Below, in pieces: positions 1-64,000 of a DNA stretch of 64,000 nucleotides. The notes under the pieces were generated by a model that worked only from the letters and a program-made list of their open reading frames with translations, was not told the origin of the DNA and did no database searches. The first letter of the stretch is position 1; every line of letters starts with the position of its first letter. The stretch comes from Thalassovita mediterranea. Its GTDB lineage: Bacteria; Pseudomonadota; Alphaproteobacteria; Rhodobacterales; Rhodobacteraceae. The stretch lies in contig NZ_CYSF01000019.1 in the NCBI RefSeq assembly GCF_001458435.1, positions 1 through 64,000 on the forward strand, given 5' to 3'. The position numbers and the translations under genes were made by a program.

Positions 1-96
1 GCCCCTTCGGGCATCGCGCTGTCAGAAGTGCTGACCCCGGCTTCGGTTCTCGACGCGTTGGACGCGGCCGCGACCCGCAGCATCGCTTCGGACTAG
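1..96 (+). CDS. C-terminal end of a protein cut by the window edge
   Basis: An open frame runs from base 1 to a TAG at 94-96 and gives the last 31 residues of a protein, rich in Ala, Ser and Leu. It converges on the glutaredoxin-MauE gene, with 27 bases between the two stops. No motif is recognisable in so short a tail and I assign no function. That it is coding rests on the uninterrupted frame and on its stop fitting a convergent gene junction. Confidence 0.4.
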   Translation, partial: APSGIALSEVLTPASVLDALDAAATRSIASD

Positions 97-123
97 AAAC
101 GGGATGCAAGTGTTACATCCGCT

Positions 124-891
124 TCAAAACCATCCGAACGCCCGCGCGGGCATCCAGAGGCCCATAAAGATCATCATCAAGTTCTCCGTGAGCGAGACGA
201 ACCCCAGAGGCACGTTCGACGCCCCGCCAACGCAGGCGCATTTGAGCTCCCGTTTGTCGATGTAGACGGCCTTGAAGACGGACGCCGCGCCAATCGTGCC
301 GATAAAGAGCGCTATCGGCGCGGCGATCCAGACTAAAGCGCCCGCGACCATGAGAACACCCGCAATGGCCTCGCCGAACGGGTAGACATAACCGTAGCGC
401 ACCCAGCGTTGGGCGAGCAGATCGTAGTTCAGGAACATGGTCGAGAAGCTCTCGATGTCCTGAAGCTTCTGGACCGCCAGGAAGCACATCGAGATCGCAA
501 TGAACCACTCGAAGGTGCGCAGCGTGAAAAGGGATCCGAAACTGGCCCAGCTGAGGCCAAGCGCCATCAGAAGCGCCATTGAAAATATCGCGATGACGGG
601 CTGATAGGAGGTGTCGTCCTCGTCGGGCACATCTTGTCCGAAGTGCTTGCGCAGGGCTTCATAACCGCCGATCCGCTCGCCATCCATAAAGGTCTGTGGT
701 GTTGTCTCGACCCCGTGTTCCTCCAAGAAAGCATCGGTTTCGGCACGCGACGTCAGGTGGTGATCCTCGACCTCATAGCCCTCGCGCTCCAACAGATCCT
801 TGGATTTCAGACCGTAGGGGCAAAGGTGGTCGTCCATCACCATGCGGTACAGGACCGCCTCTCTGGTCGATTGGGAATTGTCCTTCGGCAT
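124..891 (-). CDS. Glutaredoxin-MauE fusion membrane protein
   Basis: 255 aa. Residues about 10-85 resemble a glutaredoxin: the active-site segment reads CPYG, so only the first cysteine is kept, followed by a thioredoxin-type cis-Pro (TTPQTF) and a GGYEAL segment. The rest has four or five hydrophobic segments like the MauE/DoxX-type domain, with a late Cys-x-Cys (KCACVGG). MauE proteins are tied to periplasmic disulfide or quinone redox chemistry. It lies downstream of the DUF305 gene on the same strand, so a role in thiol homeostasis under copper stress is plausible. The substrate is unknown. The domain call is firm, the role is inference. Confidence 0.8.
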   Translation of the reverse strand: MPKDNSQSTREAVLYRMVMDDHLCPYGLKSKDLLEREGYEVEDHHLTSRAETDAFLEEHGVETTPQTFMDGERIGGYEALRKHFGQDVPDEDDTSYQPVIAIFSMALLMALGLSWASFGSLFTLRTFEWFIAISMCFLAVQKLQDIESFSTMFLNYDLLAQRWVRYGYVYPFGEAIAGVLMVAGALVWIAAPIALFIGTIGAASVFKAVYIDKRELKCACVGGASNVPLGFVSLTENLMMIFMGLWMPARAFGWF

Positions 892-909
892 AACGTACCC
901 TCCGATCGG

Positions 910-1113
910 TCAGGTTTTGCAGGTCCAGTAGCCCATGAAGCCCACGGCCAGCGCCGGATCACCGCTCAGTTCGAACAGCAGTGTCGCGTCTTCAGCAGAG
1001 TCTCCCTCACCCGGCGTGATGGTCAATTGACCCCCATAAGTGCCAAGTACGCCGCCGTCGGAGATGTCGCCCTCGGCGCCGAACATCACCAGCGAGCCAG
1101 AGATTTTCGTCAC
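910..1113 (-). CDS. Small protein coupled to, or split from, the DUF305 gene
   Basis: 67 aa from a GTG whose bases overlap the TGA of the DUF305 gene (GTGA). The sequence looks like a beta-rich globular tail ending in YWTCKT, without a signal peptide or start-like N-terminus. The upstream frame ends in ...ILATDGSGQA and this frame continues VTKISGSLVMFG, so one lost base at about 1112 would explain two genes from one. Alternatively it is a translationally coupled small protein. I have no family assignment. Confidence 0.5.
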   Translation of the reverse strand: MTKISGSLVMFGAEGDISDGGVLGTYGGQLTITPGEGDSAEDATLLFELSGDPALAVGFMGYWTCKT

Positions 1114-1847
1114 GCCTGCCCGCTGCCGTCGGTGGCCAGAATGGGATCGGCGTTGACGGCCCGCACGAAGGTACAGGCGACACTTGACCCGAGGGCTCGG
1201 GCGATTTCATCGGTTGACAGAGGTGCTGGCCGAATACCTGCAATGACCGGTGTAGCGACCGCCTGTATCAGGCTGTCTATGCTGGCGGGGCCTGCAGACG
1301 CACCCAGCGGCCAGTCAGACCCGGCTTCACCGTTTGTCGCAATATCGGCGAGCAAATAGCGCATCTCCGAGATTTCGCGGTTTTGAGCATGCACAATCTC
1401 CTTCGCCAGTGCGGCGACCCGTGGATCTGTGATTTCCGCCCGTTCACTGGTCATGATCGCGATGGAATGGTGCGGGATCATCGCGCTCATCCAGCTTTCG
1501 TCCTGTACGGTTTCCTGGCTTCGAACCAGCCACAGGGCACCGGCGAACAGAGCTGCCGATCCGACAAAAACTGCCGCGTTGACGGTTGTGTTTCGATACA
1601 TGCCAAGCATGAAGGTCAACATGACAATTGCCATGGTCGCGCCCATCACAAAGGTCATGTAGAAGCGTGTCTCACTCCAATAGACATGCTCGAATGCGTA
1701 GGTGTTCAGGTACATCAACCCGAACATCAAGGCGGTGGAAGTGCCGACCATCGCAAAGAAGCGACCATAGGGGGATTGCGCGTGGTCCTGCGATTTGGCT
1801 TTGGCCTCCTCGTGAGAATGCTGGGTTTCGAATGTAGATTCTGACAT
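1110..1847 (-). CDS. DUF305-family membrane protein of the copper region
   Basis: 245 aa. A His-rich cytoplasmic N-terminus is followed by three hydrophobic segments (about residues 30-50, 62-82 and 90-107). Then comes a DUF305 core with MIPHHSIAIM and later HAQNREISEMRYLL, the His/Met residues typical of this ferritin-like copper-associated family. DUF305 proteins are frequent in copper and silver resistance loci and are thought to bind metal in the periplasm. A CueR-like dyad lies just upstream at 1880-1893. The C-terminus may be frameshifted (see 910-1113). The family is clear; metal binding here is inferred. Confidence 0.8.
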   Translation of the reverse strand: MSESTFETQHSHEEAKAKSQDHAQSPYGRFFAMVGTSTALMFGLMYLNTYAFEHVYWSETRFYMTFVMGATMAIVMLTFMLGMYRNTTVNAAVFVGSAALFAGALWLVRSQETVQDESWMSAMIPHHSIAIMTSERAEITDPRVAALAKEIVHAQNREISEMRYLLADIATNGEAGSDWPLGASAGPASIDSLIQAVATPVIAGIRPAPLSTDEIARALGSSVACTFVRAVNADPILATDGSGQA

Positions 1848-1879
1848 CGGAATTCCTCTCCTTCACCAAGCGAACAAAG

Positions 1880-1893
1880 TTCCAGCGCTGGAA
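1880..1893 (-). promoter_or_regulatory. Degenerate CueR-like dyad upstream of the DUF305 gene
   Basis: A perfect palindrome TTCCAGCGCTGGAA lies 33 bases before the DUF305 start. The half-sites match those before copA and copZ. The core is one base shorter (14 instead of 15) and the flanking hexamers are poor (GGAACC and TTCGCT), so function as a 19-bp-spacer promoter is less certain. Confidence 0.45.
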
Positions 1894-1922
1894 GGTTCCC
1901 AATCCAAGCCATTTTTTTCGTG

Positions 1923-2315
1923 TTACTCCGTCGCGCCTGCCAATTCTCCCAAGATCGGGCAATCCGGGCGATGATCACCGTGGCAGGCATCGACGAGGTG
2001 CGACAGTGTTTCCCGCATCTCCCGAAGCTGCGCGATCTTGTCATCGATGGCCGACAGATGCTCTTCGGCGATGGCCTTCACCTGAGCACTCTCCCGCGTT
2101 TCGTCCTCGTAAAGGCTCAGAAGGACACGGCAATCCTCGATCGAGAACCCGAGCGCCCGCGCGCGACCGAGAAAAGCCAGTTTATGGAGGTCGGTTTCCC
2201 GAAACGCGCGGTATCCGTTGTCGCTTCTTTGCGGCCTGATCAGGCCGATATCCTCGTAGTATCGGATGGTTTTTGGTGGAATGCCGGACCGGTCCGCAAC
2301 TTCTCCAATATTCAT
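1923..2315 (-). CDS. cueR: Cu(I)-responsive MerR-family regulator
   Basis: 130 aa with an N-terminal MerR helix-turn-helix (MNIGEVADRSGIPPKTIRYY), a coiled dimer helix and a C-terminal metal loop. Cys111 and Cys119 with seven residues between match the CueR Cu(I) ligands, and Ser76 sits where CueR has the serine that selects monovalent metals. It should distort 19-bp-spacer promoters to switch on Cu(I) export. It is 12 bases downstream of copA on the same strand, so the two form an operon. Candidate targets are the promoters at 4870-4900, 5328-5358 and 12874-12904. An Ag/Au response is also possible. Confidence 0.9.
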   Translation of the reverse strand: MNIGEVADRSGIPPKTIRYYEDIGLIRPQRSDNGYRAFRETDLHKLAFLGRARALGFSIEDCRVLLSLYEDETRESAQVKAIAEEHLSAIDDKIAQLREMRETLSHLVDACHGDHRPDCPILGELAGATE

Positions 2316-2327
2316 GTCCTTGCCCTC

Positions 2328-4838
2328 CTATTCAGCAGGTTGCGATTGCGTTTCGATCCGCGGCGCAGGGGGGGTCGCCTCTTCGCGCATCGCGGGGGTG
2401 ATGCGGCGCAGACGCAGGGCGTTTGTCAGAACCGAAACAGAGGATAGGGCCATGGCACCCGCCGCAAAGACCGGCGACAGAAGCAGCCCAAAGGCCGGGT
2501 AAAGAACGCCTGCGGCGACCGGGATCAGCGCGACATTGTAGCCAAAGGCCCAGACCAGGTTCTGGCGGATGTTCGTCATGGTCCGTTTCGAGACCTCGAC
2601 AGCATTCACGACACCGCGCAGGTCCCCGGACATCAGCACAACATCCGCGGATTCGATGGCAACGTCGGTGCCTGTGCCGATGGCAATGCCGACATCGGCG
2701 TGCGCCAGGGCCGGCGCGTCGTTGATCCCGTCGCCCACGAACGCGATCTTTCGGTCCCCGGCCCGCAAATCATCGAGCGCGGCCACCTTGCCATCGGGCA
2801 GGACCCCGGCAATCACGTGATCGATCCCGGTCTCACGCGCGATGGCCTCGGCAGTTTCCTGTTTGTCGCCGGTAATCATCGCAACTTTGAAACCGCGATC
2901 ATGCAGGGCGGCAATGGCCTCCTGGCTCGCGCGCTTCACAGGGTCCGCGACAGCGATCACCGCCGCCAGTTCGCCGTCTATGGCCGCATAGAGCGCGGTC
3001 CGACCGCGGCTTGCAAGATCCTTTTCCCTATCCATCAGCGCGGCGATCTCGATCCCTTCGCGGCGCATGTGACGATCCGCACCGACCAAGACCTCTTGGC
3101 CCTCGACTGTCGCGGCAACGCCGTAACCCGTGACAGACCGAAAGCCCGTCGCAGAAGGCACAGCAACACCGTCGCTTTGCGCGCCGCGGAGAATGGCCTC
3201 GGCAATCGGGTGTTCGGACTGTGCTTCGACGGAGGCAATCAGGCCGAGAACGCGCTTCCGATCGAAGCCGTCTGCCACGATCACATCGGTAAGGGTCGGC
3301 TGGCCTTCGGTGACGGTCCCGGTCTTGTCGAGCGCGACGACATCGACCTCTGACAGCGCTTGAAGCGCATCACCCTTGCGAAAGAGCACCCCCATTTCCG
3401 CCGCGCGGCCGGTGCCCACCATGATCGATGTCGGCGTGGCCAACCCCATGGCGCAGGGACAGGCAATGATCAGAACGGACACACCGGCCACCAGTGCAAA
3501 GGTAAGCGCGGGGTCAGGTCCGACGGTCAGCCACACAAGAACCGTCAATGCCGACAAGACCATGACAGCCGGGACGAACCACAGCGTCACACGATCCACG
3601 AGGCCCTGGATGGGCAGTTTGGCCCCCTGCGCTTCTTCGACCATGCGGATGATCTGCGCGAGCGTTGTGTCCGCCCCAACCCGGACCGCTTGGAAGGTCA
3701 AGCTGCCGGTCCCGTTGACGGTGCCGCCCGTGACGTTTGCCCCCGCGGATTTCGCAACGGGAACCGGTTCGCCTGTGATCATGCTTTCATCGACATTGCT
3801 GGATCCCTCGGTCACCGCGCCATCCACCGGGATCCGCTCTCCCGGGCGCACAAGGATCACGTCGCCAACAGCCAAGGCATCGACATCCACCTCCTCTGCT
3901 GCTCCGTTCCGAATGACACGGGCGGTGCGCGCCTGCAGACCCAGAAGCGCTTGGATGGCAGCTCCGGTACGACCTTTCGCACGCGCCTCCAGCCAGCGTC
4001 CGACCAAGATGAGAACGACGATCACGGCCGCAGCCTCGAAATACACCGCACGCACGCCTTCGGGCAGAAGCGCTGGCAAGAAGGTGGCGACCACGGAATA
4101 GACCCAAGCAGCCCCCGTGCCGACAGCCACGAGACTGTTCATGTCAGGCGCACCTCGAAAGAGTGCTGGGAAGCCTTTCGTATAGAAATGACGCCCCGGC
4201 CCGAACAGGACGATCGTCGTGAGAAGGAACTGGATGATCCAGGAGGTCTGCGTCCCGATGCTGCGCTCGATCACCATGTGAAAGGCAGGTACAAGATGCG
4301 CGCCCATCTCGAGGATGAAGACCGGGAGAGTGAGCACCGCTGCAAGCAGGACATTGCGCCGCAGTCCGTCCGCCTCTTCCGCCTTGCGTTCCACCCGAGA
4401 TTGGCTGGCGTTTGCTTCTGCAATCTCCGCCGGGTAGCCGATGGCCGCGGAGGCCGCCATGAGGTCCCCGGGCGATACTGTCCCTTCGAGATACTCGACC
4501 ATCGCCGTCTCGGCGGCCAGATTCACAGTGACCGACACCACACCGGGAAGGTCGGCAAGCGCCTTGTCCACCCGTCCCACGCAGGAGGCGCAGGACATGG
4601 ACGCGATGTTCAGGGTGATCTTCGCCGTCCGGGCCGGATAGCCCAGTGTTTTCAACGTTTCCGCAGCCTCGGTCAGATGAGCTGGCGTCTCGACAGACAG
4701 GCGCACGGTTTCAGAGGCAAGATTGACGGTGACGCCGGTCACGCCCTCCAACCCGGACAATGCCTTTTCAACACGGCCCACGCAGGAGGCACAGGTCATG
4801 CCCTCTATGCTCAGAGTTTTCTGGTATCTTTCGGTCAT
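2328..4838 (-). CDS. copA: Cu(I)-exporting P1B-type ATPase
   Basis: 836 aa. Two N-terminal heavy-metal-associated domains carry MTCASC (Cys16, Cys19) and MSCASC (Cys83, Cys86). The membrane core has the Cu-type CPC at 460-462, the phosphorylation motif DKTGT at 504, an HP motif (SEHPIAE) and GDGINDAP. Length and motifs match CopA, which pumps cytoplasmic Cu(I) to the periplasm using ATP. It is followed 12 bases later by cueR. Its promoter at 4870-4900 has the 19-bp MerR spacer, and CopZ is divergently encoded 545 bases away. All key residues are present. Confidence 0.96.
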
Positions 4839-4869
4839 GGCGGTTCACCTCAATTCGAGCTTCAAGGCG

Positions 4870-4900
4870 AATATAGGGCTTCCAGTCACTGGAAGCTCAA
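4870..4900 (-). promoter_or_regulatory. CueR-type promoter of copA-cueR
   Basis: On the reverse strand a -35 TTGAGC and a -10 TATATT are separated by 19 bases, the long spacer typical of MerR activators. The spacer holds the dyad GCTTCCAG-N3-CTGGAAGC (4878-4896), which matches known CueR boxes. It sits about 32 bases before the copA start. Confidence 0.88.
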
Positions 4901-5043
4901 GGGCAATTCACAAAAACCTTCAGCCACCCGTGTGAAGGGAGCATCACCTGTCTGTAACCAGCTGTTTCCAAATGAAATGTATCGGAATGTAAACTTGCTG
5001 GCCCGCCCGCTTGTCAGATATCAGAGGGCTCGGAGGTCCAACC

Positions 5044-5331
5044 ATGCACGCCCAAAAGACACAAAATCACGGAACCGGAACCAAAATCATGCATGCCGGG
5101 ATGTGGATCTGCTGCGCGGTCATGGTTCTGCCCCTGCTCGTCTTCTTCGCAGGCGGTGGGACCATCTCGGGGCTCTCCACCAGCCTCGGTGTGCTGGCCC
5201 CAATCCTGCTGTGTCTCGCGGCTCATGGGGTGATGTTCCTTTTCATGGGAAAATCCTGTCACGGGACCCGCCAGCCGTCGGATGCGATATCCCCCGAAAA
5301 ACGCGCGGAGCCCCAGGCGACAGACGCTTGA
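5044..5331 (+). CDS. Small DUF2933-like membrane protein
   Basis: 95 aa, starting at the ATG preceded by CGGAGGTCC. A short polar N-terminus (HAQKTQNHG) is followed by two hydrophobic segments (about 19-38 and 45-63) and the short Cys/His stretch KSCHG. This shape fits the DUF2933 group of small inner-membrane proteins common in heavy-metal loci. Its TGA overlaps the -35 box of the copZ promoter. Function is unknown; the family call is tentative. Confidence 0.65.
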   Translation: MHAQKTQNHGTGTKIMHAGMWICCAVMVLPLLVFFAGGGTISGLSTSLGVLAPILLCLAAHGVMFLFMGKSCHGTRQPSDAISPEKRAEPQATDA

Positions 5332-5358
5332 CCTTCCACCTGCTGGAAACCCTAAGCC
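5328..5358 (+). promoter_or_regulatory. CueR-type promoter of copZ
   Basis: -35 TTGACC (5328-5333), a 19-base spacer and a weak -10 TAAGCC (5353-5358). The spacer contains TTCCA-N5-TGGAA, and the hexamer plus dyad match those upstream of copA. It lies 25 bases before the copZ start. Confidence 0.82.
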
Positions 5359-5382
5359 TCTCCTAACCAAGGAGGGTCATCC

Positions 5383-5577
5383 ATGAAATTCCATGTCCCG
5401 GACATGAGTTGCGGTCATTGCACGGCCGCTATCACCCGAGAAATTCTCGCGCTCGACCCGGCGGCGCAGGTTACCCCTGACCTCGCCGCCCGAACGGTCG
5501 CCGTGGAGACACGCCAGACCGGTAGCGCTGTCGCAAAGGCGATCGAGGCGGCTGGCTACAGCACAAACCCGGTCTGA
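5383..5577 (+). CDS. copZ: CopZ-like copper chaperone
   Basis: 64 aa, a single heavy-metal-associated domain with MSCGHC near residues 9-14 and the usual C-terminal AAGY segment. Such proteins carry Cu(I) in the cytoplasm and hand it to CopA and to CueR. The start is set by AGGAGGGTC eight bases upstream. It has its own CueR-type promoter and ends two bases before the convergent ScsC/DsbA gene. CxxC chaperones can carry other soft metals, but the neighbours point to copper. Confidence 0.9.
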   Translation: MKFHVPDMSCGHCTAAITREILALDPAAQVTPDLAARTVAVETRQTGSAVAKAIEAAGYSTNPV

Positions 5578-5579
5578 TC

Positions 5580-6308
5580 CTATTGCTCGGCCGCGCGGGC
5601 CTCTTCCGTCAGCCGGATCATCTGGTCCGCGTCGATGACACCTGGAACGAGCGCATCGCCGATCACGAAGGACGGCGTCCCGTTAAAGCCAAGGTCGCGG
5701 CTCATCTCCATCGATGCCGAGATATGGGCGTCAATCTCAGGCGCTTCCATGTCCCGGCGGAGTTCGGCGATATCGAGCCCGACCTCTTCGGCCACGCGGA
5801 TGACGCTCGCCTCTTCCGCGCGGCCCTGCATCCCCATCAAAGCCCAGTGGAATTCCTCGTACTTGCCCTGTTCGCGCGCGGCCAGGGCGGCGCGGGCAGC
5901 AAAGACCGACCCCTCGCCGAGGATCGGCCATTCCCGGTAGACCAGTTTGACGTTCGGATCTTCGGCGAGCAGCGCTTCGATCTCCGGTTTCACGCGACGG
6001 CAATAGGGGCAGTTGTAGTCGAAGAACTCGACCACGGTCACATCGCCATCCGGGTTGCCGAGGACCGGCGCGTTCGGATCGTTCTCCAGAACATCCCGGT
6101 TGTCAGACAACACGCTTGCCGCCGCTGCCGCCTGGCGCTGCTGTTCGCGTTGTTCGATGATCTGAACCGCCTCGAGCACAATCTCGGGGTTCTCGCGAAT
6201 GGCCTCGAGCACCAGCTCTTTCACCCTGTCCTCACTCAGCGTGTCAGCCTGTGCGGCCAGTGGCAGTGTCACTATGGCGAGTATCGCCATCACCTTGGTG
6301 ATTTGCAT
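5580..6308 (-). CDS. ScsC/DsbA-like periplasmic thiol oxidoreductase
   Basis: 242 aa. A signal peptide ending near QAD (residue 22) is followed by a charged, Gln/Glu-rich helix (about 25-70) of the kind that oligomerises ScsC-type proteins. A thioredoxin fold follows with CPYC (NCPYCRR) and a cis-Pro at GTPSF. ScsC proteins protect periplasmic thiols and shuffle disulfides under copper stress. It is the last gene of the reverse copper operon, one base after the cytochrome c gene. Whether it oxidises or isomerises disulfides cannot be read from the sequence. Confidence 0.87.
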   Translation of the reverse strand: MQITKVMAILAIVTLPLAAQADTLSEDRVKELVLEAIRENPEIVLEAVQIIEQREQQRQAAAAASVLSDNRDVLENDPNAPVLGNPDGDVTVVEFFDYNCPYCRRVKPEIEALLAEDPNVKLVYREWPILGEGSVFAARAALAAREQGKYEEFHWALMGMQGRAEEASVIRVAEEVGLDIAELRRDMEAPEIDAHISASMEMSRDLGFNGTPSFVIGDALVPGVIDADQMIRLTEEARAAEQ

Positions 6309-6309
6309 T

Positions 6310-6795
6310 CTAATTCTCCCTACTCCGCGTCTCGCCTTCCGTCCGCATAGCTTGCATGTCCTGAATCCGTTCGGGCCAGGTTGATTTGATGTACCCCAGG
6401 ATGTTCCAGATTTCCTGATCGCTCAGTTGATCCCCGAAGCCGGGCATCCCGCTGTCGAAGTCCATGCCCTGCGCCGCCATCACGGCGCGGCCCCCGAGCT
6501 TGGTGTAGTCAAACAGAAGCTGGTCCCCATGGTGCCAGGTATGCCCGGTCTCGTCATGCGGCGGCGCGGGCAATCGCCCGTCTTCGCCCGGGCTGCGCCA
6601 GTCCGGCTGACCCTCGAGATTGGCACCGTGGCAGGCCGCACAGGTCTCGGCATAGAGCGCTTTTCCCGCGACAATGTCGATGTCTTCGGGCATGATGCCG
6701 CGTTCAGCCTCAGCAGCTGCGCCGGTCCAGACATAGATCCCTGCCCCGAGGAGAAGCAGCAGTCCAATGCCCAGGGAGAGCGTAGCCCGGGTCAC
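6310..6795 (-). CDS. Membrane-anchored class I cytochrome c
   Basis: About 161 aa from a GTG overlapping the oxidase stop (GTGA); an ATG at 6810 is an alternative start. One N-terminal transmembrane helix (about residues 6-25) is followed by a single haem-binding CAACH and a Met-Pro pair (GMPGFGD) likely to supply the axial Met. It faces the periplasm. Being coupled to the multicopper oxidase suggests it carries electrons to or from Cu(I)/Cu(II) chemistry, but this is inferred. Similar cytochromes sit beside CopA-type oxidases in other proteobacteria. Confidence 0.82.
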   Translation of the reverse strand: MTRATLSLGIGLLLLLGAGIYVWTGAAAEAERGIMPEDIDIVAGKALYAETCAACHGANLEGQPDWRSPGEDGRLPAPPHDETGHTWHHGDQLLFDYTKLGGRAVMAAQGMDFDSGMPGFGDQLSDQEIWNILGYIKSTWPERIQDMQAMRTEGETRSREN

Positions 6796-8177
6796 GCCAC
6801 ATCGATCCATGTCATCATGCCCGAGGCCGAGTGCGAGAGCATGTGGCAATGCAGCAGCCATTTGCCGGGATTGTCCGCGACAAAGGCAATGTCCCGAACC
6901 TCGCCGCGCTGAAGCAGCGTGGTGTCTCTCAGAGCCCCGAGGCTTCCGTCAGCTGCAATCTCGTGGAAATGCATGCCATGCAGGTGCATCGCGTGCGGGA
7001 AGGAGGTGTCGTTGGTGATCTTCATCCGGACCGTTTCGCCCAATGAGAGAGATGCCAATGGGGAGCCATCCATACCCCCAACCGATCCGTTGAAGGCCCA
7101 GAATTGCCCGGCTTGCATCATGTCGCGCATCGATGACATCCGACCGCCCATCATCGCGCCCCGCATGCCACCCATGGCCCCACCTTCCATGCGCAAAGCG
7201 ATGTCTCTCGCCTCGGCCAGATTCGGCACGGGAACAGGATTCGGTGGCAATGCCAGCGGCGCTGCGCGGCGCGCGCGCGTGCCATCTGATCGCACCTCGA
7301 AGGCCACTTGAGAGAAACTCTCGCCACGGTCGAATTGTACGATATGCCCGGCACCACCCAACTCTGCGACGACATCGACAATCAGATCGATGCGTTGGGC
7401 GGGGGCGAGAAGAAAAGTCCCGTCATTCTTCTGTGGCTGACCCAAAGGCATGCCGTCCAAGGCAACAATCCAGCCGTCGAGCCCGTCCAGCCCCAGCTGA
7501 AACACACGTGCATTGGCCGCATTGATCAGTCTCAGCCTCAGCCGATCGTGGCGCGCCACGTCGCGCGACAGGTTATAGCGCCCATTCGTGGTGATGTAGT
7601 TCCCGAGCCGGCCTGCATGACTGAGATCATGCATCGCCCCGAAGGTGTCCGGAATCTGTGCTGTCTCGGGATCGATCAACCAATCATCGAGGATAAGGAC
7701 CCCCTCATGATCGATGTCGAGCGCGTCGGGCTCCTCCACGATCAGCGCTCCGTGCAGTCCACGGGCGACCTGCTCAAACGACCGGTTATGGGAATGGTAC
7801 CAGTAGGTGCCGGCGTCGGGGGCCACGAAGTCATACTCAAAGCTCTCTCCCGGAGGGATCGCATCCTGCGTCAGGCCCGCCACGCCATCCATGGCGTTCT
7901 CAATGCGAATGCCATGCCAGTGAACCGAGGTCGGCGCCGGCAGGTCATTGACGATCCGCCGGGTTACCCGCGCCCCTTGTGCAATTCTGATTTCCGGGCC
8001 GGGGGCGTGCCCTTCGAAGCCCCATACTGTTGTCTTTTCATATTGCTCCGGCAGCAATTGGAGATCGGTGACGCTGGCTCTCAGCGTCGCCAATGTCGTC
8101 TGTGCGGACAGGGCCTGCGGCATCACCGCCAAACCGGCGGCGCTGATTTTGAGGAAGTCACGTTTTGTCAGGCTCAT
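6792..8177 (-). CDS. Multicopper oxidase (CueO/PcoA type)
   Basis: 461 aa from the ATG at 8177, which overlaps the CopD stop (ATGA) and gives a Tat-like signal (TKRDFLK). All four copper-ligand blocks are visible: HWHG, WYHSH, HAMHLHGMHF and LHCHMLSHSASGM. A Met-rich stretch (about residues 320-345, MEGGAMGGMRGAMMGG onward) is like the Cu(I)-binding loop of CueO. It should oxidise Cu(I) to the less toxic Cu(II) in the periplasm. Folded export by Tat would suit copper loading in the cytoplasm. Confidence 0.92.
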   Translation of the reverse strand: MSLTKRDFLKISAAGLAVMPQALSAQTTLATLRASVTDLQLLPEQYEKTTVWGFEGHAPGPEIRIAQGARVTRRIVNDLPAPTSVHWHGIRIENAMDGVAGLTQDAIPPGESFEYDFVAPDAGTYWYHSHNRSFEQVARGLHGALIVEEPDALDIDHEGVLILDDWLIDPETAQIPDTFGAMHDLSHAGRLGNYITTNGRYNLSRDVARHDRLRLRLINAANARVFQLGLDGLDGWIVALDGMPLGQPQKNDGTFLLAPAQRIDLIVDVVAELGGAGHIVQFDRGESFSQVAFEVRSDGTRARRAAPLALPPNPVPVPNLAEARDIALRMEGGAMGGMRGAMMGGRMSSMRDMMQAGQFWAFNGSVGGMDGSPLASLSLGETVRMKITNDTSFPHAMHLHGMHFHEIAADGSLGALRDTTLLQRGEVRDIAFVADNPGKWLLHCHMLSHSASGMMTWIDVA

Positions 8178-9040
8178 GTCGGCACCGTAAGAACTGAAGT
8201 GAAGATGGCTGTTGCGAGTAGAATGACGCCAACGCAGAGCCATTCCAAGGAAATCGACTTTGACAGTTGCGTACCGACGCCGGGATCACCCCTTTGAAGA
8301 GCCGGTACGAGACGCACCTTATTGAGTGCTGCCAAAGCCAACAGCAATGCCACAGCGGCAAGCTTTGCCAAAAGCCACAGACCGTAGCCGGTTCCGAACA
8401 GGGCTGAGACGGATCCCACCAGGCGCCAGGTCATGATCGCGCCGGCAACGACGAGGAGCGGAACGGCGACAGCGGCGATCTGGCCAAAGCGATGCCCGAG
8501 GGCTGCGGCGTCACCCAAAGTGTCCGCGGACCGCGAGAGGCGGCTGAGTGGAAGGAAGATGCCAATCCAGAATGCCGCGGCAATGAGATGCGCAAACAAG
8601 ACACTCTGAAACCACAGCCGATCCTGGCTCGCCACATGACCGATCTCGCAAAAGCTCCAGATCGCGACAGCGCCGCCGACCGCCGCCACCCATAGCCAAC
8701 GCCCGCCAATCGCAGCGCCGAGAACAAGTGTCCCCAGTCCGAGGAGCCGGAACAGCAATGCTTCTCCGGGTGGGGTCTGCCATAGAAGGGCCAGAATGGA
8801 CGGATCGACCATGCCGGAGACGTCATCCATGAGCACCGCACCCCGGACGGCAAATCCCAGAGCGGCCATTGCCACCGCCAGTGTGGCAAAGCCAATCGCC
8901 CAAATGCGCGCTGCGCGATCGAGTGCCGACATCTGGTCGGCGAGAACAAGTCGACAGAGGATAAGGCCTCCACTCGCGAGGACCCCGAGGTAGAGGAAGA
9001 ACTTGGTGGCAATCGCGGCCAGTCCCCAGAGATCTGGCAC
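8174..9040 (-). CDS. copD: CopD-type copper resistance membrane protein
   Basis: 288 aa with about eight hydrophobic segments over the whole length, matching the CopD/PcoD family of inner-membrane proteins. CopD works with periplasmic CopC in copper uptake or tolerance, probably moving copper across the inner membrane. It follows copC after three bases and overlaps the oxidase start by four bases, so the order copC-copD-oxidase is tightly coupled. Family assignment is good; direction of transport is not settled in the family. Confidence 0.85.
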   Translation of the reverse strand: MPDLWGLAAIATKFFLYLGVLASGGLILCRLVLADQMSALDRAARIWAIGFATLAVAMAALGFAVRGAVLMDDVSGMVDPSILALLWQTPPGEALLFRLLGLGTLVLGAAIGGRWLWVAAVGGAVAIWSFCEIGHVASQDRLWFQSVLFAHLIAAAFWIGIFLPLSRLSRSADTLGDAAALGHRFGQIAAVAVPLLVVAGAIMTWRLVGSVSALFGTGYGLWLLAKLAAVALLLALAALNKVRLVPALQRGDPGVGTQLSKSISLEWLCVGVILLATAIFTSVLTVPT

Positions 9041-9043
9041 GCC

Positions 9044-9403
9044 TCACTTCACCTCGAAGGTAAAACTGCCGGTCATGGGATGTCCATCGACGCCCAGACC
9101 GCGCCACTCGATCTGGTAGAGACCGGATCCCATCGGCACGAGCGGCAAGGAGAATTCTTTCACGAAGCCTGATTGTGCGCCGAGGTCGAGCGTTTCGACC
9201 TGGGTGCCCGCATGGGTCATTTCGACTTTCGTCAAACGCATCCCGTCGTTGAACCGCATCTCGAGTGTCTCGGGCACGTTTTCCAGGACCGCGCCATCGG
9301 CAAGCGTCATGCTTTCTTTTTCCGAATGCGCCAGCGCGTTCGTTCCGATCATGGCCAGAAAAACGGCAATTCCCAATATTTGCTTCACGCGGTTATCCTT
9401 CAC
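9044..9403 (-). CDS. copC: CopC periplasmic copper-binding protein
   Basis: 119 aa. A signal peptide (about residues 1-25, ending ALA) leaves a mature N-terminus starting with His, a known Cu(II) ligand in CopC. The C-terminal DGHPMTGSFTF is the family signature, with the second copper His. The Met-rich Cu(I) loop is reduced, suggesting a Cu(II)-only CopC. It would bind copper in the periplasm and pass it to CopD directly downstream. Confidence 0.92.
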   Translation of the reverse strand: MKDNRVKQILGIAVFLAMIGTNALAHSEKESMTLADGAVLENVPETLEMRFNDGMRLTKVEMTHAGTQVETLDLGAQSGFVKEFSLPLVPMGSGLYQIEWRGLGVDGHPMTGSFTFEVK

Positions 9404-9415
9404 TTGGTTGCCTGC

Positions 9416-9856
9416 TCAGTTTATTCCATTTGCCCGCTGCAATTCACGCACATATGCCACGATCATCTTTACATCCCCATCCGTCACGCCCGCCACGGGT
9501 GGCATGTTTCCAAAGCGCCAATGATGTGCCCGAACGCCGTTCTTCGCCGCCAGCAGGAAAGCACCGTCTCCGTGATGGCTGGGTTCATAGATCTTGTGCA
9601 CCAATGGTGGGGCGACACCGTCCTGACCAGCGGCATTCGTACCATGACACACTGCGCATTTGGCCTCATAGGCCAATTTGCCGACCTGTGCGTTGGTCGA
9701 GAGAGTTTCTGGCAGAACAACCTCGACCATCGGTGCGCCGCCCGCACTGACGTCGCCGGAAGCTCGCTCTGCAGCGTCGTCGCCCTGCTCTGTCCACAAA
9801 AAGCCGACGGCCAGAATCGCCACGATCGCCAATGCAATGACGCTGTATCGCCCCAT
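9416..9856 (-). CDS. Membrane-anchored class I cytochrome c
   Basis: 146 aa. One N-terminal hydrophobic helix (residues 5-22) anchors the protein. A linker leads to a haem motif CAVCH near residue 70 and a likely axial Met in GNMPPV. The C-terminal helix (DGDVKMIVAYVRELQ) is standard for small cytochromes c. It starts in a TGATG overlap with the L,D-transpeptidase gene. This is the second single-haem cytochrome in the operon, which suggests an electron route serving the copper oxidase or reduction of Cu(II). Confidence 0.83.
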   Translation of the reverse strand: MGRYSVIALAIVAILAVGFLWTEQGDDAAERASGDVSAGGAPMVEVVLPETLSTNAQVGKLAYEAKCAVCHGTNAAGQDGVAPPLVHKIYEPSHHGDGAFLLAAKNGVRAHHWRFGNMPPVAGVTDGDVKMIVAYVRELQRANGIN

Positions 9857-10425
9857 CAGATCAATTTGACCTGAGTGCCAACCGGGGTCCGATCAAAAAC
9901 CTCGATGATGTGCTCATTGTAAAGACCGATGCAGCCGCTCGAAGAGCGTCGGCCGATCTTGCGCGTGTCATGTGTCCCGTGAATGCGGTAATACTGCCAT
10001 GTCAGATGCAGCGACCGCACTCCAAGCGGATTGTCCGGACCCGGCGGCATGTAGGCCGGCAAAGTTGGGTCGCGCTCGCGCATGGAGGGTGTCGGCGTCC
10101 AATCGGGTTCCGGGTCCTTGAAGATGATTTCCGTATATCCCCGGCGCGTGAGTTCATCCGTCATCGGAACAGAAGTTGGATAGACAAACATGGTGCCATC
10201 CGCCGTCCACTGCTGGAGCGCGCGCGAAATGGTGTCCGCGATGATGATGCCTTTGCCCAGAGTATCGAAATGATCCTGCCAATTGTGGGTGCGGAAGCTC
10301 GACGCGTTGCGGCGCACGGGAGCCAGCGTTTCGGCGCGCAGCAAAGACGGCGCACACAGCATCGCAGTGCCGAGGCCGCCGGCAAAGCGGCGACGCGAGA
10401 GGAACGATTGGTTTCTTGCCTTCAT
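9856..10425 (-). CDS. L,D-transpeptidase (YkuD fold) with Tat signal
   Basis: 189 aa. A Tat signal (SRRRFAGG) is followed by a YkuD domain ending in HGTHDTRKIGRRSSSGCIGL, with the catalytic His and Cys. These enzymes form 3-3 peptidoglycan cross-links or attach proteins to the wall. It is the first gene of the reverse copper operon, preceded by the element at 10506-10525. E. coli L,D-transpeptidases are known to be inhibited by copper, so an operon-encoded copy may replace lost activity. That link is inference. Confidence 0.88.
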   Translation of the reverse strand: MKARNQSFLSRRRFAGGLGTAMLCAPSLLRAETLAPVRRNASSFRTHNWQDHFDTLGKGIIIADTISRALQQWTADGTMFVYPTSVPMTDELTRRGYTEIIFKDPEPDWTPTPSMRERDPTLPAYMPPGPDNPLGVRSLHLTWQYYRIHGTHDTRKIGRRSSSGCIGLYNEHIIEVFDRTPVGTQVKLI

Positions 10426-10505
10426 GGGACTGCCTCTTTTCCATGTCGAACGCTTTGTTTTCTATCGAACTCTGGGAAGTGGCGGAATGCGATCAGCCCC
10501 GGAAA

Positions 10506-10525
10506 TTTGTAAGGTTATGTATCAA
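10506..10525 (-). promoter_or_regulatory. Candidate CopR-binding element, copy 1
   Basis: TTTGT-N6-ATGTATCAA on the forward strand, 81 bases upstream of the L,D-transpeptidase start. The same 14 defined bases with the same six-base gap recur at 12839-12858 upstream of copR. Two copies at the two starts of copper operons suggest a common regulator, most simply CopR. Confidence 0.5.
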
Positions 10526-10558
10526 CGGTGAGAGACGCGAATTGCGAAACGGTCTGGG

Positions 10559-11998
10559 TCAGCCTGCTTGGCGGCGCTGAAACCCGTCTGTCGCGAGAGC
10601 GTCTGAACTCCGGGATACGGATGTCTCAGGACGCGCGATGGGCAGAGAGACGCGCGCCCGGAGACCGCCCTCGGCGCGATTCGACAGCGCGATCGATCCT
10701 CCATGTTGCAGCACGATGCTGCGCGCGATCGAAAGTCCCAAGCCATGACCGCCGGTTTCCAGGGAGCGCGATTGCTCAAGCCGCAGAAACGGCTGAAACA
10801 CGTCATCAATATCAGCCTCCGGGATGCCCGGCCCCTGATCGTCGATGATGATGTCGATGCTGTCATCGGTCATCTCCCACGAGAGTGCAGGATCACGCCC
10901 ATAGCGCAGCGCATTGTCGATGAGATTGCGCAAGGCGCGCCGCAGCGCCTTTGGCTTGATCTGCAGCCGGGCGTCCGGCCCGGCCACCAGGTCAAGCGCG
11001 TCACGGGTCTCGCCATGAAGCGTCAGCAGATATGTGCTGATGTCGACCTCCTCCAGCGCTTCATCCTGCCCGACACCGCGCGCGTAGGCGAGCGTGGCTT
11101 CCACCATGTCCTGCATCTCGTCGAGCGACGCGGAGATCCCTTCTTTGGTTTCGGGATCGTCGACCAGCTCGGCGCGCACGCGCAGCGCTGTGAGCGGAGA
11201 TCTGAGATCATGGGCCAGCGCTGCCAGCATCTGCGTGCGGTCGGACACAAAGCGCGCCAGCCGCGCCTGCATGTCATTGAAGGCGGCCGACAGGTCCCGG
11301 ACTTCGCGCGGGCCCGTTGGCGCGATCGGCTCATGCCCGCCGCCGCGCCCCAAAACCTCCGCGGCCCGGGCAAGATCGTTCAGGGGGCGGGTCAGGCGTG
11401 TCAGCAGAAACCAGAAGATGGCAAGCAGCAGCACGGCGACGGTGAGGGCGAAAGAGAGCGTGGATGCCCAGGACCACTGGATCGGCGGGCGCTCGAACCG
11501 CGTGCCGACATTGAGCCACTGCCCGCCCTCAATGGCGATCGAGAGCTCCATTTCGATTGCAGCCAGAGTGCCTTGCATCATTTCGGCGTGCATTTCGGCC
11601 ATTTCCGGCGACAGGTTCGGCAAGGGCAGCAGCCCCTGTTCGATCTCATGCACTTCGACTCGGATGTCCCGGCTGTATCCATCGTTCAGGAGCGCGCGAA
11701 CCCGCGCCTCGATGGCCCCGTTCTGGTCATGATGCGTATGGGTCACTTCGGGCGTGTCGCTCAACGCAAAGCGCACCAGGGGAGAAGTGGCCGCTGCTAC
11801 GATCTCGTCATGCAGATCCAGCGGGGCTTCCTCGATCAGCCGTGCCACATTGGCCGCCCGCCCGGCCGCTTCACTGCCGATGGCGGCCTGCACGGCCAGC
11901 GAACGCTCATCGACAAAGAGCCACAGACCCACGCTTTGCGCGACAAACAAGACCGACACGACCAGGAGCGCGATCTGCGTGCGAAACCCCATCCGCAT
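10559..11998 (-). CDS. copS: Copper-type sensor histidine kinase
   Basis: About 479 aa from the ATG that overlaps the regulator's TGA. It has a first transmembrane helix, a periplasmic sensor of about 140 residues containing HTHH and a Met/His-rich EMAEMHAEMM, a second transmembrane helix, HAMP, the H-box LAHDLRSPL, and an ATPase domain (N-box NLIDNALRYG, G-boxes DQGPGIP and GHGLGL). The His/Met cluster suits periplasmic copper sensing. It should phosphorylate the adjacent regulator. The copper ligand is inferred from that cluster and context. Confidence 0.88.
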   Translation of the reverse strand: MRMGFRTQIALLVVSVLFVAQSVGLWLFVDERSLAVQAAIGSEAAGRAANVARLIEEAPLDLHDEIVAAATSPLVRFALSDTPEVTHTHHDQNGAIEARVRALLNDGYSRDIRVEVHEIEQGLLPLPNLSPEMAEMHAEMMQGTLAAIEMELSIAIEGGQWLNVGTRFERPPIQWSWASTLSFALTVAVLLLAIFWFLLTRLTRPLNDLARAAEVLGRGGGHEPIAPTGPREVRDLSAAFNDMQARLARFVSDRTQMLAALAHDLRSPLTALRVRAELVDDPETKEGISASLDEMQDMVEATLAYARGVGQDEALEEVDISTYLLTLHGETRDALDLVAGPDARLQIKPKALRRALRNLIDNALRYGRDPALSWEMTDDSIDIIIDDQGPGIPEADIDDVFQPFLRLEQSRSLETGGHGLGLSIARSIVLQHGGSIALSNRAEGGLRARVSLPIARPETSVSRSSDALATDGFQRRQAG

Positions 11999-12726
11999 CA
12001 CGCCTCGATCTCCACATCGGCGTTCAGACAATAGCCGCCGTTGCGCACCGTCGAGATGATGCGCGGGCGCAGCACATCAGGTTCGATCTTGCGGCGCAGT
12101 CGCGACACCTGATTGTCGATCGTCCGGTCCAGCGGTCCCGCCGTGCGACCGGCACTCAGAGCGAGAAGATCGTCTCGGCTGATGACCATCCGGGGGCGTT
12201 CGAGAAACACTGTCAGGAGCTTGGCTTCGGCAGTGGTCAGCGCCGTGGTCCCCCGCTCGGGCGTCACGACGTGGCGGGCATCGTGGTCGAATTTGATATC
12301 CGCGAACCAGGCTGTCTTGCCCGCAAAAGACCCGCCATGCGGCGGCACCGCGTCACCAGCGCGCCGCAGGATCGCGTTGATCCTCGCCAGCAGTTCGCGC
12401 GGATTGAAGGGTTTGGAAAGGTAATCGTCGGCCCCGGTGTCGAGCCCCTTGATACGGTCGTCATCCTCGCCGAGAGCCGTCAGCATGAGGATCGGGATCG
12501 TCTGGCGCTCCTGTCGCAATCTGGCGCATGCCGCAATTCCATCCTCCCCCGGCATCATGATGTCGAGCACGATGAGATCAATGGCGTCCCGGGCAAGTTG
12601 GGCATCCATCTCTTCTGTGTCGCTGACGCCTGTGGCACGTAGCCCGTTTTTCTCAAGATAGCGCGTCACCGAGCGACGAATCTCAGCGTGATCATCAACC
12701 ACCAGGATATGGGCCTGAGATGACAT
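11998..12726 (-). CDS. copR: OmpR/PhoB-family response regulator
   Basis: 242 aa. A receiver domain (VVDDHAEIRRS, phospho-acceptor Asp in LIVLDIMMPGEDG, Lys in LSKPF) is followed by a winged-helix DNA-binding domain (SRDDLLALSAG, VSRLRRKIE, VRNGGYCL). It is the first gene of the copRS pair, with one-base overlap to copS. It probably activates the periplasmic copper operon through the element at 10506-10525 and its own through 12839-12858. Naming it CopR rests on context. Confidence 0.87.
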   Translation of the reverse strand: MSSQAHILVVDDHAEIRRSVTRYLEKNGLRATGVSDTEEMDAQLARDAIDLIVLDIMMPGEDGIAACARLRQERQTIPILMLTALGEDDDRIKGLDTGADDYLSKPFNPRELLARINAILRRAGDAVPPHGGSFAGKTAWFADIKFDHDARHVVTPERGTTALTTAEAKLLTVFLERPRMVISRDDLLALSAGRTAGPLDRTIDNQVSRLRRKIEPDVLRPRIISTVRNGGYCLNADVEIEA

Positions 12727-12838
12727 CAGCGGTCCCCTCCGGGAGACTGGGGTCTTTTCGGCATCACGGCCGTTGAATGAAAATCACGCGTCATAAGAGG
12801 CAGAATAGGTTGATCTTTCGGGAAAGACCCGAACTTCC

Positions 12839-12858
12839 TTTGTCGCAAAATGTATCAA
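12839..12858 (-). promoter_or_regulatory. Candidate CopR-binding element, copy 2
   Basis: TTTGT-N6-ATGTATCAA, identical in all defined bases and in gap length to 10506-10525. It is in the 329-base region between copR (reverse) and the forward CueR-type promoter, 113 bases from copR, and could control either side. The rest of that gap (12727-13055) holds no gene. Confidence 0.5.
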
Positions 12859-12873
12859 TTGGCTCCAGGGTTG

Positions 12874-12904
12874 TTGACCCTCCAGTTGCTGGAAGCCCCA
12901 TGTG
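12874..12904 (+). promoter_or_regulatory. CueR-type promoter of the TVP38-CDF-DUF411 operon
   Basis: -35 TTGACC (12874-12879), a 19-base spacer carrying CTCCAG-TTG-CTGGAA, and a weak -10 CATGTG (12899-12904). The -35 and half-sites match the copZ and copA promoters. The operon start at 13056 is 150 bases downstream. Confidence 0.75.
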
Positions 12905-13055
12905 GGCACGCATGATGGAACTCCCCTTTGATACCGCGTCCCCCTGTGTAGATCGGACCTTAGCGTACCCTGCGGGGCGGCTTGCGCATTTGATCTCTGG
13001 TCACTTGGATGCCTGGTCCGCCGCCTTCCTGTTCTCTTTTTGTGAGGGATAAGCT

Positions 13056-13718
13056 GTGCTGGCTCGGTTCCTCCTTCTTGTGGTTGTCCTTGCGTTGGGT
13101 GTTTTTCTGTTTGCGCCGGACCTCTTGGATGGACCCTTCGGCTGGCCGGACCGCGACAGGTTGCAGGCCTGGATCGATGCCGCAGGATTATTCGGGCCGT
13201 TCCTTGTCGTTACACTGATGGGTTTGGCCATCGTGGCAAGCCCCCTGCCCTCAGCGCCGATCGCGCTGGCCGCCGGTGCCGCGTACGGTCACACCTTCGG
13301 GACGATCCTTGTGGTTCTCGGCGCGGAGATCGGCGCGATCGCCGCGTTCCTGCTCGCCCGACATCTGGGCCGCCCCTTTGCGGAACGTCATCTGGGGCGC
13401 AACGTCGCCCCGGGTTTTCTCGGATCACAGAACACGCTCACCTTCATGGTCTTCGCCAGTCGGCTGCTACCGTTCCTCTCCTTCGATCTGATCAGCTACG
13501 CAGCGGGTCTCAGTCCGTTGCATCTGTGGCGCTTCGCCTTGGCCACATTGGCCGGGATTATTCCGGCCAGTTTCCTGCTGGCGCACTTGGGCAGTGCCGC
13601 GATGAACGGCGATGCCCGCACCGCCGCCTGGACCGCGCTTGCCCTTGGCGGTGCCACCGCCCTGTCGATGCTGTTTGCGCTGTTGCGCGAACGACAAACC
13701 CCTCGAAAGGAGAGCTGA
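13056..13718 (+). CDS. TVP38/TMEM64-family membrane protein
   Basis: 220 aa from a GTG with GAGGGAT upstream. Five or six hydrophobic segments and the family core (GAAYGHTFGTILVVLGAEIGA, then ASRLLPFLSFDLISYAAGLS) mark a TVP38/SNARE-associated (VTT domain) protein. Such proteins often sit beside mercuric or copper genes. The domain is linked to lipid scrambling or proton-coupled transport, but substrates are mostly unknown. It is the first gene of an operon under a CueR-type promoter, with the CDF gene starting one base after its stop. Confidence 0.82.
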   Translation: MLARFLLLVVVLALGVFLFAPDLLDGPFGWPDRDRLQAWIDAAGLFGPFLVVTLMGLAIVASPLPSAPIALAAGAAYGHTFGTILVVLGAEIGAIAAFLLARHLGRPFAERHLGRNVAPGFLGSQNTLTFMVFASRLLPFLSFDLISYAAGLSPLHLWRFALATLAGIIPASFLLAHLGSAAMNGDARTAAWTALALGGATALSMLFALLRERQTPRKES

Positions 13719-13719
13719 T

Positions 13720-14727
13720 ATGGCCGCTCACGCGCATTCCGGGCACATGCCCACTTCAGGCAAGGCCCTTGTAATTTCTGCCTGGCTCACCGGGGTCTAT
13801 TTCGTAATTGAACTGGCCGTGGGGCTCTGGACCGGCTCGATTGCCGTGCTGTCGGATGCGTTTCACACCCTGTCGGCGGTTGGCGGCGTTCTGGTGGCCA
13901 TCACCGCGCAGCGGATTGCGCGCCGCCCCGCGGATTCGACGCGCAGTTTCGGATGGTACCGCGCCGAGATCATCGGGGCGCTGGTGAATGGCGGCTTTCT
14001 TCTCGGCATGGCGCTTCTGGTGATCTGGATGGGCGCGATGCGGCTCGGGAATCCGATTCACCTGGCCACAGGTCCCATGCTCTGGGTCGCCTTCGGAGGC
14101 CTGGTCACCGAAGTGATCTCGCTGGGGCTGATGTGGCAATCGAGCAAGGACGATCTGAATGCCCGTGGTGCGCTCTGGCATATCATCCAGACCTTTGTCG
14201 GCAGCCTCCTGATCATCGTCACCGCTCTCGTGATCGAGTTCACCGGGTTTCTGGCGATTGACCCGATCCTCGGCATGGCGTTCGGGGTGGTTCTCCTCTG
14301 GGCCCCCGTCGGCGTCATCAAAGAAGCGGTCCACATTCTCATGGAAGGCACGCCCGAGGGAACGGATCTCAAGGCTGTGACGGCGGACCTGCGCGGCCAG
14401 GACGGGGTTCTGGACGTTCACCATGTGCATGCTTGGACGCTGACCAGCGGAAAACACGCCTTTTCTGCCCATATCCGCCATGGTGAGCCCGCAGAGGCCG
14501 CGGACCTGCTGAACCGGGCCTATCATCGACTGACGGAACACTATGGGTTTCACATGGTCACGCTGCAGCTCGAAACCGCGTGTCTCGACGAGCGCCACGC
14601 GCGGGATCTCGATGCGACGCTCCCGGACAGCCAACGCGTGTCGCCCGCCGCCGCCGACGCCCATGCCGCCCATGCAGACCCGCTCGACAGCGCGGCGCAG
14701 GACGCTAAACTCACTAATAAATTCTAG
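13720..14727 (+). CDS. Cation diffusion facilitator with altered transport site
   Basis: 335 aa from the ATG after GAAAGGAGAG. A His-rich N-terminus (AHAHSGHM), six membrane segments and a C-terminal ferredoxin-like domain (DVHHVHAW) place it in the CzcD/ZitB branch. Zinc CDF proteins bind metal with H-x3-D in helices 2 and 5. Here these read HTLSA (His49, Ala53) and HIIQT (His154, Thr158), so both aspartates are missing. With a CueR-type promoter and DUF411 next to it, a substrate other than Zn(II) is likely. A degraded pump is possible, though the rest is intact. Confidence 0.88.
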   Translation: MAAHAHSGHMPTSGKALVISAWLTGVYFVIELAVGLWTGSIAVLSDAFHTLSAVGGVLVAITAQRIARRPADSTRSFGWYRAEIIGALVNGGFLLGMALLVIWMGAMRLGNPIHLATGPMLWVAFGGLVTEVISLGLMWQSSKDDLNARGALWHIIQTFVGSLLIIVTALVIEFTGFLAIDPILGMAFGVVLLWAPVGVIKEAVHILMEGTPEGTDLKAVTADLRGQDGVLDVHHVHAWTLTSGKHAFSAHIRHGEPAEAADLLNRAYHRLTEHYGFHMVTLQLETACLDERHARDLDATLPDSQRVSPAAADAHAAHADPLDSAAQDAKLTNKF

Positions 14728-14738
14728 AGGACCTCCCA

Positions 14739-15188
14739 ATGAAACGACGCACATTTTTGATCACAGGCGCAGCAGCCACCCTGGCGTTCCCAGTTGTCGC
14801 TGACACGACACCCCTTCTGAAGGTGCTCAAAACGCCAACCTGTGGATGCTGCTCCGCCTGGGTCGATCATGTCCGGCAAGCTGGGTTCGCGGTCGAGGCG
14901 CAGGACGTCGATCAGGATGCGCTTTATGCGTTCAAAGACCGGCTGCAAATCGCACCGGAGCTGGCTGGATGCCACACGGCGATCATAGGCGACTACTTCA
15001 TCGAGGGCCACGTGCCTGCCGCGGACATCACGCGGCTGCTGGCAGAACAACCGGTGGCGCGCGGATTGACGGTCCCAGGCATGCCGATGAGTTCGCCCGG
15101 CATGGGCGGTCCTGGGGCCGGTGACACTTTTGATGCTCTGCTTGTCGGCTCCGACGGGGCGACCTCCGTCTTCGCCAGCCACAGCTGA
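14739..15188 (+). CDS. DUF411 periplasmic metal-binding protein
   Basis: 149 aa. A signal with a Tat-like start (MKRRTFLITGAAATLAF) precedes a DUF411 domain: KTPTCGCCSAWVDH (CGCC), then CHTAIIGDYFIEGHVPAADI. A Met/Gly-rich tail (PGMPMSSPGMGG) could add Cu(I) or Ag(I) sites. DUF411 proteins are common in copper and silver loci and are thought to bind metal outside the cytoplasm. It starts 11 bases after the CDF gene. Metal identity is inferred from neighbours and the promoter. Confidence 0.87.
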   Translation: MKRRTFLITGAAATLAFPVVADTTPLLKVLKTPTCGCCSAWVDHVRQAGFAVEAQDVDQDALYAFKDRLQIAPELAGCHTAIIGDYFIEGHVPAADITRLLAEQPVARGLTVPGMPMSSPGMGGPGAGDTFDALLVGSDGATSVFASHS

Positions 15189-15193
15189 TTGGG

Positions 15194-15760
15194 TCATGGG
15201 CGCAGGTGATAGATCCCGCGGGTCGGGTTTGTGACCCGCCCGTCCTGCACAAGCTTTCGCAGCGACCTGTAGGTCGCCTCATGGCTCAGCTGCAACCGGG
15301 CGGCGAACTCGACGACGGAGCCGTCGAGCAGGCCCGCGACCAACCCCGCCATCACCCGGTCCTCTGCGCGCCGAACGCCGACGATCTCGAGCATCTGTCG
15401 CTGCGCCTGTATCTGTTGAGCGGCCTGACGGCCATAGGCGCGGGCAAATGCCGGGTCGGCAAAGGCGGCCAAGACGGCAGCCTTGTCGATCCGGATCAGC
15501 GCTCCGGCCTCAACACAGACCGCATCGCAATGATAGACCTCTGAAAACACCGAAGCTTCGGCAAAGCTTGTCCCGGCTTGAGCACGGTGAATGATGAACC
15601 GCTCGCCATTTGGGCCGACCCGCTCGAGATGCACGCGTCCGGTTTGCACGACATAGAGACCGTGGGTGGGGTCACCTTGATGAAACACTACATCGCCAAT
15701 CGCGCCGGAAATTGGGCGCAGGGCTGAGCTCGGGATAAGATCAAAGGGGTTTGGCAGCAT
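15194..15760 (-). CDS. Crp/Fnr-family regulator
   Basis: 188 aa. An N-terminal cyclic-nucleotide-type beta barrel (GDVVFHQGDPTHGLYVVQTGRV) and dimer helix lead to a C-terminal helix-turn-helix (FAARLQLSHEATYRSLRKLVQDGRV). There is no N-terminal cysteine cluster, so it is not an oxygen-sensing Fe-S FNR; the signal is unknown. It is shorter than most members (about 220-240). It is convergent with the DUF411 gene and divergent from the 15836 gene, with a dyad right at its start codon. Confidence 0.83.
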   Translation of the reverse strand: MLPNPFDLIPSSALRPISGAIGDVVFHQGDPTHGLYVVQTGRVHLERVGPNGERFIIHRAQAGTSFAEASVFSEVYHCDAVCVEAGALIRIDKAAVLAAFADPAFARAYGRQAAQQIQAQRQMLEIVGVRRAEDRVMAGLVAGLLDGSVVEFAARLQLSHEATYRSLRKLVQDGRVTNPTRGIYHLRP

Positions 15761-15775
15761 ATGATTGAAATCATA
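15760..15775. promoter_or_regulatory. Fnr/Dnr-like operator between divergent genes
   Basis: TATGATTGAAATCATA is a perfect dyad (six-base arms, four-base gap) like the FNR-family consensus TTGAT-N4-ATCAA. It touches the start codon of the Crp/Fnr gene and, if TAGCGT at 15797 is the -10 box of the divergent gene, is centred about 41.5 bases before that start site, the class II activator position. Confidence 0.6.
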
Positions 15776-15835
15776 TTGCGATGCATCCGCCCCTGCTAGC
15801 GTAAAGATGACACCACCCCATTAAAGGACCCGTCC

Positions 15836-16360
15836 ATGCGTCTCATTCCCCTCCTCCTTGCCATAGTGATGGCCGCACCCGTGGCCGCGCAGCACACCCA
15901 TTCCGCGACTGGGCAAGATAGGGGTGGACCACAGGAAACCGGGCAATCGGCCTTTGCTGCCCTGGCGGAAATCGTTGCGATCCTTCAAGCCGATCCCGAG
16001 ACGGATTGGGAGCGGGTCGATATCGACGGATTGCGCCGTCATCTGGTCGATATGGACCTTCTGACCCAGGAGGCCGTGGTCACCCGCACCCTGCGGCCGG
16101 AAGGGGCCCGGTTCGAGATTCAGGGCACCCCCCTCGTTCTCCAGGCCATCCGCGCCATGGTGCCCGCTCATGCGCCCTTTCTCGCGGCTGAAACCGGCTG
16201 GGATGTTGTGACAGAGGACTTAGAAGATGGCGTGGCGCTCAGTGTCGATGGCGATGCCGCGCAGATTCAGGGGCTTGGTTTCTTTGGTCTGATGACCATC
16301 GGGGCGCATCACCAGGCGCACCACCTCATGATGGCAAAAGGCGCAGCTCCGCACCATTAA
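15836..16360 (+). CDS. Periplasmic protein of unknown function
   Basis: 174 aa. A clear signal peptide (RLIPLLLAIVMAAPVAAQ) is followed by an acidic, helical domain (FAALAEIVAILQADPETDWERV) and a His-rich end (GAHHQAHHLMMAK, HH). Histidines and methionines near the C-terminus could bind metal. It is divergent from the Crp/Fnr gene and probably controlled by it through the dyad at 15760-15775. I do not recognise the family. Confidence 0.7.
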   Translation: MRLIPLLLAIVMAAPVAAQHTHSATGQDRGGPQETGQSAFAALAEIVAILQADPETDWERVDIDGLRRHLVDMDLLTQEAVVTRTLRPEGARFEIQGTPLVLQAIRAMVPAHAPFLAAETGWDVVTEDLEDGVALSVDGDAAQIQGLGFFGLMTIGAHHQAHHLMMAKGAAPHH

Positions 16361-16474
16361 TGCGCCGACACGGCTTGTTTGTTGATCCGTAGAAAGGCAC
16401 GCTGACAAAAAGTTGCTACGCTTTCCCCGCGTTGGCAGTTTGCACGGTCTTGATGTGTAATTTAGCGGCACCCT

Positions 16475-16505
16475 AAAGACTAAACATTGTTTTCAATCAG
16501 TCTTT
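16475..16505. promoter_or_regulatory. Dyad upstream of the serine recombinase
   Basis: Perfect seven-base arms AAAGACT and AGTCTTT with 17 bases between, 37 bases before the recombinase start, in an A+T-rich stretch. Length and position fit a resolvase binding site or the operator of the recombinase promoter. Only one clear dyad is seen, so a full three-site res is not shown. Confidence 0.35.
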
Positions 16506-16542
16506 TATTAGTGATATGTAAAACTGCAAAAAGCATGATTTG

Positions 16543-17436
16543 ATGCCCTTGATAGGCTACGCGCGAGTTTCCACAGAGGATCAGACCCCCCTGCCCCAGT
16601 CTGAGGCCCTTCAATCTGCGGGTTGCGTAGAGATCTTTGAAGAACACGCCTCAGGCGGCAATCGTGCGCGGCCAGTACTTGCCCGCGTGCTCGAACGCGT
16701 CCAGAGCGGCGACACGCTGGTTGTCGTTCGGATCGACCGGCTTGCGCGGTCTCTGTCGCACTTGCTGGAGGTGATCGAACGTCTGGAGGCCAAGGGAGCT
16801 TTCTTCCGCTCCCTGCAGGACCCCATCGACACCGCTTCCCCGCAGGGCAAGTTCACATTGCAGGTTCTGGGGGCCGCGGCCGAGTTCGAGCGCGCGCTGA
16901 TCCGGGAACGCACCAAGGCGGGGCTGGCGAGCGCCCGTACTAAGGGCCGAGTCGGCGGCAACCCGGGCCTGCGTGACCGCGATCCAGCGGCGCTACGCAA
17001 GGTGCGACTGGCGCGGCAAGACGGCTACATGGAGCGGCTGAACGAGACCGCGCAGGATTGGGTGCCCCATGTGCGCCGCCTGCGGCCCGATATGGCTTGG
17101 GAAGACATATTGCGGATCATCAACGGCCCCCTGCCCCATGATCGCCGCTGGACGCAAAGCCGCCTGCTGCGCGCCGTGAAAGCCTATGTGCGCGACGGGT
17201 TCCTGCCCGCCGAGGTTCTGGACCGCGCCGGACGTCGCGAAACCGACGACCGCCTGCCCGCGATCGTCGCTGCCATCAAGGGCGCGAACCCGGACATCAC
17301 GCTAGTGGCGATCTGCGATCGGTTGGAATCGATGCGTGAGCGCACACCACGCGGACGCGCCAGTTGGCAGCCGTCGTCCGTGAGGATGCTGCTGGAACGG
17401 GCGGAGAAGTTGGGTTTGCTGAAGCCCGCGCAATAA
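16543..17436 (+). CDS. Serine recombinase (resolvase/invertase type)
   Basis: 297 aa from the ATG at 16543 (a TTG precedes it). The N-terminal catalytic domain has YARVSTEDQ with the nucleophile Ser10, the RIDRLARS arginine motif and the helix E region AEFERALIRERT. The C-terminal part (about 150-297) is longer than the small DNA-binding domain of Tn3 resolvases and looks helical with HTH-like pieces. Such proteins resolve plasmid multimers or invert DNA. Position beside repABC favours multimer resolution. Mobile-element origin is equally possible. Confidence 0.85.
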   Translation: MPLIGYARVSTEDQTPLPQSEALQSAGCVEIFEEHASGGNRARPVLARVLERVQSGDTLVVVRIDRLARSLSHLLEVIERLEAKGAFFRSLQDPIDTASPQGKFTLQVLGAAAEFERALIRERTKAGLASARTKGRVGGNPGLRDRDPAALRKVRLARQDGYMERLNETAQDWVPHVRRLRPDMAWEDILRIINGPLPHDRRWTQSRLLRAVKAYVRDGFLPAEVLDRAGRRETDDRLPAIVAAIKGANPDITLVAICDRLESMRERTPRGRASWQPSSVRMLLERAEKLGLLKPAQ

Positions 17437-17497
17437 TCACAACCTTGCAATTCTTCCATCCGATAGAACGATTGCGAGGTTGCCGCCCGTTTTGCGG

Positions 17498-17874
17498 TCA
17501 GGAAAATGGATTGATGATGCGCAACTGCTCTTCCACGAGTAATCCGTCGTGCATGTCCTCGCACCACAGTGTCGTGCATCCGGCGATCAGCGCGGCAGCC
17601 ACGATCACCGCGTCATAGACCGAGAACCGATACTTCTCCGTTATGGCGCGACCTACCTGATGGGTTTGGATCGTCAGATCCTCGACCAGGCACAAGGACT
17701 GGATGCCCGCGAGAAAAGCTCCGGTGTCGTCACAGCTGAACCCGCTTGCCTCCGGCATTTGATAAGCGCTTCGATCAGGACCTGGACATTGATCCGGGGC
17801 CCCTGCCCTTGTATTTGGTCGGCGGGTGTTCCTGCACCTTTGAGCTTCGCAAGGCAACTGCCATCGATGTTCAA
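17498..17874 (-). pseudogene. Broken VapC-like PIN-domain toxin
   Basis: The C-terminal half is in one frame: VEDLTIQTHQVGRAI, then YRFSVYDAVIVAAALIAGC, LWCEDMHDG and INPF, the end pattern of VapC toxins. The middle (RINVQVLIEALIKCRRQAG) is in another frame, so a frameshift lies near 17745. The N-terminal DTN aspartate segment is not found in any frame. No VapB-like partner is seen. It is therefore a truncated, frameshifted remnant. Confidence 0.75.
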
Positions 17875-18683
17875 CGTGGATCATCTGGACAGCGAAACTG
17901 GGTGCAACCTGCCCCCAGAAAGCTGGTGAAGGAGTTGCGTCATTGAGCCGTAGTTTGGGCGGCGGCAAGCACGGTATCCGCACTTCATTTCCAGCGCTTT
18001 TTCGAAGCGGCCGAGCGAGCGCATCGGCTGTAGGGAGTGCCGACCGTTCGTTCTACGGACAAACTCGGGAACTTAAATTGCCACGGATCGCCACTCATCC
18101 GTCCTAAACAACGAGGACTCAACTAGCAGGTCTTGAGGTCCGGCGAGGTGTAGTCGAACTGGTTCTATCTACGTGGTGCTCTACGTCGAATATTGTTCCT
18201 GCCGGGAAAGCAACGGTGCTGCCCCCCCTACCCTGCTGGGCACCGTTGACGCGCCAGACGTCAGGGTCTTAACCAACCTTGTTGATGCAATACGACTGTG
18301 ATCTCGGCGTTTAACCTCGGCTCTTGAGCATCAATGTAACTTCGACATATGGCCCATTAGGGCCCTTGTTCCGCGGTAGATCTGTCGGTGCTTGGTTTCA
18401 ATCCGCCTATGTGCATTGTCTCTCTCGCCAGCCTAATTTTCGGTCGAGGGACCGTTATTGGATCGGTTTGGAGCGACGCCCAATCGACGACAGATGTCTT
18501 GCTGTACCAATAGTTCGTGGGTGCTGTTAACAGCTGTTAACTCTAGAGGGTGCGTGGCTTCCCTAGTAGCCCTTTGGTCCGGCAGCACAATTTGTGGATA
18601 AAATCCTTGACTTAACATGGTGAATCACGGCCATTAGAGTCAAGTTGCGCAAATAAGCGCGTTCGAGCAGAGAAATAGCAACC
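17875..18683. other. Non-coding region before repABC
   Basis: No credible gene: short frames on both strands lack family features. It holds a 9-base inverted repeat (CAACGGTGC at 18211-18219 and its complement at 18240-18248) and one parS-like palindrome at 18526-18541. The repA promoter must lie in the last 150 bases. No iterons were found, as expected for repABC plasmids, whose origin lies in repC. Confidence 0.6.
18526..18541. other. parS-like palindrome 1
   Basis: GTTAACAGCTGTTAAC, a perfect 16-base palindrome 143 bases upstream of repA. It matches the general form of RepB-binding parS sites of repABC plasmids (GTT...AAC ends with a central GC). Identical copies are at 20071 and 20845. 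Confidence 0.85.
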
Positions 18684-19865
18684 ATGTTCCAGACGGCACC
18701 AATCGAAGCGGCGTCTCAATCCGAGCTTACAAGCCAGATAGCAGCGCGTCTACACACCGCGCTCACGACGCATCTTCAGCAAGCCTACGCCCCCGATCAA
18801 CGCAAGAATTTGAGACTATTTAGTGCTACAGAGACTGCTGATCTTCTAGGGGTGACCGGGCAATTCTTGCGCAAGTGCCATAGCGACGGGTCCTTGCCGG
18901 AGCCGGAAGTAATCAAGAACGGACGGCGCTTTTATTCCGGTGAAGAGATCCTTCAAGCCCGCCATTTTTTGGAGGCTAGCTCTCGTAAGCCTGGCAAATA
19001 TCTTCCTGGTCGTCGCGAGGGCGACAAGCTTCAGGTTATTCAGCTGATGAACTTTAAAGGTGGATCTGCTAAGTCCACCTCTGCGATTCATCTGTGTCAC
19101 TACCTTGCATTGAACGGTTATCGGGTCTTGGCGATTGACCTGGATCCGCAAGGGAGCCTCACGGGTTTTTGCGGGATTCAGACTGAACTGGAGTTTGAAG
19201 GGGCGTCGATTTACGACGCACTTCGCTATGACGACCCGGTGCCGATGTCTGAGGCCATCGTAGAAACCTATTTCCCTGGCCTTCATTTGACTCCTGCCCG
19301 GCTTGTTCTAAGCGAGTTTGAAACAGAAACTGCGGTCAATGCAGGTCGTGGCGTTGCATTCTTTGAGAAGCTCAGCCTGGCGATCCAGTCCGTTGAGGGT
19401 GACTACGACGTGGTGGTTATCGACAGCCCACCCGCTCTCGGATTCTTGACTTTGACCGGCCTCTACGCTGCGACCTCGGTCATCGTGCCGATGACGCCGA
19501 GCATGCTCGACCTTGCTTCCACCCAGCAGTTTGTCGAAATGACTTCTGCTTATCTTGGTGTGATCGAGGACACGGGCGTCAAACTCGATCATGATTTTTT
19601 CTCCTTCCTTATTACGCGGGACGATCCGAGCGATATCCCCAGTCAGCAGATCGTGAGCCTTATGCGCGCTCTTTTCCAGGATCGTGTTGTTGGGGCGACC
19701 GGACTGCGTAGTACGGCTATTGGCGACGCATCGATGCTCAAGATGTCGATCTACGAGGTTGCGCGATCCGAGATGACCAGATCGACCTATGATCGCGCAA
19801 AGAACAGCATGGATGCGGTTGGTGCTGAGATTGCGGGAATGCTTCAACAGGCTTGGGGGCGGTAA
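18684..19865 (+). CDS. repA: Plasmid partition ATPase RepA
   Basis: 393 aa. An N-terminal DNA-binding part with a MerR-like turn (FSATETADLLGVTGQFLRK) precedes a ParA ATPase: deviant Walker A FKGGSAKST at about 122, LDPQGSLTGFCG, and Walker B VVIDSPPALGF. RepA of repABC plasmids drives segregation with RepB on parS and represses its own operon. It is the first gene of repABC; repB starts two bases after its stop. Length matches the family. Confidence 0.96.
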   Translation: MFQTAPIEAASQSELTSQIAARLHTALTTHLQQAYAPDQRKNLRLFSATETADLLGVTGQFLRKCHSDGSLPEPEVIKNGRRFYSGEEILQARHFLEASSRKPGKYLPGRREGDKLQVIQLMNFKGGSAKSTSAIHLCHYLALNGYRVLAIDLDPQGSLTGFCGIQTELEFEGASIYDALRYDDPVPMSEAIVETYFPGLHLTPARLVLSEFETETAVNAGRGVAFFEKLSLAIQSVEGDYDVVVIDSPPALGFLTLTGLYAATSVIVPMTPSMLDLASTQQFVEMTSAYLGVIEDTGVKLDHDFFSFLITRDDPSDIPSQQIVSLMRALFQDRVVGATGLRSTAIGDASMLKMSIYEVARSEMTRSTYDRAKNSMDAVGAEIAGMLQQAWGR

Positions 19866-19867
19866 TC

Positions 19868-20839
19868 ATGGCTATGGGTAAAAACAAAACCGGCATCATG
19901 GCTGCGATTACTGCGGCGACTGAGACGCCGAAAGATGGGGCTTCTGATAGAGCTCATCGAACATTGCCGAAAGGAACCATCGGCTCTGTTCGTGCGGGTC
20001 TCGGCGGCATCCAGGATATCGATACAAATCTTATCCTAGCTTGGGGACCCAAGGACCGGCTGGATATCGAGTTAACAGCTGTTAACCGCGCCGCATCGAA
20101 TGAATCGATCAAAGATCTCGCAACCAGCATCGCTGATGCCGGACAGCAAGTCCCGGTGCTTCTACGTCCTTCGAAGGATCGTGACGGGCATTTCGAGGTC
20201 ATCTACGGCCAGAGACGAATACTTGCGTGCCGCCATCTGGGGATACCAGTGCGGGCTCTGATCCGGACGCTCGATGATACCGATGCATTGATGGCGAAAG
20301 GCCTCGAAAATGCGGGCCGCGCTGAGCTGAGCTATTATGAACGTGTTCGGTTCGCGCAAGCGATCCTGGAGCAGGGCTACTCGCGTGCGGAGGCGTGCCA
20401 GGCTTTGGCTATCAGCAAGAATACTCTTTCGCAGCTTGAGCGTATCAATCGGCTAGTACCCTTGGCTGTCGGTGAAGCCATCGGCGCGGCTCCAGGAGCA
20501 GGGCGCCCGAAATGGACCACACTCGCAACGGCGTTTGAGAAAGAACAACTCTCGGAGGAGGGTGTTCTGGGTGTTCTTGGTCAATCTGGTGATCTCGACT
20601 CTGACGGTCGGCTAGACCTCGTTCTCAACGAAGTTGGAAAACGAGGTAAGCAAGAACGATCTGTCGAGGAGCGCACGCCCGTTCCCGGTGTGCAGATCAA
20701 AAGTGGTAAATCGGCGCTATCAGTCACCGTCAAGCGGGCAGGGGAGAACACGAGATTCGCGAATTGGCTGGATCAGAATTTGGACCAGCTCATTCAGGAT
20801 TCCTTCGATCGGTTCCAATCAGAGAGCCACGAAGGATAG
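19868..20839 (+). CDS. repB: Plasmid partition DNA-binding protein RepB
   Basis: 323 aa from the ATG at 19868. A ParB-type domain is visible: SIADAGQQVPVLLRPSKD, then YGQRRILACRHLG with the CTP-binding-type GxRR region, and the HTH SRAEACQALAISKNTLSQLERI. A C-terminal dimer region follows. It should load on the three GTTAACAGCTGTTAAC sites, one of which (20071-20086) lies inside its own coding sequence. It is the second gene of repABC. Confidence 0.95.
   Translation: MAMGKNKTGIMAAITAATETPKDGASDRAHRTLPKGTIGSVRAGLGGIQDIDTNLILAWGPKDRLDIELTAVNRAASNESIKDLATSIADAGQQVPVLLRPSKDRDGHFEVIYGQRRILACRHLGIPVRALIRTLDDTDALMAKGLENAGRAELSYYERVRFAQAILEQGYSRAEACQALAISKNTLSQLERINRLVPLAVGEAIGAAPGAGRPKWTTLATAFEKEQLSEEGVLGVLGQSGDLDSDGRLDLVLNEVGKRGKQERSVEERTPVPGVQIKSGKSALSVTVKRAGENTRFANWLDQNLDQLIQDSFDRFQSESHEG
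20071..20086. other. parS-like palindrome 2, inside repB
   Basis: GTTAACAGCTGTTAAC within the repB reading frame, encoding part of LTAVNRA. It is identical to the copy at 18526. Internal parS sites in repABC operons are known but uncommon. Confidence 0.85.
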
Positions 20840-20840
20840 C

Positions 20841-20864
20841 GGCGGTTAACAGCTGTTAACCGCC
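20841..20864. other. parS-like palindrome 3, extended to 24 bases
   Basis: The 16-base GTTAACAGCTGTTAAC core is flanked by GGCG and CGCC, giving a perfect 24-base palindrome directly after the repB stop. The extra arms may mean stronger RepB binding or a hairpin in the repB-repC transcript. Confidence 0.88.
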
Positions 20865-20900
20865 AAAACAGAGGCAATGAGCAGAAAGGAGAACGGCACC

Positions 20901-20934
20901 AAAAAGAAAACCCTCGAAACCGAAGTCCCGAGGG
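20901..20934 (-). terminator. Intrinsic terminator of the counter-transcribed RNA
   Basis: Stem CCCTCGGGA/TTCGAGGG type with six perfect outer pairs, followed on the reverse strand by a ten-base U-rich run interrupted by one C. Confidence 0.8.
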
Positions 20935-20965
20935 CTGCTGCGCACAAGGCGCGATTTGTTTTCAC
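20901..20965 (-). ncRNA. Counter-transcribed RNA controlling repC (inc RNA)
   Basis: On the reverse strand a promoter (TTGTTT, 17 bases, TAGGAT; 20972-21000) points into the repB-repC gap and ends at an intrinsic terminator: hairpin CCCTCG...CGAGGG (20911-20934) followed by TTTTCTTTTT (20910-20901). The product of about 65 bases fits the small antisense RNA of repABC plasmids that blocks repC translation and sets copy number and incompatibility. The start site is estimated from the promoter. Confidence 0.85.
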
Positions 20966-20971
20966 ATCACA

Positions 20972-21000
20972 ATCCTAGCAGTCCGCGAATCGCTAAACAA
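20972..21000 (-). promoter_or_regulatory. Promoter of the counter-transcribed RNA
   Basis: Reverse-strand -35 TTGTTT (complement of 20995-21000), exactly 17 bases of spacer, -10 TAGGAT (complement of 20972-20977). It is placed to start the antisense RNA at about 20965. Confidence 0.7.
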
Positions 21001-21045
21001 CGAAAAACGTCTTCGGGCGAAAAGGTTTTCTGTGCCTAGCTAAAA

Positions 21046-22407
21046 ATGACGAAATTCAATGATGCTCCGCATGGAGCGACTGAGACAGGCATGCCTCAGA
21101 ACGGTGAAGGTATGTCCAATATCAACCAACCCTCGGGGTGGCGGAAGGCGACAGCCGGACTCGCCGTTGCTGAACAGCACGCACATGCTGGTGAAAGATC
21201 AGCCGTACCCAAAACACAGGCCTTTGTTGCCGTGAAACGCGTAGGTGCGCATATCGGCCTCAAGGCAGGGGATATGATGCTCCTCGATACGCTTGGGGCC
21301 TTCACGCAGGCGCAAGATTGGGAAGTGGGTCAGCGCCCGATCGTCTGGGCTTCTAATGCCTATCTGATGGAGCAAACGGGCTTTTCACTCTCTGCGCTCA
21401 AGCGCCATGCGCGTCGCCTGGCCGAGATCGGTGTAATCGCCTTCAAAGACAGCCCCAATGGCAAGCGTTGGGGCCACAGGGACGCAGAGGGCCGTATTAT
21501 TGAGGCCTACGGCTTTGATTTGTCGCCGCTGTCAGCTCGCATAGAAGAGTTTCAGCAGCTACACGCAGAGCTGCAGGCCGAGCGCGCGCACTGTCAGCGC
21601 CTGAAGCGGCAGATCACTGTGGCCCGCAGGATGATCCGAGCGCGGATCGAGGCTGCGCTCAGCGGCGCGCTGAGAGGCCCGTGGACGCAGCTCACAGGCC
21701 TTTTCGAGGACCTTTTGGCCCGCCTTCCGCGCAGGAACACGGCCTCTGAGTCACTGGAACGGCTTTTGGCGTGGTTCAAAGAGCTCCAGGAACGTGTAGA
21801 GGCCACGTACCTCAAGGCAGTTCGAGCGGATGAGGTTGTGGAAAACACAGCCGAAACCACCGAACAAGTACTTCAGAAGACTCAAGAAATGGACCCCAGG
21901 GAGGTCATTTCCGAACCTCATATACTAATTACAACTCAACTTAATCCTGTAACCTGTAATCGCTCAGAAACTGAGCAAGCGGCGGGCGTGGTACCCAATG
22001 CGGCACCGGAAGAGCTGGTGGATAAGGAGTTGGAAGACTGGGTGGCCGAAACCCGCAAGAAACGCGGGGCCGCCCTGGATCTGTCGACAGTCATGCAAGC
22101 CTGTCCTGAGTTTGCGTCCTGGGCGCACAATATGGGCGGATATCTGAAGGATTGGGGCGATCTGCACCGTGTTGCAGGGCAGTTGAGGCCGATGATCGGC
22201 GTCTCAGAGCACGCCTGGAACATTGCGCAGGACCGACTTGGGCCACAAATCGCGACTGCGGCGCTGGTTCTCACGTTCGAAAAGCATTGTGCAGGCGAAG
22301 TCGCATCTCCTGGTGGATATCTGCGTGGAATTGTCCAGAAAGCTGGGGCAGGGGAGCTGCATCTCGAGCGCAGTTTCTATGGCCGGTTGAGCGGGCAGGC
22401 GGCATGA
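21046..22407 (+). CDS. repC: Replication initiator RepC
   Basis: 453 aa. RepC features are a basic N-terminal start (PSGWRKATAGLAVAEQHA), a winged-helix region (GDMMLLDTLGAFT, NAYLMEQTGFSLSALKRHARRLAEIGVIAFKD), a variable coiled middle, and a conserved C-terminal end (CPEFASWA, LRPMIGVSEHAWNIAQDRLG, GGYLRGIVQKA). It starts replication at an origin inside its own gene; the A+T-rich stretch at about 21865-21960 is the likely unwinding region. The ATG at 21046 has a poor ribosome site, and 21091 or 21112 are alternatives. Confidence 0.95.
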   Translation: MTKFNDAPHGATETGMPQNGEGMSNINQPSGWRKATAGLAVAEQHAHAGERSAVPKTQAFVAVKRVGAHIGLKAGDMMLLDTLGAFTQAQDWEVGQRPIVWASNAYLMEQTGFSLSALKRHARRLAEIGVIAFKDSPNGKRWGHRDAEGRIIEAYGFDLSPLSARIEEFQQLHAELQAERAHCQRLKRQITVARRMIRARIEAALSGALRGPWTQLTGLFEDLLARLPRRNTASESLERLLAWFKELQERVEATYLKAVRADEVVENTAETTEQVLQKTQEMDPREVISEPHILITTQLNPVTCNRSETEQAAGVVPNAAPEELVDKELEDWVAETRKKRGAALDLSTVMQACPEFASWAHNMGGYLKDWGDLHRVAGQLRPMIGVSEHAWNIAQDRLGPQIATAALVLTFEKHCAGEVASPGGYLRGIVQKAGAGELHLERSFYGRLSGQAA

Positions 22408-22454
22408 TGGGATGGGGCAGCAGTTTCTCCTACATTCAGAGGTCCAGGCGGGGC

Positions 22455-22485
22455 ATGCGGAGATTGGCGCCAGTATTCTCCGCAT
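22455..22485. promoter_or_regulatory. Upstream operator-like dyad of the fic gene
   Basis: ATGCGGAGA (22455-22463) and TCTCCGCAT (22477-22485) form a dyad around a second palindrome TTGGCGCCA. The half-site GCGGAGA is shared with the dyad at 22508-22540, suggesting two sites for one regulator. Confidence 0.6.
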
Positions 22486-22507
22486 ATTGCGCGGCGAATA
22501 CTGTTGT

Positions 22508-22540
22508 CTTGCGGAGATTGCTCGGTATAATCTCCGCAAG
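22508..22540. promoter_or_regulatory. Promoter-overlapping operator of the fic gene
   Basis: Perfect 12-base arms CTTGCGGAGATT and AATCTCCGCAAG with nine bases between. A consensus -10 TATAAT (22526-22531) sits in the centre and a -35 TTGTCT (22504-22509) overlaps the left arm. The right arm runs into the ribosome site AAGGAG. Binding here would block both steps of expression. Confidence 0.75.
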
Positions 22541-22553
22541 GAGTGCGTAAAAT

Positions 22554-23648
22554 ATGACCTACATTCACGAACTAACTGATTGGCCGCAATTTTTTTGGGA
22601 CAATGCCAAGCTGTCATCACAACTTGCCGCTGTCCGCCACCGGCAAGGCAAGCTCTTGGGACGCATGGAGGGCCTTGGCTTTGATCTTCGCAATGAGGCG
22701 ATGTTGCGAACTCTCACTAGCGATGTCGTCAAGAGCAGCGAGATCGAAGGTGAGGCGCTCGACAGGGATCAGGTTCGGTCGTCTATCGCAAAACGGCTGG
22801 GGCTCGAAATCGGCGGGCTGATCCCGTCTGATCGCCATGTCGATGGGGTCGTCGAGATGATGCTGGACGCGACGCAAGCGTATGACCAACCACTGGACGC
22901 AGAGCGATTGTTCGGCTGGCATGCCGCCCTTTTCCCAACCGGGCGAAGCGGAATGACCCGGATCGCCGTGGGGCAGTGGCGGATCGGTCCTATGGAGGTT
23001 GTTTCAGGACCTATGGGTCGCGAGCGCGTGCATTTTGAGGCGCCGGGAGCAGCACGGCTTGATACTGAGATGGGGCAGTTTTTGGCCTGGTTCAATCAGG
23101 CCCCAGACACGGATCCCGTTATTCATGCCGCAATTGCACATCTTTGGTTCGTCACGATCCACCCTTTTGACGATGGCAACGGGCGCATTGCGCGTGCGAT
23201 CGCGGATATGGCGTTGGCGCGATCCGAACGCAGTTCACAACGGTTTTACAGCATGTCGACCCAAATCCGGCAGGAGCGGAACGCCTATTACGATATGCTC
23301 GAGGCGACGCAGAAGGGCGGGCTTGATGTCACGACTTGGCTCATTTGGTTCCTGAATTGCCTCGACCGCGCATTTGATGGCGCAGAGATCATTTTGGAGG
23401 CTGTGTTTCAGAAGGCGCGGTTCTGGGAGAAACACGCAACGGCCAACATCAACGACCGCCAGCGGGACATGCTTAACCGGCTCCTCGATGGGTTCGAAGG
23501 AAAACTCACGACGTCGAAATATGCGAAGATCGAAAAATGTTCGCAGGACACCGCATATCGCGACATCCTGGACCTGATCGACTTGGGAGCACTTGAGAAA
23601 GATGACGCCGGTGGACGTAGTACCAGTTATTCCCTGTCGGCGAAGTGA
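22554..23648 (+). CDS. Fic-family protein, N-terminal inhibitory helix type
   Basis: 364 aa. Residues 1-110 resemble the DUF4172 domain and contain SSEIEG, fitting the (S/T)xxxE(G/N) inhibitory motif of class II Fic proteins. The catalytic loop HPFDDGNGRIAR (about residues 203-214) is complete. The C-terminal part (about 300-364) looks like a winged helix. Fic enzymes transfer AMP to target proteins. The promoter carries two GCGGAGA dyads that the C-terminal domain could bind, giving autoregulation. It may be a stand-alone stress or addiction module; no separate antitoxin gene is seen. Confidence 0.88.
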   Translation: MTYIHELTDWPQFFWDNAKLSSQLAAVRHRQGKLLGRMEGLGFDLRNEAMLRTLTSDVVKSSEIEGEALDRDQVRSSIAKRLGLEIGGLIPSDRHVDGVVEMMLDATQAYDQPLDAERLFGWHAALFPTGRSGMTRIAVGQWRIGPMEVVSGPMGRERVHFEAPGAARLDTEMGQFLAWFNQAPDTDPVIHAAIAHLWFVTIHPFDDGNGRIARAIADMALARSERSSQRFYSMSTQIRQERNAYYDMLEATQKGGLDVTTWLIWFLNCLDRAFDGAEIILEAVFQKARFWEKHATANINDRQRDMLNRLLDGFEGKLTTSKYAKIEKCSQDTAYRDILDLIDLGALEKDDAGGRSTSYSLSAK

Positions 23649-23762
23649 AGAGGCTTGTCGCATCCGGTGCTCAGGACAAGCACCGCCAGGATATATCAGA
23701 CAGTCGCCAGAAAAAACTGCCGATCTGAGATTTGCTATAATTCATTGATATAAATTCTAAAA

Positions 23763-23891
23763 ATGGAACTCTTAGGTCTGGCATTGCCGATGTTCGTTGC
23801 CGATCCAGAGTTTCTGCGTGCAATGAAGAAAACTGGGGCCGTGCCGGCCCCTGAAGTTCTTTTCCCGGGCTGTTGGGGCCGGGAAAAGTGA
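23763..23891 (+). CDS. Possible 42-residue protein next to an IS element
   Basis: An ATG-to-TGA frame encodes MELLGLALPMFVADPEFLRA and 22 further residues. It ends two bases before the candidate left end of the IS110 element. There is no strong ribosome site and no known family, so this may be chance. The remainder of the 396-base gap after fic shows no other gene. Confidence 0.2.
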   Translation: MELLGLALPMFVADPEFLRAMKKTGAVPAPEVLFPGCWGREK

Positions 23892-23892
23892 A

Positions 23893-25178
23893 AGATGCCG
23901 TAATGGGGCTGTCGGCGAATCGAGCACGTTTCGCTTGTTTGTCAGCATGATGTGGAGTGCCGTTGCCCTTGATGCGCCTGAAGCGCGTCTACGAGGTCGT
24001 ATGTTTCCATGCGCCTCAATTCCTAAGAATAGAAGGGCAACGACATGAATGTATTTATCGGACTGGATGTATCCCTGGCAAGCACGGCGATTTGTGTGCT
24101 GGGGCCACAGGGGAGGATTGTTGACGAATTATAGGCGGAGAGCGAGCCTGAGGCATTGGTACGTGCAATAGCGTCATTGTCATATTCGATCGACGCGATC
24201 GGGCTCGAAGCCGGACCACTATCCCAATGGCTGAGCAAGGGCATCGAAGAGGCCGGATTTGACATGGTCTTGATGGAAACGCGGTTGGTGAAGGCCGCCT
24301 TGAAAGCCATGCCCATCAAGACCGACAGGCGCGATGCTCAGGGAATTGCTCGATTGTTGCAAATGGGTTGGTACAGGCCCGTGCACCGCAAATCTGTGTC
24401 CTCACAGGAAATTCGCGCTTTGCTGAGCGCGCGCAAGTCTATTCAGCAGGCGATCATCAACATCGAACTCTCGATGAGGGGAGTGCTCAGGAACTTCGGC
24501 CTGAAGCTTGGGCATGGCACCCGGGTAAGGTACGAGGCCCGGGTGAGGAAGCTGGTTGCCGACAATGACATCTTGTCCGCCTCGGCGTTGGCGCTTCTGC
24601 GGGCTCGGGGGCAGCTGAGGACAGAGCTGGCCAGCCTGGATGAAAAGGTCGTGGGGTTGGCGGAGCATGACGATGTTTGCCGTCTCATGATGACAAAGCC
24701 CGGTGTTGGCCCAATTGTTGCTTTGACCGTAAGATCCGCGATTGATGACCCGGCCCGCTTCGCGAAATCAAAGGATATCGGTCCTTGGGTCGGGCTGACG
24801 CCGAGGCGCACTCAATCCGGAGAGATGGACATTGTCGGGCAGATTACACGAGCGGGTGATCGAGGATTGCGATCGGCGTTGTACCAGGCTGCGACGATCT
24901 TGATGCACCGCGCAGCACCGAACTGGTTGCAGGCCTGGGCACTCAGAGTGGCGCACAGGCGTGGATCGAAACGGGCCCTGATTGCGCTCGCGCGCCGAAT
25001 TGGCGTCATTTTGCATCGCATGTGGATGGACGGTTCGCCGTTTCGCTTCACGCTGAACCCGGGCCCGACGGCCTAAGCGACACGCATCAAGGATTTTTCG
25101 TAACGGAGGCATGAACTGCATCTGACAACAGGTACGCAGAGGTCCCTTTTCGGGACGAGGTTCCTGGAGATGCCGTAA
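23893..25178 (+). mobile_element. IS110-family insertion element (ends tentative)
   Basis: The element is centred on a DEDD transposase gene. An 11-base direct repeat AGATGCCGTAA occurs at 23893-23903 and at 25168-25178, which may mark the ends, since IS110 elements lack terminal inverted repeats and insert by core-site recombination. The left non-coding end (23904-24044) is where IS110-group elements encode a bridge RNA. The element would be about 1.28 kb, a normal size. Confidence 0.55.
24045..25076 (+). pseudogene. IS110-family DEDD transposase with in-frame TAG
   Basis: The frame starts at the ATG at 24045 (MNVFIGLDVS, first catalytic Asp) and is in frame throughout, but codon 30 is TAG (24132-24134). 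The remainder has LEAG (Glu), TDRRDAQGIARLLQ (Asp) and the C-terminal transposase_20 domain (MTKPGVGPIVALTVRSAIDD, GLTPRRTQSG, GDRGLRSALYQAA). No other damage is seen. The element is probably inactive unless the stop is read through or a later start is used, which would lose the first Asp. Confidence 0.85.
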
Positions 25179-25550
25179 GGACACTGGCTATCAACACCTG
25201 TTGAATGCGCGTGAAAGATGGGCACCCAGGACCAGATTTGAACCAGGCAGAGAGTGGCAGCTTTTAGGCTGACTACGGACGGAAGAGCGAAGCCCGGGCA
25301 GGGGGAGCCCTCGGTCCTGAAGTGCCGTTGCAGTGAAAAAGAAAAAGTAAGCTTTTGATTTTGTGTCTTAAACCCGGTGAAGAAAGAAATGTTCGCCGGC
25401 ATTCTTGGCTTGCCGGAAACCCTTGACAGTGATCCGCCCCATTACGGAAGTGTCCTTCGGGTTTTGTGACTGACCGATGAGGGCCTTTGTGGCCCCTCAG
25501 ATGGGTCCGGGCCGAATTCCGGTCTGTCTTTCCTGATGAAGGGCATTCCC
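25179..25550. other. Gap between the IS element and the DUF island
   Basis: No gene seen. It contains a G-bulged hairpin TGAGGGCC-TTTGT-GGCCCCTCA (25478-25499) about 50 bases before the next gene, similar in position to the leader elements of genes further right. The A-rich run near 25330 is not followed by a recognisable promoter. Confidence 0.5.
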
Positions 25551-26021
25551 ATGCAAACAGGTGTCTTGCGCGTGTTGCGCGCGACCTCCGCCTCGTGGTG
25601 GCGACACAAGGAACTGCGCCGAACCGGCCAGACGGAGCTGGCGCAGCGGCTCGAACGCGAGACTGTGTCGCGCAATCTCGGATATCTCAGGCAGGCTGAA
25701 ACATTGCCGAATGCCCATGTGATCTTTGGCGATGGCGGGACGTTTGTCCAGCTCGGCTGGACCACCGTGTCGACATTCGCGCCAATCGAGCGCTTTCCCT
25801 TGGCCGCTCTAGCGGTCGCACGTGGGACGCCGTTCATCGATATCCGACCCGTCAACAATGTCATCGCATTCGCGAACCTGCCCCGCGTGACACGAGACGG
25901 ATCGGTCGACCCTGAACCTTGGGGTCCTGGCCGGGCCGTCTCTCTAACCACCTACATCGACATGGTCGAAGAGCTTGGTGCCAGGATCGTCAACGATCCA
26001 CGCGCCAGTCGGCCAGCCTGA
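25551..26021 (+). CDS. Hypothetical plasmid protein
   Basis: 156 aa from the ATG at 25551, with AAGGG eight bases upstream; an ATG at 25536 is an alternative. The N-terminal 50 residues are basic and helical (RATSASWWRHKELRRTGQTELAQRLERETVSRNLGY). The rest looks beta-rich with no membrane segment. It is the first gene of the co-oriented DUF island, 40 bases before the ArdC-like gene. I do not recognise the family. Confidence 0.6.
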   Translation: MQTGVLRVLRATSASWWRHKELRRTGQTELAQRLERETVSRNLGYLRQAETLPNAHVIFGDGGTFVQLGWTTVSTFAPIERFPLAALAVARGTPFIDIRPVNNVIAFANLPRVTRDGSVDPEPWGPGRAVSLTTYIDMVEELGARIVNDPRASRPA

Positions 26022-26061
26022 TCACTATCCCCTCACACCAACACTCGAAAGGAGGCCAGCC

Positions 26062-27000
26062 ATGGCCCGTTCCCGCACGCCCAAATTCGATGCCTCCGAG
26101 GTCATCACGAACGAAATCATCCGCATCATCGAGCGCGGCGTCCTGCCGTGGCGTAAGCCATGGACCGCAGGTGGCAGCTCTCGCCCCCTGCGCGTGGGCG
26201 GTGAACCCTACCAGGGAGTGAACAACTTCCTGCTGACCATGCGGACCGTGATGGCGGGCCACAGCTCACCTTTCTGGATGACGTTGCCGCAGGCCAATGC
26301 GTTGGACGCAAAGGTCCGCAAGGGAGAGAAATCCTCTGTCGTCGTCTATTACGGCCAAAGCCGGAAAGACGCGGGCGGCGAGGACGACCGCAGCGATGGC
26401 GATGATCACTCCGAGGAAGCCCGTATCTTCCGCTTCCAAAAGTCCTACCGCGTGTTTAATGCCTGCCAGATCGAGGGCCTGCCGGACAGCTTCTATCCGG
26501 ACACTGAGCCAACGACTGAGTATCCACCGTCTGAGCCCATCCCGCACATGCAGGCGTTTTTCGACGCCATAGACATCACAACCGTCTTCACGGGGACGGA
26601 GGCGTACTATTTGCCCCCCGTGGACAAGGTTTACATGCCGTCGATCGCGCGGTTCCAGGACCCGCGCAATTTCTACGGGGTCTGGGCCCATGAGCTGGCC
26701 CATGCCACGAAGGCCGCCCATCGACTGAACCGTGATTTCGGGTTCTCGAAGTTTGGCAACACGTCCTATGCGCGCGAGGAGATCGTCGCGGAATTGACCT
26801 CGGTGTTCCTTGGCCAGACGCTCGGCTTCACGGCGCATACGCTCGAGATGAACGCCGCCTACCTCTACAATTGGCTACGCGTTCTGCGCTCGGACACTGG
26901 CGCGATCTTCCGGCACGCCGCCGATGCGCAGCGCGCATGTAATTATCTGATCGCGCGGTCGGAAGCGGGCAGGGCAGGGGAGAGCGCCCAGGCCGCTTGA
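26062..27000 (+). CDS. ardC: ArdC-like antirestriction protein
   Basis: 312 aa from the ATG at 26062 (GAAAGGAGGCC upstream). The N-terminal domain (GVLPWRKPW, NNFLLTMRTV, GEKSSVVVYYG, VFNACQIEGLP) is the ssDNA-binding part of ArdC. The C-terminal zincin has HELAHATKAAHRL with a downstream Glu (EEIVAEL). ArdC proteins coat incoming single-stranded plasmid DNA and protect it from restriction during conjugation. Motifs are complete. It opens the island of co-directed genes at 26-38 kb. Confidence 0.9.
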   Translation: MARSRTPKFDASEVITNEIIRIIERGVLPWRKPWTAGGSSRPLRVGGEPYQGVNNFLLTMRTVMAGHSSPFWMTLPQANALDAKVRKGEKSSVVVYYGQSRKDAGGEDDRSDGDDHSEEARIFRFQKSYRVFNACQIEGLPDSFYPDTEPTTEYPPSEPIPHMQAFFDAIDITTVFTGTEAYYLPPVDKVYMPSIARFQDPRNFYGVWAHELAHATKAAHRLNRDFGFSKFGNTSYAREEIVAELTSVFLGQTLGFTAHTLEMNAAYLYNWLRVLRSDTGAIFRHAADAQRACNYLIARSEAGRAGESAQAA

Positions 27001-27020
27001 GGGGGCGTGCGTCGGCAAAG

Positions 27021-27034
27021 GGAAAGCAGGCTTT
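27021..27034 (+). promoter_or_regulatory. Island leader motif, copy 1
   Basis: GGAAAGCAGGCTTT, an imperfect hairpin (AAAGC/GCTTT), 36 bases before the DUF3768 gene. Related elements precede the ParB-like, strawberry notch and DUF736 genes. Confidence 0.45.
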
Positions 27035-27069
27035 GGGAAGGGTGTTTCAACTTCTCAAAGGAGAGCCCC

Positions 27070-27459
27070 ATGACCATCACCGCACAACCCCTGCCAGACC
27101 GTCCCGATCCGACCGTGATCGCGGTGCAGAACGACGCGTTTCGCAAGCTCGCGTGCCTTGGAGTGCCGCCCACGCAGCCCATCCAGGGCCGGATGCATGT
27201 CACCCGATCGCTCATGGAGGCCGGTGACGGCTTCATGGCCGAGGCGGTGAAGGCAACCGGTGAGTTTGCCACGTTCGAGCCTGAGAATGACCCCGAGGGA
27301 TGGCACGATTTTGGTGCGGTCGAGATCCGGGGCGAGACCGTGTTCTGGAAAATCGATCTCTATGAGGCAGATTCGGATTTCCGCTATGGGGCTGAGACCC
27401 CGGACAATCCTGCCACCACCATGCGCGTGCTGACCCTTGCCCGGCAGGGCATCACGTAG
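27070..27459 (+). CDS. DUF3768 protein
   Basis: 129 aa from the ATG after AAAGGAGAG. The sequence fits DUF3768, with IAVQNDAFRK near the start and WHDFGAVEIRGETVFWKIDLY plus ATTMRVLTLARQ near the end. It is cytoplasmic, acidic, and has no catalytic motif. The family occurs on rhizobial and roseobacterial plasmids beside ArdC and ParB-like genes. Function is unknown; the neighbourhood points to plasmid establishment. Confidence 0.8.
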   Translation: MTITAQPLPDRPDPTVIAVQNDAFRKLACLGVPPTQPIQGRMHVTRSLMEAGDGFMAEAVKATGEFATFEPENDPEGWHDFGAVEIRGETVFWKIDLYEADSDFRYGAETPDNPATTMRVLTLARQGIT

Positions 27460-27536
27460 TGATGTCCCGAGAGGGGATCATGCTGGCGCGCGACTGGTAG
27501 GGCAGGGGACTCCTCACCCTGACATCTGAGACGATG

Positions 27537-27601
27537 AAGGCCCGCTGACCACTCAAAGGGAAAGTGGGCCTTTTGTCGTGGTGATCCCTGAAGCCGGGGA
27601 T
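27537..27601 (+). promoter_or_regulatory. Island leader motif, copy 2
   Basis: AAGGCCC...GGGCCTTTTGTC hairpin containing GGAAAGTGGGCC, followed after nine bases by TGATCCC and a pairing GGGGAT. It lies 53 bases before the ParB-like gene. The T run makes a terminator an alternative reading. Confidence 0.5.
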
Positions 27602-27653
27602 TGGTCACGCGCAAGCGCGCGGGCCGCATCTCACCCACCTGGAAGGATATCCC

Positions 27654-29636
27654 ATGACCACAAGCTTTGCCCCTCTCACCGTCGCCATCGGCGATCTGGT
27701 CCCGCATCCAGCCAATGTGCGCAGCAACGCGCCGGAAACTTATGACCCCGAGAACATCGCCCATCTGAAGGCCAGCATCGCCGTTCTGGGCCTGCTCCAG
27801 CCGCTTCTGGTCCAAAAGCTTGACGGCAAATACGCCGTGCTGGCCGGTGGCCGACGCCATGCCGCGCTGAAGGAGCTGATCGCAGACAAGGCCGCGAAGG
27901 GGTTCACGGCGAAAACCAAGGTGGACTGCCGCCTTGTGCCGGAAGACTGCGACATCACCACGGCGCTGTCGCTCGCCGAGAACATTACCCAGGCACCGAT
28001 GAACGCAATCGACGAGTTCGAGGCTTTCGCCCGGATGATGGAGGTCGATGGCCAGATGCCTGAGACCATCGCAAAGACTTTCGGCACGACCGTTGCCGCC
28101 GTGAAAGGCCGGTTGCGCTACGGGCTGATCCACCCCGATATCCGCGCCGCGGCCCGGGCGAAGACGATCACGCTCGACACGATGAAGGCCTTTGCCGAGC
28201 ACCCGAGCCAGAAGGTTCAGCGCGAGGTCTACGAGGCGCTCACCAAGGAAGACAGCTATCTGCAGGCCTATACCGTCCGGCAAGCGCTCAAATCCCGCGG
28301 CGTGCAGGTCAGCGACGATATCGGAGCCTTCGTGCGCGCGGACTACGAGGCGCGTGGCGGTGCCGTCGCGGCTGACCTTCTGGAAGAGCATTCCGTGCTC
28401 GAGGATGCGGCGCTGGTCGAGACCATCCTGCTCGAGAAGCTCGGGGTCGCCGCCGAGGAGGCTCGCGCAAAACTGGGCTTTGCCTGGGCGGATGCGATGG
28501 TCCGCTACGATTACGCGACCATGGCGGACTATGGCCGGGTCTATCCCGGCCCGATCGAGCCGGATGAGGCTGCCCAGAAGCGCATCGATGAGATCACCGC
28601 CGAGCTTGAGCAACTGCAACTCGAGATGGAAGATGAGGGGCTCGACGACGGTGCCTACAACGCCCTTTACGACCGCGTCGACGCTCTGGAAGAGGAAGCC
28701 CGCGACCTGCAGGAGGCCTACAGCGCCGAGGACCTAGCGCGGTCTGGGGTGATAGCGTCGTGGCAGGGTGGGCAGATCACCATCCATGTTGGCCTCGTCC
28801 GCCCGGAAGACACCGTGAAAGAGGAGGGCGCGCGCGGCTCTTCGGCTAGCCCGACCGGGGAAGAGGCCCCGGACGCCGGCGAAATCACCTATCCAGCCTC
28901 ACTGGCCGAGGACCTCAAGACCGAGCGGGCCATGGCCCTTGGCGCCGCGATGGCGCTGCATCCGGAAGCCACGCTCGATCTGACGCTCTTCAAGCTGGTG
29001 AGCGACGTTCTGGCCAGCGGCATGAGTGTCACGCAGGCGATCAAGATCGATGCCCGCAAGGAATACCGCAACCACGCCAAGATGGACGAGATTGACGAGA
29101 CCTCCCTCGCGCAGGTGGCCGCGGCGCATGATGTGCTGGACCTCTCGTGGCTCGATGATACCCGCCCGCCCGCCGATCAGTTCGCGGCGTTTCGCGCGCT
29201 GGAGGCCGGCGAGAAGGCCAAGCTCGTGGCCTATGCCACGGCCAGCACCACGCAGTCCTGCTTCGCGCGGGACCGCCAGCGCGACAGCCTGATGCATGCG
29301 TTCGAGATCGAGATCATGCCCGATATCCGCGCGCATTGGACGCCGAACGCGGCGCTCTTCAATCGCTTCAAAAAGGCATGGCTCCTGAAGATCCTCGGCG
29401 AGGATCTGGGTCTGGCCCAGGAGGCGGTGACGCTGGCCTCGTCGAGCAAGAAGGAGATCGTGGCCTTCTGCGACAAGCTCTTTGCAGAGCCGTTCGCCAC
29501 ACTCACGGACGCGCAGCGCGCTGCCGTAGCCGCCTGGTGCCCGCCGATGATGCAGACCGCCGGTGTCGTCTGTGATGAGGCGGAGCCCGCCTCGGAATCT
29601 CCCGAGCCTGACAGCGAGGTCGCGCAAGCGGCCTGA
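27654..29636 (+). CDS. ParB-like plasmid protein
   Basis: 660 aa. An N-terminal ParB/Srx-type domain (LVPHPANVRS, LKASIAVLGLLQPLLVQ, AGGRRHAAL, LAENITQAPMNAIDEFEAF) and HTH (IAKTFGTTVAAVKGRLRYG) are followed by a long acidic coiled region (about 305-365) and a C-terminal helical domain of about 250 residues. It is far larger than partition ParB proteins, and a separate RepB exists, so it is probably not the partition protein. Similar proteins sit with ArdC on plasmids. A nuclease or CTPase role is possible. Confidence 0.82.
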   Translation: MTTSFAPLTVAIGDLVPHPANVRSNAPETYDPENIAHLKASIAVLGLLQPLLVQKLDGKYAVLAGGRRHAALKELIADKAAKGFTAKTKVDCRLVPEDCDITTALSLAENITQAPMNAIDEFEAFARMMEVDGQMPETIAKTFGTTVAAVKGRLRYGLIHPDIRAAARAKTITLDTMKAFAEHPSQKVQREVYEALTKEDSYLQAYTVRQALKSRGVQVSDDIGAFVRADYEARGGAVAADLLEEHSVLEDAALVETILLEKLGVAAEEARAKLGFAWADAMVRYDYATMADYGRVYPGPIEPDEAAQKRIDEITAELEQLQLEMEDEGLDDGAYNALYDRVDALEEEARDLQEAYSAEDLARSGVIASWQGGQITIHVGLVRPEDTVKEEGARGSSASPTGEEAPDAGEITYPASLAEDLKTERAMALGAAMALHPEATLDLTLFKLVSDVLASGMSVTQAIKIDARKEYRNHAKMDEIDETSLAQVAAAHDVLDLSWLDDTRPPADQFAAFRALEAGEKAKLVAYATASTTQSCFARDRQRDSLMHAFEIEIMPDIRAHWTPNAALFNRFKKAWLLKILGEDLGLAQEAVTLASSSKKEIVAFCDKLFAEPFATLTDAQRAAVAAWCPPMMQTAGVVCDEAEPASESPEPDSEVAQAA

Positions 29637-29645
29637 GTCCTCACG

Positions 29646-29677
29646 CGACCCGCGCGAGGCATTTCCCGCGCGGGTCG
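29646..29677 (+). terminator. Strong hairpin between the ParB-like and DUF3085-like genes
   Basis: Perfect 11-base stem CGACCCGCGCG / CGCGCGGGTCG with a ten-base loop, 10 bases after the ParB-like stop. There is no T run, so it may be an RNA-processing or stability element instead of an intrinsic terminator. Confidence 0.45.
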
Positions 29678-29708
29678 ACCCTCCCACACCCAACCGAAAG
29701 ACATCCCC

Positions 29709-30302
29709 ATGGCTATTCTCAAGTTCTCTGCGTCCGCTGTTGCGGCACAGATCGCCCATGCGCGCGCCTGCAAGACCTTCCTGCCCAACTGGAACGGGCC
29801 CGTGGACAGGCCCGCCCTGATCCTGATCGTCGGCAATGGTGTGCATCTGCGCTCAAACGGCATCGATGGCACGACCACCCGTATCGTCACCACCGAACAG
29901 GCAGATCCCTCCTTCGCCTTCGCCGACGGCATGAACCCGTTTCGGGATACCGACTGGATGGCGCAGCGCCGCATGGCGTTTCGCGATCTGACCGGCCAGT
30001 TCTACACCGACATCCTGGATGACGTGCAGGTGCTCATCGACCGGGGGCGGGGGGCGATCCGGCTCGCCACCGATGGCCACAGCATCCGCGTCTTCGTACG
30101 CCGGGCCTCGGATTATCTCATCGGCGGGACCTACGAGGTGCCCTCGGGCCTCGGCGGCACCTTCCGGGTCATCCTCAAGGATGCCTGCGATACCTTCGCG
30201 ATCGTGCAGAACTGCGGCAATTGCGAGGATTTCGACGCCATGCAGCCCTACCGCGTGCCGCTCGATGCGCTGATGGAAATCGATGACCGGAGGGTTGCCT
30301 GA
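29709..30302 (+). CDS. DUF3085-like protein
   Basis: 197 aa. The pattern near the start (AAQIAHARACKTF, then RPALILIVGNGVHLRSNGI) resembles DUF3085. No membrane segment or catalytic motif is visible; one CGNC pair is near residue 173. The stop overlaps the next start (TGATG), so the two genes are translationally coupled. Function is unknown. The family call is from memory of its pattern and is moderate. Confidence 0.7.
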   Translation: MAILKFSASAVAAQIAHARACKTFLPNWNGPVDRPALILIVGNGVHLRSNGIDGTTTRIVTTEQADPSFAFADGMNPFRDTDWMAQRRMAFRDLTGQFYTDILDDVQVLIDRGRGAIRLATDGHSIRVFVRRASDYLIGGTYEVPSGLGGTFRVILKDACDTFAIVQNCGNCEDFDAMQPYRVPLDALMEIDDRRVA

Positions 30303-30958
30303 TGGGTTGGCTCTTCTACACCGACGGCCGCGTCCAGACCTACGCGGATGAGAAAGCGGAGATTGCTCGGCTGTGCACCTTCGAGGGCGAAAGGCGCAAG
30401 ACGGAACTGGTCAAAGCCTGCAAGGTGGGTTCGACTTGGTACGCGGCGGCAAAGGTCACAAATATCGACGGCACCCCTGTCGAAGACACGACCTATGTCA
30501 CCGATGCGGATGGCTCCATCACTTTCGCCGCCGTATTCCTTACCCGATATGATGACGGCTGCTGGGGCTACAAGGACATGGAGGAAAGCGCGGGACCGGT
30601 CGAATCCCGCGCGCCACTGAGCCTATTGGCCCTGCTCTCCGACCTGAAAGACCCGGACAGCTACGCCCAGGACTGGCGTCAGCGCTGCCGGAATTGGGCG
30701 TCGATTCCGGACTACAAGGAAGGCGACAAGATCAGGCTCGCAGCACCTGTGACACTCACCGATGGCAGCACCTGCCAGATCGTCACCGCGACCCACTACA
30801 GGCGGGGTCGGCAAAAGCGCCGCTGTTACCGCATCGAGGAAACCGGTGGGCTCGTACGCCTGTCGAAGGCCTCGCTTGCGGGCTCGGAGCTGCTCAGCTC
30901 CGCAAAGGGCGCGGCCAGTCCTGTGCTGGCGGAATTCCTAGCGGGGCGGGACGCTTAG
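30302..30958 (+). CDS. DUF6927-like protein
   Basis: 218 aa starting MGWLFYTDG, a start typical of the DUF6927-like plasmid proteins. The middle contains AAVFLTRYDDGCWGYKDMEES and the end WRQRCRNWASI, a mainly beta plus helical layout with no catalytic motif I recognise. It overlaps the upstream gene by one base and the convergent HEPN gene by four bases at its 3' end. Function is unknown; it belongs to the island's DUF set. Confidence 0.72.
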   Translation: MGWLFYTDGRVQTYADEKAEIARLCTFEGERRKTELVKACKVGSTWYAAAKVTNIDGTPVEDTTYVTDADGSITFAAVFLTRYDDGCWGYKDMEESAGPVESRAPLSLLALLSDLKDPDSYAQDWRQRCRNWASIPDYKEGDKIRLAAPVTLTDGSTCQIVTATHYRRGRQKRRCYRIEETGGLVRLSKASLAGSELLSSAKGAASPVLAEFLAGRDA

Positions 30959-31620
30959 GGGCGCACTGCGAGTAGTGCGCGCACCGTCTCGATTTCCAGC
31001 ACCCAGTTGCTGGTCGTTTCGTTGCGCCATCTTATGCAGCGGATGATCCGATCAAAATCATCCTGAAGGGTGCGCGGAAAAACAGGCTCATGGTGTGCGA
31101 TTCTGTTGCGGAGCCTCCTCACGGCTTCAATGTCAGACCTTAATTCAGATCGGCGCTGGCTGGCAGCGACACCACGAGGCGCGTCCGGAAACACTGCGTA
31201 GAAATGATCGTCCCACAGTCTGCCTTGGTGCCTGTTTGTCAGCATCTTCTCCCAAAACACGAACTTCAGTTCGGCGACGACCTTTCCGGCAGTGGGTTGC
31301 TGTGCTGCGCAACCTTCGAGGTCTCGTTTGGGGCTGTATGCCGGACCGCGCGGGTTCGGTAACGAACGGATGAAGCCTTGTGTCCAAGGCCATGTTCCTC
31401 CATGGACAGCTTCGATCGCTTCCACGATCGCGTTTCGCAGCGCAACTTCCAAAACATGGAGTGGAACCATGAACGCGGCTGATACTTGAAGATTCCAGTG
31501 GTATAGGTGGAGAGCTCGCGTCCTATCATTGCCGGTTTCGCGCAGATAGGTCGCAAACCTAGGTGCGGATAGGACGTTCGGAAGGTGGTGTTCTTCATCA
31601 GCCGTGAACGGTGGATACAT
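30955..31620 (-). CDS. Abi-like HEPN-type protein
   Basis: 221 aa. The region VPLHVLEVALRNAIVEAI and the motif RLRNRIAHHEPVF fit Abi-like (AbiD/F-type) proteins. The R-x4-H of RNRIAH matches the HEPN RNase signature. Such proteins act in abortive infection or as toxins by cutting RNA. It is the only reverse gene in the island, has no obvious antitoxin, and its 3' end overlaps the DUF6927-like gene. It may be a defence gene inserted into the island. Confidence 0.8.
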   Translation of the reverse strand: MYPPFTADEEHHLPNVLSAPRFATYLRETGNDRTRALHLYHWNLQVSAAFMVPLHVLEVALRNAIVEAIEAVHGGTWPWTQGFIRSLPNPRGPAYSPKRDLEGCAAQQPTAGKVVAELKFVFWEKMLTNRHQGRLWDDHFYAVFPDAPRGVAASQRRSELRSDIEAVRRLRNRIAHHEPVFPRTLQDDFDRIIRCIRWRNETTSNWVLEIETVRALLAVRP

Positions 31621-31710
31621 TGACAGTAAAGACTTTCGGTGCCATATAGAGTGTGAGCTTTGAGACTGCGGGCACTATGCCTCCCCTCATTGCACAAAGA
31701 AAGCAAAAGC

Positions 31711-31734
31711 CCGTCGCATTGCGGCGGGTTTTTC
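31711..31734 (+). terminator. Intrinsic terminator upstream of the helicase fusion gene
   Basis: CCCGTCGC-ATT-GCGGCGGG stem (seven pairs plus one G-T) followed by TTTTT. It lies in the 255-base gap behind the reverse HEPN gene and would stop forward transcription before the strawberry notch gene, insulating its leader. Confidence 0.65.
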
Positions 31735-31820
31735 AGTTTTCTAATCCAACTCCGAAAAACCGTTTGATTGGCCGGTCGGCGATTGGATGCCTCTTGGTCT
31801 GAGCTCATCACCCCGAAAAG

Positions 31821-31867
31821 CGAAAGTGGGCTTTTTGTCCTTTGGAACTCAGACCCTGATCCAAAGG
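31821..31867 (+). promoter_or_regulatory. Island leader motif, copy 3
   Basis: CGAAAGTGGGCTTTTTGT followed by a second hairpin CCTTTGG-N15-CCAAAGG (31839-31867), ending eight bases before the strawberry notch ATG. The second hairpin would hide the ribosome site AAAGGAAA. Confidence 0.5.
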
Positions 31868-31875
31868 AAACCCCC

Positions 31876-34800
31876 ATGTCCAAGCCCAAACCGGCAAATC
31901 CGGCTCTCTCAATCTCCGACACTGACCTCACCTCTGCCCTCGCGCAGATCGGCACGGAGGTCGACCACCAGCCCCTGCGCAGCTCAGCGCTGGCGCGCAT
32001 CATGCGAGAGACGTTTCATGGCAGCGATGCCGGCGGTGCCTGGGACTGGCGCATGGCATATGACCTGATGCAGGCCGCGGCTGTCCAGGTGCTGCTGCGC
32101 GGGGACGCAGCGGTAGGTGACATCGCCGCTGCAAAGCTGCTCGCCTCGCGGCTTCTGACGGAAACGCGCCGGTCAGAGCAGCAGATCCGGCTGCAGCAGT
32201 TTTCCACGCCGCTGGCATTCGCGACCATGGCGGTGCGGGCCGCAGCGATCCGCAAGGGCGAGACCGTCCTGGAGCCGTCGGCGGGCACCGGTGCCCTGGC
32301 TGCTTTCGCCGCCCGGGCCGGTGCCACGCTTTTGCTCAACGAGATCGACCCCTTTCGCCAAAGCCTATTGCGCGCGGTTTTCGGCGGCGAGGTCACAGGC
32401 CATGACGGCGAGCATATCGATGATCTGCTGCAGACGCCGGTTCTACCCGACGTCGTGGTGATGAATCCGCCCTTCGCCTCCTCGGTCGATCGCTCCCGAG
32501 ACAAGCACATTGCCGCCAAACATCTCATCGCGGCTGCAAAGCGTCTCGCGCCCGGTGGGCGGCTGGTGGCGATCATGCCGCCGGGGTTCACGCCCGAACG
32601 CGATGCCGCGCAATGGTCCCGCGCCTGCGGTCTCCTCAGGCCGCGCTTGGCGCTGACGATGCCGGGGCAGGTCTACCGCAAGCTTGGCACCTCTGTCGAA
32701 ACCCAGCTCATGATCTTCGACAAGGTGCAGGAGGATGGGGAGATGATCCGCGCCATTGTGTGCGATCTGGATGAGGCCCTTCCTTTTGTCGACTCCGTGG
32801 CCGCGACCCGGACCGAGATGCGCCACGTACAACAGGCGGCACCGGTTACTACTGCGCGACCGACCGTTGCACCATCTGCCCCGCGCAAGACCGCCGCTGC
32901 GCCTGTTGCCGCCTCCAAACCCCGGGCCAATGCCGTCCGTCCGCTCAGCTTCACAAGCTTTGAGACCCCTCGCGACAACACGCCCATCTCGGACATCTAT
33001 GCGCGCTATCGCCCACAGCGGATCGAGATCGCGGGTGCGCAGGAACATCCCACACCGCTGGTCGAGAGCATCGCCATGGCCTCGGTTGCCCCGCCCATGC
33101 CCTCAAATACGGGTCGTGATGACTTGCGCCTGCCCGCACGGTTGGTCGAGGAGGGAGATCTCTCCGAGGCGCAGCTCGAGACCATCATCATGGCGCATGA
33201 TGCCCATGGGCGCGACCTGCCCGGTCGGTTTACCATCGATGACGACCAGACCAAGCTGACGCGCGCCGATGATGACCCGGATGCACGTGCCTATCGCCTT
33301 GGCTATTTCCTCGGCGACGGCACCGGTTGCGGCAAGGGGCGCGAATGCGCGGGGCTCATCCTTGTCAACTGGCTGGCCGGGCGCAGGAAGGCGATCTGGG
33401 TCTCCAAATCCGCCACGCTCATCGAGGACGCCATCCGCGACTGGACCGATCTCGGCGGCTCGCCCGCCGACATCCAGCCGGTCTCCAAATGGAAACCGGA
33501 CCAGTCCATCCCGATGGGCGACGGCATCCTATTTGTCACCTACGCCACGCTGCGGTCCGCGGGCAAATGCGGCACCACGCGATTGAGCCAGATCCTCGCC
33601 TGGATGGGCGAAGACTTTGAAGGCGTGCTGGCCTTTGATGAGGCCCATGCCATGCAGAACGCGGCAGGGTCTGAGCAGGGCAGGGGGGTCAAACCCTCCC
33701 AGCAGGGCCTTGCTGGCCTGCGGCTGCAACTGGCAACACCCCGCGCTCGCGTCTTCTATATCTCGGCCACGGGCGCCACGAGCGTGCACAACCTGGCCTA
33801 TGCCGCGCGTCTCGGTCTCTGGGGACAAGGCCCCGAATACCCCTTCCCGAGCCGCGAGGGTTTCGTTTCAGCGATGGAAGCCGGCGGCGTGGCTGCCATG
33901 GAGGTGGTCGCGCGTGATCTCAAGACGCTCGGGCTTTACACAGCGCGTGCCCTCAGCTTCGACGGTGTTGAATACGATGTGCTGGAACACGCGCTGACCC
34001 CGGCCCAGATCGAGGTCTATGACGCCTACGCTGGAGCGTTTCGCACGATCCACCACAATCTCGAAGCCGCTTTGACAGCCATCGGCGCCAACGACGCCTC
34101 GGGAGAGACCAATGCCTCGGCCGCACGCGCCTCGGCCAAGTCCCGCTTCGAGAGCACGAAGCAGCGCTTCTTCAACCATCTCCTGATGGGCATGAAAGCC
34201 CCGACCATCATCCGTGCCATCGAGGACGACCTGGCAGCGGGCAACGCCTGCGTCATCCAAGTGGTCTCGACAGGCGAGAGCCTGCTGAAACGCCGGCTTG
34301 AGACGATGGATTGCGACGATGAGCTCGTCGAGGGGGCCTTGACGCCGCGCGACTATGTTCTGGGCTACCTCGAACAGGCCTTCCCGATCCATGCGCAAAA
34401 GCTCGTGGAAATCGACGGCAACATGGTGGCCGAGCCGCTCCGGGATGAGACCGGTGCGCTGGTGGTCTCGCGGGAGGCGCTCGCCCTGCGCGATGCGGCC
34501 ATGATGGAGTTGATGACGCTGGCCCCGATCCCCTCGGCGCTCGATCAGATCCTCTGGGCCTTTGGCGACGAGGCTGTCGCCGAGGTCACGGGTCGGTCCA
34601 TCCGGCCCCTCAAGGCCGCGGACGGCCATCTCTTCATCGAAAAGCGCAGCGCCAGCAGTAATTCATCCGAGACCCAAGCCTTCATGGACGGCGAAAAGGA
34701 TATCCTGATCTTTTCCGATGCGGGCGGGACGGGCCGATCCTATCATGCGGCGCAAACGGCGAAGAACCAGAAACGGCGGCGGCACTACCTGTTGGAGCCC

Positions 34801-36138
34801 GGCTGGCGCGCCGATGCGGCCATCCAGGGGTTGGGCCGTACGCATCGCTCGGCCCAGGTCAGCGCGCCTTTCTTCCGGGTCTGCACCTCGGATGTGCATG
34901 GCGAAAAGCGTTTCACCTCGACGATCGCCAAGCGCCTCGACCAGCTGGGGGCCTTGACCAAGGGTCAGCGCGAGACCGGCTCGCAAGGCATGTTCCGCGA
35001 GGAGGATAATCTCGAAAGCCCGATCGCGCGGGCCGCACTACGTGGGTATTTCGCCGATCTTGCCGCCGGGCGCGCTGAGGCGATGAGCTACGAGAGCTTC
35101 ACCGACTGGACGGCCCTGCGGCTGATCGACAAGGACGGGGTGCTCCTTGAGGAGCTTCCCCCGATCCAGCGGTTTCTGAACCGGGTTCTGGCCCTGCCCA
35201 TCCACATGCAGAACGCACTCTTTGCCGAGTTCATGCGCCGGATTGCCGATCAGACGGAACGGGCGCGCGCGGCGGGCACGCTCGATCTCGGCGTGGAAAC
35301 CCTGCGCGGCGAAAAGATCGAACAGGTATCCACAGAGGATCTCTGGACCTGCCCGAAATCCGGCGCCGTGACGCGGATCATTGGACTTGAAGTCACCGAC
35401 CCGGTCCATGTGCTTTCGGCGGATGACGCCCTGTCGCGCAATTTCGATAAGCTGCCGATGGTCAACCGCGCGTCGGGTCGCGCGGCGCTCATCTCGGCGC
35501 GGCCAATGCAGATGTATGACGAGGACACTGTCACGCTGATGCGCAAGGCGGTGCGGCCAAACGGGTCGAGCTATCTCGAAGAGGCACGGTTTGAGTCCTC
35601 GGCTTGGGAAGAGATCGACAGGCCCGAGTTCGCACGTCTTTGGGATGCAGAGGCTGCGTCCTTGCCAAAAACCACCACGACCAAGCTCTACCTGCTGACC
35701 GGGCTGCTGCTGCCGATCTGGAAGGATATTCCGACCACCAATGAGCGGATCTACCGTGTCACGCCAGACGGGGCGACGGCCATGATCGGGCGCACGCTCA
35801 GTGAGGAAGGCGCAGCCGCGTTGCGTGCCCGCTTCCTCGTCTCCAACCCGCAAACACCGCAAGAGATGCTGACTGCCGCATTGGGCACCACCGCGCCGGT
35901 CGATCTTGGCCGGGGGATGACCCTGACCCGTCGCCGGGTCGCAGGCGAGATGCGCCTCGAGCTGGGAGGTGTCGATCGGGGTATGATTGATGGATTGAAA
36001 GCGCTTGGCTGCTTCACGGAGATCATCGCTTTCCAGCTACGGGTGTTCCTGCCGCACGGGGACGGGATCGACACGGGAAGAATTCTGGCCCGGATCGTGG
36101 GGCAGCGAGCCGCCAGAGCAGCAGAACAAGCCGCCTGA
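31876..36138 (+). CDS. Methyltransferase-strawberry notch helicase fusion
   Basis: 1420 aa from the ATG at 31876. Residues about 95-290 form a SAM-dependent methyltransferase fold with LEPSAGTGALA and the amino-methyltransferase motif NPPF. After a Pro/Ala linker (330-400) comes a strawberry notch (SNO) helicase: Walker A-like GDGTGCGKGRE, Walker B DEAH (FDEAHAMQNA), SATGA, and a helicase C region with DAGGTGRSYHA and QGLGRTHRS. Prokaryotic SNO proteins are found on plasmids and phages with unclear roles. It may methylate or remodel incoming plasmid DNA. Confidence 0.88.
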   Translation: MSKPKPANPALSISDTDLTSALAQIGTEVDHQPLRSSALARIMRETFHGSDAGGAWDWRMAYDLMQAAAVQVLLRGDAAVGDIAAAKLLASRLLTETRRSEQQIRLQQFSTPLAFATMAVRAAAIRKGETVLEPSAGTGALAAFAARAGATLLLNEIDPFRQSLLRAVFGGEVTGHDGEHIDDLLQTPVLPDVVVMNPPFASSVDRSRDKHIAAKHLIAAAKRLAPGGRLVAIMPPGFTPERDAAQWSRACGLLRPRLALTMPGQVYRKLGTSVETQLMIFDKVQEDGEMIRAIVCDLDEALPFVDSVAATRTEMRHVQQAAPVTTARPTVAPSAPRKTAAAPVAASKPRANAVRPLSFTSFETPRDNTPISDIYARYRPQRIEIAGAQEHPTPLVESIAMASVAPPMPSNTGRDDLRLPARLVEEGDLSEAQLETIIMAHDAHGRDLPGRFTIDDDQTKLTRADDDPDARAYRLGYFLGDGTGCGKGRECAGLILVNWLAGRRKAIWVSKSATLIEDAIRDWTDLGGSPADIQPVSKWKPDQSIPMGDGILFVTYATLRSAGKCGTTRLSQILAWMGEDFEGVLAFDEAHAMQNAAGSEQGRGVKPSQQGLAGLRLQLATPRARVFYISATGATSVHNLAYAARLGLWGQGPEYPFPSREGFVSAMEAGGVAAMEVVARDLKTLGLYTARALSFDGVEYDVLEHALTPAQIEVYDAYAGAFRTIHHNLEAALTAIGANDASGETNASAARASAKSRFESTKQRFFNHLLMGMKAPTIIRAIEDDLAAGNACVIQVVSTGESLLKRRLETMDCDDELVEGALTPRDYVLGYLEQAFPIHAQKLVEIDGNMVAEPLRDETGALVVSREALALRDAAMMELMTLAPIPSALDQILWAFGDEAVAEVTGRSIRPLKAADGHLFIEKRSASSNSSETQAFMDGEKDILIFSDAGGTGRSYHAAQTAKNQKRRRHYLLEPGWRADAAIQGLGRTHRSAQVSAPFFRVCTSDVHGEKRFTSTIAKRLDQLGALTKGQRETGSQGMFREEDNLESPIARAALRGYFADLAAGRAEAMSYESFTDWTALRLIDKDGVLLEELPPIQRFLNRVLALPIHMQNALFAEFMRRIADQTERARAAGTLDLGVETLRGEKIEQVSTEDLWTCPKSGAVTRIIGLEVTDPVHVLSADDALSRNFDKLPMVNRASGRAALISARPMQMYDEDTVTLMRKAVRPNGSSYLEEARFESSAWEEIDRPEFARLWDAEAASLPKTTTTKLYLLTGLLLPIWKDIPTTNERIYRVTPDGATAMIGRTLSEEGAAALRARFLVSNPQTPQEMLTAALGTTAPVDLGRGMTLTRRRVAGEMRLELGGVDRGMIDGLKALGCFTEIIAFQLRVFLPHGDGIDTGRILARIVGQRAARAAEQAA

Positions 36139-36260
36139 AAAGTCAAAGCGAGCTTCCGGTCGGGCGGCGTGGATCGGGATTTGGCCGATCTGCGCTTTCC
36201 GGGCGCGCGCTGATCAATGCCAGGCCCGGCCCCCCCAAATTCAGATAAGAGGACAGACCC

Positions 36261-36647
36261 ATGACCAATCCCCAGATCGACTATGCCGCAATGGCGGCTC
36301 AGTGGCGTGCAGAGCGCGAAACCACCTTGAAGGCATCCAGAGTGGAGCTGCTCGCGCAGCTACGTGCGCTTGGCATCAGCGAGGTCGCTGTCGAATATGA
36401 AGGCTATGGCGACTCCGGCAATGTCGAGGATGTGACGGTGCAGCCTGCAGAGGTCAACCTGCCGGAGCCGCTTGTCACAGAAGTTGGCGATTTCGCCTGG
36501 TCGCTCGCCTATCACCATCACCCGGGGTTCGAGAACAACGAGGTTGGCTACGGCACGCTGACCTGGGACTTGCGCAACGACAGTATCACCTTGGATCACG
36601 CGGACCGCTATGTCGAATGCTCGCATAGCTATGACGAGGGGCTGTGA
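36261..36647 (+). CDS. DUF6878 protein
   Basis: 128 aa. The segments VAVEYEGYGDSGNVEDV, GFENNEVGYGTLTWDL and ITLDHADRYVE fit the DUF6878 pattern. It is acidic and soluble. It follows the SNO fusion by 122 bases and its stop is one base before the next ATG. These small proteins co-occur on alphaproteobacterial plasmids with DUF6915. Function is unknown. Confidence 0.78.
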   Translation: MTNPQIDYAAMAAQWRAERETTLKASRVELLAQLRALGISEVAVEYEGYGDSGNVEDVTVQPAEVNLPEPLVTEVGDFAWSLAYHHHPGFENNEVGYGTLTWDLRNDSITLDHADRYVECSHSYDEGL

Positions 36648-36648
36648 G

Positions 36649-37110
36649 ATGGCCCATCCGCTTCATCATGCTGAAAGCTCTGCCCGGAAATTCGGCGGAG
36701 TGCCGTCTGACTATCAGTCCATACATGACTGGTTCGATGCCTCGAAAGAGCACCTCGCGCTCTTCACGCACAGAGCCTTGCGCCACCATGCCCAAGGCCT
36801 GTTCGAGGCCGAACGTGTCTTCGGCCTGACCCTGACCAATAGCGCTGGTCGGGACATTCCGGTGCGCTGGATCGGTGAGCAGCATGTGCGTGAAGACTGC
36901 CAGGGCCGCATCCCGAGCATGGCGGACTGGCTGCGACGGATCCAGCCCGAGCCATGGATGGCCAATGGCCATATCGACCGGCATGTCGGCGATGAGCCCT
37001 GCGGCGACCCAAGGGCCGCTTGGGCCTCCGAGGTTGCCGCCGGACGAACGGTTCTTGGCCTGAAAGATTGGATGGCGGCGCACGCGACGCAAGCCACGCA
37101 AAGCGCCTGA
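36649..37110 (+). CDS. DUF6915 protein
   Basis: 153 aa from the ATG at 36649. It is rich in His and Trp: MAHPLHHAESSARKFGG, IHDWFDASK, HRALRHHAQG, WIGEQHVREDC, IPSMADWL. The HRALRHHAQG and GEQHVREDC segments could form a metal site, but this is a guess. The pattern fits DUF6915. It is coupled to DUF6878 and has no membrane segment. No function is known. Confidence 0.78.
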   Translation: MAHPLHHAESSARKFGGVPSDYQSIHDWFDASKEHLALFTHRALRHHAQGLFEAERVFGLTLTNSAGRDIPVRWIGEQHVREDCQGRIPSMADWLRRIQPEPWMANGHIDRHVGDEPCGDPRAAWASEVAAGRTVLGLKDWMAAHATQATQSA

Positions 37111-37145
37111 CAGCTCTCGGCCGTTTGCCAAACAAATGCAGCATG

Positions 37146-37171
37146 GAAGCCCAGTTGGACGACTGGGCTTC
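37146..37171 (+). terminator. Hairpin after the DUF6915 gene
   Basis: Perfect ten-base stem GAAGCCCAGT / ACTGGGCTTC with a six-base loop, 36 bases after the DUF6915 stop and 40 bases before the next start. Only a short T-rich tail follows, so termination may be partial. Confidence 0.55.
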
Positions 37172-37210
37172 TTGCGTCGTTTCCCCACCATTCTTCGTAA
37201 GGAGGACCCC

Positions 37211-37513
37211 ATGACACTCGATGATATCAAGGCCGCTGTCGATGTCGGTCAGACCGTGCATTGGGTCAATATCGGCTACGTTGTCCACAAGGACCGGCTC
37301 AGCCAATACCTGATCACCTATGTGCCGAACGGAAGCTGCATCGGCCTGACCGACCGGGGCGGGCACCGGTTGAACGGAAAAGAAACGGAGTTCTTCGTCG
37401 CGCAATCGAAGGACGCCGCACAAAATCCGGGCAGCCAATCAAGACCAGACGGGCAGGGGAGGGGCGTAGCACCCGGAGGCGCGGGGGCATTCCCACTCGG
37501 ACGGCAGCGCTGA
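37211..37513 (+). CDS. Small hypothetical protein of the island
   Basis: 100 aa from the ATG after AAGGAGGACC. The first 65 residues look structured (VHWVNIGYVVHKDRLSQYLITYVPNGSCIGLTD), a short beta fold. The last 35 are Gly/Arg/Pro-rich and probably disordered. No known motif or membrane segment. It sits in the row of DUF genes and shares their strong ribosome site. I do not recognise the family. Confidence 0.62.
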   Translation: MTLDDIKAAVDVGQTVHWVNIGYVVHKDRLSQYLITYVPNGSCIGLTDRGGHRLNGKETEFFVAQSKDAAQNPGSQSRPDGQGRGVAPGGAGAFPLGRQR

Positions 37514-37532
37514 CCCGTGGGCGGGGCTGAAA

Positions 37533-37572
37533 GGAAAGCAGGCTTTCTGATTTGTGATCCCTCAAGGGGTCG
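37533..37572 (+). promoter_or_regulatory. Island leader motif, copy 4
   Basis: GGAAAGCAGGCTTTC with a GAAAGC/GCTTTC hairpin, then TGATCCCTCAAGGGG, about 66 bases before the DUF736 ATG. Both parts recur in copy 2 (27537-27601) in the same order. Confidence 0.5.
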
Positions 37573-37637
37573 AGAAAGCAATCCCGGATGCGTTGGCAAG
37601 AACGTCAGGCACCGGCCAATCCAAAAGGAACCATCCC

Positions 37638-38366
37638 ATGTTCGCAGGAACCCTTACCCGCAATGTCGAGACCGCAGTCGCTCAGTACACCGGCATGATC
37701 CACTCGACGCGCTTTGACATCGCCATCCAGTTGGAGGCGCGAGCCAAGATGTCTGAACGCAGCCCGGATTTTGACGTGACGGCAGTCAACAAATCAGGCC
37801 GCAAGGTGCGCATCGGCACGGCCTGGAACGAGACCGGCAATACCAGCGGCAACCCCTACATTTCGATGCAGATCGATGTCGGCTTGGGTCCGTTCCGGGT
37901 CAACGCGGTGCAGACGAAAGAGGCGCGCGCGGCCCAGAGCGGCGAATTCGAGATCATCCCGCTGGTCTCGAACGGCCTGATGAAATCCGGCTCGATCTCG
38001 GGCGAGCTCACCGCTATGGACGCCGACAACGCCTTCACCGGCTACATCGCCAACATGATGTTCGATCTGGAGTTCATGCTGATCGAGAACAGCTATAAAT
38101 CCGAGGAGACCCACCCCGATTACCGGATCGAGGTCAGCTCGCCCCGGGGCACACCGATCCGCGTCGGCTCGGCCTGGATGGCGAAAAGCAGCCGCACGGG
38201 CAATGACTACCTGTCGCTGCTGATCAACACGCCCGATGGCGACCTGCGCGTGAACGCCGTGCAGAACGAAGAACAGCGCGGTGGGCAGACCTTCTCGATC
38301 ATCCCGTTCATCGACAGCGGTGAGCAGCCGCAGGACGCAGGCGCGGGGCTGTCGTTGGTCGCGTGA
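37638..38366 (+). CDS. Tandem DUF736 protein
   Basis: 242 aa. DUF736-like units occur twice: about residues 40-115 (DFDVTAVNKSGRKVRIGTAW, PYISMQIDVG, FRVNAVQ, FEIIPL) and about 155-235 (DYRIEVSSPRGTPIRVGSAW, DYLSLLINTP, LRVNAVQ, FSIIPF). DUF736 proteins are usually single-unit and about 100 aa. They are found on plasmids and may bind nucleic acid, but their role is unknown. A terminator follows at 38397, closing the island. Confidence 0.85.
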   Translation: MFAGTLTRNVETAVAQYTGMIHSTRFDIAIQLEARAKMSERSPDFDVTAVNKSGRKVRIGTAWNETGNTSGNPYISMQIDVGLGPFRVNAVQTKEARAAQSGEFEIIPLVSNGLMKSGSISGELTAMDADNAFTGYIANMMFDLEFMLIENSYKSEETHPDYRIEVSSPRGTPIRVGSAWMAKSSRTGNDYLSLLINTPDGDLRVNAVQNEEQRGGQTFSIIPFIDSGEQPQDAGAGLSLVA

Positions 38367-38396
38367 TCAGCGCGTGGGATTAGACTATCCGCACCT

Positions 38397-38431
38397 AAAG
38401 GGGAGCCGTGGGATCACGGTTTCCCCTTTTT
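38397..38431 (+). terminator. Intrinsic terminator at the end of the DUF island
   Basis: AAAGGGGA-g-CCGTG-ggat-CACGG-t-TTCCCCTTT forms a long, nearly perfect stem with a four-base loop, followed by a T run. It is 31 bases after the DUF736 stop. Confidence 0.88.
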
Positions 38432-38618
38432 CTGTACTGGTGTTGTTGAATGAACCCGCCGTACATTGCTGACGTTCGTGTCGCCCGCAGCTAATGCATC
38501 CGAAGAGCCCAATGTCACAGATGCTGCAGTGTGCTCGAACGTCCACTTTTCACTCTGAACGTTTCTGTGATCCGATCATTTCTTAAAAGATAAATTGAAT
38601 TCCCCAAGTGCAAAACAT

Positions 38619-38640
38619 ACGTTAAACACCGGTAAAACGT
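38619..38640. promoter_or_regulatory. Dyad before the winged-helix regulator
   Basis: ACGTT and AACGT with 12 bases between and a central ACCGGT, 16 bases before the start codon. It could be the regulator's own operator. The rest of the 38432-38655 gap shows no gene. Confidence 0.4.
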
Positions 38641-38655
38641 TGAGGAAGTGTAAGT

Positions 38656-39177
38656 ATGAGCGAGCATGACATCCCAAAGCGACGGATCGTTTCTTCCCGC
38701 CATTTGGCGGACGGGGCGAACTGGGAATCCTCCGAGATCGAATATGGCATGATTATCGCCTACAATGCTTTTTCACGATGGATGACACGTTGCATGTCAG
38801 CGGCGGGTAATACCGATCTGACACCGTTGGAAATCCTTGTCTTGCACAACACCAATCATCGCGGTCGCGATAAACGGCTGACTGACATTTGTTTTCTGCT
38901 GAACATCGAGGACACGCATACCGTGAATTATGCTTTGCGTAAGCTGATGAAGATGGAGCTCCTCGTGTCGGAAAAGCGCGGGAAGGAAGTCTTCTACAGT
39001 GCCTCACCCACGGGGGAGGAATTGTGCGAAGCCTACCGTGAGGTGCGGGAACGCTGTTTCTTGGATGGGCTTTCGCGGTTGGATATGACGGGCGAAGAAA
39101 TGCGCGAGATCGCAGCGAGCATGCGCGCCCTGTCCGGCCAATATGATCAAGCCAGCAGGGCGGCAGCGTCGCTTTAA
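38656..39177 (+). CDS. MarR-like winged-helix regulator
   Basis: 173 aa. A helical N-terminus is followed by a winged helix (TPLEILVLHNTNHRGRDKRLTDICFLLNIEDTHTVNYALRKLMKMELLVSEKRGKEVFY) and a C-terminal dimer helix, as in the MarR/HTH_27 group. It is convergent with the TRAP genes (four-base overlap) and is the obvious regulator of the TRAP/5-oxoprolinase cassette. The operator may be the TGACAA dyad at 42086-42098. The ligand is unknown but is probably the transported compound or a product. Confidence 0.82.
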   Translation: MSEHDIPKRRIVSSRHLADGANWESSEIEYGMIIAYNAFSRWMTRCMSAAGNTDLTPLEILVLHNTNHRGRDKRLTDICFLLNIEDTHTVNYALRKLMKMELLVSEKRGKEVFYSASPTGEELCEAYREVRERCFLDGLSRLDMTGEEMREIAASMRALSGQYDQASRAAASL

Positions 39178-40475
39178 CTTGCCATGTAGGTCGGCAGGAA
39201 CGTCACGATCTGCGGGAACAGACAGATCAGGAGAACGCCCAACAAGAGCAACAGAAAGAACGGGAACGCCGCTTTGGCGATCCTGAGGATGTCGATACCT
39301 GTCAGCCCTTGAATGACGAACAAGTTGAAACCAACGGGGGGCGTGATCTGGCTCATCTCGACGACGATCACAAGATAGATGCCGAACCAGATCGGGTCGA
39401 TCCCCACGGCGCTCACCATCGGCATGATGATCGACGTTGTCAGCACGATGACCGAAATCCCATCCAGAAAACATCCAAGGATGATGAAGAAGATCGTCAA
39501 AGCCACAAGCAAGGCAGGGATCGATAGGTCCATGTCAGATATCCAAGCGGCAAGGTTTCGCGGCAGACCCGTGAATCCCATAGAAACTGACAAGAACGCC
39601 GCACCAAGTAGGATCAGGGCAATCATACAGGATGTGCGGGTGGCGGACATGACCGCTTCGCCAAACAATTTCCAGCTAAACGCGCCAGAGGTCCACGCAA
39701 GGATCGTGGCCAATACAACCCCCAGTGCTGCCGCATCCGTCGGAGAGGCAAGGCCCCCGTAGATCGACCCGATGACCCCCCCAATCAAAAGTGCGACAGG
39801 GATCAACCTGCGCGAGGCGCGGAACTTTTCACGAAAGCTAAACGTCTCATCGATTGCGGGGATCAGATCAGGGTTCATCCAGGCACGCACCGCAACATAG
39901 CTTGCGAACAGTGTCATCAGCATGATGCCGGGAATAATCGCGGCGATAAACAAGCGGGCGATAGACTGCTCGGTTGCGACGCCGTAAACGATCAGGATGA
40001 TCGAGGGCGGAATAAGAAGGCCAAGCGTGGCTGATCCGGCAAGCGTGCCCAAAATCAGGCTTTCGGGGTAACCGCGTTTGGTTAGCTCTGGCACCGACAT
40101 CCGGCCAATGGTGGCTGCCGTCGCCGCTGATGAGCCTGACACCGCCGCAAAGATCGCACAGCCAAAGACGTTGACGTGCAGCAAGCGGCCCGGTGCGCGG
40201 CTCAGCCATGGAACAAGGCCAGTGAACATATCATCGCTCATCCGGGACCTGAGGAGGATTTCCCCCATCAAGATAAACAGCGGCAAAGCCGTCAACGCCC
40301 ATGAGTGCGAGTGTCCCCAAAACGTCGAGGCCAAGACCAACCCCGACGGCGCGTTCGAGAAAAACACAAGGCCTGCAAGGCCAACAAGGGAAAGCGAAAC
40401 GGCAACCCAAACTCCGCTGGCAAGCAGGGCCATCAGAAGCCCAAGAAGGACAAGGCCAATCATTGGATCCGACAT
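39174..40475 (-). CDS. dctM: TRAP transporter large permease (DctM)
   Basis: 433 aa with about twelve hydrophobic segments and DctM features: ALTALPLFILMGEIL, AAVSGSSAATAATIG, LLIPPSIILIVYG, ITPPVGFNLFVIQGLTG. DctM is the Na+-driven membrane subunit of TRAP transporters. It starts two bases after dctQ. With dctP and dctQ it makes a full tripartite uptake system next to a 5-oxoprolinase-type enzyme, so its cargo is probably a cyclic amide such as 5-oxoproline. Confidence 0.92.
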   Translation of the reverse strand: MSDPMIGLVLLGLLMALLASGVWVAVSLSLVGLAGLVFFSNAPSGLVLASTFWGHSHSWALTALPLFILMGEILLRSRMSDDMFTGLVPWLSRAPGRLLHVNVFGCAIFAAVSGSSAATAATIGRMSVPELTKRGYPESLILGTLAGSATLGLLIPPSIILIVYGVATEQSIARLFIAAIIPGIMLMTLFASYVAVRAWMNPDLIPAIDETFSFREKFRASRRLIPVALLIGGVIGSIYGGLASPTDAAALGVVLATILAWTSGAFSWKLFGEAVMSATRTSCMIALILLGAAFLSVSMGFTGLPRNLAAWISDMDLSIPALLVALTIFFIILGCFLDGISVIVLTTSIIMPMVSAVGIDPIWFGIYLVIVVEMSQITPPVGFNLFVIQGLTGIDILRIAKAAFPFFLLLLLGVLLICLFPQIVTFLPTYMAS

Positions 40476-40477
40476 GA

Positions 40478-41002
40478 TTACACCTCCCCCGGGCTGGACA
40501 GGATCGGCGCGCGCGCCGCAAGTAGGTCAAACAAGGTATGAACAACGGCCACCAGCAACAGCCCGATTCCAAAGGCTGCGACACCTTGCGGTATCCACAA
40601 AGGCACAGGAATAATCCCGTTTGACACGTCTCCGTAATGGACGCTTTCGACGACAAGTGCGCCCATGAAGTAGGTCGCATATCCTATCAAACCGGTGGCG
40701 GCGATGAGTACGAAAAATTCGGCGACAAATTGAGCCGCCTTCGGCAGTCGTGACACCACTAGGTTAACCCGAATGTGTCCGCCTGCGCGCAGGGTATGGG
40801 CCATCGCCAGGAACGTGGCCCCGGCCAGCATAAAGCCGGAGAAATCAGCGTAGGATGGAATGGTTGACGGCAAGACACCCGGGGCAAAGCGGCCGAATGC
40901 ATTCAGGCAAATCTGGGCAGAGATCAGTAGGCAGATGCATAAGATCAGCCCCCCCGCGATCATGCCGCATACGTCATATAGTTTTTGGAGTAAGCGAGAC
41001 AT
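40478..41002 (-). CDS. dctQ: TRAP transporter small permease (DctQ)
   Basis: 174 aa with four transmembrane segments (about 12-34, 47-70, 90-112, 133-156) and the family pattern AGATFLAMAHTLRAGGHIRVNL. DctQ bridges the binding protein and the large permease. It lies between dctM (two bases) and dctP (68 bases, with a strong hairpin). All three TRAP parts are intact. Confidence 0.88.
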   Translation of the reverse strand: MSRLLQKLYDVCGMIAGGLILCICLLISAQICLNAFGRFAPGVLPSTIPSYADFSGFMLAGATFLAMAHTLRAGGHIRVNLVVSRLPKAAQFVAEFFVLIAATGLIGYATYFMGALVVESVHYGDVSNGIIPVPLWIPQGVAAFGIGLLLVAVVHTLFDLLAARAPILSSPGEV

Positions 41003-41027
41003 CGCAAAGCCGTCCTTATAAGAAGAA

Positions 41028-41061
41028 AATTGGCCGACAGTTTACATGCCGTCGGCCAATT
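41028..41061 (-). terminator. Hairpin between dctP and dctQ
   Basis: Perfect 11-base stem AATTGGCCGAC / GTCGGCCAATT with a 12-base loop, followed on the reverse strand by TTTCTTCTT. It probably ends part of the transcripts after dctP and protects them, giving more binding protein than permease. Confidence 0.78.
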
Positions 41062-41070
41062 CAGGGAGGG

Positions 41071-42030
41071 TTAGTTGTTATAGGCGTTCAGCACGGCGCG
41101 CGCGCTGTCTGATGCGGCGGCATCCCATGTGCCAAGCATCGTCTCGCCAATGCCCTGCAAGCCTTCGATCAACGTCGCGCTTGGTTCGTAAACGGTGATG
41201 CCGTTTTCCGCGAGTGCGGCTGTCATGCTTTCGGCCTCGGCTGCGGACATTTCCCAACCACGGGTTTCGGCGGCTTCGGCAGCAGCCAGAACTGCGGCCT
41301 GCGTGTCAGCATCCAAGCCATCAAACATGCGCTGGTTGATGACCACGATGTTTTTCGGCACCCAAGCGTTGATCGCCGTGTAGTGGGTCACAAAATCCCA
41401 TGCGGTTGAGTTCACACCAGTCGAAGGCGACGTGATCATTGCCTCAACCTGACCTGTCGCAAAGGCCTGCGGGATGTTGGACGCCTCAATCTGGACGGGT
41501 GCGGCACCGACCAGCGTAGCAAATTCTTCCAACGCGGCGTTATAAGCGCGGAAGCGCAGGCCGTTCAGATCATCGACGGTGGCGATTTCACCGTTTGTAT
41601 AAAGGCCCTGCGCTGGCCACGGCACAGAAAATAGCGGGATCAAACCCTGTTCGGCCAACAGCTCGGTAATGACGGGCTCTTGGGCGGCCCAAAGGCGCGC
41701 TGCATCTTCATAGCTGGTTGCAACGAACGGCTGGCTGTCTACGCCGAACGCCAAGTCCTCGTTCGACAGACGCGACAAAAAGAATTCGCCTAATGGTACA
41801 GAGCGATTGCGCACCGCCCCTTTTATTTCCGCGTGCGGGAACAAGGACCCCGCAGAGTGCAGCGTGATATCCAGCGCACCGTCTGTTGCGGCACGAACGT
41901 CATCGGCAAACTGGGCAATGTTCTGGGTGTGGAATGTACTGTCGCCGTACGGTGTTGGCATGTCCCAGCTTTGCGCATGGGCGGCTGTCGCACAAACAAG
42001 CGCTGCTGCGCCAAGAATGAAGTGTTTCAT
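41071..42030 (-). CDS. dctP: TRAP substrate-binding protein (DctP)
   Basis: 319 aa from the ATG at 42030, with a signal peptide ending AHA-Q at about residue 19. The DctP fold shows IAQFADDVRAATDGALDITLHSAGSLF, DDLNGLRFRAYNAALEEFATLVGAAPVQI and VEAMITSPSTGV. The usual ligand-contact Arg is present in LRFRAY. It captures the substrate in the periplasm. It is the first gene of the reverse TRAP operon, divergent from the 5-oxoprolinase gene. Confidence 0.92.
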   Translation of the reverse strand: MKHFILGAAALVCATAAHAQSWDMPTPYGDSTFHTQNIAQFADDVRAATDGALDITLHSAGSLFPHAEIKGAVRNRSVPLGEFFLSRLSNEDLAFGVDSQPFVATSYEDAARLWAAQEPVITELLAEQGLIPLFSVPWPAQGLYTNGEIATVDDLNGLRFRAYNAALEEFATLVGAAPVQIEASNIPQAFATGQVEAMITSPSTGVNSTAWDFVTHYTAINAWVPKNIVVINQRMFDGLDADTQAAVLAAAEAAETRGWEMSAAEAESMTAALAENGITVYEPSATLIEGLQGIGETMLGTWDAAASDSARAVLNAYNN

Positions 42031-42067
42031 GGTGTCTCTCCCTGTCAAGACAAAAATGGTACGAATT

Positions 42068-42108
42068 ATTTCGAGTCCATTACGTTGACAATTTGTCAGC
42101 GTTATATC
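42068..42108. promoter_or_regulatory. Divergent promoter region with a TGACAA-T-TTGTCA operator
   Basis: The perfect dyad TGACAA-T-TTGTCA (42086-42098), extended by CG/CG, lies between dctP and the 5-oxoprolinase gene. On the reverse strand TTGTCA, 17 bases and TAATTC make a good dctP promoter whose -35 is inside the dyad. On the forward strand TTGACA (42085-42090) may serve the other side. One regulator could control both operons here. Confidence 0.68.
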
Positions 42109-42144
42109 CATAAAGCAACAACAAATTGATTCTGGGAGAGCGAT

Positions 42145-45100
42145 GTGGATCAGGCGGATAATAAGAAATGGCAGTTTTGGGTCGACCGTGGCGGCACCTT
42201 TACCGATATCGTCGCACGAAAGCCCGATGGCACGCTACAGACCCACAAGCTTTTGTCCGAGAATCCCGAGGTTTATCCCGACGCTGCCGTGCACGGCATC
42301 AAGTCACTCCTTGGTGTCGCCCCCGGTGAAGACCTCCCTCCCGGTCAAATTGCGGCACTGAAGATGGGCACGACCGTTGCGACCAACGCTTTGTTGGAAC
42401 GCAAGGGCGAGCGCACTGTTTTGCTGATCACCAAAGGCTTGCGAGATTTGTTACGCATCGGCTATCAGAACCGTCCTGATCTTTTTGCGCTGAACATCAA
42501 ACTGCCGGAACTGCTCTATGAAGACGCAATTGAGATCGACGAGCGGGTCGCAGCCGACGGGAAAATCATCACAGCACTTGATACAACAAGCGCACGCGAA
42601 GCACTGTCGCGCGCCTACGGGAAAGGTTACCGCTCTGTCGCGATCGCGCTGATGCATGGGTATAAATACACTGATCATGAGGTGCGATTGGGCGAGATGG
42701 CGCGGCAGTCGGGCTTTACGCAGGTCTCTCTCAGCCATGAGGCTAGCCCGTTAATCAAGCTGGTGTCGCGCGGTGATACCGCTGTGGTGGATGCCTACCT
42801 ATCCCCCATTTTACGTCGCTACATCGAACAAGTTGCGTCGGCTTTGAATGCCAAAGACGGCGGCTGTGACAGTCTAATGTTCATGCAATCCAACGGAGGC
42901 TTGACCGACGCAGAGCGGTTTCAGGGCAAGGATGCGATCCTATCCGGCCCTGCAGGTGGCGTTGTCGGCATGGTGCGCACCGCCGCCGATCTTGGGTTTG
43001 ATCGCCTGATTGGGTTCGACATGGGCGGAACATCAACAGATGTTTGCCACTATGCGGGTGAATTTGAGCGCTCGTTCGAGACCGAAGTGGCAGGTGTGCG
43101 GATGCGCGCACCAATGATGTCGATTCATACGGTCGCTGCGGGTGGCGGATCAATCCTTTCTTACCGAGACGGGCGTATGCAAGTTGGCCCCGAAAGCGCA
43201 GGCGCCAACCCTGGCCCCGCCGCATACCGTCGCGGCGGTCCTTTGACGGTGACCGATTGCAACGTGTTGCTGGGTAAACTGCAACCGAGCCAGTTCCCGT
43301 CTGTGTTTGGCCCGGACGCGGATCAACCGCTGGACGCAGATGTCGTGCGTGAAAGGTTCACTGCCCTAAAACAAGACATTGGCACCGACAAATCCATCGA
43401 AGACATCGCCGAAGGGTTTTTGCGCATTGCGGTCGAGAACATGGCCAATGCGATCAAACAGATCAGCGTGCAACGTGGCTATGACGTGACCCAATACACC
43501 ATGAATTGCTTTGGTGGCGCGGGTGGCCAACACGCCTGTCTCGTCGCGGACACTTTGGGGATGGAAAGCATCTTTATCCATCCATTTGCAGGCGTTCTGT
43601 CCGCATTCGGAATGGGATTGGCGGACGTCAGATCAATCCATGAGCACCAATTTGCCAAACCCATTGGCGAGACGACACAGGCGGAAATTAAACTAGGTGA
43701 ACTCATTGAAGCCGCCCAAGCGGAAGTGCGGTCCCAGGGCATTGCTGACACAGATATCTCAACGGTCGTCGCCGCGCATATCCGGACCGATGGCGCGCAT
43801 CAGACGCTAGAAGTGCCCTTTGGCACACCGAGCGAGATGACCGAAAGATTTAACAAAGCGCATAAAACCCGCTTTGGCTTCGTACCCGAAAACGCGACGC
43901 TGATTATTGACCTTCTGACAGCGGAAGCGATTGGCTCGACCGGTGAAACGGTGACGTTGTCCGATACAACGCACAGTGATGAAGACGGCAAAACCGCGCA
44001 AATGTATGTGAATGGGACGTGGACGGATGTGCCCTTGGTCGATCGCGCGGGCCTTGCGGCTGGGGACACCGTCACTGGCCCCGCGATTTTGACAGAACCC
44101 ACAGGCACCAATATCATCGAGGACGGTTGGCATGCTGAGTGTGCTGCGGGCGGTAACCTTGTACTGCGCCGCATCGTGCCGCTGGATCGGGTTGAGGCCA
44201 TTGGCACCACCGTTGATCCGGTCATGCTTGAGGTGTTCAACAACCTTTACATGTCCATTGCCGAACAGATGGGCGCGACCCTCGCGAACACTGCTTTTTC
44301 AGTGAACATCAAAGAACGCTTGGATTTCTCTTGTGCGATTTTCGACCATCACGGTGATCTGGTCGCCAACGCGCCGCATGTGCCGGTGCACCTGGGATCA
44401 ATGTCAGGCAGCGTTCGGTCGATCCTTCATCAAAACGCGGGCAAAATCCGCCCCGGCGATGTGTTCATGATGAACAACCCGTTTAATGGCGGCACCCACT
44501 TGCCGGATGTGACGGTCATCACCCCGGTTTTTGATGCTGCTGGCAAAAATATCATCTACACGGTCGCCTCGCGCGGGCATCACGCTGACATTGGAGGCAC
44601 TACGCCCGGCTCCGCACCTCCAGACAGCCGCCATATCGACGAAGAAGGCGTATTGATCGACAATTTCTTGCTGGTCAAACAAGGCGTCCTGCAAGAGGCG
44701 CAAACCCGCGACCTGTTATCGTCTGCCAAATACCCATGCCGCAATGTGGATCAGAACATGGCCGATCTGGCCGCGCAAATTGCCGCCAACGCGACGGGCG
44801 AGCGGGAATTACAGAAAATTACCCGCCAGTTCGGTTTGGACGTTGTGCATGCCTATATGGGCCACGTGCAAGACAACGCCGAAGAAAGCGTGCGCCGTGT
44901 TTTGGATGTGCTGCATGATTGCGATTTCACCTATCCACTGGACAGCGGTGCGCAGATCAAAGTGAAGATCTCGGTAGACAAAAAAGCACGCACTGCTGAC
45001 ATTGATTTTACGGGTACGTCCAAACAAGACGACCATAACTACAATGCACCTTTGTCCATCTGTCGCGCCGTGGTTTTGTATGTCTTCCGCACGCTCGTCG

Positions 45101-45747
45101 GGGCCAACATCCCCATGAACGAAGGCTGCATGAAACCCCTGCATCTTACGGTTCCTTCAGGGTCAATGATCAACCCTGATGCGCCTGCTGCCGTGATTTC
45201 GGGCAATACGGAAGTTAGCCAAGCCATTGCCGACACGCTTTATGGCGCGCTTGGTGTCGTTGCGGGCAGCCAAGGGACGATGAACAACTTCGTCTATGGA
45301 AATGACGACGTCCAAAACTATGAAACGATTTGCGGCGGCACTGGTGCGGGCGACGGATTTGATGGTGCCAGTGCCGTGCATAGCCACATGACCAACACCC
45401 GCATGACGGACCCCGAAGTTCTGGAAACGCGTTTTCCCGTGCGCGTGGAGGAATTTTCGATCCGGCGCGGGTCTGGTGGTAATGGCGCGTTCAAAGGCGG
45501 TGACGGCATCATCCGCAAATTGCGGTTTATGGAACCGATGACTGTCACGACCCTCACATCACATCGCAAAACTGCGCCGCACGGGGCATCAGGCGGGGCA
45601 CCCGGCGCTACGGGCGAAAACTCTGTCGTTCGTGCGGATGGAACTCAGATCGCAATGCAGGGCAATGATGTCGCGCAGATGGATGTCGGTGATGTTTTTG
45701 TCCTCAAATCCCCCGGCGGTGGTGGTTATGGAAAGGCAAAATCATGA
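42145..45747 (+). CDS. 5-oxoprolinase / hydantoinase A-B fusion
   Basis: 1200 aa from a GTG. The N-terminal half is a hydantoinase A domain ([62 protein letters not shown]). The C-terminal half is hydantoinase B ([60 protein letters not shown]). Such fused proteins open 5-oxoproline to glutamate using ATP. N-methylhydantoin hydrolysis is the main alternative. The dehydrogenase gene overlaps its end by four bases, favouring glutamate as product. Confidence 0.88.
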
Positions 45748-47153
45748 GCGCGGGGTTCCTGTCTGACGTAGAGGCGATGTACGACCGCGCAGCCGTAAAT
45801 GTGGATATGCCAGACGGCTTTTCTGATAAAATCAAGGCCTGCAATGCAACCTATGTCACCCGTTTTGGTGTACGTCTGCGTGGGCGGATGTTCACCTTTC
45901 GCGGATGGCGTGCCACGCATTCCACCCATAACGGCCCTGCGAAGGGCGGGATCAGATACGCGCCCAACGTTGATCAAGATGAGGTCGAAGCACTGGCCGC
46001 GCTGATGAGTTATAAATGCGCCTTGCTGAACCTGCCTTTTGGCGGATCAAAGGGCGCGTTGGAAATCACGCCATCCGATTGGGAACCGTTCGAGCTTGAG
46101 AAAATCACCCGCCGCTTCGCGCAAGAGCTTATGCGTCACGGATTTTTGGCCTCTGCCACCAATGTTCCGGCCCCTGACGTTGGCACCAACCAGCAAATGA
46201 TGATGTGGATTGCCGATGAATATCGCCGCTACAAACCCGATGATATCAACGGCATGGGATGTGTCACCGGCAAACCGGTCGAAGGTGGCGGGATCGCAGG
46301 ACGAACGGAAGCCACAGGGCGCGGTGTGCAATACGCGATCCATGCGTTCTTTCAGTCTGAAAGGGACCGACATGCTGCAGGATTCGAGAGCGACAAATTG
46401 GAGGGGCAGCGCGTTGTCATACAGGGGTTGGGAAACGTCGGCAGCCACGCCGCGCAGTTTCTAAGCGATGACGACGAATGCAAGATTATCGCCGTGATTG
46501 AACATGACGGTGTGGTTCGCAACGCCGATGGTTTGGACATCGCAGCCCTCAAGGCGCATCAAATCGCGACGGGAAGCATCATGGGATTTGATGGCGGAAT
46601 ATCTGACGGAAACGGCGCTGCGGCCTTGGAAGATGCCTGCGATATCTTGATCCCTGCGGCCTTGGAAAGCGTCATTCACGCAGACAACGCTGCAAGAATA
46701 CAGGCGCGGCTGGTGGTGGAAGCTGCGAACGGCCCCGTCACATATGCGGCTGATGAAATCCTTAGACAACGCGGCATCACGATCATACCCGATATGTTGG
46801 CCAACGCGGGTGGCGTGGTCGTCAGTTATTTTGAATGGGTCAAAAACATTACTCACATGCCCTTTGGTTTAATGGAGCGTCGCCAAACCGACCGTGAGCA
46901 TCGCATTCTCGCCCACTCCATGGAGAAAATGACAGGGCAATCTTTCCCATCAGAACATAAGGGCGAATTTCTGGCCGAACGCGGTGAGATCGACCTTGTA
47001 CGGTCTGGTTTGGCAGAGATGATGCATCAGGCGTTTGACGAAGTGTCAGCACATGCGCACCAGAGCCGGGAGGGTGCAGTGACATTACGAGACGCTGCTT
47101 ATGAAATTGCCATCAAGCGCATTTCCGGAGCGTACCAAGCAATTGGCCTCTAA
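45744..47153 (+). CDS. Glu/Leu/Phe/Val-type dehydrogenase (likely glutamate)
   Basis: 469 aa. The N-terminal catalytic domain has [23 protein letters not shown] with the catalytic lysine region, and PAPDVGTN. The Rossmann domain has [17 protein letters not shown] and a conserved [12 protein letters not shown]. This fits NAD(P)-dependent glutamate dehydrogenase. It overlaps the 5-oxoprolinase gene by four bases. A path 5-oxoproline to glutamate to 2-oxoglutarate plus ammonia is the simplest reading. Specificity for Glu over Leu/Phe is inferred from context. Confidence 0.88.
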
Positions 47154-47283
47154 GTTTGATAAAATCAAACCGGACATTGGCGCAACCGCAGCGAAAGCTC
47201 ACTTTGTCCCGCATCCTACCAGTTCGCGCACGGCGCAGCGAAGGTTCAGTCTACAACTTTTCCGCCACTCCTTGGCTCTAAGG

Positions 47284-47616
47284 CTAATCAGCGAACACCT
47301 GTCTCGCTGACGCCAGTCGCATCCAATCCCGACCGCCGAACGCGACAAGAGCGAGATAAATCTGCCCGGCGTCTACATCCGGTTTGAATACCATGGTCAG
47401 TCGCTTACCGGCGCCGCCGTGGCGCACGAGCCACCCATCCAGTTTGCCGTTCAGCCGGACGCCTGAATTTGGATTTGAGGCAATCGATTCCAAAAGGGCG
47501 TCTACTTCATCCAGGCGACGGGTCGCGGTTGCAACGTCACCATCGGTCACCTCAACAATATGATCAACGATACCGATAAGGTCCCGTTCAAAGAACGGAT
47601 GCCTAATAAATTGCAT
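47284..47616 (-). CDS. parE: ParE-family toxin
   Basis: 110 aa from the ATG at 47616 that overlaps the antitoxin TGA (TGATG). It has the RelE/ParE fold layout: a first helix pair (ERDLIGIVDHIVEV), RRLDEVDALLESIASNPNSGVRL, and strands with WLVRH and MVFKPD ending in LVAFGGRDWM. ParE toxins act on DNA gyrase. With the antitoxin directly upstream it forms a plasmid addiction module. It is convergent with the dehydrogenase gene across 130 bases. Confidence 0.82.
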   Translation of the reverse strand: MQFIRHPFFERDLIGIVDHIVEVTDGDVATATRRLDEVDALLESIASNPNSGVRLNGKLDGWLVRHGGAGKRLTMVFKPDVDAGQIYLALVAFGGRDWMRLASARQVFAD

Positions 47617-47891
47617 CAGGTCTTTTTGGCCATCGCGGCAAGATGGGCCCGTGCGCTGGCCGTGAGGTCGGACGCTTCGCCGACGGGTTCCCATTGGTCG
47701 AGTGGAAGAAACAGGCGGCGCTCCAATTCTGCCTCTAGCAAAGTTCGTTCGCGATCTCGCTCTGTCTTGGCCTTCGCCAATTCACCCGAAACTGCGGCGC
47801 TCACATTCGGATACTCGCCTGCTTCGACCAGTTCCCTTGCGAAGGTGTAGGCGGTGTCGGTGAAACTGACGGATTGCTTTTGAACGCTCAT
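47616..47891 (-). CDS. parD: ParD-like antitoxin
   Basis: 91 aa from the ATG preceded by GAGGAA. The N-terminal ribbon-helix-helix (KQSVSFTDTAYTFARELVEAGEYPNVSAAVSGEL) binds DNA and the charged C-terminal helix neutralises the toxin. It overlaps the toxin gene by one base. The promoter at 47915-47943 overlaps an inverted repeat, fitting autorepression by the antitoxin-toxin complex. Confidence 0.85.
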   Translation of the reverse strand: MSVQKQSVSFTDTAYTFARELVEAGEYPNVSAAVSGELAKAKTERDRERTLLEAELERRLFLPLDQWEPVGEASDLTASARAHLAAMAKKT

Positions 47892-47914
47892 GGCAAATTC
47901 CTCGGTGCTCCAAT

Positions 47915-47943
47915 ATACTACCAAGTATTGCTGTACCTGGCAA
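47915..47943 (-). promoter_or_regulatory. parDE promoter and operator
   Basis: Reverse-strand -35 TTGCCA (complement of 47938-47943), 17-base spacer, -10 TAGTAT (complement of 47915-47920). The dyad ATACT-ACCA-AGTAT (47915-47928) covers the -10. Confidence 0.68.
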
Positions 47944-48527
47944 GCCGGGCAGGCCGACCACGAGAAATGCGTCAGCAGCGTTCCAGCCTTCCGGCCTCCC
48001 CTGCTCGGCTTCGCGTGTCGCAGGGGAGAACGGCCCTTCGGTCCGTCGCGCATTCGGCCATGCGGCCTCACCGCGGCGTCGCACCTGGCATCCCGGTTTG
48101 CCCGCCTCGCGAGCACGTCCCTCCCCGGCCGCTCCGCCGGATTGCGCTCTGGTCTGTTTTGCTTGAGCGCAAAACGATCCCGCCACTCCATCCGTCTCCC
48201 GCGTCCGGTCGGGCCGTTTGCCTGCTCGGGTCGGGCAAACCTACCGTCAAAACACACACACATGAGCGTGGAAGCATATCCTCCGGATGGCCCCCAAATC
48301 AGCCCGCGTCAAGGATCGCAAAACTTTTCGGTGAGGGCGGGGCCTGTGGCGTGGGGCGGTCCCGTACGTGATGGCGCGCATGTGTCAGTTGCTGCACGCG
48401 GAAAACTTTTGCGCCCGGCAAGCCGGCGGCTGCGCCGTCCCTGACCCGGGCAGATTCGGAAACCAGGCATTCGGCCATGCCCCCACACTCACGTGGTGGC
48501 CTTGGAACCGAACACTGGAGACCAGAC
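47944..48527. other. Non-coding region with hairpins before the DUF2493 gene
   Basis: 584 bases without a credible gene on either strand. It contains inverted repeats, for example GTTTGCC-N11-GGCAAAC near 48220 and TTTTGC/GCAAAA near 48155. Very G+C-rich except for a CA-repeat near 48255. It resembles the 51449-52010 gap in composition and may be a decayed gene or regulatory DNA. No promoter for the DUF2493 gene stands out. Confidence 0.5.
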
Positions 48528-49457
48528 ATGGCTTACGACAATGCGAACACCTACGAGACCATCGAGCTTTTCGGACTGACCGAGAAGGACGCGCAGCTGC
48601 CGATCCCTGAGGATCACATCCTGACCGACCACATCATCCGCGAGAGCTTCGAGGCTTTGCTCGGGCAGCTGCGCGGGACCGGGCTTGAAGCAGAGATCGA
48701 ACCGCTGGCCCATGGGCTCGTGACGATCCTGCAGCGCCGCAAGGTGGCACTTGGCAAGGAGGTCGACCGCACCGCCGACAAGATCGGCGCGCTGGCAAAG
48801 TCCCGCGATGGATCAGAGATCGCTGAGACCGTTATTGAGGAGGCGCAAGCGCGCTTTCTGCAGTTGCGCGAGATTGTCGGCGCCATCGAGGTGATGAGCG
48901 AGGCTGCGGCTGAATGTTACGAGATCGAGACGGGCCACGCCTTCATCCCGGCAGCGGGCTCGCGGGCGAGCGTCCGGGCGCAAGAGACCGGGGCGGTCTT
49001 CGAGGCCCGGCAGCTCCTCGAGCAGCACGACCGCGAGACTGCTGAGAAGTTGAAAGTCGAGGGGGTGCCCCTGATCGTCTCAGGCGCCACCGACTGGACC
49101 GATATCGGCGTGATCTTCAACACGCTCGACAAGGTTCGCAAACGGATCAAGCAGAACCGCAACCAGGAGATCTTCCTCTGCCATAAGGGTGGTAAGCATG
49201 GGGCGGAGATGATTGCGGCTCGGTGGGCCCGGGCACGCGGGATCGCACAGGCGCGCTTCGATCCGCGCTGGTCCGCGCATGGGCGGGCGGCACCGTTCAA
49301 GTGCAACGACGAAATGCTGGACGACAAGTTCGCGGCGACGGGGGTTGTCCTCTTCGGCGGCAACGGGGTCGCGCTGAACCTCGGGCAGAAGGCGGAAGCG
49401 AAAGGCCTGACGGTCATGCGGGTTGCTGACCCGGCGAAGAAGACTGCCGAGACATGA
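48528..49457 (+). CDS. DUF2493 (SLOG-like) plasmid protein
   Basis: 309 aa from the ATG at 48528. An N-terminal helical half (about 1-175) is followed by a DUF2493 domain (PLIVSGATDWTDIGVIFNTLDKVRKR, FLCHKGGKHGAEMIAARWARARGI, then VVLFGGNGVALNLGQKAEAKGLTVMRV). DUF2493 is a Rossmann-like fold of the SLOG superfamily that may bind nucleotides. It is common on alphaproteobacterial plasmids near transfer genes. Its last 31 codons recur as a fragment at 50615-50710. Function is unknown. Confidence 0.82.
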   Translation: MAYDNANTYETIELFGLTEKDAQLPIPEDHILTDHIIRESFEALLGQLRGTGLEAEIEPLAHGLVTILQRRKVALGKEVDRTADKIGALAKSRDGSEIAETVIEEAQARFLQLREIVGAIEVMSEAAAECYEIETGHAFIPAAGSRASVRAQETGAVFEARQLLEQHDRETAEKLKVEGVPLIVSGATDWTDIGVIFNTLDKVRKRIKQNRNQEIFLCHKGGKHGAEMIAARWARARGIAQARFDPRWSAHGRAAPFKCNDEMLDDKFAATGVVLFGGNGVALNLGQKAEAKGLTVMRVADPAKKTAET

Positions 49458-49464
49458 ATTAAGA

Positions 49465-49490
49465 GGGTCGCCTTCGGGCGGCCCTTTCGT
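49465..49490 (+). terminator. Terminator of the DUF2493 gene
   Basis: GGGTCGCC-TTCG-GGCGGCCC (one G-T pair, stable UUCG loop) followed by TTTCGT, seven bases after the stop. A related hairpin follows the duplicated gene end at 50718. Confidence 0.72.
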
Positions 49491-49557
49491 CGTTCCTCAT
49501 GGGCGTGGTGGTGCCCTTTTGTCCTTTTGCCTAGCAATTTACTATTTTGATAGGTAT

Positions 49558-50607
49558 ATGCGTGCCAAGCAAAACTTGGAAATGATTGGCATGACCCCAC
49601 TTAGCAGCATCGCGATGAGCGCCTATACCGATCTGGTACGACTTTTGAAGGACGACGCTTTGTCCGGTGTCGAAGGCAAGCCGACGCTCAAGGAGCGCGG
49701 CGACAAGGCCTATTGGTATGCGGCGCGGCGCGTCGGAACCGAGATGCGCTTCATCTATATCGGCGAAGACAGTGACGAGACGCGTGCACGAATCGACCGG
49801 ATCGAAGAGCTGCGCGCGACCGCCAAGAATCGGCAGGCGGAACGGTCGAGGCTTGTTCGGCTCTTGCGCGCGGAAGGCATGACGCCCACCGACCGGGCAA
49901 CAGGGTCCATCCTGTCGGCGATGGCGGCAGCCGGGACTTTCCGTTTGGGTGGCACCATTGTCGGAACTAATGCCTTTCGCCTCTATGAAGGTGAGCTTGG
50001 TATCTGTCTGCCAATTGGCGGTATGGCCAACACTGGCGATATCGACATCGCCCAGTTCGAGAAGCTAAGTGTGGCGCTCCAGGATCAGGTCGATCCGGGT
50101 CTCGCCGAGACCTTCTCGGCGCTCAAATTTGATCCCTTACCAGCCCTTGACCATGGCCGGACCTGGCGATGGGCCCAGGGCGGGAGTGGCCAGTTGGTCG
50201 AGTTTCTCACACCGGCCTTCGGAGATGAGACCATCCGTGATCTGCCAGCATTGGGCGTGAACGCCCAAGGATTGAACTATCTCAACTTCCTGATTGCTGA
50301 GCCGATCCATGCTGCGGCGATCTATCGATCCGGCATACTCGTGCAGGTCCCTCGTCCAGAGCACTATGCGATTCACAAACTGATCATCGCGGATCGGCGG
50401 CGGGACGGGGCAGGCAGCCTCAAATCTGCGAAGGACCGCGAGCAGGCGGCCTTCTTGATAGAGGCGATGGCTGAGGACCGACCTGATGATCTGGCCCGCG
50501 CCTATGCCGCCGCGCTGGAGGTTGGACCGCGCTGGCGAGAGCGCATCGGCAACTCGCTGAAGCGGATGTCTGAGACGAAACTAATCCTCGACGGGTTGGG
50601 AGTGTGA
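49558..50607 (+). CDS. GSU2403-family nucleotidyltransferase-fold protein
   Basis: 349 aa from the ATG at 49558 (49582 and 49591 are alternatives). The region GTNAFRLYEGELGICLPIGGMANTGDIDIAQFEKLSVAL carries the D-x-D of nucleotidyltransferases, and ALDHGRTWRWAQGGSGQLVEFL continues the GSU2403 pattern; EHYAIHKLIIADRR is typical of AbiEii-like relatives. The upstream 60 bases are A+T-rich. It lies between two copies of the DUF2493 gene's 3' end, so it was inserted there. A toxin or defence role is possible but not shown. Confidence 0.8.
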   Translation: MRAKQNLEMIGMTPLSSIAMSAYTDLVRLLKDDALSGVEGKPTLKERGDKAYWYAARRVGTEMRFIYIGEDSDETRARIDRIEELRATAKNRQAERSRLVRLLRAEGMTPTDRATGSILSAMAAAGTFRLGGTIVGTNAFRLYEGELGICLPIGGMANTGDIDIAQFEKLSVALQDQVDPGLAETFSALKFDPLPALDHGRTWRWAQGGSGQLVEFLTPAFGDETIRDLPALGVNAQGLNYLNFLIAEPIHAAAIYRSGILVQVPRPEHYAIHKLIIADRRRDGAGSLKSAKDREQAAFLIEAMAEDRPDDLARAYAAALEVGPRWRERIGNSLKRMSETKLILDGLGV

Positions 50608-50614
50608 TTGCCGC

Positions 50615-50710
50615 AATGGGGTTCCCCTGAAACTCGGGCAGAAGGCGGAAGCGAAAGGCTTGACGGTCATGCGGGTTGCGGACCCGGCGAAGAAGGCGTC
50701 GGAGGATTGA
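50615..50710 (+). pseudogene. Duplicated 3' fragment of the DUF2493 gene
   Basis: In frame, NGVPLKLGQKAEAKGLTVMR and the rest up to a TGA at 50708-50710 match the end of the DUF2493 protein at 49457. The DNA of the shared core differs at only a few positions, but the last codons have diverged. The 5' part is missing, cut by the GSU2403 gene. Confidence 0.85.
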
Positions 50711-50717
50711 AGAGAGG

Positions 50718-50741
50718 GGGTCGCGCTTGGCGCGGCCCTTT
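50718..50741 (+). terminator. Second copy of the DUF2493-type terminator
   Basis: GGGTCGCG-CTTGG-CGCGGCCC followed by TTTCGTC, seven bases after the fragment's stop, the same spacing as at 49465. Loop and inner pairs differ from copy 1 while pairing is kept. Confidence 0.7.
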
Positions 50742-51241
50742 CGTCATGTCTCATGGCGCGTGCGATCGGTCACGCGTGATCGGCAGTCTGCGGCGGCCAG
50801 CACCGTTGTCCCTCTACCAAGTCCGTCAGAGTGCGGCCCATCCGCATCGGTACGGGTTGGGGATGGTGCGCACCTCACGCACATCGTCAGCATCGCAAGA
50901 CACGAAGGCTCGAAACGTCGCACTTGAGGCTAAAGACTTGCGCGTCCCTCGGGTGGTGTTTCGGAATATCGCATCCACGCGGGCGGGCTCCGTCAGCACC
51001 CCGGCCAGGCTCGGCGGGACGCGGATGGTGGCGGCTGCGTGATGGCAAGGGTCATCCGGATCACTCCTTTTTGCTCATAGATGTGGATCGCACGGGGTCG
51101 GCCCCTTCGTGCCCTGCGCTTGCGCTCCGGCAAGCACAAATACGGCTTCCACGGCTAGCCGCGGACCCTCCGCATTTGCGCTTGCGACCGGGCCTCTTGC
51201 CCCGTGCGGGGTGATCCCCATCGCAACAAGGAGTAACCCCA
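50742..51241. other. Non-coding stretch before the 68-residue gene
   Basis: About 500 bases with no supported gene; frames on both strands are Arg/Pro/Ala-rich without family features. Near 51204-51225 the sequence GCCCCGTGCGGGGTGATCCCC has the hairpin-plus-TGATCCC form seen in the leaders at 27582 and 37555. Confidence 0.5.
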
Positions 51242-51448
51242 ATGACCAACCACTACGTCGCCACCGTCCCCGTCAAGTTCACCGACACCGATGGCCAGGA
51301 GCGCACCCGTTTTCAGCGCGTGGGTGCGATGTTCCGCAACACCCGCAACGGGGACGGCTCGGAGTTCTTCAGCCTCAAGCTCGACTTCCCGGTCGCGGTC
51401 TCGGAGTTGGTGATGTTCCCGCCGAGCGCAAAGGACCCCCAGGACTAA
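51242..51448 (+). CDS. Small plasmid protein, unknown function
   Basis: 68 aa from the ATG after AAGGAGTAACC. It is a compact beta-type sequence (HYVATVPVKFTDTDGQE, RFQRVGAMF, FFSLKLDFPVAVSELVMFPP), recalling single-unit DUF736-like proteins in layout but without clear similarity. It has no membrane segment or cysteine. It stands alone between two long non-coding gaps and is followed by tandem hairpins. A strong ribosome site supports it being real. Confidence 0.7.
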   Translation: MTNHYVATVPVKFTDTDGQERTRFQRVGAMFRNTRNGDGSEFFSLKLDFPVAVSELVMFPPSAKDPQD

Positions 51449-51464
51449 ATCCTGTGACGAGGAT

Positions 51465-51512
51465 GGGCCGCCCCAGGACGATCTTGGGGCGGCCTGATCC
51501 CTGTTCCAGGGA
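51465..51512 (+). terminator. Tandem hairpins after the 68-residue gene
   Basis: Hairpin 1: GGCCGCCCCA-N9-TGGGGCGGCC (51465-51493). Hairpin 2: ATCCCTG-TTC-CAGGGAT (51496-51512). The first begins 16 bases after the stop. No T run follows, so termination is uncertain; the TGATCCC start of hairpin 2 repeats the leader pattern of the DUF island. Confidence 0.55.
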
Positions 51513-51686
51513 TGCCGGTTCCGGCGCGGGTGATCGCCGTCAGCGACCTCCCATTGGTCCCGGTCCCTGCGCGCTCAAAGGACGATCGCCGCTCGGAATA
51601 GTCGGGCCGCGACAGACCGGCCAGTCAGCATCAAGGGGGCCATCCCCAAAAACCTATCGGCCAAGGCCTCCCGGTTTTTGCGGCAG

Positions 51687-51706
51687 AGATTTGGCAAGCC
51701 AAATCT
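51687..51706. repeat. Perfect hairpin in the pre-mob region
   Basis: AGATTTGGC-AA-GCCAAATCT. A second one, CCGAAC-N7-GTTCGG, is at 51769-51787. Both are in the gene-free region between the 68-residue gene and mobC and could be part of an origin of transfer. Confidence 0.5.
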
Positions 51707-51895
51707 GGCCCTCCTTGACCCTGCCTGTCCGCCCTGTCGGTGGGGTTTGCGCCCGCCCGCGTTTCCGTCCGAACACTTGGCGTTCGGCCAGACCCTCGGG
51801 CGGGGCTGGCGGACGGGACCCCAAGGACAGGTGGGTCGCCCGGTGGTGAGGGCGGCAGAGCCGCGTCCCTGCGGGCCGCGGCGTGAAGCGGAAAC

Positions 51896-51974
51896 CAAGG
51901 CTGCCTGAGACTGAATGCAACGTAAGTATATAATTGACAGCTAGGTATATTATCGTAAGGTAGGGGCAGCCTTG
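51896..51974. other. Candidate origin of transfer (oriT)
   Basis: Directly upstream of mobC, perfect ten-base arms CAAGGCTGCC and GGCAGCCTTG enclose 59 bases that are strongly A+T-rich in an otherwise G+C-rich region, with repeated GTAAG and TATAT words. oriT of mobC-relaxase operons usually lies here. No known nic consensus is recognised, so the nick site is not placed. A -35-like TTGACA at 51934 may be the mob promoter. Confidence 0.45.
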
Positions 51975-52010
51975 TTGGAAGGTGGCAGGAAATAGGGGGT
52001 CTTTCTTCGC

Positions 52011-52598
52011 ATGTCGCGCGCAAAACGTCTCTCAGATGCGGAACGCATGAAGATCGTTCGCGAGGCTGCGGAAGGTGTCTCGACATCTGTGCTGGCGGAG
52101 CGGTTTGGCGTGTCTGTGCGGGCGATCCAGTACACGCTCAAAGCCGATGCCGAGCGCCAGGCCGATGCTGCGATCCCAGTCTCAGCGGTCAGTGTGAAGG
52201 TCACGGCTGCGGAGCTTGCGGCGCTCGACGAGGTGCTGGCCGAGGCCGGGATCGAGAGCCGTGCCGAGGGGCTCAGGCGGCTCATTCAGGCGGCAGGCGG
52301 GGTGTTCGTTCCGGACGCGCAGATGGCAGCAGAGATGGCGCGCTACCGCGCCTCTCTGCACGAGGTCGGTAATGGGGTCGCGCAGATCGCCAAGCAGATG
52401 GCGCAGGCCAACCGGCAGGGGCAGGGGCAGGGGGCTGGCCCGGAGTTTACCGAATTGCGCCTTGCGCAGATGCGCGGGCTGGCGCGGTTCATCCTGGATG
52501 CCGCTGACGAGATCGATCTGCTTCTGCGCCGCCGTCGAGACGCGATGCAGCTGCAGGCCACGGCCGCGCTGAGGGAGTTTGCCCATGCGGCTGAATGA
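52011..52598 (+). CDS. mobC: MobC-like relaxosome accessory protein
   Basis: 195 aa. An N-terminal HTH (LSDAERMKIVREAAEGVSTSVLAERFGVSVRAIQYTLK) is followed by a MobC-type region (SVKVTAAELAALDEVLAEAGIESRAEGLRRLIQ, HEVGNGVAQIAKQMAQANRQ) and a helical end. MobC proteins help the relaxase open DNA at oriT. It overlaps the relaxase start by 14 bases and is next to the candidate oriT. The HTH fusion is unusual and may make it self-regulating. Confidence 0.8.
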   Translation: MSRAKRLSDAERMKIVREAAEGVSTSVLAERFGVSVRAIQYTLKADAERQADAAIPVSAVSVKVTAAELAALDEVLAEAGIESRAEGLRRLIQAAGGVFVPDAQMAAEMARYRASLHEVGNGVAQIAKQMAQANRQGQGQGAGPEFTELRLAQMRGLARFILDAADEIDLLLRRRRDAMQLQATAALREFAHAAE

Positions 52599-54918
52599 TG
52601 CCGTCCATGCCGTCACGGGCGAGGTCTTCCGGGATGGCTGGAGCCGCATCCGGGGCTCGATGCAGGGGCTGCACGTGGCCAAGCAGAAGCAACTCGTGCG
52701 TGCTGCAGCCGGGCACCGGCCGGCGGTCTTCAAGGCGATCCGGGGTGGCGGCACGCACACGAAATCGCAGCTGATGAACCAGCTCGATTACCTCACCACC
52801 AAGTCCACCCATATCGTGGACAGTAGCGGGTTTCTGGATGGTAAGGCAAAGCTCGAGGCGGCAGACATCAAGGATCTGACCGAGCGCTTCGCCAAGCGGT
52901 GGGATGCGGGCTTCAAGCCCAAGCTGGGACAGACCACACACATGCTCATGTCCTTCCCTATCGGCACGCGCGGGGAGGATGTGCGCGACATTGCGACGGA
53001 TGTGGCCGAGCGGTTCTTCCAGACTGATAAGGGGCATTTCGATTACATCATCGCGGTGCATGAGGACCGCGATCACCCCCATGCGCATCTGGTGCTGAAC
53101 CGCCGCTCGCAGGAAGGCGAGTTCTTCTTTCTGGGGCGCAACCACCGCTTCAACTACGACGATTTCCGCCTCGCCATGGTCGAGGAGGCGGAGAAGTACG
53201 GCGTGCGGCTGGAAGCCACGCGGCGGGTGGAGCGCGGGGTTGTGCATTACCCAGCCCGCACCAGCGAGGTTTACGCCGCGAAAGAAGAGGGCCGCGCGCC
53301 TGTTGAGCGGGAGCGTGTGGGGCAGGATCTGACGCGGACGCTGGCGGAGATCGCCAACACCAGAACCGTCTACCATTCGCTTGCCGCAGAGGCCTCCCGG
53401 GAGGCCCGGGAAGACATCGCCGCGGCACTCTTCCGCGCGGGCGAGGTGCTGACGCATGGCGGACAGATGGACCGAACAGGAGATGTGTATATGGCCGAGG
53501 ATCAGAGTTTCGAAGATCTGAGAAGCCTCTATGCGGAAAAGCTCGCGCGGGTGCAGGGCATGATCGCAGAGAAGTCTGACGCGGAACGTCCCATGCTGGA
53601 AAAGCGCCTCATCGAGATCCAGACGCAGGTCCAGCACATGCAGCCTCTCGGTGTGCGATCATCCACGCTGTCAGAGACCCCCTCGAAGGGCGGGATCTAT
53701 TCCGAAGCCAATATCGACGCCAGCCAGCGCGAGCGTCTGGCAGAGCCCGATCTGAGATCGCGCATTGACGCGGCACTACGGGGCACCGGGATCAGCACAT
53801 CGGAAGTGGTGGCCCGGATCGAGACGGGCGCCTCAAATGCAGCGCTCGAGCATCAATGGATCGCCAATGATCTCTCCAAAGTGGCTGAGGCGCGGGATCT
53901 GAACCTCGAGCGCCGCGCCGATTTGGAACAGGCGCGCGACATTCTCAATGACGTGCATGTCGCGCTCGGCACGCTGCTGGAACGGGCGAACGTGCTGCGC
54001 CGGGATGGTGTCATGGAAGCGGAACCGGTCAGCGAGCAGTTCCATTATCATGAGGGCGCGGTCCGGGCGATGGAAGGGACAATCCGTCAGGAGATGCGCG
54101 CAGACGGCCTGACAGCGCAGCAGATCGAGGACCGGGATTGGGAGGTTGTCTCAAGGGCGGAGCGCCGTATCGAGACCGAGCAGCGCGCGTATCTCGCGGC
54201 ACACCCGGATCTGCTCGCACGCCCTGGCGATGTGATTGACCGGTCTGAGCCCTACAGGGAGACCATCACCGATGCGCCCCGCGCCAGCGAGATCAGCCGC
54301 GAGGTCGACCGCATCATGGAGGCACGCGACATCCGCATGCCCGTTGCAGATGCAGTCACGGATGACTTGCGCGCGCGCTATCCGGACATGCCGTCCCACC
54401 TCGCCCGCGGGCTCGGTGCGACCTACGCTGCCGTCGTCGAGATACGCGACACGGAGGCCATCAATCAGGTCCGCCGCGAAACCGAGATGCGCGACGGGCT
54501 CGGGTCTGGCACGCGCGCCGCACTCCTCGCAGCCCGCGGTGAAACTGCGCCGCAGTCTGCCCGTACCGACCGCCTTGCAGACGAGATTGCGCATGTTCTG
54601 GACCATGAGCGGGCGGGGGAGTTGTCCGCGCCCTTCGAGACCGAGGCGGAGCGGGACGCTTTCCGGGGCGATATCGCGCGGGTGCTGGATGACCCTCAAC
54701 TTGAGAGGCTCACATCCGGCGACGCCGATGCGCTGGAAAAGGTTCTCGAGGACCGCCTCGACCGGCTCTATGTGGCCAAGGTCTACCTTCAATCCGATGC
54801 CGCCACGGCCAATACCGAGGCCCTGCGCCAGGTGGTCGATGATCTTGCCGACACCGAATATGAAAAACACCGCACGACAGACGTGGATGGCGAGACCGAG
54901 CGGGGCCAGGTCCATTGA
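52585..54918 (+). CDS. VirD2-type (MOBP-like) relaxase
   Basis: 777 aa from the ATG at 52585. The catalytic Tyr is likely in NQLDYLTTKS (about residue 68). The metal-binding histidine triad is in AVHEDRDHPHAHLVLNRR (about 150-168). The large C-terminal part (about 250-777) is helical and charged, without a helicase domain, and may carry the secretion signal. It nicks oriT and pilots the single strand into the recipient. It lies between mobC and traG with overlapping ends. Confidence 0.9.
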   Translation: MRLNDAVHAVTGEVFRDGWSRIRGSMQGLHVAKQKQLVRAAAGHRPAVFKAIRGGGTHTKSQLMNQLDYLTTKSTHIVDSSGFLDGKAKLEAADIKDLTERFAKRWDAGFKPKLGQTTHMLMSFPIGTRGEDVRDIATDVAERFFQTDKGHFDYIIAVHEDRDHPHAHLVLNRRSQEGEFFFLGRNHRFNYDDFRLAMVEEAEKYGVRLEATRRVERGVVHYPARTSEVYAAKEEGRAPVERERVGQDLTRTLAEIANTRTVYHSLAAEASREAREDIAAALFRAGEVLTHGGQMDRTGDVYMAEDQSFEDLRSLYAEKLARVQGMIAEKSDAERPMLEKRLIEIQTQVQHMQPLGVRSSTLSETPSKGGIYSEANIDASQRERLAEPDLRSRIDAALRGTGISTSEVVARIETGASNAALEHQWIANDLSKVAEARDLNLERRADLEQARDILNDVHVALGTLLERANVLRRDGVMEAEPVSEQFHYHEGAVRAMEGTIRQEMRADGLTAQQIEDRDWEVVSRAERRIETEQRAYLAAHPDLLARPGDVIDRSEPYRETITDAPRASEISREVDRIMEARDIRMPVADAVTDDLRARYPDMPSHLARGLGATYAAVVEIRDTEAINQVRRETEMRDGLGSGTRAALLAARGETAPQSARTDRLADEIAHVLDHERAGELSAPFETEAERDAFRGDIARVLDDPQLERLTSGDADALEKVLEDRLDRLYVAKVYLQSDAATANTEALRQVVDDLADTEYEKHRTTDVDGETERGQVH

Positions 54919-54926
54919 GCGCCGCC

Positions 54927-56927
54927 ATGGGCAAGGCCTGGATCGCCACGGGCGTCCTGCTGGTGACGCTGGTGACCGGGGCCATGGGCTATACCATCGC
55001 CTCGGCGGTGCTGACCTACCAGGATCTCGGGTTTGGGGCCGAGATCGACTTTGCCTATATCGCGCAGAACTACATGGCGATCCTCGATCGCCGCCCGGAG
55101 GACGCCCAACTCATCCACCTGATCATCGGCAGCTTCGCCGCCGCCGGCCTCATGCTGAGCCTCGCCCTCTCGGGGTCCGCCCTGACACGCTTTGGCCAGA
55201 CCCATTGGCAGACTGCGCGCGAGATGAAGGCCAATGGCTTCTTCGGGGCGCCGGGCACCGGGTTCATCCTCGGCAAGCTGGGGACGCCCGGCTCCCGCGC
55301 CAATTACATTTGCTCCAAGGTCTTCCCCCATGCGCTGATCGTGGCCCCCACGGGCCGCGGCAAGACCACGGGCTTTGTCATTCCGAACCTGCTGACCTGG
55401 CAAGGCTCCGCCGTGACGCTCGATGTGAAGGGCGAGTGTTTCGAGGCCACGGCCCGGCACCGCGCGGCGCAAGGTGACAAGGTTTATCGCTTTGCCCCCA
55501 CCGATTGGGAGGGCAAGCGCACGCATCGTTACAACCCGCTCCTGCGCATCTATCAACTGAAAGATCCCGCGCGCCAGCAGATGGAACTGCAGCTTCTGGC
55601 GACGCTGTTCCTGCAGAGCGACAATGACCGGGTGCAGGGCCTCCTCAAGGGCGGGATCGATCTCTTCGTGGCGGCAGGGCTCTTGGCCTTCCAGCGCAAG
55701 CGCCCCACCTTGGGCGAAATCTACCGCATCGCGGCCTCGGGTGGGAACAAGCAGAAGGAGTATTTCGCGCGGGGCCATGAGGTGGACAACAGGGCCGCCA
55801 AGCTGATCTTCACGCGGCTGGCTTCGACCAACAACGATACGCTGACCTCTTACGTCTCGCTCCTGATGACCTCTGGGCTCGATCAATGGCAGAACCCTGC
55901 CATCGATGAGGCGACGGCGGTGTCGGACTTTGACTTCCGCACGATCCGGAAAAAGCCCTTTTCGGTCTATCTCGTGGTCCAGCCGCTGATGGTGAAGCCG
56001 CTCGCGCCGCTGATCCGGCTGTTTTTCTCCGATCTCCTCTCTGCCATGCAGGAAAAGGATCCCGGCCCCGACGAACCCTGGCCCGTGATGATCATGCTCG
56101 ATGAGTTCAATCGCCTCGGCAAGATGCCCATCGTGGTCGAGAGCATCGAGACCCTGCGCACCTATCGTGGGCACCTGGCCGTCGTCACTCAGACCATCCC
56201 CGCCCTCGATGAAATCTATGGCGAGAACACCCGCCGCGCGCTACAGGGCAACGCGGGTGTAAAGCTCTACCTGACGCCCTCCGATGAAAAGACAGTCGAG
56301 GAACTGAGCAAGGCGGTTGGCAAGACCACGAAGACCGTCATCACGCGCTCTCAGTCCATCGGCAAGAACCCCTTCGAGGGCCGTAGCCAGTCCACTCGGA
56401 CTGAAGAAAGTTCCTTATTGCCCGAGGATGAGGCGCGCCGCCTACCGCTCGACGAGATCGTCATGGTCATCGATGCCCAGATGCCGGTCCGGGCAAAGCG
56501 GATCCAGTATTTTGATGATCGGCTGTTCAAGGCGATCCACGCGGCACAGACGGGCGAGTTGCCGTTCCCGGAACCGGGGGGAGGGGGCCCGCAGGGTGAT
56601 CTGCCGCTGAGTATGCGCGCCATGCCGATGACACCGCCGCCGGATGGGTCAGGCGGGTCCGAGGCCGACGTTGAGGCTGCACGCCAGGCTGCTGATGGTC
56701 AATCGTCAGGGCAAATCGATGTCGCCCCAACGAAGACTGCGCCTGTCGTTCAAGCCGTTATCGCTGAGGAACACCGACAAATGGAAATGGATTTTGGGGG
56801 CCAGGTCGCGGAAGCCGAGACAGTGGGCGCGGATGATGAGGCGCAGATGCGCTCTGCTGTCGATGGCTTGGACGACATGGAAGCGATGATGCAGGAGGGT
56901 GATGGCGAAAAGCTATTTGCGCGATAG
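54927..56927 (+). CDS. traG: Type IV coupling protein (TraG/VirD4)
   Basis: 666 aa from the ATG at 54927 (a TTG at 54915 overlapping the relaxase stop is an alternative). Two N-terminal transmembrane helices (about 5-25 and 65-85) precede the ATPase: Walker A APTGRGKTTGFVIPNLL, LDVKGECFEATA, Walker B VMIMLDEFNRLGKM, and VTQTIPALDEIYG. It links the relaxosome to the secretion channel. No mating-pair genes are in the window, so the plasmid is mobilisable or has them elsewhere. The tail is acidic and variable. Confidence 0.93.
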   Translation: MGKAWIATGVLLVTLVTGAMGYTIASAVLTYQDLGFGAEIDFAYIAQNYMAILDRRPEDAQLIHLIIGSFAAAGLMLSLALSGSALTRFGQTHWQTAREMKANGFFGAPGTGFILGKLGTPGSRANYICSKVFPHALIVAPTGRGKTTGFVIPNLLTWQGSAVTLDVKGECFEATARHRAAQGDKVYRFAPTDWEGKRTHRYNPLLRIYQLKDPARQQMELQLLATLFLQSDNDRVQGLLKGGIDLFVAAGLLAFQRKRPTLGEIYRIAASGGNKQKEYFARGHEVDNRAAKLIFTRLASTNNDTLTSYVSLLMTSGLDQWQNPAIDEATAVSDFDFRTIRKKPFSVYLVVQPLMVKPLAPLIRLFFSDLLSAMQEKDPGPDEPWPVMIMLDEFNRLGKMPIVVESIETLRTYRGHLAVVTQTIPALDEIYGENTRRALQGNAGVKLYLTPSDEKTVEELSKAVGKTTKTVITRSQSIGKNPFEGRSQSTRTEESSLLPEDEARRLPLDEIVMVIDAQMPVRAKRIQYFDDRLFKAIHAAQTGELPFPEPGGGGPQGDLPLSMRAMPMTPPPDGSGGSEADVEAARQAADGQSSGQIDVAPTKTAPVVQAVIAEEHRQMEMDFGGQVAEAETVGADDEAQMRSAVDGLDDMEAMMQEGDGEKLFAR

Positions 56928-57196
56928 GGTGTTATGCATCGCGTGTCTGTCAGGGAGGGCGGGATGCAGACATTCTCTGCACCTGCATGCATCTTACTGC
57001 AGGTCGGTGAAAGCGGTCATTCAAGCCCGTGAAAATCTAACCAACCATGCTGCACCAGCCATCAAGGTCAGGTATGCGCAGGAAGCGGACTTTGCAAAAT
57101 TGTAGAGTTTGTTGTGGCAGACCCGCGGTTAGATATTGTCAAATTGAGCCGCGTTAGCAACAATTTCGTTGTGCGAGTGAGGATCGATAGAAACGA
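56928..57196. other. Gap between traG and the PIN-like gene
   Basis: 269 bases, no gene. G+C falls clearly from left to right, marking a boundary between transfer backbone and acquired DNA. A palindrome-rich GCACCTGCATGCATC lies near 56990. Confidence 0.5.
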
Positions 57197-58123
57197 ATGA
57201 AACGGCAGCTGGTTTTATACTTAGACAATTGTGTTTTCAGTGAGCTTCTTAAACCTGGCGCTATCGCCATGCGCAGGAACTTTAGCGCCCTGCCACATCG
57301 CATAGCTTTTTCAGACGTCCATATCACTGAGATGCGAAACAACCATGAAGAATATTCAACCTTATTGAATGAGCTTGATGCCGTGTTCGTAAGGAACCCG
57401 GGCCAAGTTCACGAACGGTATGACCCAATTTCAGCGTTGGACACAGCCGTGCCAGAAGAAAGGTTTGCCAACTATTTTGAGTTTTCACCCGCATATGAAG
57501 CATTTGATGAGATGCTAGCGCCTATGCATCACCTTATGGGGGGAAGGCGAGAAAAATCGATGGATCAAGTTGCCCTTGAAACCGAACGAGCGATAACTAA
57601 CTCGTTGATGAATCCCCTAGGTTTTGAGCCTGATGGCAACTCTGGAGAAGTATCCAATGCCTTGAAAAGCGGCACTGAAAGTCTCGCCTCTATAGATGTT
57701 TCCGAGGTATGGCAGACGATAGACACCCAAGTATCCGCCGCAAGAGAAGGCGATCCAATGAGAGAAATGGACCCGGGCGAAAAGGTGCATCACGTACTTT
57801 CAAAGCTTAGCGAAACAGAAAGGCGTGGGTTTATTGAAGAATTTCCTGAAAAGTTCGCGCAGCTTCGAGTTTTAAAAACGGGGGAACTGACTGGCTTTGC
57901 CTTCGCTCTCTTTGGCATGGGCCTAACTAAACGAAAAGGGAAATTCACTGGCCCGCGCCAGACACAAAAATTTGCGGCACAGTTTCGTGACGCTCAACAT
58001 ATTGAAGAAGCCTCTAGATGCGATTGTTTCATAACGTTTGATCAAGACGCCAGCGAACTTGCAGCTTCGACGTTTGCGTATGCTGGTTTTCCAACACAGA
58101 CTTTATTACTGATGAACCAGTAA
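57197..58123 (+). CDS. PIN-like protein with large helical insert
   Basis: 308 aa, lower G+C than its neighbours. The N-terminus LYLDNCVFSELLKP has the first PIN-type acid (DN), followed by ITEMRNN; the C-terminus FRDAQHIEEASRCDCFITFDQDASELA has the later acids typical of PIN-like nucleases. About 180 residues of helical sequence lie between, so the fold is split. PIN domains cut RNA. No antitoxin partner is seen. It may be a stand-alone defence or toxin gene acquired by transfer. The PIN reading is a pattern judgement. Confidence 0.6.
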   Translation: MKRQLVLYLDNCVFSELLKPGAIAMRRNFSALPHRIAFSDVHITEMRNNHEEYSTLLNELDAVFVRNPGQVHERYDPISALDTAVPEERFANYFEFSPAYEAFDEMLAPMHHLMGGRREKSMDQVALETERAITNSLMNPLGFEPDGNSGEVSNALKSGTESLASIDVSEVWQTIDTQVSAAREGDPMREMDPGEKVHHVLSKLSETERRGFIEEFPEKFAQLRVLKTGELTGFAFALFGMGLTKRKGKFTGPRQTQKFAAQFRDAQHIEEASRCDCFITFDQDASELAASTFAYAGFPTQTLLLMNQ

Positions 58124-58537
58124 CGAGAGTCCGTTTTGGGCTGACAGCAGTCATCCGGTGTGATCGATCAGGCTGGTGGCAGGGCATTTTGCGCAAAAAC
58201 CACGGGCTGCATTGCCGCAAGTCTGCTTCGAGTCCAGAGTCCTAGATTCTGCACGCCACGCAAATGACCTGAATCCGCTGCACAAAGCTGTCGTTCGACC
58301 TTTTTCAGCCCCGATTTAAGGGGAAGCTCACGCCGCCGCCGAGTTTTCCCGAAAGCGGCCACTGCTTGCTGGCCTCCGTCGCGTGACAAAATGTTGTCAG
58401 TACGCAAATGCAAATACACGAATTTGTGTGAAGCGAAGATTCTTATTGAACCTCCAGTTGGTGTAGGTTGTACCTGTCTTATGGAGCATGCGGCACATAA
58501 TACGCAAATTGACTATTAGGACGGAGACAAGTTCAAC
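58124..58537. other. Gap with decayed sequence and MerR-type promoter
   Basis: 414 bases. The first 300 hold no supported gene on either strand; the sequence looks like decayed spacer. The last 90 hold the promoter at 58446-58476 for the L,D-transpeptidase. Confidence 0.5.
58446..58476 (+). promoter_or_regulatory. MerR-type promoter of the second L,D-transpeptidase
   Basis: -35 TTGAAC, 19-base spacer, -10 TACCTG. The 15-base core CTCCAGTTGGTGTAG matches the zntA core CTCTAGTTGCTGTAG at 13 positions, so one regulator may bind both. Confidence 0.6.
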
Positions 58538-59200
58538 ATGTTGACAAGACGCCATTTCATCGCAACCACGACTGCTCTTTTTTCAGCCCCGCTGGCGTCG
58601 CCCGCTTTCGCCAACACATGGCCATCTGCGTCGCAAAAGGCTACCTGGGACGCGCAAGTTACTCCAGAAAACTTCGTTCTTGAGACATCTAACCCATGGG
58701 ATCTTGCACCGCGTTTCCTGCCGCAACGGGTCGAGGCGCGGGATGGGCTGGTGCCTGGCGATATCCACGTCGATGCTGTCGCAAGATACCTCTACCACAT
58801 CGAAGAAGGTGGCACGGCGATGCGATACGGCGTCGCGATTGCGCGCGGCAATCTTTATGAACCGGGCACCTATACGGTGCGCCGTCTGGTTGAGTGGCCG
58901 CATTGGACACCCACCCAATCAATGATCGAGCGTGACCCTGTGAACGCCCAGTGGGCTGACGGCATGGAGCCAGGTCCGACAAATGCCCTCGGCTCCCGTG
59001 CGATTTACCTCTACGTGGGCCAGCGTGATACGTATCTACGTATTCATGGCACGCCTCACCCCAGATCGATTGGGGGCCGCGCGAGTTCAGGCTGTGTTCG
59101 GATGGTGATGGCGCATATCAATGCGCTTTATCCAAATGTCGAAATGGGTTCGACTGTATATCTTTACTCCGCTTCGGATAGCGTGCTCTCAACTAGCTGA
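58538..59200 (+). CDS. L,D-transpeptidase (YkuD fold), metal-linked
   Basis: 220 aa. The N-terminal signal (TRRHFIATTTALFSAPLASPAFA) is Tat-like. The YkuD domain ends with RIHGTPHPRSIGGRASSGCVRM, with catalytic His and Cys. It makes 3-3 cross-links or attaches proteins to peptidoglycan in the periplasm. It shares a layout (IERDP, ALGSRAIYL) with the copper-operon enzyme at 9856. Its MerR-type promoter is close to that of zntA, so it is probably induced by the same metal. Confidence 0.88.
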   Translation: MLTRRHFIATTTALFSAPLASPAFANTWPSASQKATWDAQVTPENFVLETSNPWDLAPRFLPQRVEARDGLVPGDIHVDAVARYLYHIEEGGTAMRYGVAIARGNLYEPGTYTVRRLVEWPHWTPTQSMIERDPVNAQWADGMEPGPTNALGSRAIYLYVGQRDTYLRIHGTPHPRSIGGRASSGCVRMVMAHINALYPNVEMGSTVYLYSASDSVLSTS

Positions 59201-59270
59201 CAGTCAAAGCATCGTCGATCACAGCAAACGAATGAAAATGGCTCTGATGAATTTAGGGCCGTTTTCGTTG

Positions 59271-59546
59271 TTACGTCTCAGCGGGCTGTTGAATGCAAAT
59301 GTGACGGCTATCAGAGGTCCTGAGTGGCAGAGGTGTTCTTTCAACCGGGCCATTGTGCATGTACCAAAAGCAATTGTCGTCGGGGCGCAGGAAGGCCGAC
59401 ATAATGTCCTGATTGGGCCCTGCAATTGCAATCACTTCCTCAGGTATAGAACGTGTCGGGCTTGCGGCTTCAGGCTCGGTCATGGTGACCGCGCAAGCGC
59501 TCACGAGCGGTATAAGTGTGAATACGGCTGCACTTCGCTTGATCAT
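59271..59546 (-). CDS. Small lipoprotein of unknown function
   Basis: 91 aa from the ATG at 59546. The signal ends in a lipobox (LVSAC at about residue 18). The mature part contains CFWYMHNGPVERTPLPLRTSDSRHICIQ, with two cysteines that could pair. It is reverse-oriented between the L,D-transpeptidase and zntA. I have no family name for it. Confidence 0.65.
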   Translation of the reverse strand: MIKRSAAVFTLIPLVSACAVTMTEPEAASPTRSIPEEVIAIAGPNQDIMSAFLRPDDNCFWYMHNGPVERTPLPLRTSDSRHICIQQPAET

Positions 59547-59722
59547 CTTTTGGCTCCATTTACCTGAATATTGTTGCTTCGCTGATATGATGAAAGCCAT
59601 ACGATATTCAAGCTTTCCCGCCGTCGGCCTCAAAACTTGCTCCGGCGCGATGTTCGAAGGTGACTATTTGAGGCAGGTTTTCGCGGTTCAAACGAAAATC
59701 GGACGCGTTGTCATTTTTCTTC

Positions 59723-59753
59723 TTGAAGCTCTAGTTGCTGTAGCTCGTATCCT
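59723..59753 (+). promoter_or_regulatory. CadR/PbrR-like promoter of zntA
   Basis: -35 TTGAAG (59723-59728), exactly 19 bases, -10 TATCCT (59748-59753); the spacer core CTCTAGTTGCTGTAG is an imperfect dyad like CadR/PbrR boxes. It is 32 bases before the ATPase start. No MerR-family gene for it lies in this half of the window. Confidence 0.78.
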
Positions 59754-59785
59754 AATCAAAATAGTCGCGAATCTGAGGATAACTC

Positions 59786-62128
59786 ATGCCACACGATGCT
59801 GCTCATCATGATCACGATCATGCCGCTTCTTCGCCTGATACAGGCACAAGTTGCTACGGTGGTGATGCTGTTCCGCCAACGCAAGTCAGCGCCTCCGACG
59901 GGCGTAGTTTCCACGTCAGCGGTTTGGACTGCGCGGAAGAGGTCTCGATCCTCAACCGCGTCGTCGGACCAAAGGTCGGTGGAGCGGAGTACCTCGCCTT
60001 TGATGTTATCAACGCGCGCATGACGGTTCTGGATGGTGGGACGAACCCGTCGTCGAAACAGATTATTGATTTGGTTGCTTCAACAGGCATGACGGCTAAG
60101 CCGTGGGATGCCGAGGACGCCAGCGCCGATCAGGCTGCACATTTGAAGAAACAAAAGCAGTTTACGATGTTGAGCGGAGGCTTTTGGGCGGCGGGGTTCA
60201 TTTACCACCTCGTTGAAACCGGGATTGGCGGGGCCATCGGCATCTTTGCCGGCCATGGGGAATCCGCGATGCCAATGGCGGAGGTTGCCTTGTTCGCTGG
60301 CGCAATTCTATTCGGTGTGTGGCTGGTGGCACCTAAAGCATGGTCGTCTGCGCGCCGGATCTCTCCTGATATGAACCTGTTGATGGTGGTTGCCGTTGCC
60401 GGTGCCATTGGGCTTGGAGAATTCTTTGAGGCCGCAACTGTTGCGTTTTTCTTCTCACTCTCGCTCTATCTTGAAAGCTGGAGCGTCGGGCGGGCACGCA
60501 ATGCTGTCTCGGCGCTTCTCGACCTCGCGCCTGCGACGGCGCGGGTAATAAACGAGGATGGGTCTGAGACGGATATTCCCGCCGCGGCCGTCGCTGTCGG
60601 AACCAAGTTCATCGTGCGCGGTGGGGACCGCATTCCCCTGGACGGAGAAGTTGTCGGCGGGGCGGGAGCTGTCGATCAGGCGCCCATTACGGGTGAAAGC
60701 GCTTTGGTGCCAAAAGAGGCGGGCGACGATGTTTACGCGGGCACCATCAATGGTGAGGGCACGTTGACCGTACGGGCAACGATGGCCGCGTCTGACACGG
60801 TTCTGTCCAAGATCATTCGCATGGTTGGCGATGCACATTCGCGTCGCGCTGAGGTCGAACAATGGGTGACAAAGTTCGCCCGCATTTACACTCCAGTTGT
60901 GATGGTGTTTGCCATTTTCATTGCCTTAATCCCGCCACTTGTCGCGGGCGGCGACTGGGGCTTTTGGTTCTATAACGCGCTGGTTTTGCTGGTCATCGCC
61001 TGTCCATGTGCCTTGGTGATCTCGACCCCAGTGTCCATTGTTGCATCGCTTGCGGCATCCGCCCGAAATGGTGTGCTGATCAAAGGCGGGGCCTATGTCG
61101 AAGCCCCCGGGCGCACCACTGCGTTGGCAATGGACAAGACCGGTACGATCACCATGGGTGAGCCCGAGGTTGCGGCCATTTATCCGCTTGGTGGCACAAC
61201 CGAAGCCGAATTGATGGCACGGGCCGTGGCCCTCGAAGCGCGTTCCTCACATCCTCTAGCACGGGCTATCCTTGGCCGTGCAGAGCGGGGCGGAATAAAA
61301 ATCGTCGCCGCCGAGGATACCCGAACCGTCCCTGGGCGCGGCCTTGAGGGTCAAATGGGCGGTCAGTCCATCTGGCTCGGCTCAGACCGGTTTGCCGAGG
61401 AAAAGGGTCTTGGCGGGAATATTCCGGCTGATCTGCGCAATCAGATCGAAGGCGCTGGAAGCACGCTTGTGGCGATCGGTGATGCAAACGGCGTCAACGG
61501 CGTTCTCGAACTGCGCGACCGGATCCGGCCAGATGCCAAGGGCATTGTCGCGCGTTTGCACGCACAAGGTGTCAAAAAGATCGTGATGCTGACCGGCGAC
61601 AACGCGGCCACGGCAAGAGCAGTGGCTGCCGAGGTGGGCATAGATGAGGTGCGGGCCGAACTCCTTCCCGAGGATAAGGTCACGGCCATCGAAGAACTGG
61701 TGGCGCAATATACGACCGTCGCGATGATCGGGGACGGAGTGAACGACGCACCGGCAATGGCGCGTGCGCATTACGGCATAGCAATGGGCGCAGTTGGGTC
61801 GGATGCTGCGATTGAAACGGCAGACATTGCTTTGATGACGGACGATATTGGCAAACTTCCATGGCTGATCGGGCATTCGCGCAGGACCATGTCGATCATC
61901 AAACAGAACATCGGGCTGTCCCTTGCAACCAAGGCCGTCTTCGTCGTGGCGACTGCCTTCGGTATGGCATCCATGTGGGGCGCGATTGCGGCAGACGTCG
62001 GGGTCTCGCTTCTCGTTGTCGCCAACGCCTTGCGATTGATAGGAGCACGCGACGGCGACCAAGGACCGCGCAGCGGAGAGCAAGTTGGCGAGGAAATGGC
62101 AAAAGGCGCGCTGGCACACGGCCATTGA
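59786..62128 (+). CDS. zntA: Zn/Cd/Pb-exporting P1B-type ATPase
   Basis: 780 aa. A His-rich N-terminus (HDAAHHDHDHAA) precedes one degenerate metal-binding domain reading GLDCAEE instead of GMxCxxC, a form seen in Zn/Cd pumps. The core has IACPCALVIS, DKTGTIT, SSHPLA (HP motif) and GDGVNDAPAMA. The late SDAAIETADIAL region and MWGAIAADVGVSLLVVANALRL fit the ZntA/CadA branch with its conserved Asp. It exports divalent soft metals to the periplasm. The promoter at 59723 suggests induction by Cd, Pb or Zn. Confidence 0.93.
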   Translation: MPHDAAHHDHDHAASSPDTGTSCYGGDAVPPTQVSASDGRSFHVSGLDCAEEVSILNRVVGPKVGGAEYLAFDVINARMTVLDGGTNPSSKQIIDLVASTGMTAKPWDAEDASADQAAHLKKQKQFTMLSGGFWAAGFIYHLVETGIGGAIGIFAGHGESAMPMAEVALFAGAILFGVWLVAPKAWSSARRISPDMNLLMVVAVAGAIGLGEFFEAATVAFFFSLSLYLESWSVGRARNAVSALLDLAPATARVINEDGSETDIPAAAVAVGTKFIVRGGDRIPLDGEVVGGAGAVDQAPITGESALVPKEAGDDVYAGTINGEGTLTVRATMAASDTVLSKIIRMVGDAHSRRAEVEQWVTKFARIYTPVVMVFAIFIALIPPLVAGGDWGFWFYNALVLLVIACPCALVISTPVSIVASLAASARNGVLIKGGAYVEAPGRTTALAMDKTGTITMGEPEVAAIYPLGGTTEAELMARAVALEARSSHPLARAILGRAERGGIKIVAAEDTRTVPGRGLEGQMGGQSIWLGSDRFAEEKGLGGNIPADLRNQIEGAGSTLVAIGDANGVNGVLELRDRIRPDAKGIVARLHAQGVKKIVMLTGDNAATARAVAAEVGIDEVRAELLPEDKVTAIEELVAQYTTVAMIGDGVNDAPAMARAHYGIAMGAVGSDAAIETADIALMTDDIGKLPWLIGHSRRTMSIIKQNIGLSLATKAVFVVATAFGMASMWGAIAADVGVSLLVVANALRLIGARDGDQGPRSGEQVGEEMAKGALAHGH

Positions 62129-62194
62129 TCGGTGAAAGGCAACGCTGTATCCGATAGGCACAACGAACCTCCAAAGAAGAGGCATAGGGCAGTG

Positions 62195-62704
62195 ATGATA
62201 ACAAGATTACCGAGACGGCTTTTCCTATCTGGTGCGGTGGCTACATTCTTGGCCGGATGCGCCAACAAATTCAGGTCGTACACTGGCCCTGATGTGACAC
62301 GCCTGCGCCTCTACAAATCTCAACGACTGCTCGTTCTCGATGGCGCGCAGGGTGTGTTGCGCACTTTCCCGGTCGGGCTTGGTTTTGCCCCCGAAGGACA
62401 CAAGCAATTCGAGGGCGACGGACGCACGCCCGAAGGAACCTACACCATCGATCGCCGAAATCCCGAGAGCCTGTTTCATCTCTCAATAGGCATTTCTTAC
62501 CCCAATGCCGAAGACCGTGCTTTCGCGGCTGCTCAGAGCCGGTCTCCAGGGGGTGATATCTTTATCCACGGTGGCCCGAGGCGGGGCATTGATCCGACAA
62601 ATAAGCAGGACTGGACCGCAGGATGTATTGCGGTCACCGATCGGCAGATTGAAGAGATTTATGCCATGGTGCGCGATGGAACGCCCATCGACATTTATGC
62701 CTGA
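62195..62704 (+). CDS. L,D-transpeptidase, lipoprotein-type
   Basis: 169 aa from the ATG at 62195 (AGGGC upstream); a GTG at 62132 would add 21 residues. The N-terminus PRRLFLSGAVATFLAGC combines a Tat-like pair with a lipobox. The YkuD domain has DGRTPEGTYTIDRRNP, then IFIHGGP and WTAGCIAV with catalytic His and Cys. It follows zntA by 66 bases and is probably in its operon. Its 3' end overlaps the convergent lspA gene by ten bases. Confidence 0.86.
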   Translation: MITRLPRRLFLSGAVATFLAGCANKFRSYTGPDVTRLRLYKSQRLLVLDGAQGVLRTFPVGLGFAPEGHKQFEGDGRTPEGTYTIDRRNPESLFHLSIGISYPNAEDRAFAAAQSRSPGGDIFIHGGPRRGIDPTNKQDWTAGCIAVTDRQIEEIYAMVRDGTPIDIYA

Positions 62705-63162
62705 AAACGTGCCCTCCGCAGCGGATACAACAAAAGTACCCCCACGCCACACACGACAAATACATCGGCAAGGTTGAAGGCCGGCCAATACAGGCCAGCG
62801 ATGTGGAAGCTCAGAAAGTCGGTAACGGCTTGAAATCGGAAGCGATCTACGACGTTACCGAGTGCGCCGCCAATGATAGCACCAAGCGCGACAGCTTCGA
62901 TGTGATTGTCGCTGCGAAAAAGCATCACGCCGAGAACAGTGCATATCACGAGCGCCAATGCCGACAGTCCCCACCAAGGCATGCCCCCGAACATCCCGAA
63001 GCTAACCCCATCATTTTGAACATACACAAGGTCGAAAATGGGTAAGATTTGAATGCCGGTGGCAAACGAGGATGCGTTGTCCATGACAAAGAACTTCGTG
63101 ACTTGATCCACGAAAAGAGCGATCAACACTGTAGTCAGGCCGGGAAGGATGAATATCTTCAT
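62695..63162 (-). CDS. lspA: Lipoprotein signal peptidase LspA (plasmid copy)
   Basis: 155 aa with four transmembrane segments. The catalytic aspartates are in NVVDRFRFQAVTDFL and NLADVFV, and an early FVDQVTKFFV matches the family. It removes signal peptides from lipoproteins. LspA copies beside Zn/Cd/Pb pumps are known (PbrC of lead operons). It is six bases downstream of the ZIP gene, same strand. Nearby lipoproteins at 59271 and 62195 are possible clients. Confidence 0.92.
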   Translation of the reverse strand: MKIFILPGLTTVLIALFVDQVTKFFVMDNASSFATGIQILPIFDLVYVQNDGVSFGMFGGMPWWGLSALALVICTVLGVMLFRSDNHIEAVALGAIIGGALGNVVDRFRFQAVTDFLSFHIAGLYWPAFNLADVFVVCGVGVLLLYPLRRARFQA

Positions 63163-63168
63163 CGTTTT

Positions 63169-63981
63169 TTACCCGAGCCAGACGTCCAAAAACAGCATGA
63201 TGACCAAGCCGATCGCAAGGCCGAGCGTGGCCTTGTTCTGATGACCGCTTCGGTGGGTTTCAGGAATGATCTCGTGACTGATAACGTAGAGCATCGCGCC
63301 TGCCGCAAACGCCAAACCCCAAGGGAGAAGCGGTTCCGAGATCGTGATGATCCCCGCACCCAAAAGTCCGCCAATGGGTTCAACCATGCCAGTTAATGCG
63401 GCGATCCCCCAAGCCCGGACTTTCGAATACCCTTCGCCGAGCAGTGACACCGCGACGGCCAGACCTTCGGGCGCATTCTGCAGCCCGATCCCGATGGCAA
63501 GCGGCATACCGCCTGACACACCGTCTGCGCCAAAGCCGACGCCCACCGCCAGCCCTTCGGGAAAGTTGTGGATCGTGATGGCGATGATGAACAACCACAC
63601 CCTGCGGAGCGATGCTGCCTCAGGCCCTTCGCGACCTGTGCTGAAATGCTCATGCGGTAGTTTCTCGTTCATGAGTGCCACGGCACCCATCCCAAGAAGG
63701 ATCGCAATACACACAATTGCGGCCGGTGCTGCCTCGTTCACATATCGCAATTCAGCCGCATCAAGAGCAGGAATAATCAGCGAAAAGAAGGATGCAGCAA
63801 GCATCACGCCCGCCGCGAAACCAAGTGACAGGTCTCGGGTAGCGCGAGACGGCACGCGACCAAAAAGCACGGGTATTGCGCCAATGGCCGTCATTGAGCC
63901 TGCGGCAAGACTACCCAGAAATCCGAGCATAATAGGGGAGAGAGTGTCCAAATTCAGATCTTTCGTTTCAAATGGCTTCAA
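63169..63981 (-). CDS. ZIP-family metal transporter
   Basis: At least 270 aa. The first possible start in the window is a TTG at 63981, but the frame is open to the window edge, so the true start may lie beyond 64000; an ATG at 63930 is another option. About eight hydrophobic segments; the metal motifs are HNFPEGLAVGVG in helix 4 and QNAPEGLAVAVS in helix 5, plus HEIIPETH. ZIP proteins move Zn and other divalent metals inward. Next to an exporter it may supply metal when levels are low or take part in lead resistance. Confidence 0.88.
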   Translation of the reverse strand: MKPFETKDLNLDTLSPIMLGFLGSLAAGSMTAIGAIPVLFGRVPSRATRDLSLGFAAGVMLAASFFSLIIPALDAAELRYVNEAAPAAIVCIAILLGMGAVALMNEKLPHEHFSTGREGPEAASLRRVWLFIIAITIHNFPEGLAVGVGFGADGVSGGMPLAIGIGLQNAPEGLAVAVSLLGEGYSKVRAWGIAALTGMVEPIGGLLGAGIITISEPLLPWGLAFAAGAMLYVISHEIIPETHRSGHQNKATLGLAIGLVIMLFLDVWLG

Positions 63982-64000
63982 TCGCCAGAATAGCTTGAGA

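What the first reader, a model, noticed from the sequence alone, without database searches (positions are those of the whole stretch)
27021..37572. A leader motif recurs before genes of the 25-38 kb island
GGAAAG(C/T)(A/G)GGC(C/T)TT appears at 27021-27034, near 27557-27573, 31821-31838 and 37533-37547, each 36 to about 100 bases before a gene of the ArdC/DUF set. Two copies are followed by TGATCCCT(G/C)AAG and a pairing GGGG; a related hairpin plus TGATCCC occurs near 51204 and 51496. The motif is able to form hairpins. It could be a common RNA regulator, or a promoter formed on single-stranded incoming DNA, which would suit antirestriction genes. Simple intrinsic terminators are the plain alternative for the copies with T runs.
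Basis: partly seen in the sequence, partly recalled or inferred. Interest (0 to 1): 0.72.

Follow-up and report, generated by a model that had tools for sequence, protein, structure and literature searches.

The report
Landing sites for RNA-guided transposons
A short DNA word repeated in front of several genes of a marine bacterial plasmid is, in related plasmids, the spot where jumping genes of an RNA-guided family insert, and their predicted guide sequences change in step with the exact spot they occupy.

Summary
The repeated 14-mer is real. It occurs exactly three times in the 3.43 Mb genome, all in this plasmid island on one strand; a fourth copy has one mismatch. In 80 related loci plus the window the four leaders are conserved where they could be aligned (59-77 of 81).

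It is not one shared hairpin. Copy 2 is a strong terminator-type hairpin (43 of 43 distinct sequences), copy 3 only in some alleles (16 of 49), copies 1 and 4 almost never (1 of 47, 1 of 50).

In relatives these places are insertion points of IS110/IS1111-family elements, at GAAAG|YRGGCYTT. Of 12 element copies found by exact ends in the 81 sequences, 9 sit in copies 1-3 or a sister gap; 3, the window's own among them (23895-25450), sit at a related site with a different right half. The non-coding end holds two short segments that match the occupied site and change with it. A second, IS110-type element sits in copy 4 with matching segments.

No positive support for a ssDNA promoter; some for RNA leaders. 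Why plasmids keep the motif in copies 1 and 4 is unresolved.

The parts
23881..23894 (+). left half of a related site ('copy 0'), GGGAAAAGTGAAAG, now split by the IS
   Evidence: left flank abutting the IS end
23895..25450 (+). IS1111-type element of the IS110 family: ATG-CCGTAATGGGGC ... GCCCCATTACGG-AAG (outer bases may be shared with the target, so ends are uncertain by 2-3 bases)
   Evidence: subterminal inverted repeats and flanks compared over many loci
24045..25076 (+). transposase gene, broken by an in-frame TAG at 24132-24134
   Evidence: reading of the sequence; Pfam DEDD_Tnp_IS110 and Transposase_20 on the part from 24156 on
25122..25280 (+). predicted seekRNA / bridge RNA region in the downstream non-coding end
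   Evidence: fold z -1.9, 7 of 200 shuffles as good; 2 of 44 pairs with changes on both sides in 11 copies
25177..25185 (+). guide 1, AAGGACACT, complementary to AG|TGTCCTT of the insertion site
25211..25217 (+). guide 2, GTGAAAG, identical to the left flank of the insertion site
25338..25354 (+). motif-like stretch inside the IS non-coding end
   Evidence: present in all 9 element copies aligned
25451..25470 (+). right half of site 'copy 0', TGTCCTTCGGGTTTTG; differs from the motif's right half
27017..27034 (+). motif copy 1 (ardC to DUF3768 gap); IS1111-type insertion here in L063 (right flank only) and L108
27537..27574 (+). motif copy 2 as 3' arm of a terminator-type hairpin AAGGCCCGCT..AGTGGGCCTTTT; IS1111-type insertion here in L060 (left flank only), L087, L150, L152-L154, L156, L157, L172
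27583..27602 (+). leader hairpin 2, GATCCCTG..CGGGGATT
   Evidence: 100% of cells paired in 49 sequences; a pairing equivalent read by eye in L171 and L172
27603..27625 (+). leader hairpin 3
   Evidence: 98.6% of cells paired in 49 sequences
31817..31834 (+). motif copy 3 (before the strawberry-notch helicase gene); IS1111-type insertion here in L044, L063, and L065 and L086 (right flank only)
31838..31868 (+). inverted repeat TCCTTTGGA..TCCAAAGGA covering the Shine-Dalgarno of the helicase gene
   Evidence: changed on both sides in L172 (by eye)
36138..36157 (+). sister site 3b, here AAAAGTCAAAG|CGAGCTTCC (helicase to DUF6878 gap); IS1111-type insertion here in L107, and by flanking sequence in L162 and L168
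37530..37547 (+). motif copy 4 (before DUF736); IS110-type insertion here in L046 and L094
37556..37571 (+). leader hairpin GATCCC-TCAA-GGGGTC
   Evidence: one-sided, pair-preserving changes in L095, L103, L105

Best explanation
The recurring 14-mer is a target footprint of RNA-guided insertion sequences that live on this plasmid family. The IS1111-type element makes an RNA from its downstream non-coding end. That RNA carries two guides: about 9 nt complementary to AG plus the right half of the site, and about 7 nt identical to the left half. With the DEDD transposase it inserts after GAAAG. Element lineages carry different guides fitted to different sister sites: YGGGCCTT (copy 2), CGGGCTTT (copies 1, 3, 3b), and TGTCCTT or TGTTCTT at a related site ('copy 0') that holds the window's own, probably dead, copy. 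A second, IS110-type element has its own guides for copy 4. Copy 2 and some alleles of copy 3 are also terminator-type hairpins. At YGGGC sites the IS right end (AGGCYCGC) pairs with the retained target arm, so insertion re-forms a terminator-like hairpin in front of the gene. SHOWN from sequence: insertion points, match of guides to sites, its change between lineages, conserved leader hairpins. INFERRED: that the RNA is made and guides insertion (known for the family), that the rebuilt hairpins terminate transcription, and why plasmids keep the motif in copies 1 and 4.
For: Exact element ends searched in 80 loci plus window: 12 copies, all in the same orientation relative to the island genes. 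Nine are at motif sites (copy 1: L063, L108; copy 2: L060, L087; copy 3: L044, L063, L065, L086; 3b: L107). Three are at copy 0 (WIN, L075, L076). Seven of the 12 show both flanks. Guides match their own site: AAGGACACT with AG|TGTCCTT, AAGAACACT with AG|TGTTCTT, AAAGCCCGCT with AG|CGGGCTTT, AGGCCCGC with AG|YGGGCCT (G-T pairs allowed); left guide GGGAAAG goes with GGGARAG sites. For 12 distinct element/site rows guide 1 scores 100 of 108 against a mean of 89.2 when sites are shuffled (P 4e-5), guide 2 75 of 84 (P 3e-4); the summed score was reached in 0 of 100,000 shuffles. In the window copy's predicted fold 5 of 9 guide-1 bases and 4 of 7 guide-2 bases face each other in one 7x7 internal loop; three further bases of each pair with one another. 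Two pairs in the stem above have changes on both sides. Guide order is top-strand complement first, as reported for IS1111; the IS110-type element has GAAAGCCTGC, then GGAAAG, the order reported for IS110. Transposase family confirmed. Of 19 distinct right junctions, 12 fold to -14.3 kcal/mol or lower with the IS arm paired to the target arm.
Against: No experiment; no RNA data. The window's own copy does not sit in the 14-mer: its site shares only the left half, and its transposase has an early stop. The 12 rows are related by descent (about three guide lineages), so the shuffle P values overstate independence. The left guide matches only 5 of 7 in two rows (L044, L160). The copies from genome G219 with a visible right flank (L134/L158, L146, L160, L161) sit at CTGGCTTT with one guide mismatch, some at contig ends. 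In L046 the IS110-type guide has one mismatch. Copies L119, L122, L151, L155 and L169 lie at other or unidentified places: L119 and L122 share only AAAAG on the left, and L169 has AAGGCTTT on the right. Three of 16 loci with the left end (L117, L118, L121) carry a different element with other flanks. Only exact ends were searched, so degenerate copies are missed. Site-specific insertion does not explain why the motif is conserved without an IS, as in L171 (four relaxed motifs, no IS end), nor the further conserved leader sequence.
Confidence: 0.8

Rival explanations
1. Plain intrinsic terminators: each copy ends the transcript of the preceding gene, and nothing more.
For: Copy 2 is a strong hairpin with a T run (43 of 43 distinct sequences with z below -2; z -4.9 in the window). 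Copy 3 alleles a and c are strong (15 and 2 distinct sequences, median z -6.6 and -3.0). Distant relatives L173-L175 have what look by eye like terminator hairpins in gene gaps, without the motif (not folded).
Against: Copies 1 and 4 and allele b of copy 3 (the window's own) fold no better than shuffles, and copies 1 and 4 have no long T run, yet the sequence stays conserved. It does not explain the guide matches of two transposon types.
Confidence: 0.45
2. A common RNA leader (attenuator or translational control): terminator or hairpin, then a second hairpin, then a hidden ribosome-binding site, controlling the downstream island genes.
For: Leader 2 hairpins: 98.4% of cells paired, 24 cells changed on both sides, covariation score 0.114, each reached by 0 of 500 shuffles. 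Hairpins in leaders 2, 3 and 4 have pairing equivalents in L171 and L172 (by eye). The leader-2 model finds leader 3 in L172 (E 1e-6), L097 (1e-4), L070 (3e-4) and the window (0.002), and leader 4 only at E 0.05 in L097.
Against: No common structure for all four. In one search two other measures are reached by shuffles (pairs changed on both sides 62 of 500, further pair types 309 of 500), 0 of 30 pairs change on both sides. The model also hits opposite strands and unrelated places at similar E (for example L070 417-514, E 0.005). No Rfam match in the window.
Confidence: 0.35
3. Single-strand promoter (Frpo-like) that lets leading-region genes be read from incoming T-strand DNA.
For: The motif-led genes point towards relaxase and T4CP, and ArdC and a ParB-like gene are present; leading-region anti-defence genes with Frpo promoters are described by Samuel et al. 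2024 (PMC11541004, passages read).
Against: Two sigma-70-like sites in 23.5-39.5 kb (3.4 expected), neither in a leader (a consensus scan that alphaproteobacterial promoters may escape). Copies 1 and 4 form no stable hairpin as RNA (not folded as DNA). The motif lies only 36-92 bases from the start codon. The oriT was not located.
Confidence: 0.06
4. A DNA site for an island-encoded protein (for example the ParB-like protein), kept by that protein and exploited by the IS elements.
For: The sequence is conserved without structure in copies 1 and 4, and all four leaders of L171 (helicase 81% identical, no IS end found) keep it.
Against: No direct evidence; not a simple palindrome.
Confidence: 0.2

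Closest known systems
IS1111-family elements with seekRNA (ISEc11, ISPa11, ISKpn4; Siddiquee et al. 2024, PMC11187229: abstract, sections 10, 13, 14 and passages read)
   Same: DEDD transposase, subterminal inverted repeats, long downstream non-coding end, two guides with the top-strand complement first, sister elements re-aimed by changed guides
   Different: Target is a repeated leader/terminator motif of a plasmid island; several guide versions serve several sister sites of one island; at YGGGC sites the IS end re-forms a hairpin with the target
IS621 and other IS110 elements with bridge RNA (Durrant et al. 2024, PMC11208160, passages read)
   Same: guides covary with the target and lie in an internal loop; REP elements are looked at as targets there
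   Different: The main element here is IS1111-type with the RNA in the right end; the donor-binding loop was not analysed here; only about half of each guide is unpaired in my predicted fold
REP sequences as IS targets (Tobes and Pareja 2006, PMC1525189, abstract read)
   Same: repeated intergenic palindromes used as landing sites by specific insertion sequences
   Different: Here only some copies are palindromic; sites are on plasmids and precede island genes
Frpo/ssi single-strand promoters (Samuel et al. 2024, PMC11541004, passages read)
   Same: repeated upstream elements in a leading-type region with anti-restriction genes
   Different: No promoter elements found in the leaders; no common fold

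Membership tests
IS110 family, IS1111 group (window element) | DEDD transposase with Transposase_20 domain | tested here: met
   Pfam PF01548 and PF02371 in the intact L004 copy and in the window fragment
IS110 family, IS1111 group (window element) | subterminal inverted repeats and longer non-coding end downstream of tnp | tested here: met
   CCGTAATGGGGC / GCCCCATTACGG; 359 bases between tnp stop and right repeat, about 150 between left end and tnp
IS110 family, IS1111 group (window element) | site-specific insertion in one orientation without target duplication | tested here: met
   same junction and orientation at five island sites; the only uncertain bases are the shared AG/AAG
IS110 family, IS1111 group (window element) | guide RNA with top-strand complement before bottom-strand match, fitting the target | tested here: met
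   as sequence; the RNA itself not shown
IS110 family, IS1111 group (window element) | transposase-bound seekRNA and guided transposition | not testable with these tools
   needs RNA and transposition assays
Second element (L046, L094) as IS110 group | non-coding end upstream of tnp with guides in reverse order | tested here: met
   GAAAGCCTGC then GGAAAG in the 168-base upstream end, target AGAAAGCYTGC..TGCTTTCC, one mismatch in L046; its transposase was not run against Pfam
Intrinsic terminator | stable G+C-rich hairpin followed by a T run | tested here: inconclusive
   met for copy 2 and copy 3 alleles a and c, not met for copies 1, 4 and copy 3 allele b
Frpo-like ssDNA promoter | hairpin that places -35 and -10 in a duplex | tested here: not met
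   no sigma-70-like pair in any leader; consensus scan only
Rfam RNA family | match above gathering score | tested here: not met
   no match in the window, none at E up to 1 for 25077-25450

The most novel reading that the evidence does not exclude
The leading-type region of these conjugative plasmids carries an array of sister landing sites in gene gaps that RNA-guided transposons share out by fine re-aiming of their guides, down to one base (GGGCCTT against GGGCTTT, TGTCCTT against TGTTCTT). The transposon end has adapted to the target so that insertion rebuilds the terminator it splits. The element thus lives in the region without disturbing the anti-restriction genes behind it.
Probability: 0.45. 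Interest if true: 0.75.

Novelty: new variant of a known kind. Interest (0 to 1): 0.62.

Why it matters
It gives a natural series of IS1111 guide sequences that differ by one or a few bases and sit in sites that differ by the same bases. This is a ready test set for how strictly these programmable recombinases read their targets. It also suggests how such elements can persist in a dense, conserved plasmid region: they land in gene gaps and may rebuild a terminator there. It corrects a likely misreading, since a repeated 'leader motif' can be the footprint of RNA-guided transposons rather than one shared regulator.

Tried and rejected
Single-strand promoter: no promoter pairs in the leaders. 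One shared hairpin: rejected for copies 1 and 4. Known riboswitch or sRNA family: no Rfam match. TGATCCC at 51 kb as part of the family: the word is common in the window; one search shows the stretch is conserved on plasmids, but I did not study its leaders. Motif as a genome-wide element: 27 of the 30 non-own loci fetched had no island protein nearby. All cargo in the motif gaps due to this IS: no. Of the six large inserts between ArdC and DUF3768 only L108 is this IS. Before the helicase gene the right edge of cargo exchange lies at the motif, but the left edge lies in the 3' end of the preceding gene, not at an IS-like flank, so I do not claim the IS drives it. The third IS110 element (L093, inside the DUF6915 gene) is unrelated to the motif.

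Prior description: five literature searches (listings and abstract starts seen) showed no report of IS110/IS1111 elements aimed at this motif; only open-licence papers are held. Work on attC and Tn21-end targets was seen only as mentions and references inside other papers.


Full report
SETTING. The window is part of one contig of a 3.43 Mb genome. It is a repABC-type replicon: parA/repA-like 18684-19865, repB 19853-20839, repC 21046-22407, with a MobA/VirD2-type relaxase 52579-54918 and T4CP 54915-56927. The island genes on +, so pointing towards the relaxase, are ArdC 26062-27000, DUF3768 27070-27459, a 660-aa ParB-like protein 27654-29636, 29709-30302, DUF6927 30302-30958, a strawberry-notch-type helicase 31876-36138, DUF6878, DUF6915, 37211-37513 and DUF736 37638-38366; an Abi_2-like gene (weak match) lies on - at 30955-31620. 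Relatives lie on Rhodobacterales plasmids (241 records).

THE MOTIF. Exact at three places and with one mismatch at a fourth, nowhere else in the genome, and only on + even in relaxed form. The 80 best loci homologous around the helicase gene were fetched (298 relatives were found, 80 kept). Upstream regions could be aligned for 60 (copy 1), 59 (copy 2), 77 (copy 3) and 73 (copy 4) of 81 sequences and are strongly conserved. Copy 3 has three kinds of left half (33, 44 and 4 of 81) joined to one constant right part that begins at the motif.

STRUCTURE. Leader 2 has a terminator-type stem with one pair switching G-C, A-U and G-U, then two more hairpins (98.4% of cells paired and 24 cells changed on both sides, 0 of 500 shuffles each; but pairs changed on both sides 62 of 500 and further pair types 309 of 500; the sequences are related, so none is a probability). 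Leader 4 has GATCCC-N4-GGGGTC, with one-sided, pair-preserving changes only. Leader 3 has TCCTTTGGA..TCCAAAGGA over the ribosome-binding site; in plasmid L172 (helicase 80% identical) this becomes a different but still pairing repeat (by eye). Around the motif itself, hairpins with z below -2 are found in 43 of 43 distinct copy-2 sequences, 16 of 49 for copy 3, 1 of 47 for copy 1 and 1 of 50 for copy 4; 1 and 3 sequences without the pattern were set aside for copies 2 and 1 (40 shuffles each). The motif is therefore conserved as sequence, not as one structure. A covariance model of leader 2 finds leader 3 weakly and leader 4 barely, among other hits of similar weakness.

INSERTIONS. Large extra DNA appears in some gaps: ardC-DUF3768 6 of 56 (plus about 250 extra bases in 34), DUF3768-parB 2 of 60, before the helicase 60 of 66, helicase-DUF6878 1 of 61, 37211-DUF736 2 of 73; and 0 of 48, 59, 61 and 58 in four gaps without the motif; one more (1 of 59) is an unrelated IS110 element inside a gene. 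Not all of this is the IS: of the six in the first gap only L108 is. Reading the junctions showed an element with ends ATG-CCGTAATGGGGC and GCCCCATTACGG-AAG. It sits between GAAAG (or GAGAG) and YGGGCYTT in copies 1, 2, 3 and in the helicase-DUF6878 gap. It also sits at a fifth site upstream of ArdC (copy 0), where the window's own copy lies and where the right half is TGTYCTT instead. A recount with exact ends in the 81 sequences gives 12 copies: 9 at motif sites, 3 at copy 0; 7 show both flanks. Plasmid records, many of them near-identical strains, add seven in copy 2 (L150, L152-L154, L156, L157, L172). L162 and L168 are, by flanking sequence, in the helicase-DUF6878 gap, while L119, L122, L151, L155 and L169 are at other or unidentified places.

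GUIDES. Following the description of seekRNA in Siddiquee et al. 2024 (PMC11187229; abstract, sections 10, 13, 14 and passages read), I looked in the downstream non-coding end for a segment complementary to the right half and then one equal to the left half. Both are there, and they vary between copies as the sites vary. The window and L004 have AAGGACACT for AG|TGTCCTT. L076 has AAGAACACT for AG|TGTTCTT, a matched one-base change. L107, L108 and L063 have AAAGCCCGCT for AG|CGGGCTTT. Copy-2 residents have AGGCCCGC for AG|YGGGCCT and a left guide GGGAAAG for GGGARAG. A shuffle of 12 distinct rows gives P 4e-5 and 3e-4 for the two guides; descent inflates this. Mismatches exist: two rows match the left guide at only 5 of 7, and the G219 copies with a visible right flank sit at CTGGCTTT with one guide mismatch. 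In the window copy's predicted fold the sides of one 7x7 internal loop are GUAAGGA and AAAGAUG. They hold 5 of 9 bases of guide 1 and 4 of 7 of guide 2; three more bases of each guide pair with one another. Two pairs of the stem above have changes on both sides. A second element, of IS110 type, sits in copy 4 of L046 and L094. Its upstream end holds GAAAGCCTGC and then GGAAAG, matching that site (one mismatch in L046) in the order reported for IS110.

REBUILT TERMINATOR. For elements at YGGGC sites the last bases of the IS, AGGCYCGCCCCATTACGGAAG, pair with the retained target arm: 12 of 19 distinct right junctions fold to -14.3 kcal/mol or lower in this way. Against shuffles this is clear for L087 and L108 (0 of 200 each) and not for L044 (38 of 200). 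Elements at TGTCCTT and TGTTCTT sites, the window's among them, lack this arm. This could be adaptation or shared descent. That the hairpin stops transcription is inferred.

WHAT REMAINS OPEN. In L171 (helicase 81% identical) all four leaders keep the motif and no IS end is found, so the IS does not explain its upkeep; in L173-L175 (helicase 44-51% identical) neither is found. Terminator function covers copy 2 and part of copy 3. For copies 1 and 4 a protein-binding or RNA-level role is possible and untested. The ssDNA-promoter idea lacks support though the gene orientation would allow it.

Noticed in passing
window 24132-24134: The resident IS1111-type transposase has an in-frame TAG near its start, so this copy is probably inactive; an intact 343-aa relative is annotated in Octadecabacter sp. 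SW4 (L004).
   Followed up: partly
window 25335-25365: The IS non-coding end itself carries a motif-like stretch (AAAAGAAAAAGTAAGCTTTTGATTTTGTG) that resembles leader 4 (CTTTCTGATTTGTG); it is present in all 9 element copies aligned.
   Followed up: partly
window 30955-31876 and the same gap in relatives: The gap before the helicase gene is a cargo bay: weakly Abi_2-like gene in the window; YhaV, PrlF, RelB-type, RelBE, Phd, Fic, cation-efflux or metabolic genes in the relatives looked at; 60 of 66 loci carry cargo.
   Followed up: partly
window 27000-27070: The window lacks about 250 bases that 34 of 56 relatives have between ArdC and DUF3768; in L004 this holds a gene annotated DUF6330.
   Followed up: no
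window 29647-29677 and 37145-37170: Two further strong hairpins in gene gaps without the motif, upstream of 29709 and 37211 (z -4.4 and -3.7).
   Followed up: partly
L173, L174, L175 gene gaps: Distantly related plasmids (helicase 44-51% identical) show by eye terminator-like hairpins in gene gaps but not the motif.
   Followed up: partly
L117, L118, L121: Other insertion sequences share the exact left end ATGCCGTAATGGGGC but have different flanks ending in AG.
   Followed up: no
window 2328-9403: Copper-type resistance cluster: P-type ATPase, multicopper oxidase, CopC, CopD.
   Followed up: no
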